DNA of 36,284 nt from the NCBI GenBank assembly GCA_023700845.1, contig JAMPYD010000004.1, forward strand, positions 1 through 36,284, in the 5' to 3' direction. Positions 1 through 36,284 of this stretch are shown here, one piece after another. The notes beneath the pieces are model-generated. The model did no database searches. It saw only the letters and a program-made list of their open reading frames with translations, and was not told the origin of the DNA. Each line of letters starts with the position of its first letter. The first letter of the stretch is position 1. The DNA comes from Elusimicrobiota bacterium. GTDB taxonomy: Bacteria; Elusimicrobiota; Elusimicrobia; UBA1565; UBA9628. The translations under genes were made by a program, and so were the position numbers.

Positions 1-740
1 ACCCGCAACGGCGGCGGGGCAGGCGGCGGCGGCAGCTACGGCGGCGGCGGCGGCGGCGGCGGCGGCAGCGCGGCGCGGGCCTTCGGCCTGAGCTCGGGAG
101 CCGGCGGCGCCGGCGGAAGCACGGGTGTGGCCGCGGGCGGCGGGGGCGGCTCCGGAAACTACGGTGCGGGAGGCAACGGCGGCGCGGCCGGCAATCCCGG
201 CGGCGGCAACGGCTCCTGCAACGGCTGCACCGGCGTCGGCGGCGCGGCCGGCAGCGGCGCCTTCACCGGCACGGGCGGCGGCGCCTCGACCTTCAAGATG
301 AACAGCGGCGGCTCGGGCGGCGGCGGCGGCGGGCTATACGGCTCGGCCGCGCTGTCGCAGCTGTTCCTGGGCTCCGGCGGCGGCGGCGGCGGCGCCAGCA
401 ACGAGGGGCCCGTGAGCGGCGCGACCGGCGGCTCGGGCGGCGGCATCCTCCTCATCCTCTCGTCGAGCGTCATCAACTCGGGCACGATCGCCTCGAACGG
501 CGGCGCGGGCTCCAACGGCGGCGCCTGGAGCGCGCCTTACGGCGGCGGCGGCGCCGGCTCCGGCGGCAGCGTCCTCGTGCGATCTCTCGCCTTCTCCAAC
601 TCCGCGACCTTCACGGCGGTCGGCGGCGGCCCGGGGAGCGCGGGCGGCAACAGCGGCAACAACATGGGCGGCGCGGGCGGCGGCGGCGGCGGCGTGGGGC
701 GCGTGCGCATCGAGGCCGACGCGATCACCCAGGGAACGGT
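1..740 (+). repeat. Glycine-rich low-complexity coding region
   Basis: Runs of GGC/GGG codons encode long glycine stretches broken by N, S, A and Y, interleaved with short beta-prone segments such as SGGSVLVRSLAFSNSA and GVGRVRIEADAI. The alternation of poly-Gly with hydrophobic strands suggests a solenoid or polyglycine-II type fold rather than a disordered linker. Long antisense frames here are composition artefacts. Confidence 0.7.
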
Positions 741-3700
741 CAATCCCGCGCCGGCGACGGCGGGCGCCCCTTCCGCGGCCGGCTCGGACTGGGTGTTCTT
801 CGACAACCCCTCGCCCGCGGACGGCGCGACGCTCGCCGCCACGCTCCTTCCCGGCTCGGACGCGGCCGGCTCCTACGCGGAGAGCGACCCGACGCCCAAC
901 AACCCGAACCTGATCGCCGACGGCCAGGAGGGCGAGTGGGATTTCGCGCTCGACCCCGTGAACACCGTCTCGGGCCGCTACTACCTGCGCATGACCCGCG
1001 CCTCCGCCACGCCTTTGACGGGCTACACCAATCTCGCGATCATCGACGCGCGCGTGCCCCCCTCGGCCGTCGACGACCTGTCGGCGGCCCCGGTGGAGGG
1101 CAGCTCGACGACGCTCCTCCTCTCCTGGTCGGCGCCGGGCGACGACGGCGACACCGGCGCTCTCCTCGCCGGCTCTTCCTACTACATCCAGCATTCGACG
1201 GACGCCGCTGTCGTCTTCTCCACCACGGCGGCTCAGGTCGTCCTGTCGACCGCGGGCGTCTATCCCGGCGTCCTCCAGCAGCACGCGCTCACCGGTCTCA
1301 GCGGCAACACGACCTACCATCTGCGCGTGTGGACGGCGGATCCCGCGGGCAACCTCTCGGCCCTGTCGAACGGGGCCACGACGGTGACGATGTCTCCGGC
1401 GGTGAGCGCGGCGCGCGTGGATTCGGTTCTGCTCTCCAGCGTCACGGCGAACTGGTCCCCTCTGCCCGACGCGTCGGTGTCCGGCTCCTCGAACTCCGCG
1501 CAGGGCTACGTGCTTGAGGCCTCCACGGCCGCGGATTTCTCCGGCGTCGTCGGCTCCTCCCGGACGCTCGGCGTGAGCCTCAGCACCTTGACCATCGCGG
1601 GCCTGGCCGGCGACGCGACCTATTATTTCCGCGTCGGTTCGCTGAACTTCGCCTCCACGGCGCATTACTCGCTGGCGGGCTCCACCTACGTCGCGCCTTA
1701 CGCCGTGGCGGACGCCATCATCGCCGGCCAGTCCACCGGGACCTGGTATTCCTCGAGCTCCTTCACGTTCTCCTCCAGCTTCGCGGGGGCCGCCTACTAC
1801 CGGGTGGTCTTCGACGCCAACGCGGGCCACTCCTGGACGGGGACCGAGGCGCGCTGGGATCCTCCGGGCGCTCTCACGGTCCAGGCCGCCGACGGCCAGG
1901 GCTGGTACCTCCACGCCCTCCCCCACGACGCGGGCGGCGCCCCCGGAGTCTCCCGCGACATCGGCCCGTTCTGGCGGGACGGGACCCCGCCCGCCGCGTC
2001 GGCTTTCCGTTCGTACGATTCGACGGCCGGCGTCCTCGGCGAGACCCAGGTCAACGACCTGACCGCGGGCGTCACGGTCCAGGTCACCGTCTCGGACCTC
2101 CTGGCCGGCATGCGTTCTTCTCCGGTGGCGCGCGTCTTCGGCTTCGAGAGCGCGGGCCTTCCCACGGGCTGGACGACCGGCGGCGACGCGAATTGGAGCG
2201 CGCAGACGGCGATCGTGTACGCGGGGACCTCCTCCATCCGCTCCGGCGGCATCGGCGCGGACCAGTCGACCTACCTGGAAACCTTGCTGACGACCCTCGG
2301 CGGCTACACCACCTTCTATCGCCGCGTCAGCTCACAGAGCGGCGGCGACTACCTGGAGTTCTACATCAACGGCAGCCTCCAGGGGAGCTGGAGCGGCGAG
2401 AACCCCTGGACCGTCTCCGTCTACGCGGTCCCCGCCGGCACGGCGGCCTTTCGCTGGCAGTACATCAAGAACGGCTGGGAGAGTTCGGGCAGCGACGCCG
2501 CCTGGCTCGACGCCGTGTCCCTGCCGCCGGTGGTCGCCTTCAGCGCGCGCTATACGCGGGACGCCGGCGCCACCTGGACCGATCTGAGGTCGACGAGCTC
2601 CCTGACCGGCCCGTACCTGTCGCTGACGGGCTCGGACGGCTCCCTGGCCGGGGAGACGCTGAAGATACTGGGCCTGCAGCTGAACTTCTCGACGAACGCC
2701 GCGACCTGCGCCGCCGCTTCGCCCTGCGGAGCCACGAACCAGGTCTACTTCACGGCCGAGGACGCCGCCGGCAACTCCCGCGAGAGCGGCCCCTACGCGG
2801 TGCTCGTCGCCACGACCCCGAGCGCGCGCGACGTCTCCTCCCCCTTCTCCACCGGCACCTGGTCCTCCGCCGCGGCCGTGCCGTTCGAGTCCACCTTCTC
2901 GAGCGCCGCGTATTACCGCTACTTCTGGGACACCGCCGCCTCTCACTCCTGGACGGAGACGGAGACGATCTGGAGCGCGCCGGACGGCCCATTGTCGTTG
3001 GCGGCCACCATCGACAGCCAGGATTGGCACCTGCACGTCCTGCCCTACAACGTGCTCGGCTCCTCCGGCGCGCCTCGCGCCTTCGGCCCCTATTGGACGG
3101 ACGCGGCTGCGCCGGCCGGCTCCGGCTTCGATCACATCAGCTCCACGGGCGGCGCGCTCGGCGAGAGCCAGCTGACGACGCTCATGGCGGGGGCCACGGT
3201 CCGCCTGACCGTGACGCAGGACTCCTTCAGCGGTCTGCTCCTCTCCACGACCGCCGTGCCCGGCTACGCGGCCTACGCCCCGGGCGGGGCCGGCTCTCTC
3301 TTCACCAACGACGGAGGCGCGAGTTGGGTCGCCTTCTCCTCGGCCGCGAGCTATTCGGGCTCCTTCGACGAGTTCCGCGCCCTGGCCGTGTATCAAGGGA
3401 AGCTTTACGCGGGGCAGGGCTCGGGCGGAGGGGGCGGTGACGTCTACGCGTGCGCGCCGGCCACGGGCGGTTCTTCCACCGCGTGCGAGGCGGGCGACTG
3501 GACGCTGAGCGCCAACAACGCGCACAGCGCGGTCAACGCCCTCGCCGTGTTCCGCGGGCGTCTCTACGCCGGCCTCGGCTCCAACGCCGGCAACGACGAC
3601 ATACAGGTCTACGACGGAGCGGCGTGGGCGAGCAGCTACGACAGCAACCTCGGCATCGTCAACGCGATCCATGCGCTCGCGGAGTACAAGGGCAAGCTCT

Positions 3701-6700
3701 ACGCGACGCGCGGCGGCGCCGCCGCCGGGAACGGAGATGTGCTCGTCTGCGACCCCGCGCTCACCGGCGCGGCGGATGTCTGCGACCCGGGGGATTGGTC
3801 GTTCGCCTATGACGGCGCGCGCCTGGAGTTCCGCTCTCTCTCGGTCTTCAACGGCCTTCTCTACGCCGGGCAGGGCTCCGCCGCCGGCGACGGCGACATC
3901 TACGTCTGCCGGCCGGGGGCCACGGGCGGCCAAGAGACCTGCGAGAACGGCGATTGGAGCCTCAGCCGCGACGGGGCGTCGGGTTCGGTCTACGCCCTCG
4001 AAGCCTTCGGCGGGAGGCTCTACGCCGGCCTGGGCTACGCCGCGGGGCAGGGAGACATCTACGCCTGCGACCCCGCGCTGACGGGCGCGGCGCACGTCTG
4101 CGACGCGGCCGACTGGAGCCGCGACTACGACGGGGCGACGGCCTCGGTCCTCAGCTTGAAGGCGTACAAGGGCTTCCTGTTCGCCGGAACGGGGAGCGCC
4201 GCGGGCGACGGCGACCTCAAGGTCAAGATCGGTCCGGCGTGGAAGCCGGTCCTCGACGGCGCCCAGGAGACCGTCTCCGCCCTGATGCCTTTCGAGGGCG
4301 ATCTCTACGCGGGTCAGGGGCTCTACAACCCCGACGGCCGGGTCGTGCGCCTGACGCCTTGGGTCTCCTCGACGGCGCTGACGGGCGCCGACGGCACGAC
4401 CGCGGCGCAAAGCGTCTCGGCGCTGATCCCCGCTTTGGCGGCCTCGCCGGACACCACGGTGTGCGGCGGGGTCTCGACGTGCACGGCGCGCAACCAGATC
4501 GTCTTCGCCGTCTCCGACCTGGCGGGCGGCGTCGCGCAGATCGGGCCCTTCGCCGTGATCGCCTCCTCGACGGCCTACGCCGACGAGGTCGCCGGGCCGG
4601 CGACCGGGACGTGGCTGACGACGAGCACCATGTCGTTCACGAGCGCCTTCGCCCGAACGGCCTACTACCGTTACGCGTGGGACACCTCGGCCTCGCATGC
4701 CTGGACCGAGGCCGAGGCGCGCTGGGATCCCGCGGCGGGGATCACCGTGCAGGCCGCGCCCGGGGGGCAGGGTTGGCACCTGCACGTGCTGCCTTACAGC
4801 CTCACCGACGGCTCCGGCACGCCGCGCGACCTCGGGCCGTTCTGGTCGGACGGCGCGCCCCCCGCGGCCTCGGCGTTCCGCCTGTACAGCTCGAGCGGCG
4901 GCCTCATGGGCGAAAGCCAGGCCATCGACCTGATCGGCGGCGCGACGGTGCAGATAAGCCTTCAGGACCTGGGCAGCGGCCTTCTGTTGAGCACGGGCTC
5001 CCTCCCCGGCGCGGCTCCCGCCTCGGGCGGGCCCGGCGTCGTTTTCTCCACGGACGCCGGGCGCACCTGGAGCGCGATGAGCGCCCCGGTCCTCGCTCGC
5101 AGCGACGGGAACTCCTGGGTCACGTTGGCCGAGTACAGCGACCGCCTGTACGCGGGTATGGGACCGGGAGCGGGCGCGGGCGACACCTACTCGTGCAATC
5201 CCGCGGCCACCGGCGACGCCGCCGTCTGCGAAGCGGCCGACTGGAGCCTGTCGCGCAGCGTCAGCTACGACATCGTGAACGCCGCGGCCGTGTTCAACGG
5301 CAAGCTCTATCTCGGCTACGGCAACGATGCCGGCGAGGGCGACATCGAGGTCTTCGACGGCGCGGCCTGGAGCAACTCGTACAACGGCTCGCAATCCAAC
5401 ATCTACGCCCTCGCCGTCTTCCGCGGACGCCTCTACGCCGCTCAGGCGGGCTCCGCCGGCACGGGCGACGTGCTGGTCTGCTCGCCGGCGGCGACCGGGG
5501 ACGCCCAGACCTGCGACGCCGGAGACTGGAGCGTCGCGCTCGACGGGGCCGGCTCCAACGCCTACAGCCTGGTGGCGCTCAACGGCGTGCTCTATGCCCA
5601 GACCGACGACGCCTCCGGGATACTCCGGCTGCTCGCCTGCACGCCGGGAGCCACGGGCGAGGCGGACATCTGCGACGCGGGGGACTGGTCCGTCGGTTAC
5701 GCGTCGCAGGGCAGCTACAACAACGGTCTGATCGCCCACGACGGCAAGCTGTTCCGCAGCGAGTACAACACCGGAAGGATCCTCGTCTGCGACCCTTCCC
5801 GGAGCGGGCGCGCGGAAATCTGCGAGAGCGGCGACTGGGCCACGGAGTACGACGGGGCCGACAGCAACAACTACTACTTCGGCAGGTCCGGCGGGGACCT
5901 GTTCGCCGGACCCCTGAACGGCAATTACATCGTGAAGCGCTCCAGCGGAGTCTGGCGGCAGGCCGGGTCCGTTCCCGGCAACGTGCGTTCGCTTCAGTCC
6001 TTCAACGGCCGGCTCTACGCGGGAGACTCCGGCGCCGACGTCTACCTCTTCTCCCCCCTCGTCTCCTCGATCACCGTGACCGGGGCGGACGGGAGCACCG
6101 CCCTGGAAACCTTGACGGCCGTCCTGCCCACGCTGGTGAACTCCACCAACAGCCAGACCTGCGGCGGCGGCTACCCCTGCGGCGCGACCAACCAGGTCGC
6201 TTTCACGATCATGGACGCCGCGGGCAACGCGCTCTGGGCCGGCCCCTACGCCGTGATCGTCGCGACCACGGCCGACGCGGCCGCGGTCGTGGGGCCGTCG
6301 ACGCGGGCCTGGGTCAGCTTCGCGACGTTCACCTTCAACTCCAGCTTCGTCAACGCGGCGTACTACCGCCGCGCCTGGGAGGCCTCCCCCTCCCACGCCT
6401 GGACCGAGGCCGAGACGCGCTGGGACTCCGTCGACGGCCCGCTCCATCTCGAGGCGTCCGCGCCAGGGACCGAGTACTACCTGCACGTCCTTCCGTACAA
6501 CGTCCTGGACTCCTCCGGCGCGCCCCGCGTCCTCGGGCCCTACCGGCGAGACGACGCCGCGCCGGCCTTCTCCGGCTTCCGCGTCGTGAGCTCCACGGGC
6601 GGCCTCATGGCCGAATCCCAGCTCGTCGACCTGGCCGCCGGCGTCACGGTGCAGATCCAGGTCCAGGACCTCCTCAGCGGCCTGCACGTCGCGACGGCCG

Positions 6701-9700
6701 CGGCGACGGGCGAGCTGGCCGCGCCGGCCGGAGGCTACGGCGTCATCTACACCAACGACGCGGGCGCCACCTGGACGGCGTTCGCCTCCTCGGTGAGCGC
6801 GCAGACGATCTTCTACGGCTTCGAGAGCCTCGCCGTCTTCCGGGGGCGCCTCTACGCGGGGCAGGGCACGAACGCGGGCGAGGGCGACATCCTCGTCTGC
6901 GACCCGGCGGTCACGGGCGAGCCCGGGGACTGCGAGTCGGGGGATTGGTCGTCGTCCCGTCCCACCGCGTACTACAGCGCGCACGCCATGCAGGTCTTCA
7001 ACGACCGGCTCTACGCGGCCTACGGCGGCTGGGGCGGGAGCGGCTACGGCGACATCGAGGTCTTCGACGGCGCCTCCTGGACGATGAGCCACGACGGGCC
7101 CGACGACCGCGTCGTCGCCCTGGCCGCCTACGGGGGCAAGCTCTACGCGGGCCGGACCAACGGCTGGAACATAGGCGGCGGAGACGTGATCGTCTGCGAC
7201 CCGGCCTTCACCGGCGCGGCGGCGGTCTGCGACAGCGGAGACTGGTCCATGTCCTACGACGGGACGGGCTACCAGGCCAACGCCCTCGTCGAGTTCTCCG
7301 GCCGCCTCTACGCCGGCTTCGGCTCGCCCAACGACGGGACCGGCGACATCCGCGTCTTCGACGGGAAGACCTGGACGATGAGCCACGACGGCGCCTTCGA
7401 CCGCGTGAACGCCTTCGCCGTCTACGGCGGACGGCTCTACGCCGCGGCGGCCGGCGCGGCCGGCGGCGAGGGCGACATCATGGTGTGCGACCCCCGCGCG
7501 ACCGGACTGCCGGCGTCGTGCGAGGCCGGTGATTGGAGCGTGTCGCACGACGGGACCACGGCCGAGGTCAAGTCCCTCTCGGTCTTCAACGGGTTCCTGT
7601 TCGCGGGCCTCGGCGCGGCCGCGGGCGACGGCGACCTCCTGGTCTTCGACGGGGCCGCCTGGAGGCGGGTGTACAACGGGACCTCCGACGCCCTCACCTC
7701 CCTGGCCGCGTTCAACGGGCGGCTGTACGCCGGCTCCCGGGCCGCCGGGCAGGCCCGCGTGCTGCGGCTGACCCCCGCCGTCTCCTCCGTCACCTACACG
7801 GCCGCCCAAGGCTCGACCGGCGCCGAGACGCTGTCGGCCGTGATCCCGACGTTCGCCGATTCGCTGAACTCGGCCGTCTGCGGCGGGACCGCTCCGTGCA
7901 CCGCGACGAACCAGGTCTACTTCGCGGCGGGAGACCTCGCGGCGAACGCCGTCCACGGGCCCTACGCCGTCCTCATCGACACCTCGGTGACCGCGAGCGC
8001 GGACGACGTCGTCTCCGTCCGCTCGACCGGCACCTGGTACGCGACGAGCTCCTTCACCTTCACCTCCTCCTTCGCCGGCGCGGGCTACTACCGCTTCGTG
8101 TTCGACGCGAACGCCGGCCACGCCTTCGACGACTCCGAGCCGGTGTGGGGCTCCGGCACGCTGAGCACCGGCCCGGCCTCGCCGGGCGGCGCGTTCTACC
8201 TCCACCTGAAGCCCTTCACGCTGGCGGACGTCGCGGGGGCGACGCGCGACCTCGGCCCGTTCCGCTTCGACCCGAGCACGCCGGTCCTGTCGGGCTTCGC
8301 CGCCCTCGACCTCGGGGGCGCGCCGTTGGCCGAGGGCGCGCCGCTGCGCCTCGCCTCGGGGGTCACCGTCCAGATCCTCGTGCAGGATGGCTTGAGCGGT
8401 CTCAGCGTCCGTCCGAGCCTCGCCTCCGACCGGTTCGAGACCGGCCTGCCGGAGCGCTGGGTCTCCACCGGCCCGACGGCCTGGTACGCGACGGCGGATT
8501 CGGCCAACAGCGGCGCCTTCAGCCTTCGGGCGGGGACCATCACGCACGGCCAATCGACGGGCGTCGAACTGGTCCGGCGCGTCCGCGCCGGCACGCTGAC
8601 CTTCCAGCGCCGCGTCAGCTCCGAGGCGGACTTCGACGCCCTTCGCTTCTTCATCGACGGACAGCTCCAGGGCTCGTGGAGCGGGACGGTCGCCTGGGGC
8701 CAGGTCTCCTTCGCCGTGACGGCGGGCACGCGCTCGTTCCGCTGGAGCTACGAGAAAGACGGCACGCTCAGCCAGGGCCTGGACAGCGCCTGGATCGACG
8801 ACGTCGTCTTCCCCGGCTCGGCCTATGTCGTGTCGTACTCGAGCGACGCGGGCGCGACCTGGCGCGTCGCGTCCGCCACCGTGACGACGGCCTTGCCTTA
8901 TGTCGCGCTGACCGGCGCCGAAGGCTCGACCGCCCAGGAGACGCTGACCGCCTACGGGCTCGACTTCGCCCACGCCCCGAGCCCCGTGACCTGCGCCGGT
9001 ACCGCCCCCTGCGCCGCGACGAACCAGGTGATCTTCAGCGCCGCGGACCGGACGGAGAATGAGAGCTCCGGGCCGTACGCGGTCAGCGTCGACACCGAGA
9101 CCTACCCCGGCTGCGAGATCACCAGGAACGTAGGCGCGGGCATGCCCTACGCGACGATCTCGGCGGGCGTAGCGGCCCTCCCGTCCACCCTGACGGGTCA
9201 TTCTTGCGTGGTCATCCGCGACGGCGCGAACTACGCCGAGCAGGTGACGGTGCGGGGCTTCACCAACAACGGCTCGTCGATAACGATCTTCGCGGACCCC
9301 GCCACGGGCCTGCGGCCGGTCGTCGATCCGCCGGCGTTCGCGACGGCCGCGTTCGTCGTCGCGAACGCGAGCGTCAGCCTCCAGGGCATCGACGTCCGGC
9401 CGACGGCGCAGTCCGTGAGCTACGGCGTTCTCGTCTCCTCGGCCTACGTGAGCCTGAGCAGCGTCAACGTGCAGGACGCCGGGGGCATGATCACCGAAGC
9501 GGGCATCGTGCTCGGCGCGGACTCGCAGTACGGCGCGGTGTCGTACGCGAGCGCGACGGTGACGGAGGCATACGGCATTCTGATCCTGGGCCGGCACAAC
9601 GTCGTCTCCTTCAGTTCGATGACGAACAGCTCCAACTCCGACAACACCGGCAAGCGCGCGCTGGCGATCCTGGGCTCGGGAGCCTCGAGCAACACCGTGA

Positions 9701-12102
9701 ATAGGGCCTACCTTGTCGGCCAGCTGGGCGACGCGGCGATGTTCGGGCCTCAGGCCGCGTTCAACACGCTCTCCAACAGCACGGCCGTCTCCTTCGGCTC
9801 GAGCATGGCCGGGCTTTATATCAACGACAGCGACAGCAACACCGTCTCGGGGAATTATTTCGAGAACATGATCGGGTACGGCGTCTATCTCGGCGCCGGC
9901 GCGCAGTATAACACGATCAGCCAGAGCACGATGATCAGCGCCGCGGCCTCCTTCAAGGCGCTCATGTTGAACGGCGCGTCGTCGAATACGGTGACGGGCT
10001 CCTTCATCCGCAACACGGCGGGGCACGGTGCCTCGCTGCAGTCCGGCGCCAGCCTCAACGTCATCAGCCAAAGCACCGTGTCGGCGGACGCCGGAGCCTA
10101 TGCCGCCGTCTACGTCGCCGGTTCCGACAGCAACACCTTGACCGGGAACATGATCGACGGAGGCCCGGGCAACGCGCTCTATCTCGATACGGGCTCCGAC
10201 TACAACACGGTGAGCCTGAGCACGCTTGCGACCTCCGGCGTGAACCGCGCGGGGCTGGTGCTCCAAGCCGCGACGAACAACCTGATCCTGCGCGTCCACG
10301 CCCAGAGCCTGGGCGGTTCCGGCGGCTATGTCGCCAATGCGAATTTCAACTCGATCCGCCTCAGCACGTTCGTGAGCGTGACGGCCGGCTATTTCGGCCT
10401 GCTGCTCGACAACGCCAACGACAACGGGGTCTCCGACGCTTCGATCCGGAGCTCGAACGGGACGGCGCTGCAGATCTACGGCGCGCGCAACGTCATCAGC
10501 CGCGCGACGATGACCGCCGGCGATCACGGCCTCTATCTGGTCGCCGCCGCGACGACCGCCGTCTACGACTCGTACATCCAGGGCTCGACGGCCGCGTACG
10601 TCAGCGGCTCGACCGGGACGATGATCGGCGGCTCGATGCTCGCGGCGACGGACGCGGCGGGCTCGGCGCTGGCCCTGGATGGGGGCAGCGTGAACCTGAC
10701 GATCGCCACCAGCACCCTGCTCGCTCCGTCGCAAGGGCGCGGCCTGGCGCTGAACCCCGGCAGCGTCGGCGTGGTGAGCATCGGCAGCGTCACCTTCGGC
10801 GGCGCCGGCCGCGGCGTCGAGATCTCCACGCAGGGCGCGAACTTCACCCTCTCCGTGGACTCGGTCACCTTCCGGGGCCTGGCATCCGGCGCGACCGCGA
10901 TCCACTTCCTGGGCGGGGCCTTCGTCTCGACGATCACGCTCGCCTACTTCGAGGACGCATCGGCCGCGCGCAACGTGAGCGCCGCGGCGCTCGACGTCGC
11001 CTCGCGCCTGACGATGCGCTCGTCGAGAGGCCCGCGCCAGGGCCCGGCGTTCGAGATGGACCCGAACGCGCTCGTCGATTGGCCTGACCTGCTGCCGCCC
11101 GGCGCGCCCTCGATCTTCACGGTGGGCCTGTCCAGCATCGGCGTGCAGTACGGCCTTGCCGGCGCGGACGCGTACGTCGTCGAGGCGTCGACGATGGCGG
11201 ACTTCAGCGGCGTGGTGCTCGCCTCCGCGACTCTGGCCCAGGCGGCGCGGCTCGCGCCGCAGACGCTCGATCCGAACACGACCTATTTCCTGCGCGCGGG
11301 CTCGGTGTGGGGCGGGTCGACGATCTACGCGCAGGCCGTCCTCTCCACCGCGACCCTCTCCGCGCTGGTCCAGGGAACGACGGTCTACCGGATCGACGTC
11401 ACGAGCATGATCGTCAACTGGCTGCCGCTCCCGCTCGCGCCTCCGGACGCCTCGTCGATGTCCTCCTCCGGCTACATCCTCGAAGTCTCCACCCGTTCCG
11501 ATTTCGTCCCTCTCTGGACCTCGTCCGCGACTCCCAACGCGGCGCTCTCGACCTTGACCGCCTCGGGCCTCCTCGGCGGCGACACCTACTACTTCCGCGT
11601 CGGCTCGCTGAACTGGAACGGGATCCCGAACTACGCCGCCGCGGTCTCCACCTTGATGCCGGTCCAGCTCGGCGTCGAGCTCACCACGCACACGCTGAGC
11701 CTCCCGGGCCTGACCGCCATGAACACGACGATCTCGATCAGCACGAGCATCGTCGTGACGAACACCGGCAACGTCCTCGAGACGTACGCCCTGAGCGCGA
11801 CGACGATCACGCCCTCGAGTCCATGGAAGATCGGCGCATCGCCCGCGGTGGACGTGTTCACGCTGTGGACCGTCGTCAACAGCACGCAGGCCGGCTCGAT
11901 CGACTTCACGGCGGGACACAAGCTATCCGATGCCGAGACTTCATGCGGCGAATCGGTGTTCACGATGGGCAACCAAAGCTGCGTGCAGGTGCCGATCGGA
12001 CAGTCCCGCACGCTCTGGTTCCAGATTTCGACCCCCCTTGCGACGAGCACGGGGGCGGCGCAGGACGTTCGGATCACCGCGCGCGCGGTGAAGGATCCTT
12101 AA
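1..12102 (+). CDS. Giant modular secreted/surface protein, 5' end outside window
   Basis: The frame is open from the first base, so at least 4033 residues are visible and the start lies upstream. Modules by nucleotide: glycine-rich region 1-740; uncharacterised domain 740-1050; two fibronectin III-like domains 1051-1400 and 1405-1700; five copies of a domain beginning around the motif STGTW (about 1708, 2818, 4573, 6271, 7993); two choice-of-anchor J/MAM-like beta-sandwiches (about 2143-2520 and 8427-8820); three predicted seven-bladed propellers (3337-4365, 5080-6063, 6787-7782); a right-handed beta-helix (9112-11085); two more fibronectin-like domains (11095-11660); and a C-terminal domain (11665-12099) resembling the protein of the next gene. 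Paired cysteines (C-x10-C in blades, C-x5-C after each repeat) suggest disulfides in an oxidising compartment. Likely role is adhesion or glycan binding at the cell surface; this is inferred from architecture only. Confident as a real gene, function unknown. Confidence 0.9.
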   Translation, partial: TRNGGGAGGGGSYGGGGGGGGGSAARAFGLSSGAGGAGGSTGVAAGGGGGSGNYGAGGNGGAAGNPGGGNGSCNGCTGVGGAAGSGAFTGTGGGASTFKMNSGGSGGGGGGLYGSAALSQLFLGSGGGGGGASNEGPVSGATGGSGGGILLILSSSVINSGTIASNGGAGSNGGAWSAPYGGGGAGSGGSVLVRSLAFSNSATFTAVGGGPGSAGGNSGNNMGGAGGGGGGVGRVRIEADAITQGTVNPAPATAGAPSAAGSDWVFFDNPSPADGATLAATLLPGSDAAGSYAESDPTPNNPNLIADGQEGEWDFALDPVNTVSGRYYLRMTRASATPLTGYTNLAIIDARVPPSAVDDLSAAPVEGSSTTLLLSWSAPGDDGDTGALLAGSSYYIQHSTDAAVVFSTTAAQVVLSTAGVYPGVLQQHALTGLSGNTTYHLRVWTADPAGNLSALSNGATTVTMSPAVSAARVDSVLLSSVTANWSPLPDASVSGSSNSAQGYVLEASTAADFSGVVGSSRTLGVSLSTLTIAGLAGDATYYFRVGSLNFASTAHYSLAGSTYVAPYAVADAIIAGQSTGTWYSSSSFTFSSSFAGAAYYRVVFDANAGHSWTGTEARWDPPGALTVQAADGQGWYLHALPHDAGGAPGVSRDIGPFWRDGTPPAASAFRSYDSTAGVLGETQVNDLTAGVTVQVTVSDLLAGMRSSPVARVFGFESAGLPTGWTTGGDANWSAQTAIVYAGTSSIRSGGIGADQSTYLETLLTTLGGYTTFYRRVSSQSGGDYLEFYINGSLQGSWSGENPWTVSVYAVPAGTAAFRWQYIKNGWESSGSDAAWLDAVSLPPVVAFSARYTRDAGATWTDLRSTSSLTGPYLSLTGSDGSLAGETLKILGLQLNFSTNAATCAAASPCGATNQVYFTAEDAAGNSRESGPYAVLVATTPSARDVSSPFSTGTWSSAAAVPFESTFSSAAYYRYFWDTAASHSWTETETIWSAPDGPLSLAATIDSQDWHLHVLPYNVLGSSGAPRAFGPYWTDAAAPAGSGFDHISSTGGALGESQLTTLMAGATVRLTVTQDSFSGLLLSTTAVPGYAAYAPGGAGSLFTNDGGASWVAFSSAASYSGSFDEFRALAVYQGKLYAGQGSGGGGGDVYACAPATGGSSTACEAGDWTLSANNAHSAVNALAVFRGRLYAGLGSNAGNDDIQVYDGAAWASSYDSNLGIVNAIHALAEYKGKLYATRGGAAAGNGDVLVCDPALTGAADVCDPGDWSFAYDGARLEFRSLSVFNGLLYAGQGSAAGDGDIYVCRPGATGGQETCENGDWSLSRDGASGSVYALEAFGGRLYAGLGYAAGQGDIYACDPALTGAAHVCDAADWSRDYDGATASVLSLKAYKGFLFAGTGSAAGDGDLKVKIGPAWKPVLDGAQETVSALMPFEGDLYAGQGLYNPDGRVVRLTPWVSSTALTGADGTTAAQSVSALIPALAASPDTTVCGGVSTCTARNQIVFAVSDLAGGVAQIGPFAVIASSTAYADEVAGPATGTWLTTSTMSFTSAFARTAYYRYAWDTSASHAWTEAEARWDPAAGITVQAAPGGQGWHLHVLPYSLTDGSGTPRDLGPFWSDGAPPAASAFRLYSSSGGLMGESQAIDLIGGATVQISLQDLGSGLLLSTGSLPGAAPASGGPGVVFSTDAGRTWSAMSAPVLARSDGNSWVTLAEYSDRLYAGMGPGAGAGDTYSCNPAATGDAAVCEAADWSLSRSVSYDIVNAAAVFNGKLYLGYGNDAGEGDIEVFDGAAWSNSYNGSQSNIYALAVFRGRLYAAQAGSAGTGDVLVCSPAATGDAQTCDAGDWSVALDGAGSNAYSLVALNGVLYAQTDDASGILRLLACTPGATGEADICDAGDWSVGYASQGSYNNGLIAHDGKLFRSEYNTGRILVCDPSRSGRAEICESGDWATEYDGADSNNYYFGRSGGDLFAGPLNGNYIVKRSSGVWRQAGSVPGNVRSLQSFNGRLYAGDSGADVYLFSPLVSSITVTGADGSTALETLTAVLPTLVNSTNSQTCGGGYPCGATNQVAFTIMDAAGNALWAGPYAVIVATTADAAAVVGPSTRAWVSFATFTFNSSFVNAAYYRRAWEASPSHAWTEAETRWDSVDGPLHLEASAPGTEYYLHVLPYNVLDSSGAPRVLGPYRRDDAAPAFSGFRVVSSTGGLMAESQLVDLAAGVTVQIQVQDLLSGLHVATAAATGELAAPAGGYGVIYTNDAGATWTAFASSVSAQTIFYGFESLAVFRGRLYAGQGTNAGEGDILVCDPAVTGEPGDCESGDWSSSRPTAYYSAHAMQVFNDRLYAAYGGWGGSGYGDIEVFDGASWTMSHDGPDDRVVALAAYGGKLYAGRTNGWNIGGGDVIVCDPAFTGAAAVCDSGDWSMSYDGTGYQANALVEFSGRLYAGFGSPNDGTGDIRVFDGKTWTMSHDGAFDRVNAFAVYGGRLYAAAAGAAGGEGDIMVCDPRATGLPASCEAGDWSVSHDGTTAEVKSLSVFNGFLFAGLGAAAGDGDLLVFDGAAWRRVYNGTSDALTSLAAFNGRLYAGSRAAGQARVLRLTPAVSSVTYTAAQGSTGAETLSAVIPTFADSLNSAVCGGTAPCTATNQVYFAAGDLAANAVHGPYAVLIDTSVTASADDVVSVRSTGTWYATSSFTFTSSFAGAGYYRFVFDANAGHAFDDSEPVWGSGTLSTGPASPGGAFYLHLKPFTLADVAGATRDLGPFRFDPSTPVLSGFAALDLGGAPLAEGAPLRLASGVTVQILVQDGLSGLSVRPSLASDRFETGLPERWVSTGPTAWYATADSANSGAFSLRAGTITHGQSTGVELVRRVRAGTLTFQRRVSSEADFDALRFFIDGQLQGSWSGTVAWGQVSFAVTAGTRSFRWSYEKDGTLSQGLDSAWIDDVVFPGSAYVVSYSSDAGATWRVASATVTTALPYVALTGAEGSTAQETLTAYGLDFAHAPSPVTCAGTAPCAATNQVIFSAADRTENESSGPYAVSVDTETYPGCEITRNVGAGMPYATISAGVAALPSTLTGHSCVVIRDGANYAEQVTVRGFTNNGSSITIFADPATGLRPVVDPPAFATAAFVVANASVSLQGIDVRPTAQSVSYGVLVSSAYVSLSSVNVQDAGGMITEAGIVLGADSQYGAVSYASATVTEAYGILILGRHNVVSFSSMTNSSNSDNTGKRALAILGSGASSNTVNRAYLVGQLGDAAMFGPQAAFNTLSNSTAVSFGSSMAGLYINDSDSNTVSGNYFENMIGYGVYLGAGAQYNTISQSTMISAAASFKALMLNGASSNTVTGSFIRNTAGHGASLQSGASLNVISQSTVSADAGAYAAVYVAGSDSNTLTGNMIDGGPGNALYLDTGSDYNTVSLSTLATSGVNRAGLVLQAATNNLILRVHAQSLGGSGGYVANANFNSIRLSTFVSVTAGYFGLLLDNANDNGVSDASIRSSNGTALQIYGARNVISRATMTAGDHGLYLVAAATTAVYDSYIQGSTAAYVSGSTGTMIGGSMLAATDAAGSALALDGGSVNLTIATSTLLAPSQGRGLALNPGSVGVVSIGSVTFGGAGRGVEISTQGANFTLSVDSVTFRGLASGATAIHFLGGAFVSTITLAYFEDASAARNVSAAALDVASRLTMRSSRGPRQGPAFEMDPNALVDWPDLLPPGAPSIFTVGLSSIGVQYGLAGADAYVVEASTMADFSGVVLASATLAQAARLAPQTLDPNTTYFLRAGSVWGGSTIYAQAVLSTATLSALVQGTTVYRIDVTSMIVNWLPLPLAPPDASSMSSSGYILEVSTRSDFVPLWTSSATPNAALSTLTASGLLGGDTYYFRVGSLNWNGIPNYAAAVSTLMPVQLGVELTTHTLSLPGLTAMNTTISISTSIVVTNTGNVLETYALSATTITPSSPWKIGASPAVDVFTLWTVVNSTQAGSIDFTAGHKLSDAETSCGESVFTMGNQSCVQVPIGQSRTLWFQISTPLATSTGAAQDVRITARAVKDP
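3337..4365 (+). repeat. Predicted seven-bladed beta-propeller 1 of giant protein
   Basis: Seven units follow the pattern (A/S)L-x-x-(F/Y)-x-G-x-L-(Y/F)AG-x-G, then a GD-(I/V/L)-x-V strand and a W or GDW motif ending near YDGA. Units 1, 3, 4 and 5 carry a C-x10-C pair (for example VCDPALTGAADVCDPGDW). Units 2 and 6 are the short cysteine-free form, and unit 7 ends RLTPWV. Seven is the commonest propeller blade number, which supports the fold. Confidence 0.7.
5080..6063 (+). repeat. Predicted seven-bladed beta-propeller 2 of giant protein
   Basis: Seven units in the same order of long cysteine-bearing and short types as the first propeller. Units 4 to 6 have diverged most: the YAG motif is replaced by YAQT, FRSE and FAGP. 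The last unit ends in LFSPLV. The shared unit order indicates that the whole seven-unit block was duplicated rather than single blades. Confidence 0.65.
6787..7782 (+). repeat. Predicted seven-bladed beta-propeller 3 of giant protein
   Basis: Seven units; the fourth is the short form (VFDGKTWTMSHDG) where the other two propellers have the cysteine-bearing form, so long and short units alternate more regularly here. The last unit ends RLTPAV. A C-x5-C module with a TNQVYF motif follows, as it does after the other two propellers. Confidence 0.65.
9112..11085 (+). repeat. Right-handed parallel beta-helix region of giant protein
   Basis: Repeated short coils with the pattern S-N-T-V-(S/T)-G-x-x-(F/I), G-x-x-L-x-x-G-A-x-x-N-x-I-S-x-S-T are visible across about 650 residues, with Asn ladders typical of PbH1/NosD-type solenoids. 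Such domains occur in polysaccharide-binding or polysaccharide-degrading proteins and in adhesins. No obvious catalytic set was identified by eye, so a binding or spacer role is as likely as an enzyme. Confidence 0.7.
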
Positions 12103-12120
12103 GTCGCATCGGAGAAAAAA

Positions 12121-12780
12121 ATGAACGCGGAAAAGAGATGGCTGGCGGGCCTGGCGGCGGGATTCGCGCTGCTGGGATCGGGCTGGGCTCATGCGGCGGG
12201 CGTCACGGACTCACTGACCGTGACGATCATCCCCGACGCGTCGTACTCGCTGTCGGTGACGACGACGAACGTGGGCCTGGACCTCGGCACGGTCGGGCTC
12301 ACGCTGAGCACGCAGACGGTGAGGCCGTCGACGATCACGGTGACGAGCTCTTACGCCGGGACGGACCTCAAGCTCCAGGGCTCGATGTCGAGCCCGGGCG
12401 TGCCGTGGACGTTCTCGGCGAATACGGCGGTGCCTGCGGCGGATGCGCTGGCGTCGTGGGCGGTGTTCACCGACACGAGCGTGACGGTCGCTCCGGCCCA
12501 GGCCGGCGGGTTCTTCAGCGGCACGGTTCCGGGCGCTTCGGGCAGCGACGTGATCGACGGGACGAACCGCGACGTGGGCGTGGTCGCCGGGGTGAACCCG
12601 CGCTTCGTGGCGCTCGCGGCCGAGGCCGGCTACAAGTCGATGGAGAGCATCCCGTCGAACGCGGTCGACCTGGCGGCGAGCCGCTCGCACCTGTGGCTGT
12701 ACTTCACGCTGCCGCCGAGCACGACGGACACGACCGCGAAGCGGATCACGATGACGCTGACCGCGGGAGCGCCCAACTGA
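12121..12780 (+). CDS. Small secreted beta-rich protein related to the giant protein's C-terminus
   Basis: 219 residues with a signal peptide ending near WAHA (residues 1-25). GGAG at 12111-12114 lies six bases before the ATG, 18 bases after the giant gene's stop. The mature part begins with DSLTVTIIPD and is rich in Thr, Ser and Val. It contains LDLGTVGL near the start and a C-terminal segment, LWLYFTLPPSTTDTTAKR, that parallels LWFQISTPLATSTGAAQD at the end of the giant protein. The layout recalls pilin-like or WxL-type beta-sandwiches, but no family is firmly recognised. Its position suggests it works with the giant protein, perhaps as an anchor, plug or minor subunit. Confidence 0.8.
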   Translation: MNAEKRWLAGLAAGFALLGSGWAHAAGVTDSLTVTIIPDASYSLSVTTTNVGLDLGTVGLTLSTQTVRPSTITVTSSYAGTDLKLQGSMSSPGVPWTFSANTAVPAADALASWAVFTDTSVTVAPAQAGGFFSGTVPGASGSDVIDGTNRDVGVVAGVNPRFVALAAEAGYKSMESIPSNAVDLAASRSHLWLYFTLPPSTTDTTAKRITMTLTAGAPN

Positions 12781-13685
12781 TGACGCCGCGCCTCATTCGG
12801 CGGATTCTCGCTGCGGCCGCGCTGTCGGCGGCCATAAGCCCGCACGCGCGGGCGGACATCGGGCTGGGAGCGCGCTTCGGGGACGTGCTGCTCGAGGGCG
12901 CGCAGACCGGGAGGACCTACAACCTCCGGGAGGCCGCGCACGTGCCGTTCGGGATCGAGAACAAGGGCGACGCGGAGGCGGAGATCGTCATCGAGTTCGA
13001 GGCGCCGGACAAGCTTCACACCTCGAAGGACTACGATCCGATCCCGGATCCGTCGTGGTTCAAGGCGATCCCTGCGCGGATGACGATCGGGCCGAAGGCC
13101 GTGGGCTTCTTCGACCTGCTGCTGACGATCCCGGACGACCCGAGACTGGTCGGAAGGCATTTCCAGGCCGTCGTGAAGGCGCGCATGGACGGCACGGGGA
13201 CGCTCGCGGTGGCCATCGAAAACCGCGTGCGCATCTCGATCGGGCCGGGGCCGGACTCGCTGAAAGCGGAAAAGAAGGAGAAGGCGATGCAGCAGCTGGA
13301 CTTCGACGTGACCCCGCAGACGCTTTACGCGCGAGGGGTCCCGGTCGGGAAGAAGTTCGACCTGCGCAAGGAGCAGAAGAAGGCGATCCGCGTGGCCAAC
13401 TACGCGGCGGATACGCTGTCGATCCGGATGACGGTGGAGGGCTGGGACAAGCGCATCCCGCTGCCGGAAGGGTACGAGGCCGTTCCGGATCCGTCATGGG
13501 TGAAGCTGAAGTCGTCGACGGTGAAGGTCGCGGGCTCGGCGATCGGGCAGGCGTTCCTGACGATCGAGGTGCCGGATGACCCCGCGCACAAGGGCAGGAA
13601 ATACGCCGCGATGATCCGCTCGGGCCTGACGGCGGGCTTTTGGCTGGACGCGCCGGTGAAGGTCCTGTTCGAGACGTCGCCGTGA
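12780..13685 (+). CDS. Secreted protein with two tandem Ig-like (DUF916/pilus-chaperone-like) domains
   Basis: 301 residues; the ATG at 12780 overlaps the previous stop (TGATG), implying translational coupling. A signal peptide ends near PHARA (residue 24). Two homologous domains follow, about residues 25-165 and 175-301. Each contains (I/V)PDPSW, then a strand, then (I/V)PDDP-x4-GR-(H/K), which gives a clear internal duplication. The pattern of N-terminal strands, a Pro-Asp loop and a closing strand before a G-x-(H/K)-(F/Y) motif resembles the Ig-like domains of DUF916 (WxL-interacting) and periplasmic chaperone proteins. Domain identity is tentative. It may help fold or tether the neighbouring beta-rich proteins. 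Confidence 0.8.
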   Translation: MTPRLIRRILAAAALSAAISPHARADIGLGARFGDVLLEGAQTGRTYNLREAAHVPFGIENKGDAEAEIVIEFEAPDKLHTSKDYDPIPDPSWFKAIPARMTIGPKAVGFFDLLLTIPDDPRLVGRHFQAVVKARMDGTGTLAVAIENRVRISIGPGPDSLKAEKKEKAMQQLDFDVTPQTLYARGVPVGKKFDLRKEQKKAIRVANYAADTLSIRMTVEGWDKRIPLPEGYEAVPDPSWVKLKSSTVKVAGSAIGQAFLTIEVPDDPAHKGRKYAAMIRSGLTAGFWLDAPVKVLFETSP

Positions 13686-13720
13686 GATCGAGATCATGAG
13701 AATAACTTCGCAGGAGCACG

Positions 13721-15646
13721 ATGGACCATAGTCCCCTCAAGAGGGGCATGCGGGCGCTCGCCGCCTTGGCCGCGGCGAGCTGGCTGCTGGCCGTTCCCGG
13801 TACGGGGACGGCTCGGGCCGCCGCGTCCGACTCCTTCACCGTCACGATCGTCCCTCGCGACGTCTGGCCCCCCACGCCCGTGACCGACCTGGTCGCGGTC
13901 CCGGGCGCGGAAGGCCAGATCCTGCTGCAATGGACGGCGCCGGATTCCAACTCGAACGCGCTCGGCACGCTGACGCCCGCGGCCGGCTACCTGATCCGGA
14001 TCGCGAGCTTCTCGGTCGCCTCCGTCGGGGGCAGCACGACGGCCTGGTGGGGCGCGGCGGCGGACGTGCGCGCGCTGCCGCCGCCGGCTCTGAGCGTCGT
14101 CCCCCCCGCTCCGGGAGCCCCGGGCGCCGCGGAGAACCTTCTGCTCAACCAGCTCGAGCCCGGCGTCACGGTCTACGCGATGCTCGTGAGCTCGGACACG
14201 GCCGGGCAGCTCTCCGACTCCGACCTCCCTTCGCGCACGCCGCTGGCCCAGGCCAACGCGCTCGTCTTCGACGCGGTCCCGCCCGCTCCCGCGTCGATCG
14301 CGGCGGCGCAGAACGGGATCGGCAGCGTTCTCGTCTCCTGGCCCGCTTCGCCGGCCTCCGACCGCGACTACTACCGGCTGCTCGTCGACTCCACGGCGCC
14401 GCGCGACTTCTCCGATGAATACGCCGTCCTGGTCGATTCGCCCGCCCTGACGGCGACCTTGACCGGCTTGGCCGCGGGCGTCTACGCTCTGCGCATCGCT
14501 GTCGTCGATAAAGGCCTGCCGTCGCACGCCGGGATCGCGCTCGCCAGCCCGGCGGCGAGCTCGACGACCGTGACCGTGGCCTCGAGCATTCTGCTGCCGC
14601 AGGCGCCGTTCGGGGTGGCCATGTCCAGCGCCGGCGCGGCGGTGACCGTGAGCTGGATGCCCGTGGAGCGCTACGAGGACGGCGCCGGCTTCGCCGATCC
14701 GACCGCGGCGCTGTCCTCGGAGCTCTCCGCCTACCGCGTCTATCGCGCGACCTCGGTCGTCGCCGGCGGCTGGACCCAGCAGATCCAGCTGTCGAGCTCG
14801 ACCTTGATCTGGACCGATCTCGCGGGCGGCCCGCAGTATTTCTATCACGTGCGCGCGGAGAACGAAAGCGGCCTGTCGGCGCGCTCGGTGTTCCGTTCCG
14901 TCGGGACGCTGTCGGCCTTCGTGATCGCGCCCGACGACCGCAGCTACTTCGAGGTGCCCTCGCAGAGCGTGCTTCCGATCGAGGGGACCGCCGGCCAGGC
15001 TCCGACGGCCTACCTGGCCGCGGCCGCGGCGCGTCCCCAGGATCTGGGCGGGCGGGTGGTCAAGTCGATCGAGTTCACGGCGATGCAGGGCGGGCAGACT
15101 TTGGCGCCGAATTTCTCGCTCCCGGTCATGGGCCGCCTGAAGCTGCGCTACGAGATGAACGCGTCGTCGGTGGTGCCCTCGGGCATGTCGGCGGCCGCCG
15201 TGCCGGCCAACCCGAGCAACATCGGCGTCTACTGGTACAACGGCTCGGCCTGGGTCCAGATGTACGGACGGCTCGATCAGACGGACCAGTCGCTGAACCT
15301 TGAGACGAAGTATTTCGGCATATACCAGCTGCGCATCGTCGAGCGCGCGACCGACTTCGCTTTCGACCAAGCGGGCGTCTCGAACCGGTTCGTCACGCCC
15401 AACGGCGACGGACGCAACGACTCGGTCGTGTTCTCCTACGACAACCCGAAAGACGTCTCGGTCCGCGCGCGCATCATGGACCTGAAGGGGCGCGTGATCG
15501 TCCCCGAGCTGCCCCAGGGTCCGGTCACGAACAGCCGCGTGTGGGACGGCCGCGCCGGCGGCGCCTACGTGCCGGGCGGGGTCTACCTGTACCAGATCGA
15601 AGGTGAGGGCCGGACCTTCAGCGGAACGATCGTGATTCTGAAATAA
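13721..15646 (+). CDS. Secreted fibronectin-type protein with FlgD/CHU_C-like C-terminal domain
   Basis: 641 residues; AGGAG at 13712-13716 precedes the ATG. The signal peptide covers about residues 1-33, and the mature start DSFTVTIVP is close to that of the 219-residue protein upstream. Fibronectin III-like domains lie near residues 45-175, 185-285 and 295-400. A domain near 405-545 has the YWYNGSAW motif often found before FlgD-like ends. The C-terminal 85 residues begin VTPNGDGRNDSVVF and finish with a WDGR...GGVYLYQI...GTIVIL pattern typical of FlgD-Ig/CHU_C domains. In Bacteroidota related domains are type IX secretion sorting signals. Export and surface attachment are likely; sorting by a PorV-type route is inferred from the PorV-like gene nearby. 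Confidence 0.85.
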   Translation: MDHSPLKRGMRALAALAAASWLLAVPGTGTARAAASDSFTVTIVPRDVWPPTPVTDLVAVPGAEGQILLQWTAPDSNSNALGTLTPAAGYLIRIASFSVASVGGSTTAWWGAAADVRALPPPALSVVPPAPGAPGAAENLLLNQLEPGVTVYAMLVSSDTAGQLSDSDLPSRTPLAQANALVFDAVPPAPASIAAAQNGIGSVLVSWPASPASDRDYYRLLVDSTAPRDFSDEYAVLVDSPALTATLTGLAAGVYALRIAVVDKGLPSHAGIALASPAASSTTVTVASSILLPQAPFGVAMSSAGAAVTVSWMPVERYEDGAGFADPTAALSSELSAYRVYRATSVVAGGWTQQIQLSSSTLIWTDLAGGPQYFYHVRAENESGLSARSVFRSVGTLSAFVIAPDDRSYFEVPSQSVLPIEGTAGQAPTAYLAAAAARPQDLGGRVVKSIEFTAMQGGQTLAPNFSLPVMGRLKLRYEMNASSVVPSGMSAAAVPANPSNIGVYWYNGSAWVQMYGRLDQTDQSLNLETKYFGIYQLRIVERATDFAFDQAGVSNRFVTPNGDGRNDSVVFSYDNPKDVSVRARIMDLKGRVIVPELPQGPVTNSRVWDGRAGGAYVPGGVYLYQIEGEGRTFSGTIVILK

Positions 15647-15716
15647 AGCCCCTTTAATCGATTTCGCCGGCCCGAAACACGGATTTCGCATGCTTTCTCC
15701 ATAATAGGGGCAGCCC

Positions 15717-16076
15717 ATGCCCTTTCTGAGATCCGCCTTCCTTGCCTTCAGCCTGTGCGTTTCCGCCGCTTTGCCGGGGCCCGCTCCGCTGGGATTCGCT
15801 TTCGCAGGCGCGACGAACCGTGTCATTACTCCCAACGGGGACACCCTTAACGACAGCGTCACCTTCCGCTTCACCAATCCGAGGGAGTCGAGCGGCTTCA
15901 TCCGGATTTACGACCTGCGCGGGCGGGAGCTGCGCAACCTGTCGATCTCGATCGGCGACACCTCTAAGGCCTGGGACGCGCGCGCCAACGGGCAGATCGT
16001 GGCCGCCGGCGTCTACATCTACGTCCTGAGCATCGAGAGCCGCACCTACTCGGGGGCTGTCGTGGTGGTCCGATGA
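15717..16076 (+). CDS. Minimal secreted FlgD/CHU_C-like domain protein
   Basis: 119 residues: a signal peptide (about residues 1-31) and one FlgD/CHU_C-like beta-sandwich. Visible motifs are VITPNGDTLNDSVTF, IYDLRGRELR and AGVYIYVL, matching the end of the 641-residue protein just upstream. AGGGG at 15706-15710 lies six bases before the ATG. Its stop overlaps the start of the PorV-like gene (ATGA). A freestanding copy of what is normally a C-terminal sorting or anchoring domain is unusual. It might be a partner or competitor of the PorV-like barrel, or a small surface subunit; no direct evidence separates these. Confidence 0.85.
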   Translation: MPFLRSAFLAFSLCVSAALPGPAPLGFAFAGATNRVITPNGDTLNDSVTFRFTNPRESSGFIRIYDLRGRELRNLSISIGDTSKAWDARANGQIVAAGVYIYVLSIESRTYSGAVVVVR

Positions 16077-18073
16077 GAGCCGCGCTCGCGGTCCTCCTCG
16101 CCGTCATTTTCGCCGCGGCCCCCGCGCGCGCGGCGTTCGAGGAGACCGGGGCGGGCGCCCGCGCCCCGGGGATGGGCGACGCCTTCACCGCTCTGGCCGA
16201 CGATGCCTATTCGATCCATTACAACCCCGCCGGGCTGGCGCAGCTGGAGCGGCCGCAGTTCGCCGCGGCGTACTCCAAGCTCTACGCCGGGCTGTCCGAC
16301 GGCACGGACATCGGCTTGTCCCAATTGGCTTACGCGCACCCTCTCGCCCGCGGGCGCCAAGGTACTTTGGGCCTGTCCTGGGAGCGCTTCTCCCTGAGCG
16401 GCCTCTATCAGGAGCAGGTGCTGGCGGCGGCCTACGGTCGGCAGGTCCTGGGAGGGACGCAGGGCGGCAAGCTCTATCTCGGCGCGACCGCCAAACTCCT
16501 CGCGCGCTCCTTCAATCGAGGTGCCGAGGCCTCCAACGCCTGCAGCGGCCTCAACTGCTCGCTGGGGGCGGATCCCGTCTTGTCGGGCTCGAATTCGACC
16601 AGCGCCCCCGATCTGGACCTCGGTCTGATCTACCGTTTTCCCCGCCGCCTGCAGGCGGGGCTGAGTCTTCAGCACGCGCTGCGGCCCAACGTGGCCTTCG
16701 CCGGCGACGACAAGCTCGAGCGGGCGCTGAACGCCGGCCTCGCGTACAAGTCGCTGTGGATGAGCCTCGCCGGTGAGCTGAAGCTGCGCCGGGCGGCCGA
16801 CGGCGCGACGGCTCGGGACGCGATCTTCGCGGCCGAGCGCTACTTCCCCTCGCTCGACTACGGGCAGTTCGGCGTACGCGGCTCGATCGGGTTCGGCAGC
16901 GCTGACTGGCGGCAGTTCACCGTCGGCGCCTCATACCGGATCAACAAGATCCAGGCCGACTATGCCTACCTGATCCCGATCGGCGGCGTCCAAGGCCAGT
17001 CGGGCTCTCACCGCGTCGGCCTGAGCTTTCATTTCGGCGCGCCTTCGGCCGACGAGGAATTGGCGCAGGAGATGCTCGAGCAGAAAAAGCGCATGACGGG
17101 GGGCCTGCCCGCCGTCTCTACCGGCGCCCCCGGATTCGGCTACGAATACGCCGAACAGGCCCGCCCGCAGGATCTCTCCGACCCGCGGCTCGACGCCGTG
17201 CGCGCGTTGATCCTTCAGCGCCGCTATCGCGCGGCGAAGGTCGCCTTCGACGCGCTCGCCAAGGCCCAGCCCATGGGCCCCGGCCTCGAGCGCCTTGGCC
17301 TGCGTCTCGATGACGCGGCGTATCACTACGCCGACCTTCCCGAGCCCGCCGCCCGCCCCGACAAAGGCGTGGTCGACGCGATCGCGGCCTATCTCAATGG
17401 GGAGGATCGCGAGGCCCTTCTGCACGCTTCCTACGCCCTCTCGCTCAGCGGCGAGGATGCGCGCATCGAGTCGTTCGTGCAGACCCTGGAGAAGAAGACC
17501 GGGCTCAAGGCCGACCGCCTCCCAGCCGGGCATTCGCGCGGGTTCATCGACGAGCTCCTGTGGCGCGTCGAGTTCGCGCACACGCGCGGAAACTCGGCCC
17601 AGGTCGAGGCCTTGCTGACAGACGTCATCCGCCTCGAACCCGAGAACATAACCGCGCTCTCCCGACTGGGCTCCCAACGCTATCTGCTGGGGCGCTACCT
17701 CGAGGCGGTCCAGTCCTGGGAAGCAGCGGAAAAGATCGAGACCCGCGAGCGGGAGCTCGTGTCGCTGCGCGCGTACCTCAAGCTCGCGCGCGAAGCGGCC
17801 TCGGGCAAGTCCCTGCCCGGCGGCTTGGCGCCCGCGGCCTCCGCGCCCGAGCCGTCGCTCGAGCGCGACGGCCTCCCGCGTCGCGCCTCCCCCGTCCCGA
17901 ACGGAGACCCCCGTCAGATCGAGGCCCTGTACCAGAAGGGCGTCGAGCATTACGCGCGCGGCGAGTACCTGCAGGCCAGCGCGATGTTCCTGCGCATCCT
18001 GCGCATCGACCCCGGAAATGCGCCGGCCCGCAAGGCGCTCGACCGGATCGAGCGCGCCCGCCCCGCGAGATGA
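16073..18073 (+). CDS. PorV/UPF0164-type outer-membrane barrel fused to TPR region
   Basis: 666 residues; its ATG overlaps the stop of the 119-residue gene. A signal peptide ends near APARA (residue 21). The mature N-terminus carries the family hallmark: ARAPGMGDAFTALADDAYS followed by NPAGLA. Alternating strands with aromatic ends continue to about residue 325 and close with HRVGLSFHF. From about residue 380 the protein is helical with TPR-like units, the last at about residues 615-650 (ALYQKGVEHYARGEYLQASA). PorV in Bacteroidota is an outer-membrane shuttle for type IX secretion; PorV-like proteins elsewhere are less understood. The TPR part should be periplasmic. Its stop overlaps the start of the histidine kinase gene. 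Confidence 0.85.
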   Translation: MRAALAVLLAVIFAAAPARAAFEETGAGARAPGMGDAFTALADDAYSIHYNPAGLAQLERPQFAAAYSKLYAGLSDGTDIGLSQLAYAHPLARGRQGTLGLSWERFSLSGLYQEQVLAAAYGRQVLGGTQGGKLYLGATAKLLARSFNRGAEASNACSGLNCSLGADPVLSGSNSTSAPDLDLGLIYRFPRRLQAGLSLQHALRPNVAFAGDDKLERALNAGLAYKSLWMSLAGELKLRRAADGATARDAIFAAERYFPSLDYGQFGVRGSIGFGSADWRQFTVGASYRINKIQADYAYLIPIGGVQGQSGSHRVGLSFHFGAPSADEELAQEMLEQKKRMTGGLPAVSTGAPGFGYEYAEQARPQDLSDPRLDAVRALILQRRYRAAKVAFDALAKAQPMGPGLERLGLRLDDAAYHYADLPEPAARPDKGVVDAIAAYLNGEDREALLHASYALSLSGEDARIESFVQTLEKKTGLKADRLPAGHSRGFIDELLWRVEFAHTRGNSAQVEALLTDVIRLEPENITALSRLGSQRYLLGRYLEAVQSWEAAEKIETRERELVSLRAYLKLAREAASGKSLPGGLAPAASAPEPSLERDGLPRRASPVPNGDPRQIEALYQKGVEHYARGEYLQASAMFLRILRIDPGNAPARKALDRIERARPAR

Positions 18074-19392
18074 GCATCCGCCTCAAGCTCGCGCTGCTCC
18101 TGGCCCTGACCGCGGCCGCGGCCGTGCTCGTCTCGTCACGGGTATTCTTCACCGCGCAGCGAGACGCGCTGCGCGCCGCGGAGCAGGAAAAGAACGCGGT
18201 GCTCGTCGAGTCCGTGCGCGCGATGGCGAGGGAGGCCCAGCTCGCGCGCGACCCGTTGATGCTGATCGACTACCTCGAGTTCCTCAAGCGGGACCGGCCC
18301 GAGCTCCTCGGCACGCGCATGCGCTACGATGGTTCGTGGCGCGGCGCCCTGCTCCCGGCCGCGCCCGACCAGGACTTTAACGAGGCGGCCGTCGAGATCC
18401 CCGCGGCGGAAGGCGTCGGCGCGGTGCGGGTCGAGCTTAGGCTGTCGCGCGCCGTGCTGCAGGCCCGCGTCTCTGCGGCCGAACGGGCGCTGGGGTACGC
18501 GCTCGCGCGCTCCGCGGGCGCCGTCGCCCTCCTCCTCGCGCTGCTCGGGATCCCTTTGGCGTGGACTTTGACCTCTCGCGTCGTCGAGCTGCGACGGGCT
18601 GCCGAGGAGATCGGCGAGGGTCGTCTCGAGCGCCGGGTCGACGAGAGAGGTCGCGACGAGATCGGGGGCCTGGCGCGCGGCATGAACGCCATGGCGGTGC
18701 GCCTCGGCGAGGTCGAGGAGATGAAGAAGCGCTTCATCTCCTCGGTGACGCACGAGCTGCGCGCTCCGCTGTTCGCGATCGAGAGCTACGCCCGCATCAT
18801 GCTCCAGGAGTCCCAGCTCGGCGAGGCGGACCGCCAGCGCGTCCTGCGCGTCGAGCAGAACGCCGGCCGCCTGGCGCGCTTCGTGACGACCTTGCTTGAC
18901 GCGGCCCGCATCGAGCGGGGCAAGCTCGACTACGCCCCCCGAGAGGTCGACCTGGAGGCGCTCGCGCGGGACGTAGCGGCCTTTCACGGGGAGCGCGCCA
19001 AGGAGGATGGGAGAGTTCTCGAGGTGAGCGTCGGACCGGGGCCCCATCGCGCGCGCGCGGATTCGGACATGGTCGTGATGGCGTTGACCAATCTCGTGAC
19101 CAACGGCCTCAAATTCGCGCCTCCGGGAGGGCGCGTGGTCCTCTCCTTGCTTCGCACGAAGGCGGGACATGAGCTCGCCGTCGCCGACGACGGCCCCGGC
19201 ATAGACCCGCGCGACCTGGACCGCCTGTTCGTGCCGTTCGAGCGCCTGGAGGCCGGTAAGAAGGTTCAAGGAACAGGTCTGGGCCTGTCCATCGTCAAGA
19301 CGATCGTCGAGACCCACGGCGGCCGGGTCGGCGTGTACTCCGCCCCCGGACAAGGGAGCCGCTTCCATTTCACTCTTCCCTTTTCCCGATAA
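18070..19392 (+). CDS. Membrane sensor histidine kinase
   Basis: 440 residues; the ATG at 18070 overlaps the previous stop (ATGA). The first membrane helix is about residues 4-22, a periplasmic sensor of about 115 residues follows, and the second helix is about 147-168. HAMP spans about 168-215. The phosphoacceptor box SSVTHELRAP puts the active His at residue 228. The ATPase domain has an N-box NLVTNGLKF (Asn345), G1 DDGPGI (Asp373), an F-box FVPFERL and G2 GTGLGLSI, so all catalytic motifs look intact. No response regulator is present in the window. Coupling to the PorV-like gene suggests it senses or controls the state of the envelope system. Confidence 0.95.
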   Translation: MSIRLKLALLLALTAAAAVLVSSRVFFTAQRDALRAAEQEKNAVLVESVRAMAREAQLARDPLMLIDYLEFLKRDRPELLGTRMRYDGSWRGALLPAAPDQDFNEAAVEIPAAEGVGAVRVELRLSRAVLQARVSAAERALGYALARSAGAVALLLALLGIPLAWTLTSRVVELRRAAEEIGEGRLERRVDERGRDEIGGLARGMNAMAVRLGEVEEMKKRFISSVTHELRAPLFAIESYARIMLQESQLGEADRQRVLRVEQNAGRLARFVTTLLDAARIERGKLDYAPREVDLEALARDVAAFHGERAKEDGRVLEVSVGPGPHRARADSDMVVMALTNLVTNGLKFAPPGGRVVLSLLRTKAGHELAVADDGPGIDPRDLDRLFVPFERLEAGKKVQGTGLGLSIVKTIVETHGGRVGVYSAPGQGSRFHFTLPFSR

Positions 19393-19431
19393 CAAATGCG
19401 TAATCCGGCACCGGCCCCGCGGGGCTATGCT

Positions 19432-20220
19432 ATGGGCGTGACGAAATACGTCGTCCTGGCGGCGCTGTGCGCGACGGCGGCCCACGCGGGTCCGGCTGGC
19501 GAGGTCGAGCATGCCGCCCGTCTCGAGGCGAGCGTGGAGGCGGCGCTCGATCGTATTATCGGCCCCGGACGATCCGCGGCGACGGTCGAGGCGCGCGGAG
19601 AGCGCGTGACCAGGCGCGAGCAGTCCGAGATCAGCGGCACCGGAGGGGACTCGGCGCCGGCCGAAAGCTCGTCGGAGCCCGGCCCGGCGGCGCCTTCGCC
19701 GTCCGCGATCCTCCCCCTTCCAGGCTATGCGAAAAAGGGGGTTCCCGCCGCCCCCCCCTCCTCTCGGATCCCTCCGCTCCTGCTGCATGCGGCCTCCGAG
19801 GAAACCGTCCGCGAGGGCTCTTTCGCGGTGACCGGCCTGCGGGCCTGGATCTTCCTGGACAAGGGCCTCGACGATGCCGCGGCCGCCGAGGCGGTGCGCG
19901 TCAGTCTCGAGATCCTCGCGATCGACCCTGACCGCGGCGACTCGTTCAAGGTCGTGCGGACCTCCTTCCTGCCCGCGTGGCGCGCCGCGTTCTCCCGTCC
20001 TCGCGGCGCGGGAGCGCTGGCCCTCCTCGCCGTGGCCTGCGCGGCCGCGCTGGCGTCCGCCGCGCTGCTCGGCTTCGCGGCGCTGCGCTCGTCGCGGGCC
20101 CTCGCCGACGCGATCCGCGCGGTCCGGGCGCCGGCCGCGGTCTCCTCCCCTCCCGCGCCCCTGCCTGCCCGGCGCATACTGCCTCTTCCTCCGCTCGGCA
20201 AGGGAGGCCTCGGCTCGTGA
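19432..20220 (+). CDS. FliF RBM3-like single-pass membrane protein
   Basis: 262 residues from the ATG at 19432, preferred over an in-frame ATG at 19396 because it starts directly on a signal-peptide-like segment (GVTKYVVLAALCATAAHA). The next part, VEHAARLEASVEAALDRIIG then PGRSAATVEA, matches the start of the third ring-building domain of flagellar FliF. After a proline-rich loop, ETVREGSFAVTGLRAWIFLD and then LAIDPDRGDSFKVVRTSF match its second half, and a membrane helix follows (about residues 180-203) with a short cytoplasmic tail. FliF normally has RBM1, RBM2, two helices and a FliG-binding tail; here only RBM3 and one helix remain. No other flagellar gene is in the window. The assignment rests on motif comparison by eye. 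Confidence 0.7.
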   Translation: MGVTKYVVLAALCATAAHAGPAGEVEHAARLEASVEAALDRIIGPGRSAATVEARGERVTRREQSEISGTGGDSAPAESSSEPGPAAPSPSAILPLPGYAKKGVPAAPPSSRIPPLLLHAASEETVREGSFAVTGLRAWIFLDKGLDDAAAAEAVRVSLEILAIDPDRGDSFKVVRTSFLPAWRAAFSRPRGAGALALLAVACAAALASAALLGFAALRSSRALADAIRAVRAPAAVSSPPAPLPARRILPLPPLGKGGLGS

Positions 20221-21821
20221 GCAAGCGCTACGACGCGGCGCGGCGGGGCCTCGAGGCCGCCTCCCAGGCGCTGACTCGCCTGCGCCTTGAAAGCGGGGAG
20301 GAGGCGCGTCCGTCTGAAGGCGACGTCGCCGCCGCCGCCGGATTGCGCGCGGCGCTCGACGCCGCCCGTCGCGCTCTGGAGGGCAAGGCCGGCGCCCTCG
20401 AGTCGGCCGAGGCCCGGATCCGCGAGCTCGAGCGCGAGCGCGACGAACTGCTCTCTCGGGCGAAGGGCTCTCGTCCCGATCCCGGGCTCGCCGAGAGGGT
20501 CGAGCGCGCCGAGGCCGAGGCGATGAAGGTGAAGCTTTCCTCCGCCGCCGAGGCCGCAGCGATGAATGGACGCCTGTCGATCCAGCAGGCGGAGTTCGTG
20601 CGTCTGAACTCCCTGCGCCGCAAGGCCGAGCAGGCCGCCGAGCAGAGCGAGCTGACGCGGCGCGAGGTCGAGGACGCGCTGCGCCGCGATCTGCGCACGG
20701 TCCACGCCGCCCTCGACCGGGCCGCCGCCGAGGCGGGCGCGCGCGAGGCCCGGGCCCAGTCCGATATTCAGGGCCTGACGCGGCGGCTCGAGGCGGCGCT
20801 GACGCGCACCGAGCAGTTGTCGCGGGAGCAGCAGGTCGAACGCGATCGCTGGCGCGCGGAACGGGCGCGCCTGGTGTCCACGCTCCAGCGCGCTTCCGCG
20901 GTGCATACCGCGTTGCGTCGCGAGATCGCGGACCTGCGGCGAGGCCTGGACCTCGGCGCCGAGGAGGTCGCTCGACGGCTGTTCGAGAGCGAGGCCGAGC
21001 TCTCGAAGGCTCGCGCGGGACTCGACGGCCGGGTCGAGGACCTGTCCCGGCGCCTGTCCATGGCCGACGCCGAGCGCCAGAAGGCGCGCGCCCAGCAGGC
21101 CGCCGAGGCCGGGCGAGCCGAGGGTCTGGCCCGGCGCTTGGCCGCGGCCGAGGAGGCGCTGTCGGAGCATCGGGCGAGCCTCGCTGCGCGCGCCGAGCAG
21201 CTTCCGCAGCGTCTGTCGGCCGCGCTTGTCGCTCGCCTCAAGCCCGGCGCGGCCGCGGCCTACGAGCGCTTGCGCGAACTTTCCGCCGTCGTGCCGCTCA
21301 CGGAATCCGAGAACGCCTCCCTGCGCCGCGCCGCCTCCTCCTTGGCGGGCCTCAGCGACGCCGTCGGCGTCCTGGAGCGCTTCCTGGACGACGGCCCGCG
21401 GGGCGAACCCGGAAGCTTGTCTCCCGCGCTCTCTCGCGCGGCCGCGGCTTGGGAGGCGGCGCTCGCTCGCAAAAACTGCCGCCTCGCCATGAAGCTCGAG
21501 GACGGTCTCTCCGCCGTTTTCGATCCCTCCGACCTGGCCATCGTGCTCGATCAGCTGCTGCGGCGGGCCTTCGAGACGCTTCCCGAGCGCTGTCTGCTCG
21601 CGTTGTCCGCGCATCGATCCGGCGGGACCGTCGTGGTGTCCCTGGAGGACGACGGCCCCGCGCTCTTCGCCCGCGACCCCGAGGCGGCGTTCGAGCCCGG
21701 CGACGCGGGCCTGGCGTTGCCGCTGGCCCGGCGGGCCCTGCGGCGCTGGGGCGGCGACGCGCGTCTCGAGAAGTCCCCCTCCGGCAACGGCCGCCTGGTC
21801 CTCACCTTCGTCGCGGCCTAG
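20217..21821 (+). CDS. Coiled-coil protein with degenerate histidine-kinase ATPase domain
   Basis: 534 residues; the GTG start at 20217 overlaps the stop of the FliF-like gene (GTGA). There is no signal peptide or membrane helix, so it is cytoplasmic. Residues 1 to about 380 are almost continuous Ala/Glu/Arg/Leu coiled coil. Residues about 415-534 follow a HATPase_c layout: DPSDLAIVLDQLLRRAFETL in place of the N-box (usual Asn replaced by Arg), SLEDDGPALF for G1 (second Gly lost) and GDAGLALPLARRAL for G2. No phosphoacceptor His box is seen. It is probably a non-catalytic pseudokinase or a nucleotide-binding scaffold. Gene order suggests it acts with the FliF-like protein and the kinase upstream. 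Confidence 0.8.
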   Translation: MSKRYDAARRGLEAASQALTRLRLESGEEARPSEGDVAAAAGLRAALDAARRALEGKAGALESAEARIRELERERDELLSRAKGSRPDPGLAERVERAEAEAMKVKLSSAAEAAAMNGRLSIQQAEFVRLNSLRRKAEQAAEQSELTRREVEDALRRDLRTVHAALDRAAAEAGAREARAQSDIQGLTRRLEAALTRTEQLSREQQVERDRWRAERARLVSTLQRASAVHTALRREIADLRRGLDLGAEEVARRLFESEAELSKARAGLDGRVEDLSRRLSMADAERQKARAQQAAEAGRAEGLARRLAAAEEALSEHRASLAARAEQLPQRLSAALVARLKPGAAAAYERLRELSAVVPLTESENASLRRAASSLAGLSDAVGVLERFLDDGPRGEPGSLSPALSRAAAAWEAALARKNCRLAMKLEDGLSAVFDPSDLAIVLDQLLRRAFETLPERCLLALSAHRSGGTVVVSLEDDGPALFARDPEAAFEPGDAGLALPLARRALRRWGGDARLEKSPSGNGRLVLTFVAA

Positions 21822-21843
21822 GTCCGGCCGCCAGCGGCCGGAC
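21822..21843. terminator. Perfect GC-rich palindrome between convergent genes
   Basis: GTCCGGCCGC, two bases, then GCGGCCGGAC: ten bases each side, able to form a 9-bp stem with a 4-base loop. It lies between the stop of the plus-strand cluster and the stop of the minus-strand operon at 21860. No T-run follows on either strand, so it would be a weak or Rho-assisted bidirectional terminator. Confidence 0.45.
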
Positions 21844-21859
21844 GCGGCTGCTTCAGCAC

Positions 21860-23092
21860 CTAGTCCTCCTTCGACATCGCCCGAAGGCGCTTGAGCACGG
21901 CCTCGCGGCCGCAAGGCTCGGCGAGGCAGGCTCGCGCGATCTCCCGGGAGTCGCCCAGCGGCGGCAGGAACTCCGTGCGCTGGAACTCCTTGACGGCCTC
22001 GTCCCTCCGGTCCAGCAGATCGAGCGTGATGCCGCGCAGCAGGTGCGTGAAGGTCCGGAAGACGCCGGGCTTCGCCTTGGCGTCCGCTTCGATCGCGTGG
22101 TCGAGCCAGGCCAAGGTCCGCTCCAGGTCCTCCTTGGCGAGGCACGCGTCCCCGGAGAGGCCGCAGGCCAAGGTCAGCCATTTGCGGCGGAAGGCCTTCG
22201 GGTCGGCGGCGACGATCTTGACCAGCTCCCTTCCGACCGCGAGCGAGCCGTCCCAATCTCCGAGACGGTGACGCACGTTCGCCTCGAGGAACAGGAAGTA
22301 GGGGCTGCCCGGGAAGTCCGCGCGCAGGCCTTTGAGCAGGTTCAGAGCGCGGGGATAATCGTGGAGGTCGATCAGGCAGATCGAGAGCAGCATCTGCGCC
22401 GCCTGGCGCCGCGCGAAGCCGGCCTTCTCCACCGCGCGCTGGATGCGCTCGAGGCCGCGCTCCTCGTCGCCGCGCAGGCCGAATATGATGCCGAGCTTGG
22501 CGATGCCCTTCAGGTGCGCGGCCTGGTAGTCGAAGACGCCCAGTCCGAGATACACGTCCTCGTAGCCCTCATCGAGCTTGGCGACCTTCTTGAGGTGCTT
22601 CATCGACTTCTTGCCGTCGAAGTAGGCGTCGAGCCACTTGCCCTTCATCAGGTTCCATTGGCCGCGCACGCCGAGGGTCATGCCGGAGACGTAATAGCCG
22701 TCGAGCCTGGTCTGCTTGTCCTTGGAGTCGATGTAGGCCTCGGCCTTGCGCACGCCCGCCTCGATGTCCTGCTCGAAAAGCCCCTGCAGCGTCGGGGTGT
22801 CCTTGAACAGGCCGTACTCCTGCGAGGACTGCCACCAGATGGCCCCGGCCTCGAAGAGATAGCCGAAGGGGTTGTCGGGCTCGAGCTCGATGAGCTTGCG
22901 CGAGGCGAGCCGCGCCTCGGCGTAATCGAGGCTGTACAGCGCGGTCAGGCCCCGGTCGAGCTGCGCCTCGGCCGCCGGCGAGGTCTTCGCCCCCCCCGCG
23001 TGGACCGACGCGGGAGCCAACGCGAGGATCAAGCCCAAGGCTCCCGCGCTGAAGAACTCGGTCCAGGGCCGAGTCGTCGGGCTAATTGGCAT
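21860..23092 (-). CDS. Secreted TPR-repeat protein
   Basis: 410 residues. An N-terminal signal segment (about residues 1-32, ending PASVHA) precedes helical repeats. TPR-type units are seen at AEAQLDRGLTALYSLDYAEA (about 40) and around residues 230-300 (DYPRALNLLKGLRADFPGS). A segment near residues 75-190 is rich in Trp, Tyr and Gly. The start overlaps the stop of the next gene upstream by 11 bases. As the last gene of the TRAP operon it may be a further periplasmic accessory to the transporter. No enzyme motif is seen. Confidence 0.85.
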   Translation of the reverse strand: MPISPTTRPWTEFFSAGALGLILALAPASVHAGGAKTSPAAEAQLDRGLTALYSLDYAEARLASRKLIELEPDNPFGYLFEAGAIWWQSSQEYGLFKDTPTLQGLFEQDIEAGVRKAEAYIDSKDKQTRLDGYYVSGMTLGVRGQWNLMKGKWLDAYFDGKKSMKHLKKVAKLDEGYEDVYLGLGVFDYQAAHLKGIAKLGIIFGLRGDEERGLERIQRAVEKAGFARRQAAQMLLSICLIDLHDYPRALNLLKGLRADFPGSPYFLFLEANVRHRLGDWDGSLAVGRELVKIVAADPKAFRRKWLTLACGLSGDACLAKEDLERTLAWLDHAIEADAKAKPGVFRTFTHLLRGITLDLLDRRDEAVKEFQRTEFLPPLGDSREIARACLAEPCGREAVLKRLRAMSKED

Positions 23093-24071
23093 AGATCCTG
23101 TCCCCGGCGTCGCCTTTGGGATTCTTCCGGCGGGGCGCCGGCTTCGGCTTAGGCTTGGGCGCGGACTTCGGCTCGGGCTTCTCGAGGGCGGCGACGCGCG
23201 CGCAGGCCGGGCGCAGGCCCAGGCCGCAGGCCTGCTGGTGGTCGGCCAGCGCCGATTCCCGGGATTTGAGCGCCTCTCCGGCCAGGCCGCGGCGGAAATA
23301 GCCGTCGGCGAGCGTCAGCCGCGCGGCGTTGAGGCCCCTCGTGGACGCGCCGATGCGGCGCCGGTCGTCGAGGACCCGCTCGAGGTCGGGAAGCGCGCGA
23401 CTCAGGTCGCGGTGGGCGTTGTCCCAGTCGCCGAGCGCGGAGTAGGCGCGCGAGCGCCACGTCAGGATCTCGGCGCGGCGCTTCTGCGGCCGCTCCGCGG
23501 CGGCGGACAAGGCCGACAGAGCCTCGCCGTAGCGGCGGACCGACAGGTACGCGCGGCCCTCGCCCAGGGACGGGCGCGGGTCCTCGGCGCCGAGCAGGCG
23601 CGCGGCCCCGGCGAACGCGTCGCGGGCGGCCTTGCCCGACCGCGGCGGACCCTGGACCAGGCGCGCCTCCCCGAGCGCGAGCCAGCCCTCCGGGTCCTCG
23701 GGAGCGATCGCGACGTAGTCCTCGGCGTCGCGCTCCGCCGCGGCGCCCTTGCCGAGCGCCGCGCGCGCGCGGGCGCGCATCAGCCGCGCGCGGTCGTTGC
23801 GGGCGTCGATGTCGAGCGCCTTCGTGAGGTCGTCCTCGGCGCGCGCGTCGTCGAACCGCGCGGCCTCCCCCTCCGCGCGGGCGAAGTGAGCGTGCGCCAG
23901 CAGAGGACGGCCGTCCTCGGGCATCCAGGCCCGCAGCGCGCGCGTCGCGTACTCGACGCGCTCGGGGTCGGAGGCGCTGCGCGCCTCCGCCTTTCGCAGC
24001 TGCTCGACGAACGGGCTCAGCGCCCGCGCGGGCGCGGCGAGAAGGAGCCCGAGCGCGGCCGCGCGGATCAT
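23082..24071 (-). CDS. Secreted TPR-repeat protein with Lys/Pro-rich tail
   Basis: 329 residues from the ATG at 24071, which overlaps the stop of the LOG-family gene (ATGA) and starts on a signal peptide (IRAAALGLLLAAPARA). TPR-like units follow from about residue 35 to 280, for example AEDDLTKALDIDARNDRARL and GEALSALSAAAERPQKRRAE. The end is a Lys/Pro linker (KPKPKPAPRRK) that could span or bind the envelope. Longer upstream extensions of the frame run through the LOG gene and are not real. No specific function is recognised. Confidence 0.85.
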   Translation of the reverse strand: MIRAAALGLLLAAPARALSPFVEQLRKAEARSASDPERVEYATRALRAWMPEDGRPLLAHAHFARAEGEAARFDDARAEDDLTKALDIDARNDRARLMRARARAALGKGAAAERDAEDYVAIAPEDPEGWLALGEARLVQGPPRSGKAARDAFAGAARLLGAEDPRPSLGEGRAYLSVRRYGEALSALSAAAERPQKRRAEILTWRSRAYSALGDWDNAHRDLSRALPDLERVLDDRRRIGASTRGLNAARLTLADGYFRRGLAGEALKSRESALADHQQACGLGLRPACARVAALEKPEPKSAPKPKPKPAPRRKNPKGDAGDRIYAN

Positions 24072-24955
24072 GAGGCGGCGAGCGTCTCCTTGTGGGACTT
24101 CCAGAATTTCCGGATGTGGTCCCAGCCTTCCTCGGCCGTGTCGACCATCTTGAAGAGCTTGTTGTCGGCCCAGTTGGTCATGCCCTGCTCCGCGAGATAG
24201 TCGAAGTCCACGAGCCGCTTCCAAAAGGTCTTGCCGACGAGGACGATCGGCAGCGGGCGCTTCTTGCCCGTCTGCACGAGCGTCAAGGTCTCGAAGAGCT
24301 CGTCGAGGGTGCCGAAGCCGCCCGGGAACGCGACCAGCGCCTTGGCGCGCATCAGGAAGTGCATCTTGCGCAGCGAGAAGTAGTGGAACTGGAAGCACAG
24401 CTCCGGCGTGATGTACGGATTCGGGTCCTGCTCGTGCGGCAGGGTGATGTTGAGGCCGATGCTCTTGGCTCCGCACTCCCAGGCGCCGCGGTTGGCGGCC
24501 TCCATGATGCCCGGGCCGCCGCCCGTCACGATGACGTGCTCGAGGTCCTGGCCCGCCTGCTGGGCCTTTGATAGAAGCGCGGCGAAACGCCGCGCTTCCT
24601 CGTACCAGTGGGAGAGCTCGAGCTTCTTCTCGGCGAGGACGACGAGGCGCTTGAGCTCGACGTCGCGAGGGCGGTCGGAGAGGTTCTCCTTGGCGATCTC
24701 CAGCGCGCGGGCGGCCTCCTCCCCGGAAAGGATGCGGGCGGAGCCGAAGACGACGATGGTGGAGCGGATCTTGTTCTCGCGCAGGATCAGTTCGGGCTTG
24801 AGCAGCTCGAGCTGCAGGCGGACGGCGCGCAGGTCCTTGCGGCCCATGAAGTCCATGTCGGCGTACGCCTTGAGGTAGGCGTGCGACTCGCGGATCTTCT
24901 TGAGCAGGGCGGTGCGCTGTTCGGGAAGGAGTTCTCGGGTGGTTTTAGGGTTCAT
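24068..24955 (-). CDS. LOG-family protein (nucleoside 5'-monophosphate phosphoribohydrolase-like)
   Basis: 295 residues. The Rossmann-like core shows VTGGGPGIMEAANRGA (about residue 142) and the signature PGGFGTLDELFE (about residue 209), the nucleotide-binding and catalytic motif of the lysine-decarboxylase-like/LOG family (TIGR00730 type). Characterised members release ribose 5-phosphate from cytokinin or purine nucleoside monophosphates. An N-terminal helical extension of about 75 residues is typical of the longer bacterial subgroup. The start overlaps the dctM stop (ATGA). Why a nucleotide hydrolase should be co-translated with a TRAP transporter is not clear; the substrate is unknown. 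Confidence 0.88.
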   Translation of the reverse strand: MNPKTTRELLPEQRTALLKKIRESHAYLKAYADMDFMGRKDLRAVRLQLELLKPELILRENKIRSTIVVFGSARILSGEEAARALEIAKENLSDRPRDVELKRLVVLAEKKLELSHWYEEARRFAALLSKAQQAGQDLEHVIVTGGGPGIMEAANRGAWECGAKSIGLNITLPHEQDPNPYITPELCFQFHYFSLRKMHFLMRAKALVAFPGGFGTLDELFETLTLVQTGKKRPLPIVLVGKTFWKRLVDFDYLAEQGMTNWADNKLFKMVDTAEEGWDHIRKFWKSHKETLAAS

Positions 24956-26223
24956 TGTAGTTTTAGAAGGCGGGGCAGCCAGAGGCTGAGGGCGGGCCAG
25001 TAGGTGACGATCATCAAGGCCGCGATAAGCAGCATCCAGAAGGGAAGGACGGCGCGGTAGAGGACCGGCAGCGGCTTGTCGAAACGCCGCGAGGAGAGGA
25101 AGAGGTTCAGGCCGAGCGGCGGCGTCATGTAGCCGATCTCCAGGTTCAGGAGGAAGAGCGCCCCGAGGTGCACGGGATCGATCCCGTACTGCGCCGCGAC
25201 GGGCGCGATGATAGGCACCACGATGACGATGGCCGAGAAGATCTCGATCATGTTCACGACGAGCAGGAAGACGTTGAGCAGCGCGAGGAACGCCCAGGGG
25301 CTCTGGATATGGTCATGCAGGAAGGCGAAGATGCGCCCCGGGATGTCCGCGTCGATCATGTAGCTCGTGAGGCCGAGCGCGCAGCCCAGGACGATCAGGA
25401 TGGCGCCGACGAGGATCATGCTCTCGCGCGCCACGTGAGGCAGGCGGCGCCAGGAGACGTCCTTGTAGACGAGCACCTCCGCGATCATCACGTAGAAGGC
25501 CATGACGGCGGCGGCCTCGGAGGCGGTGAAGAAGCCGCCGTAGATGCCGCCGATGACGATGAACGGCAGCGGGATTTCCCAAGCGGCCGCTTTCGCGGCC
25601 GCTTGCAGATTCTCCCAAGAGAACGGGATCGGCTTGACGTTCTCGCGCCGCGCGACGACGTAGGCGTAGACCGAGAGCGCCGCGAGCAGGAGGAGGCCGG
25701 GCACGGCCGCCGCGGCGAACAGCTTGTCGATCGAGATCTTGCCGACGAGGGCGTAGAGGATGATCGGCAGGCTCGGCGGGAACATGAGGCCGAGGCTGCC
25801 CGTCGTCGTGATCAGGCCCAGCGAGAAGGCCTCGGGATAGCCCTGGCGCCGCAGCAGAGGATAGACGAGGCCGCCGAGCGCGATGATGGTCACGCCCGAG
25901 GCGCCCGTGAACGCGGTGAACAGCGCGCAGGCGCACAGCCCGGCCACCGCGACGCCTCCGGGCAGCCAGCCGAACATGCTTTCCGCCAGCGCCACCAGGC
26001 GCTGCGGGGCCTTGCTCTCGGCCAGCAGGTAGCCCGCGAAGGTGAACAACGGAACGGCGATCAGGGACGGCAGGGAGGACAGCCGGGAGAGCTCGATGAT
26101 GACGGCGGAGGACTGGATGCCGGCGTCGTGGAACAGCCACAGCGCCAGGGCGCCCATCAAGGCGAAGACGGGCACGCCCGCGAGGGTCAGGGCGGCGAAG
26201 ACGGCGAGGGCCAGGACCGTCAC
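24952..26223 (-). CDS. dctM: TRAP transporter large membrane subunit, DctM family
   Basis: 423 residues from the GTG at 26223, which overlaps the dctQ stop (GTGA); this gives the usual DctM length. There are about a dozen hydrophobic helices. Recognisable family segments are AVPLFTFAGYLLAES, ALFTAFTGASGVTIIALGG, TTTGSLGLMFPPSLPIILYA and, near the end, LGALFLLNLEIGYMTPPLG. DctM is the sodium-driven transport channel of TRAP systems and works with DctQ in the inner membrane. Longer versions of the frame read into dctQ in another frame and are rejected. Confidence 0.95.
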   Translation of the reverse strand: MTVLALAVFAALTLAGVPVFALMGALALWLFHDAGIQSSAVIIELSRLSSLPSLIAVPLFTFAGYLLAESKAPQRLVALAESMFGWLPGGVAVAGLCACALFTAFTGASGVTIIALGGLVYPLLRRQGYPEAFSLGLITTTGSLGLMFPPSLPIILYALVGKISIDKLFAAAAVPGLLLLAALSVYAYVVARRENVKPIPFSWENLQAAAKAAAWEIPLPFIVIGGIYGGFFTASEAAAVMAFYVMIAEVLVYKDVSWRRLPHVARESMILVGAILIVLGCALGLTSYMIDADIPGRIFAFLHDHIQSPWAFLALLNVFLLVVNMIEIFSAIVIVVPIIAPVAAQYGIDPVHLGALFLLNLEIGYMTPPLGLNLFLSSRRFDKPLPVLYRAVLPFWMLLIAALMIVTYWPALSLWLPRLLKLQ

Positions 26224-26717
26224 CGGCCCGAGGCCTCGGCGGCGGCGTCGGCGCTCTTGAACAGCATGTGCGTCAGGACCAACGCGAATCCCGCCGGGAT
26301 GCCGGCGGCCGCGACCCAGGACTGCACGGTCAGGCCCGCGACGCTCAGCAGCTCGGACGGGTTGTCGCGTTCGTCGATGAAATAAGTCCAGGACGCCTTG
26401 AGCAGGATCGCCGTTATCGCGGCGCCCGCGAGGTTGGCGATAAGCCTCAGGCGGGGCTTCCAGCGCTCGGGCGCGCCGACGTGGGCGGCCTCCCAGGCGA
26501 AGTGCTTCTCCGAAGCGGCGGCGAGCGCGGCGCCGAGGAACCCGGTCCAGAGGACCAGATGCTTGAGGACGGTCTCCCCCCACAGCAGCCCCATGCCGAA
26601 ATGGCGAAGCACGACCTGCGCGAAGGCCAAGGTCACCATGACCGCGAGCAGCGCCACTAAGAGGGCGCCCTCCGCGGCGGCGAGGCTCGCCTCAGCTCTT
26701 CTTAGCTGATCGCGCAC
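26220..26717 (-). CDS. dctQ: TRAP transporter small membrane subunit, DctQ family
   Basis: 165 residues from a GTG at 26717, inside the last 26 bases of dctP. Four hydrophobic helices are visible at about residues 17-38, 48-67, 92-112 and 129-150. VVLRHFGMGLLWGETVLKHLVLW is reduced here to its key features: an RxxG-x-x-L-W-G-E core typical of DctQ. It pairs with DctM to form the membrane part of the transporter. The GTG has no clear ribosome site, so translational coupling to dctP is probable. Confidence 0.92.
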   Translation of the reverse strand: MRDQLRRAEASLAAAEGALLVALLAVMVTLAFAQVVLRHFGMGLLWGETVLKHLVLWTGFLGAALAAASEKHFAWEAAHVGAPERWKPRLRLIANLAGAAITAILLKASWTYFIDERDNPSELLSVAGLTVQSWVAAAGIPAGFALVLTHMLFKSADAAAEASGR

Positions 26718-27702
26718 GGAGGGCGGCGAGCTCCTTCTCGAACTTCCCGAGCAGCTCCGCGGAGAACAGCTTGCCGGCGAGCTCCCGTCGCGCGGCCGCG
26801 CCGAGCTCCTCGTACCGGCGCCGCGTCGCGGGGCCGGGGTCGGCCGCGAGGTCGAGGCCCTGCTTCTTGAGCGCCTGGAGGGCCTTGTCGTTCTCGAGGT
26901 TGGTCAGCTCGTTGAGCCGCTTGAGGTGCTTCGCGGAAAGGGCGAGCAGGGCCGCGCGCTGGTCGTCCGGCAGGGAGTCGATGAACTTCTTCGAGACGAG
27001 CACGGCGCCCGTGGACTCCGCGAGGGGCACCGGGTAGATGTGCTTGACCTTCGAGTGCCATTGCAGCGCGACGACGCCCAGCGGCGGGCCGTACACGCCG
27101 TTGATCATGCCGGTCTGCAGGGACTGCATGACGTCGACGATGGACAGGGGCACGGGGTTGACCTTCAAGGCCGAGAAGGCGGCGATCGCGATGGGGTCGC
27201 CCTCCCACACCCACATCTTCTCCTTCTTCATGTCCTCGGGCGAGGCGATGGGGTTCTTGCTGAACACGTAGACCGAGCCGAGGTCGGTCCACCCCAGGAG
27301 GACGAAGCCCCCTTTCTCGACGGCCGCGTTGAGCTCCTTGTCGAATTTGGCGCGCACCGCCTCGAGCTCGGAGCGCGAGCGGAACAGCCACGGGGCGTCG
27401 AGGAGGCGGGTCTCGGGGGCGACGTCGCCCAGGCCCACGCCGGTGAAGCCCGCGGCGTGCAGCTGTCCGATGCGGATCTTCTTGACCACGTCCTTCTCGT
27501 CGCCGGCCACGCCGCCGGGGTAGAACTTGAACTTGAGGGCGCCCGCGGTCTGCGCCTCGAGTTCCTTGGACAGCTCGCCCAGCACCTTCATCCAGGTGGA
27601 GCCTTCCGGCGCCAGGGTCGCGAACTTGATCTGCGTCGGCCGCGCCGCGGAGGCGCTGGCGGCGAGGAGGGCGACCAAAGCCAGGGACCTAGAAATAATC
27701 AT
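26692..27702 (-). CDS. dctP: TRAP transporter solute-binding protein, DctP family
   Basis: 336 residues from the ATG at 27702, chosen because it opens on a signal peptide (IISRSLALVALLAASASA); a longer frame would add a basic stretch within the preceding gene. The mature protein starts KFATLAPEGSTWMK, typical of DctP, followed by LLDAPWLFRSRSELEAV and the hinge region LSIVDVMQSLQTGMINGVYG. It captures the substrate in the periplasm and delivers it to DctQM. It overlaps the TatT gene by 14 bases, as expected for TatT-partnered (TatP-type) binding proteins. The ligand cannot be read from the sequence. Confidence 0.95.
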   Translation of the reverse strand: MIISRSLALVALLAASASAARPTQIKFATLAPEGSTWMKVLGELSKELEAQTAGALKFKFYPGGVAGDEKDVVKKIRIGQLHAAGFTGVGLGDVAPETRLLDAPWLFRSRSELEAVRAKFDKELNAAVEKGGFVLLGWTDLGSVYVFSKNPIASPEDMKKEKMWVWEGDPIAIAAFSALKVNPVPLSIVDVMQSLQTGMINGVYGPPLGVVALQWHSKVKHIYPVPLAESTGAVLVSKKFIDSLPDDQRAALLALSAKHLKRLNELTNLENDKALQALKKQGLDLAADPGPATRRRYEELGAAARRELAGKLFSAELLGKFEKELAALRARSAKKS

Positions 27703-28552
27703 CGATCTTCTCCATGAGCTGGGCCGCCTTCTTCTTCGCGGCTTCATCGGTGAGCCGGGCGTAAGGCAGCGCCCCGGCGGGCGATTCGAGAGCCTTCGTC
27801 AGGAGCTGGGTGTACAGCTCCCGGTCCTGCACGGCCACGGCGTACCAGCGCGCGTTGAGGACGTGCGTCATCAGGTACTGGCCGCGGGTGAGCTTGTGCG
27901 CCCACTCGAAATGGGTCTTGGCCTTGCCCGGATCGCCGCCCAGCATCGCCGGTCGCGAGGCGTAGTAGACGCCGAAGAACAGGTCGGCGCCGCCGAAATG
28001 GAAGGCCGGATCGAGCTCGTAGACCCGCTTCATCAGCAAGGTGACCTTGGGGAGGTCGGCCAGCGCGGCGGAGTCGTCCTTGGAGAGGTTGACGTAGCCC
28101 CCCCAGCCGAAGCCGGCCCAGAACAGGTCGGGCACGTCCTCCTTCTTCGCCCACTTGAGCGCCTTCTCGAAATCTTCGATGCTCTTGTCCCTCAGGCCGT
28201 TGAAGACGGACTTCAGCCCGAGGGCCGCGAGCGCGTGGTCGCGGCCGCGCAGGTAGAGCCCCTTCGCGCGCTGCGGCTCCGCGTCCTCGACGAAGAGGAA
28301 GGCGTAGCCGCCGAAGCCCTCGGCGAGGAGGCGATGCATGGTGAGGTTTCCCGGATCGGAGACGAGCATGGCCTCGATGAGCTTGAGCTGGGAGGCCACG
28401 GCGTCGCGCCCGAGCTGGTAGTCGGGCTCCTCCAAGGCGGTCTTGCGCCCGCGCTCGAGCATCGAGGCGGTCGTGCGCACGGCGTAGCGGTCGATCGAGC
28501 CGCAGGCGGTGGAGGCCAGGCAGGCGGCCGCGAGGAGCAGCTTATTCCTCAT
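27689..28552 (-). CDS. tatT: TatT-family TPR lipoprotein of a TRAP (TPAT) system
   Basis: 287 residues. An N-terminal signal with an imperfect lipobox (ASTACGS, probable lipid on Cys17) is followed by helical TPR-like repeats. LFWAGFGWGGYVNLSKDD and AKTHFEWAHKLTRGQYLM are characteristic of the TatT family. In Treponema pallidum the TatT-TatP pair was characterised as a periplasmic complex in which the TPR protein contacts the binding protein through its pore region. The gene is first in a seven-gene overlapping operon and precedes dctP, the expected partner. The periplasmic accessory role is inferred from family knowledge and gene order. Confidence 0.9.
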   Translation of the reverse strand: MRNKLLLAAACLASTACGSIDRYAVRTTASMLERGRKTALEEPDYQLGRDAVASQLKLIEAMLVSDPGNLTMHRLLAEGFGGYAFLFVEDAEPQRAKGLYLRGRDHALAALGLKSVFNGLRDKSIEDFEKALKWAKKEDVPDLFWAGFGWGGYVNLSKDDSAALADLPKVTLLMKRVYELDPAFHFGGADLFFGVYYASRPAMLGGDPGKAKTHFEWAHKLTRGQYLMTHVLNARWYAVAVQDRELYTQLLTKALESPAGALPYARLTDEAAKKKAAQLMEKIDDYF

Positions 28553-28639
28553 ATGGGGGCCTATCGTAGCAAAATCCGGCGTCCGGCCGCGCCGTGCTTA
28601 AGCGCCGGTCGCGCCTCGCTTCAGCTCGCGTAGTCGCGT

Positions 28640-28702
28640 CCGGGAGGATGATCCTCCGGGCCCGGCGACCGCGCGCCGGCTCCCTCCGGATCATCCTCCC
28701 GG
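28640..28702. repeat. Perfect 15-bp inverted repeat with inner hairpin
   Basis: CCGGGAGGATGATCC at 28640-28654 is exactly complementary to 28688-28702. The 33-base spacer has its own CCGGCG/CGCCGG stem. It lies 88 bases upstream of the TatT start. It could be a terminator or leader structure, or a small repetitive element. Confidence 0.6.
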
Positions 28703-28759
28703 CCTACCTGGTGAGTCCGACGGCGCGACCTTCGCCCGCATGCCGGAAGACGGCGACGG

Positions 28760-28781
28760 GCGTGTTTATCTTGAGATAAAC
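28760..28781. repeat. Copy 1 of a 22-bp near-palindromic element
   Basis: The core is GTTTATC, TTGA, GATAAAC (28764-28781), a perfect 7-bp palindrome with a 4-base centre. A second copy is at 31569-31590 (19 of 22 bases equal). It lies 53 bases beyond the omp85-type stop. The AT-rich stem is unlike the GC-rich surroundings, which fits an operator or a weak terminator. Confidence 0.55.
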
Positions 28782-28833
28782 GTGCGCTCGCTCGGTCCCG
28801 AGCCGGGTGGATGGACGCCGCCGGGCGGACGGC

Positions 28834-30504
28834 TTAGTATAAGCGGGAGGGAGGGCTGGGGTCGACGCCGCGGGCGGCGCTGTTGAAGAGGCTGAAGGCC
28901 TGCCCGCCCTTGATCGAGATGACCCAGCGCGAGGAGGTTCCGGGGCCGCGGTTGAGCGCGTAGGCGACGTCGAGCCGGCCCACCGCGCCGCTGCGGGAGC
29001 GCGTCGAGGCCGCGCGCAGGCCCAAGCCGACGTCGGAGCGGATGTCCCGCAGCGTCATGTCGGACCCCGCGCGGCCGACGATGCCGCTGTCGACGAACAG
29101 CGCCGCTCCCAGGCGGACGAGATGGAAGAACTCCCCGGGGAAGAAGAAACGGTCCTCGAAGTTGACGAGCACGGCCTGGGAGCCGACGAAGCTGTTGTTC
29201 TTGTACCCGCGCAGGCCGGTGCTGCCGCCGAGGGCCACCGAGCTGTCGCGGTCGAGGAACTTCCCGAAGGCCCCTTCGATGTGGCCGACCAAGGTGTGGT
29301 CTCCGCGCCAGTGGGTCTTCCAGAAGAAGTTCAGGTCCGCGTTGGCCAGCGCGTTCTCCCATCTCCCGGTCGCGGTGCGCCCCGACAAGGCGACCCGGCC
29401 GATCGCGAACCGGCCCGGAGCGAAGCGCACGCCGTGCTGGTTGGAGACGCTGAAGATCGAGCGGTCGCGGTCGGAGCCCGTCTTGGAGGACATCCAGCCG
29501 CCGCGGACGGAGAGCTCGTTGCCGAGGTTGAAGTCCTCGACGCGCTCCATGCGGTCGATGTAGGTCTCCTTGATGTAGTCGGGCTGCACCCACGCGTAGC
29601 CGATCGTCGGGCCCGACAGCTCGCGTTCGTGGGGCAAGGTTCCGGCGGAGGTGCCGGCCAGCGGCTCGTACTTCGCCTCGTCGCTGTACCAGCCGGCCTC
29701 CACGCGCTGGACGAAGGTCTGGTCCGCCTCGAGGCGGCGCCCGAGGGAGGCCTCCGCGACGCGGCGCTTCATGCGGAACTCCGTGAACACCTCGCCGTCG
29801 CGGTACAGCTCCGGCTCGGTCGTCGCGCGCAGCCAGGAGACGGCCGAGGCGCGGCGCGAATCGAGCGAATAGAAGGGGCTCGTCAGCGAGGCGGAGGCCG
29901 CGTCGCCCGTGCTCCCGCGCGAGTAGCCGCCGTTGAGCGCGAGGCGGGTGCCCATGAAGCGCGGGTCCCCGTAGCTGTAGGAGCTGTAGGTCCGCCGGCC
30001 CGTGCGGCCGTAGTCGATCGCGACGCTCTTGCCGTAGCCGAGGATGTTTCCCTCCTCGAGGCCCATCGAGAAGAAGCTCTCCCCGCCCTCGGTGCCGGCG
30101 GCGAAGCGCGGGTTCGTCGTCCAGCTGTCCTGGCTGCGCACGACCGCGTCCACCCGTCCGTCCGGCCTCGTCACCGGGAGGATGTCGACGCGCCGGAAGG
30201 ACCCGTTGGCCCGCAGGTTGCGTTCGGACTGGATGACCTTCAGCGGGTCCCAGACCTCGCCCGGCGCGAACAGGAGCTCCCGGCGGATGACCGTCTCGCG
30301 GGTCGGGTAGTGGATCTTGTTGGCGAGGCGGAACGGCCAAAAATCCTCGCCCGGCACGGTGGGGTCGAACACGTTGACGCGTTCGACGCGGATCTCCACG
30401 ATCTCCGCGCCGGCCGGCTCGGGCGACGGCTCCTCGACCTGCCGGGCGCCGGCGGCGCGCGCGAGGAGCAGCGCGGCCGCGAGGAGCCCGGCGGCCCGCT
30501 TCAT
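28834..30504 (-). CDS. Omp85-superfamily outer-membrane protein with one POTRA-like domain
   Basis: 556 residues from the ATG at 30504, which overlaps the metF stop (ATGA). Signal peptide about residues 1-21. One POTRA-like domain (about residues 68-135) shows ETVIRRELLFAPGEVW and SERNLRANGSFRRVDI. A beta-barrel follows, with the family motif GGSTGLRGYKNNSF near residue 428 (equivalent to the VRGF/LRGY lid-lock motif), then a NFEDRFFF strand. It is shorter than BamA, which has five POTRAs, so it is more likely a specialised Omp85 such as a secretion or lipid-handling barrel than the essential BamA. The substrate is unknown. The C-terminal residue is Tyr rather than the common Phe. Confidence 0.88.
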   Translation of the reverse strand: MKRAAGLLAAALLLARAAGARQVEEPSPEPAGAEIVEIRVERVNVFDPTVPGEDFWPFRLANKIHYPTRETVIRRELLFAPGEVWDPLKVIQSERNLRANGSFRRVDILPVTRPDGRVDAVVRSQDSWTTNPRFAAGTEGGESFFSMGLEEGNILGYGKSVAIDYGRTGRRTYSSYSYGDPRFMGTRLALNGGYSRGSTGDAASASLTSPFYSLDSRRASAVSWLRATTEPELYRDGEVFTEFRMKRRVAEASLGRRLEADQTFVQRVEAGWYSDEAKYEPLAGTSAGTLPHERELSGPTIGYAWVQPDYIKETYIDRMERVEDFNLGNELSVRGGWMSSKTGSDRDRSIFSVSNQHGVRFAPGRFAIGRVALSGRTATGRWENALANADLNFFWKTHWRGDHTLVGHIEGAFGKFLDRDSSVALGGSTGLRGYKNNSFVGSQAVLVNFEDRFFFPGEFFHLVRLGAALFVDSGIVGRAGSDMTLRDIRSDVGLGLRAASTRSRSGAVGRLDVAYALNRGPGTSSRWVISIKGGQAFSLFNSAARGVDPSPPSRLY

Positions 30505-31370
30505 CCGCGTCTGAGCCGCGCCAGGATCTCGGAGGTCGAATGCGAACGGTTGAGCGTGTAGAAGTGTATCCCGGGGGCTCCGCCGTCGAGCAGCTCGCGG
30601 CACTGGCGCGCGGCCCATTCGACGCCTTCCCGGACCACGGCCTCGGCGTCGTTCTGCACGGCGGAGAGGCGCTCCTCGAGCTCATGGGGGATGCGGGCGC
30701 CGCACATCGCCGTGAAGCGCTTGAGCTGCGCGTAGCCCGTCACCGGCATGATGCCGGGCACGATGGGGACGGCGACCCCCGCGGCGCGCGCGCGGGCGAC
30801 GAAGGCGAAGTAGTCCTTGTTGTCGAAGAAGAGCTGGGTGATCGCCCAGTCCGCGCCAGCGACGGACTTGGCCGCGAAGCGCGCCAGGTCGTCCTCGGGC
30901 GAGCGCGCCTCCGGGTGCGTCTCGGGATAGCCGGCGACCGCCATCCTGAACCCCCCCCGCTCCTTGACGAAGGCGACGAGGTCGCCGGCGTAGCCGAAGT
31001 CGCGCTCCCCGGGGGGCGCGACGGGGTGGTCCTTGGGCGGGTCGCCGCGCAGCGCCACGACGTTGCGGATGCCGAGCGTCTCGAGGCGGGCCAGCACGCC
31101 GAGGATCTCGGCGCGCGTGTGCGCGATGCACGTCAGGTGGCACGCCGTCGTGAGGCCGGTCTCGTTCTGGATGCGTCCCGCGGCCTCCACCGTGCGCTCC
31201 CGCCCGGAGCCGCCGGCGCCGTAGGTCAGGGACACGTAGTCGGGAGAGAGGTCCTTCAGCGCCTTCACGTCGGCGACGAACTTGTCGAGGTCCTCCGGCG
31301 CCTTGGGCAGGAAGAACTCGAAGGAGAACAGCGGGCGCCCTTTTCCGAAGAGCTCGGCGATGTCGTGCAC
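30501..31370 (-). CDS. metF: Methylenetetrahydrofolate reductase
   Basis: 289 residues from the GTG at 31370 (reading VHDIAELF), the usual MetF length; a further 46-codon extension upstream runs through an inverted repeat and is rejected. Family motifs in order: FSFEFFLPK (catalytic Glu), YVSLTYGAGGSGRERT, TACHLTCIAHTRAEI, NVVALRGDPP (flavin-contacting Asp) and WAITQLFFDN. The enzyme reduces 5,10-methylene-THF to 5-methyl-THF for methionine synthesis. Its coupling to an Omp85 gene is odd, because the two have no known functional link. Confidence 0.95.
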   Translation of the reverse strand: MHDIAELFGKGRPLFSFEFFLPKAPEDLDKFVADVKALKDLSPDYVSLTYGAGGSGRERTVEAAGRIQNETGLTTACHLTCIAHTRAEILGVLARLETLGIRNVVALRGDPPKDHPVAPPGERDFGYAGDLVAFVKERGGFRMAVAGYPETHPEARSPEDDLARFAAKSVAGADWAITQLFFDNKDYFAFVARARAAGVAVPIVPGIMPVTGYAQLKRFTAMCGARIPHELEERLSAVQNDAEAVVREGVEWAARQCRELLDGGAPGIHFYTLNRSHSTSEILARLRRG

Positions 31371-31425
31371 GCCGGGGATATTACCAAATGTCGGCCGCGC
31401 GTCGCCTTCATGACGGCTTTGTGAC

Positions 31426-31553
31426 GGCCCGGCGGCGGTTTCATGTCCTTCGGGGCCGCTCGGCATTGAGCCTCGCTTGGGGTCGACCGCGATCGACGGA
31501 GCAAACATCGCGGCGACCCCACACCCCTCAGGACATGAAACCGCCTCCGGGCC
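31426..31553. repeat. Nested inverted repeat upstream of metF
   Basis: The outer arms 31426-31449 and 31530-31553 pair over 24 bases with one mismatch (core GGCGGTTTCATGTCCT). The inner arms 31479-31493 and 31507-31520 pair over 14 bases with one bulge (GGGGTCG...CCGCGAT), leaving a 13-base loop. It may be a leader RNA, a terminator, or a MITE-like element; no target-site duplication is evident. Confidence 0.7.
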
Positions 31554-31568
31554 TCAGCACGCCGCAGC

Positions 31569-31590
31569 GCGTGTTTATCTCAAGATAATC
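31569..31590. repeat. Copy 2 of the 22-bp near-palindromic element
   Basis: The core TTATCT, CA, AGATAA shares the flank GCGTGT with the first copy (28760-28781) in the same orientation. It lies 48 bases beyond the stop of the 975-residue TPR gene, matching the 53-base distance in copy 1. Confidence 0.55.
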
Positions 31591-31637
31591 ATGCCCGACT
31601 TCGATCCTCCTCGCCGGACCGCAGCGACATTCCTCGC

Positions 31638-34565
31638 CTAGGAGGACTTGCCTTTGGCGGAGCGAGTCTCGCTTTCCTCGATGAGGCGCTTGTACTCGTC
31701 GATGACGGTGGGGTCGGTATTGACCATGCTCGCGGTCTTGAAGTCGCCCGCGGCGTTGCCGTACTTCTGGGTGGAGGTCCAGACCGCGGCGCGGTTGCGG
31801 TAGAAGCGGTCGATGAGGGAGTTGGCGGCGATGGCGCGCGAGAAGCTCTCGAGCGCGTCGTCCTGGCGCTTCAGCGCGAAGTAGCCGAGGCCGAGGCCGT
31901 TCAAGGCGTTCGGATCGAGCGGGTCGTGCTTCACCGCGAGCGAGTAGTTCTCGAGCGCCTTCGGATACTGCTTGAGGAAATAGTGGACGTTGCCCGCGCG
32001 GAGGTAGGCCTCGGCGTTCTTGGGGTCGACCTGCAGAGCTTTTCCTAATTCTCCGATCGCGGCCTTGTAGTTGCGGCGCATCGTCAGGACGATCGCCAGC
32101 TTCACGCGCGCGCCCGCGTCGTTGGGCTCGAGCTCGAGCGCGCGCACGAGGTCCTGCTGCGCCGCCTCGAGAGCGTCCTGGGCGGTCAGCGCGACGCCGC
32201 GCCCGACGTAGGCGTCCGCGACCGAGCCGTCGAGCTCCATGGCCTTCGTGTACTCGAGCACGGCCTTGTCGAATTGCTCGGAGTTGTGCAGCGAGTCGGC
32301 GCGCAGGATGAACACGTACGGGTCGTCCATGTCCTTGGTCATCCGGCCCTCGAGGTCGACGATCGCGGACAGGAAGTCGTCGCCCTGGGGATGCCCGGCG
32401 GCGAAGCCGATGTAGGCGCTGCGCACGTAGGGATCCATGCCGACGGCCTCGAGATAGACGCGATGCGACTCCTTGTACTGCCGCGAGGCGGCGTGCGAGA
32501 TCGACTTCGCGATCAGGCCCTCGGCGCGGCGCGTGCCGAGCGCCCAGGCGGTGTCGATGTCCTCGATCACGCGCGGATACTGCTTCAGCGCGAACTTCGC
32601 GAGGGCGCGATGGAGGTAGGCGGGCCCGTGCTGGCTGTCGAGCTCGATGGCGCGCTCGCAGGCCTTGAGCGCCCCCCTCGGGTCCCGCGCCAGGCGCCGG
32701 GCCTGGCACAGATAGGTCCAGGTGTCCTTCGAACGGGGCTCGAGCTCGAGCGACTTCTGGAAGTCGGACTGCGCGGCTTTGAGCTGGCTCAGCGCGGCGT
32801 AGGCGAGGCCGCGGTGCTGATACGCGCTGGCGAGCTTGCCGTCGAGCTGCAGCGCCTGGCTGAGGTCGCGCACCGCCTGCTCGTAGTCCCGCGCGCGCAG
32901 GCGGATATGGCCGAGGGTGTCGTAGATCGCGGCGTTGTTGGGGTCCTTCTCGAGGGCGGCCTCGATGTCGCGGCGGGCGCCCGAATGATCGCCGAGCTGG
33001 AACTCCGCGTCGGCCCGGCGCTCCAGGATGCGGGCCGCCGGGCCCTTCAGCTCGAGGGCGGCGTTGAACGAATCGATGGCCTTGAAGTACATCCGGCTGC
33101 GCAGGCGCAGCGAGCCGAGGTTGTAGTGGTAGCCGGGCTCGCGAGGCTTCAGCTCGACGGCCGTCATCACGTCGCGCAGCGCCCTCTCGGGCTCCTTGAG
33201 GGCGTTGGCGTACAGCGCGCCGCGCCCGTTGTAGGCCTCGGCGTGCTTGGGGTCCGAGGCGATGGCCTTGGTGAAGTCCTCGAGAGCCAAGGTCGGCTTC
33301 TCGACGCGGGCATAGAAGCTCGCCCGCGCGACGAGGATCTCGGGGTCCGCCGGCGCGAGGCGCACGGCGCGGGTCAGGTCCGAGATCGCGGGGGCGTTCT
33401 GGCCCATGCGCGAGAGCAGCGAGCCGCGCGCGGCGATCACGGGAGCGTTCTCCGGCTCGAGCTTGATCGCGGCGTCGAGGTCGGCGAGCGCGCGCTTGAG
33501 GTCCTTGTCGGATTCGTGCACCCGCGCCCGGCGGACGAGGGCCGCGACGCCGGCGCCGAGGTCGAGGGCGCGGCCGTAGGAGACGGCCGCGTCCTTCCAC
33601 AGCTGCAGGGACAGGTGCCGGTCCCCGATCGCGAGGGCGGCCTCGGGGGTGAGCTTCGGCGAGGTCATCGCGTTGCGGAAGTCGGCGAGCGCCAGCTCGC
33701 GGCGCCCGCCGCGCCAATGCATCTCTCCGCGGTTGAAGTAGGGAGCGTAATCCTGGGCGTCGGCGCGGACCGCGTCCTCGAAGTCCTTCAAGGCGCCGGG
33801 CTCGTCTCCCTGGCGCAGCTTGAGCGCCGCCCGGCCGAGGTACGCATAGGAGTATTCGGGATCGAGCGAGATCGCGCGGTCGTAGGCCTTCGCCGCGCGC
33901 TTCAGGTCGCCCTGCCGGGCCATCGCCGAGCCGACGAGGGCGAACGCCAAGGTGAAATTCTTATTGGAGCGCAGCGCGGCGGTCAGGCTCGCGACGGCCT
34001 TCGCGTCGTCGCCCTTGTCGTAGAACGTCCTTCCGCGCGAGTAGAGCCAGAGCGCCGCCTTCGGCTCGAGCTTGAGGGCCGCCTCGAGGTCGGCCAGAGC
34101 CTTGTCCAGGTCCCCCTTCTCCCGCCACACCCGGGCGCGGACGTACAGCGCGCGGGCCGTCTTCTGGTCGGCCTTCAAGGCGGCGTTGGCGGTCTCGAGG
34201 GCCTTGTCGGCGCGGCCGAGGAGCAGCTGCGCCCCCGCCTTCGAGACGAGCTCATCGACGGCCAGCGACCCGGTGCCGACGCCGAGCAGCTCGACCGCGC
34301 GCGTCGCGTCGGCCTTCTGCCGGGTGAGGTCGCCCGCCGCGTGCCAAAGGCGCGCGCGCAGCTCGTAGGCGCCGCCGCTGCGCGCGTCGGCCAGAAGGGC
34401 CTCGTTGACGGAGCGCATCGAGTCCTTGAAGTCCCCGCGCTGGTATTGGAGCTGGGCTTCGCCCAGGATGCGGCGCGCCGCGCCTTTATCGGCCGCCAAA
34501 GTCGGCGGGACGAGCAAGGCGAGGGCGGCGACGGCCAGCGCGAGCGATCGTGCGGTCTTCAACAT
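31638..34565 (-). CDS. Large secreted TPR-array protein
   Basis: 975 residues. A signal peptide (about residues 1-24, ending PPTLA) is followed by TPR units over nearly the whole length, at least two dozen by eye. Typical units are GDLDKALADLEAALKLEPKA and GDLKRAAKAYDRAISLDPEY. A less regular segment lies near residues 690-735. The C-terminal end is charged (EESETRSAKGK). It probably acts as a periplasmic or outer-membrane-facing scaffold for protein assemblies; partners are unknown. The start at 34565 has no Shine-Dalgarno, and a promoter-like pair sits immediately upstream. Confidence 0.9.
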   Translation of the reverse strand: MLKTARSLALAVAALALLVPPTLAADKGAARRILGEAQLQYQRGDFKDSMRSVNEALLADARSGGAYELRARLWHAAGDLTRQKADATRAVELLGVGTGSLAVDELVSKAGAQLLLGRADKALETANAALKADQKTARALYVRARVWREKGDLDKALADLEAALKLEPKAALWLYSRGRTFYDKGDDAKAVASLTAALRSNKNFTLAFALVGSAMARQGDLKRAAKAYDRAISLDPEYSYAYLGRAALKLRQGDEPGALKDFEDAVRADAQDYAPYFNRGEMHWRGGRRELALADFRNAMTSPKLTPEAALAIGDRHLSLQLWKDAAVSYGRALDLGAGVAALVRRARVHESDKDLKRALADLDAAIKLEPENAPVIAARGSLLSRMGQNAPAISDLTRAVRLAPADPEILVARASFYARVEKPTLALEDFTKAIASDPKHAEAYNGRGALYANALKEPERALRDVMTAVELKPREPGYHYNLGSLRLRSRMYFKAIDSFNAALELKGPAARILERRADAEFQLGDHSGARRDIEAALEKDPNNAAIYDTLGHIRLRARDYEQAVRDLSQALQLDGKLASAYQHRGLAYAALSQLKAAQSDFQKSLELEPRSKDTWTYLCQARRLARDPRGALKACERAIELDSQHGPAYLHRALAKFALKQYPRVIEDIDTAWALGTRRAEGLIAKSISHAASRQYKESHRVYLEAVGMDPYVRSAYIGFAAGHPQGDDFLSAIVDLEGRMTKDMDDPYVFILRADSLHNSEQFDKAVLEYTKAMELDGSVADAYVGRGVALTAQDALEAAQQDLVRALELEPNDAGARVKLAIVLTMRRNYKAAIGELGKALQVDPKNAEAYLRAGNVHYFLKQYPKALENYSLAVKHDPLDPNALNGLGLGYFALKRQDDALESFSRAIAANSLIDRFYRNRAAVWTSTQKYGNAAGDFKTASMVNTDPTVIDEYKRLIEESETRSAKGKSS

Positions 34566-34569
34566 GAGG

Positions 34570-34598
34570 AGAATACCGGGAACGTGTTACAGATTCAA
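34570..34598 (-). promoter_or_regulatory. Possible sigma70-type promoter of the large TPR gene
   Basis: On the minus strand TTGAAT (34598-34593) and TATTCT (34575-34570) are separated by 17 bases. The predicted start point falls at or next to the ATG (34565), so the transcript would be leaderless. This fits the absence of a ribosome binding site, but both boxes are imperfect. Confidence 0.3.
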
Positions 34599-34639
34599 GA
34601 CTAAATCGCGGGCGACGCCGGCCGGGCGCGCCTATAGAC

Positions 34640-35647
34640 CTATAAGTAGAAGTCGCGCACCCAGCGGTGCTTGGCGATCGCGGCGAGCTCCGCGGCGTCG
34701 AAGTAGCGCCCGTCGCAGGCGCGGGCGTTGAAGGTCACGTGGGAGACGCGGCGCATGCCCGGGATCACCGTCGTGACCGAATCGAAGCTCAGGCAGTACT
34801 TGAGGGCCGCCGCCGCGAGCGTCTCCGCCTTGGGACCGATGACGGCGCGCGCGAGCAGGTCGGCGCGCCGGCAGGTCTCCGTCAGCCGTTCGCCGCCGAA
34901 ATAGTGCGAACGGAAGTCCTCCGGAGCGAAGCGCGTGTCCGGCGTCAGGGTCCCCGTCAGGCTCCCCTCGTCGAACGGGCAGCGCACGATCACGCCGACG
35001 CCCTGCTGCCGGCACGCCGGAAGCAGGCGGTCGGCGGCGCGCTGATCGAACATGTTGAAGAGGACCTGCACGACTCCCACGAGGCCGGTCTTGACGAGCT
35101 CGAGGGCCGAGTCGGGGTCGTCGTTGTTGATCGAGACCCCCCAGTTGCGGACCTTGCCCTCCGTCTTGAGCTTCGCCATCTCCGAAGCGAGCGCGGGCCA
35201 CATCGGGTCCTTGAGCCAGCTGTCGTGCCAGACGTGGAACTGATAGACGTCCAGGGCGTCGCTGCCGACGTTGCGCAGCGAGCGCTCGACGCTGAGCCGC
35301 ACCCAGTCCGGCGGGAACACGAGCGCGAGCTTCGCGCGCGGATGGCCGGGCCATTCCATGTTCTTCGGCGGGACCTTGGTCGAGAGGACGGCGCGGCGGC
35401 CGGCCTCCTTGAAGAGGCGCGCCATCAGGCGCTCGGAGTGGCCGTGGCCGTACGCATAGGCGGTGTCGAAGTAGTCGATCCCCGCGTCGAGGGCCGCGTG
35501 CAGCGCGAGCATCGACTCGTGGTCGTCCGTCGGACCCCACATCGATTTGCCGATGCCCCAGCCGCCGAAGCCGATCTCCGAGATCGACAGCCCGGTCTTG
35601 CCCAGCGGCCGGTGGGGCAGCTTCAATGACGCCTCGCTCGCCTTCAT
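34640..35647 (-). CDS. Aldo/keto reductase
   Basis: 335 residues. The start PLGKTGLSISEIGFGGWGIG is typical of the family. The catalytic tetrad is visible: Asp61 and Tyr66 in DTAYAYG, Lys91 in STKV and His138 in YQFHVW. It is a predicted cytosolic NADPH-dependent oxidoreductase of (beta/alpha)8 fold; the substrate is not predictable. GGGG lies just before the ATG at 35647, and a 46-base gap separates it from the ClpS-like gene upstream. The gap downstream to the TPR gene is 74 bases. Confidence 0.92.
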   Translation of the reverse strand: MKASEASLKLPHRPLGKTGLSISEIGFGGWGIGKSMWGPTDDHESMLALHAALDAGIDYFDTAYAYGHGHSERLMARLFKEAGRRAVLSTKVPPKNMEWPGHPRAKLALVFPPDWVRLSVERSLRNVGSDALDVYQFHVWHDSWLKDPMWPALASEMAKLKTEGKVRNWGVSINNDDPDSALELVKTGLVGVVQVLFNMFDQRAADRLLPACRQQGVGVIVRCPFDEGSLTGTLTPDTRFAPEDFRSHYFGGERLTETCRRADLLARAVIGPKAETLAAAALKYCLSFDSVTTVIPGMRRVSHVTFNARACDGRYFDAAELAAIAKHRWVRDFYL

Positions 35648-35693
35648 CCCCGTTAATCTAGCAAATCGCGCGGAGTTGTTTATTGGTCGCGCG

Positions 35694-35990
35694 TCATTGC
35701 GAGATCTTGACCTGGAGGCCGATGGAGGCGATGACGTCGGCGACGGCCTCGCAGCGTTCGAGCGGGCCTTGGTACACGACGCACGAGCCTTTCGAGTGCA
35801 CCTCCCAGGAGAAGGCGCGGGCCTGCGAGAGGGAGCAGCGCACGGCCTTTATCAAGATTCGTTCGACGGAGTCGAATGAATGGCAGTCGCAGTTGAAGAG
35901 GATGACGTTCCAGCCGTGGTCGCGCTCGGCGTCGGCGGGCTCCTCGACCTTCTTGACCTCCGCGGCGCCCTTGCGCGTCGCGACGGGCAT
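35694..35990 (-). CDS. ClpS-like protein with altered N-degron pocket
   Basis: 98 residues; starts two bases after the methyltransferase stop. After a charged N-terminal tail (residues 1-25), WNVILFNCDCHSFDSVERIL aligns with the ClpS core [20 protein letters not shown]. Further on EVHSKGSCVVYQG aligns with AVHYQGKAICGVF. ClpS recognises N-terminal degrons with Asn34, Asp35 and His66 (E. coli numbering). Here the Asn (33) and His (65) are kept but the first Asp is Cys34. True ClpS delivers N-end-rule substrates to ClpAP. The changed residue and extra cysteines suggest different specificity or a non-degron role. Family call by eye; no clpA in the window. Confidence 0.75.
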   Translation of the reverse strand: MPVATRKGAAEVKKVEEPADAERDHGWNVILFNCDCHSFDSVERILIKAVRCSLSQARAFSWEVHSKGSCVVYQGPLERCEAVADVIASIGLQVKISQ

Positions 35991-35992
35991 GG

Positions 35993-36284
35993 TCAGCGCC
36001 GGACGGCGACGGCCATGCCCTCGCCGGTCGGGATCATGGCGCAGGACGAGAACAGCGTCTCGTCCGCCAGGAGCGACAGTGCGGCGCGCATCGGGACGAC
36101 CTTGGGCTTGTCCTCGTGGGACGCGGGCAGGTCGTCGCGGTGGAGGTTGCCGAACAGGTAGGCGTTGTCGCAGATGACGAAGCCGCCGGAGCGCACGTTC
36201 TTGACCGCCCAGCGCGCGTAATCTCCGTAGCCGGTCTTATCGGCGTCGATGAAAACGAGGTCGAAGGGCCCGTGGGCTTCGAGC
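35993..36284 (-). CDS. SAM-dependent O-methyltransferase, C-terminal part
   Basis: 97 codons visible; the N-terminus lies beyond the right edge. FDLVFIDADKTGYGDYARWA and VRSGGFVICDNAYLFG match the class I metal-dependent O-methyltransferase family (caffeoyl-CoA OMT/bacterial OMT type 3), with the metal-binding Asp of DADK and the DN pair. The end (LFSSCAMIPTGEGMAVAVRR) is the usual final strands. Only two bases separate it from the ClpS-like gene, so the two are co-transcribed. The methyl acceptor is unknown. Confidence 0.9.
   Translation of the reverse strand, partial: LEAHGPFDLVFIDADKTGYGDYARWAVKNVRSGGFVICDNAYLFGNLHRDDLPASHEDKPKVVPMRAALSLLADETLFSSCAMIPTGEGMAVAVRR

Follow-up and report, generated by a model that had tools for sequence, protein, structure and literature searches.

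The closest described counterparts of the repeats reported here are the REP/REPIN (BIME) sequences and their RAYT/TnpA_REP transposases, which resemble them in being short, dispersed, non-coding intergenic palindromes that form inverted doublets, often lie 3' of genes and are patchily distributed. They differ in that REP/REPIN hairpins measure about 20-65 nt, whereas the units found here measure about 115-150 nt with a predicted three-way junction; moreover, the aligned copies carried no GTAG/GTGG tag at the foot, no associated transposase was found, and copies numbered in the tens rather than the hundreds. The ERIC/RU-1 sequences are imperfect palindromes. These 127 bp enterobacterial repeats (PMC2759123) share with our units an intergenic location, a MITE-like character and a similar length, but they are known from enterobacteria rather than Elusimicrobiota, and are set apart here by description. 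The CGTC-tagged REPs (PMC3733652) likewise form inverted dimers for which a dedicated transposase is not known, although their stems are 8-9 bp long as opposed to outer stems of 24-30 bp with internal branches in the present case. Finally, some of the long self-complementary terminal inverted repeats (TIRs) of the TIRYT transposases (TnpA_Y1 subclass 2.1; PMC3733652, PMC6006769) disperse as dimers, and Y1 genes are present in the genomes studied here; the Y1 genes that we checked, however, had other TIRs or none, and the GGGGWSAS motif was not exactly matched by the GGGG(A/C)CG of our unit.

The locus lies in a 36,284-nucleotide stretch of an Elusimicrobiota assembly (GCA_023700845.1, contig JAMPYD010000004.1), the whole of which is referred to as the window. 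The original prediction had placed a 128-bp nested inverted repeat at 31426-31553, 56 bases before the start of metF, and pairing of the arms located it there, with the spacing correct for the start at 31370 given by the gene call (Table 1). The outer arms were 30 nt each, separated by 68 nt and paired at 27 of 30 positions (90% complementary); the predicted 24-base outer stem with one mismatch corresponds to the outermost 24 of these positions, and the predicted inner stem of 14 pairs with a single bulge was recovered from both the sequence and the fold. A third stem (GCTCGGC-ATTGA-GCCTCGC) had been overlooked, as had the extension of the inserted DNA to about 31634, and with this stem present the unit is modeled as a three-way junction in which P1 closes the structure and P2 and P3 branch off. 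RNA folding of the unit gave -100.3 kcal/mol, compared with -60.2 ± 4.3 kcal/mol for 200 dinucleotide shuffles (z = -9.4, 0/200), and DNA folding gave z = -9.5 against such shuffles; with stability so far beyond that of its shuffles, the inverted repeat is not due to chance.

Table 1. Features of the metF region, in window coordinates
Feature	Position	Strand	Basis or remark
metF (methylenetetrahydrofolate reductase)	30501..31370	-	PF02219, E 4.5e-91; start from gene call
Predicted metF extended -10 promoter TTTGGTAATAT (relatives TTTGCTANAAT or similar), outside insertion	31378..31388	-	Aligned upstream regions, 9 genomes
Inserted DNA between TPR gene and metF, about 219 bp	31416..31634		G003 empty junction; five more relatives without element
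P1, 5' arm, unit A outer stem	31426..31455	+	Arm pairing; covariation at 22/24 P1 pairs
P2 hairpin, conserved ATTGA loop, internal TC/TC mismatch in window	31458..31476	+	Sequence; variants across copies
P3, 5' arm, inner stem, A31486 bulged	31479..31493	+	Fold; covariation
P3, 3' arm, inner stem	31507..31520	+	Fold; covariation
P1, 3' arm, unit A outer stem	31524..31553	+	Arm pairing; covariation
Palindrome TGTTTATCTCAAGATAATCA within insertion	31572..31591		Distinct short repeat or operator specific to the clade; not observed in the linkers of other elements
Relic of unit B far end (inverted second unit)	31601..31634	-	34 nt, 88% identical to full element L071 at +370..+403
TPR-repeat protein gene upstream of metF, same strand	31638..34565	-	Pfam TPR families

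A DNA search of relatives revealed many dispersed copies, reaching 99% identity to the window, in five other genomes of the genus (G007, G003, G016, G001 and G015), in which copies at unrelated places were 69-98% identical; about 35 copies were aligned with their flanks. A covariance model (R1), built from aligned units and searched across genomes of the genus, family, order and phylum, yielded matches in 15 of the 19 genus genomes, with up to 36 in G007 and 17 in the single-contig G010, and none in the other four (G002, G008, G011 and G018); the window's own genome (G000) contained two further units (C193:52-175 and C407:6552-6657). Unit counts, gene calls and E-values are approximate, the genomes being mostly draft MAGs. 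The family is restricted to this genus within Elusimicrobiota: outside it, R1 matched a few genomes of the family and one of the order, never more than twice apiece, and all six genomes matched among 199 from the phylum belonged to the genus. An exact core of the unit, searched among about 85,000 species, occurred in Elusimicrobiota only, and the public records containing it were Elusimicrobiota MAGs, some of them named as groundwater isolates; phages, plasmids and viral contigs yielded no match to this core or to the window copy. The 44 elements whose gene context could be classified with a simple codon-based gene caller were all intergenic (0 inside genes), lying between convergent (18), tandem (19) or divergent (7) genes. 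The units were dispersed rather than arrayed with cassettes, and a tandem array or integron attC array was accordingly rejected. In four genomes (L073, L081, L108 and L257), a gene resembling an M16 peptidase by eye had hairpin units at both ends.

Comparison beyond the hairpin showed that the unit is one half of a larger element. Intact elements were about 390-400 bp long and consisted of unit A, a linker of 13-158 bases, often with a small hairpin of its own, and then a relative of unit A in the opposite orientation; each unit comprised a P1 of 24-30 pairs, P2 with its ATTGA loop and the P3 hairpin, and fully paired variants of P2 occurred in other copies. This A(+)B(-) layout was fixed: among 123 units listed, all 38 close pairs faced each other in (+,-) orientation across a gap of 13-158 bases, although the 38 include some orthologous pairs and are not all independent. 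In the window, unit A was complete but only a 34-bp relic of unit B was found; the copy is a half-deleted element in which most of the linker and of unit B is missing. At one orthologous site (L075/L080), the second units had similar outer stem sequences but differed in their type of core (P2/P3), which gave the impression of an exchange of cores between copies. A palindrome, TGTTTATCTTGAGATAAACA, occurring in the window at 28763-28782 and 31572-31591, was found nine times in G000, seven times in G007 and four times in G001 at up to two mismatches and was absent from 10 other genus genomes (reversed control, 0); it may represent an operator specific to the clade or another small repeat, and one copy is located inside the insertion.

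Empty sites in relatives pointed to mobility. The equivalents of window positions 31635 and 31415 were joined directly in G003 (L040 positions 1464/1465), and the element was also absent from this site in G016, G015, G006, G005 and G004; sequence comparison fixed neither the exact ends of the element nor a duplication of its target site, and the limits of the insertion are approximate. Similarly, the G007 copy in L071 had empty sites in G003, G016, G000 and G015, all of them in the gap that separates one and the same pair of convergent genes, from stop codon to stop codon. The window unit was identical at 126 of 128 positions to a non-orthologous copy in G007, while the orthologous flanks of the two genomes were about 87% identical, and near-identical copies with different flanks in G017 started with the same pattern. 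Mobility is thus suggested by comparing the sequences of genomes, most of them draft MAGs. Several sites were occupied in three or four genomes whose flanking proteins were mostly 82-90% identical, with arms that had changed and were still paired; such orthologous occupied sites fit long-lived insertions as well as they fit a kept function.

As evidenced by extensive compensatory change, it is chiefly the fold that has been kept, and the arm sequence less so. P1 sequences were almost wholly different between groups (e.g., GGCCCGGCGGCGGTTTCATGTCC versus CGGGGAGGAGGATCGACCC) and still paired. Fifty units were aligned for structure, and the figures that follow are not probabilities, since these units are related to one another and themselves supplied the alignment from which the structure was derived. 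RNAalifold returned 36 pairs, 31 of them changed on both sides; its P2 pairing looked misplaced and was excluded from the pair counts, so that pairing in P2 rests on the reading of variants. For the structure tested, which comprised P3 and P1, the latter including the two G-C pairs that lie innermost (33 pairs in all), 95.5% of cells were paired compared with 72.9% in shuffles, compensatory (double) changes occurred at 30 of 33 pairs, and 335 cells carried double changes as opposed to 102 in shuffles; sliding the partner by one to three columns lowered pairing to 39-52%. Both the further copies in the genome and the compensatory changes on which the original prediction had staked its reading of the repeat were therefore found. 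Template switching, in which one arm is repaired using the other as template, could likewise keep the arms paired.

We consider it likely that the repeats are REPIN-like non-autonomous mobile elements with unusually large units that are moved in trans, and that the window hairpin is one surviving unit. Of the three origins that the original prediction had proposed, a MITE-like insertion agrees best with these data: related copies are dispersed, relatives have an empty site and the element has no coding capacity, being short, non-coding and repeated with inverted units at both ends. A recombination site is a fitting description only in the sense that a mobilizing enzyme must recognize the structure. 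In the mechanism we propose, the arms of single-stranded element DNA would fold into a Y shape, which a trans-acting enzyme would recognize in order to copy or move the element, as is thought for TnpA_REP on REPINs; copies would be tolerated at the 3' ends of genes, and in the window copy most of the linker and of unit B would later have been deleted. No description of this repeat family, and none in the phylum, was found in open-licence papers, and the family is apparently undescribed. If this reading is correct, it adds a REPIN-like family whose branched units are much larger and for which no transposase is known, in a phylum for which our limited search found no described case. It would also make testable what enzyme is responsible for moving such repeats, and whether this enzyme acts on folded single-stranded DNA.

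An alternative is that these repeats are canonical REPINs, whose REP units belong to a Y1/HUH transposase (RAYT/TnpA_REP) and are moved by it in trans. Their inverted dimers, intergenic 3' placement and restriction to a genus match the REPINs of PMC3733652 and PMC6006769, and Y1_Tnp (PF01797) was commoner in unit-rich genomes (6 in G003, 5 each in G007, G015 and G016, and 8 in G010) than elsewhere in the genus (mostly 0-1). As in REPINs, palindromic units were dispersed over many intergenic places with two inverted units per element, but a RAYT gene with these units on its flanks was not found: there was no unit within about 2.5 kb of any of 40 Y1_Tnp loci examined, strong hairpins near just one Y1_Tnp gene were unrelated to the unit, and several Y1 genes were flanked by unrelated inverted repeats of their own (GGTGTCAGGCCT...AGGCCTGACACC). 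Furthermore, G012 (92% complete) had no Y1 match despite 17 model matches, nor did the unit-bearing G013 and G014; no GTAG tag was seen, and the units were several times the usual REP size. We therefore regard a canonical REPIN as unlikely and do not classify the family as REPIN despite its REPIN-like layout, because both the unit type and the link to a transposase were tested and differed from those of REPINs.

There is a modest chance that the units are instead substrates of a mobilizer other than Y1/RAYT that would recognize branched single-stranded DNA through the P2 ATTGA loop and the junction, in which case they would represent an undescribed class of mobile repeat. Neither the 40 Y1_Tnp loci nor the genes neighboring the units revealed a transposase or other mobilizing gene carrying units, no recurrent neighbor resembling a mobilizer was recognized, and no autonomous element carrying units was found among the loci examined. 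One candidate, with two units about 3 kb apart in G003 and G016, was rejected since the M16-peptidase-like gene they bracket is kept in synteny and is host DNA.

It is rather improbable that the repeat is a chromosomal element kept for its function (a transcription road-block, mRNA 3'-end stabilizer or protein-binding site) and spread by recombination rather than transposition. The persistence of copies at orthologous gene ends throughout the genus, the compensatory changes and the over-representation of convergent over divergent gene ends speak for such an element, yet the genus genomes without a match and the empty sites argue against it, as do the lack of a T-run and, at locus VI, a separate intrinsic terminator beside the element.

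Very unlikely, in our judgment, is a structured RNA (a metF leader, small RNA or 3'-UTR) under conservation of its RNA fold, even though stem covariation was very strong and orthologous copies stayed paired while their sequence changed. In P1, 1135 of 1190 cells were Watson-Crick, and because G-T cells (7) were not commoner than A-C cells (17) among the remainder, there was no sign of selection for RNA-type wobble pairs; P3 gave a small signal in the opposite direction (10 G-T versus 2 A-C). No Rfam family matched at gathering score, and copies occurred beside unrelated genes, often as inverted pairs whose transcript would contain one unit in each sense. The metF leader RNA of the original prediction was not supported, because at least six relatives have metF without the hairpin and because a conserved extended -10, present whether or not a genome carries the element, lies between hairpin and gene at a distance of 7 bases from the GTG start (31370). 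Transcription from this promoter, which is predicted from conservation, would be nearly leaderless and lack the hairpin, while read-through from the TPR gene would carry the hairpin, antisense to unit A. On this evidence, the hairpin does not appear to be the metF leader, a riboswitch was likewise rejected, and the window copy has no evident role for metF; annotators should be aware that so striking a hairpin upstream of metF is probably a transposed repeat and not a riboswitch. That the hairpin is simply the factor-independent terminator of the TPR gene, as its GC-rich sequence downstream of the stop codon might suggest, is scarcely credible given the lack of a T-run on both strands, the 30-nt outer arms, the predicted three-way junction and the many dispersed relatives; the original prediction had judged its length and near-perfect pairing to exceed an ordinary terminator.

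Several minor observations were made in the same genomes. Y1_Tnp genes at eight loci (L170, L173, L182, L189, L190, L196, L198 and L199) were tightly flanked by inverted repeats, GGTGTCAGGCCT or similar (GGGGTCAGACCT, GGTGCCAGGCAC), although at L170, L173 and L182 the inverted-repeat match was about as good as in a shuffled control. These flanked genes resemble the TIR-flanked tyrosine transposases described in PMC3733652 and the subclass 2.1 of PMC6006769; a Pfam search of one tested Y1 protein gave Y1_Tnp alone, and our visual impression is that the Y1 proteins have the C-terminal helix-turn-helix of that subclass. The G000 assembly contained two metF genes (on C375 and C216) that were 86% identical to each other, as distant as those of other species of the genus, and it may include mixed strains or MAG contamination. 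Elsewhere in the window, the proteins encoded at 13748-18073 had PorP/SprF-like and CHU_C-type domains, hinting at parts of a type IX secretion system in this Elusimicrobiota genome, and a very large ORF (127-12102; 3991 aa) had a beta-helix/NosD region near its end.
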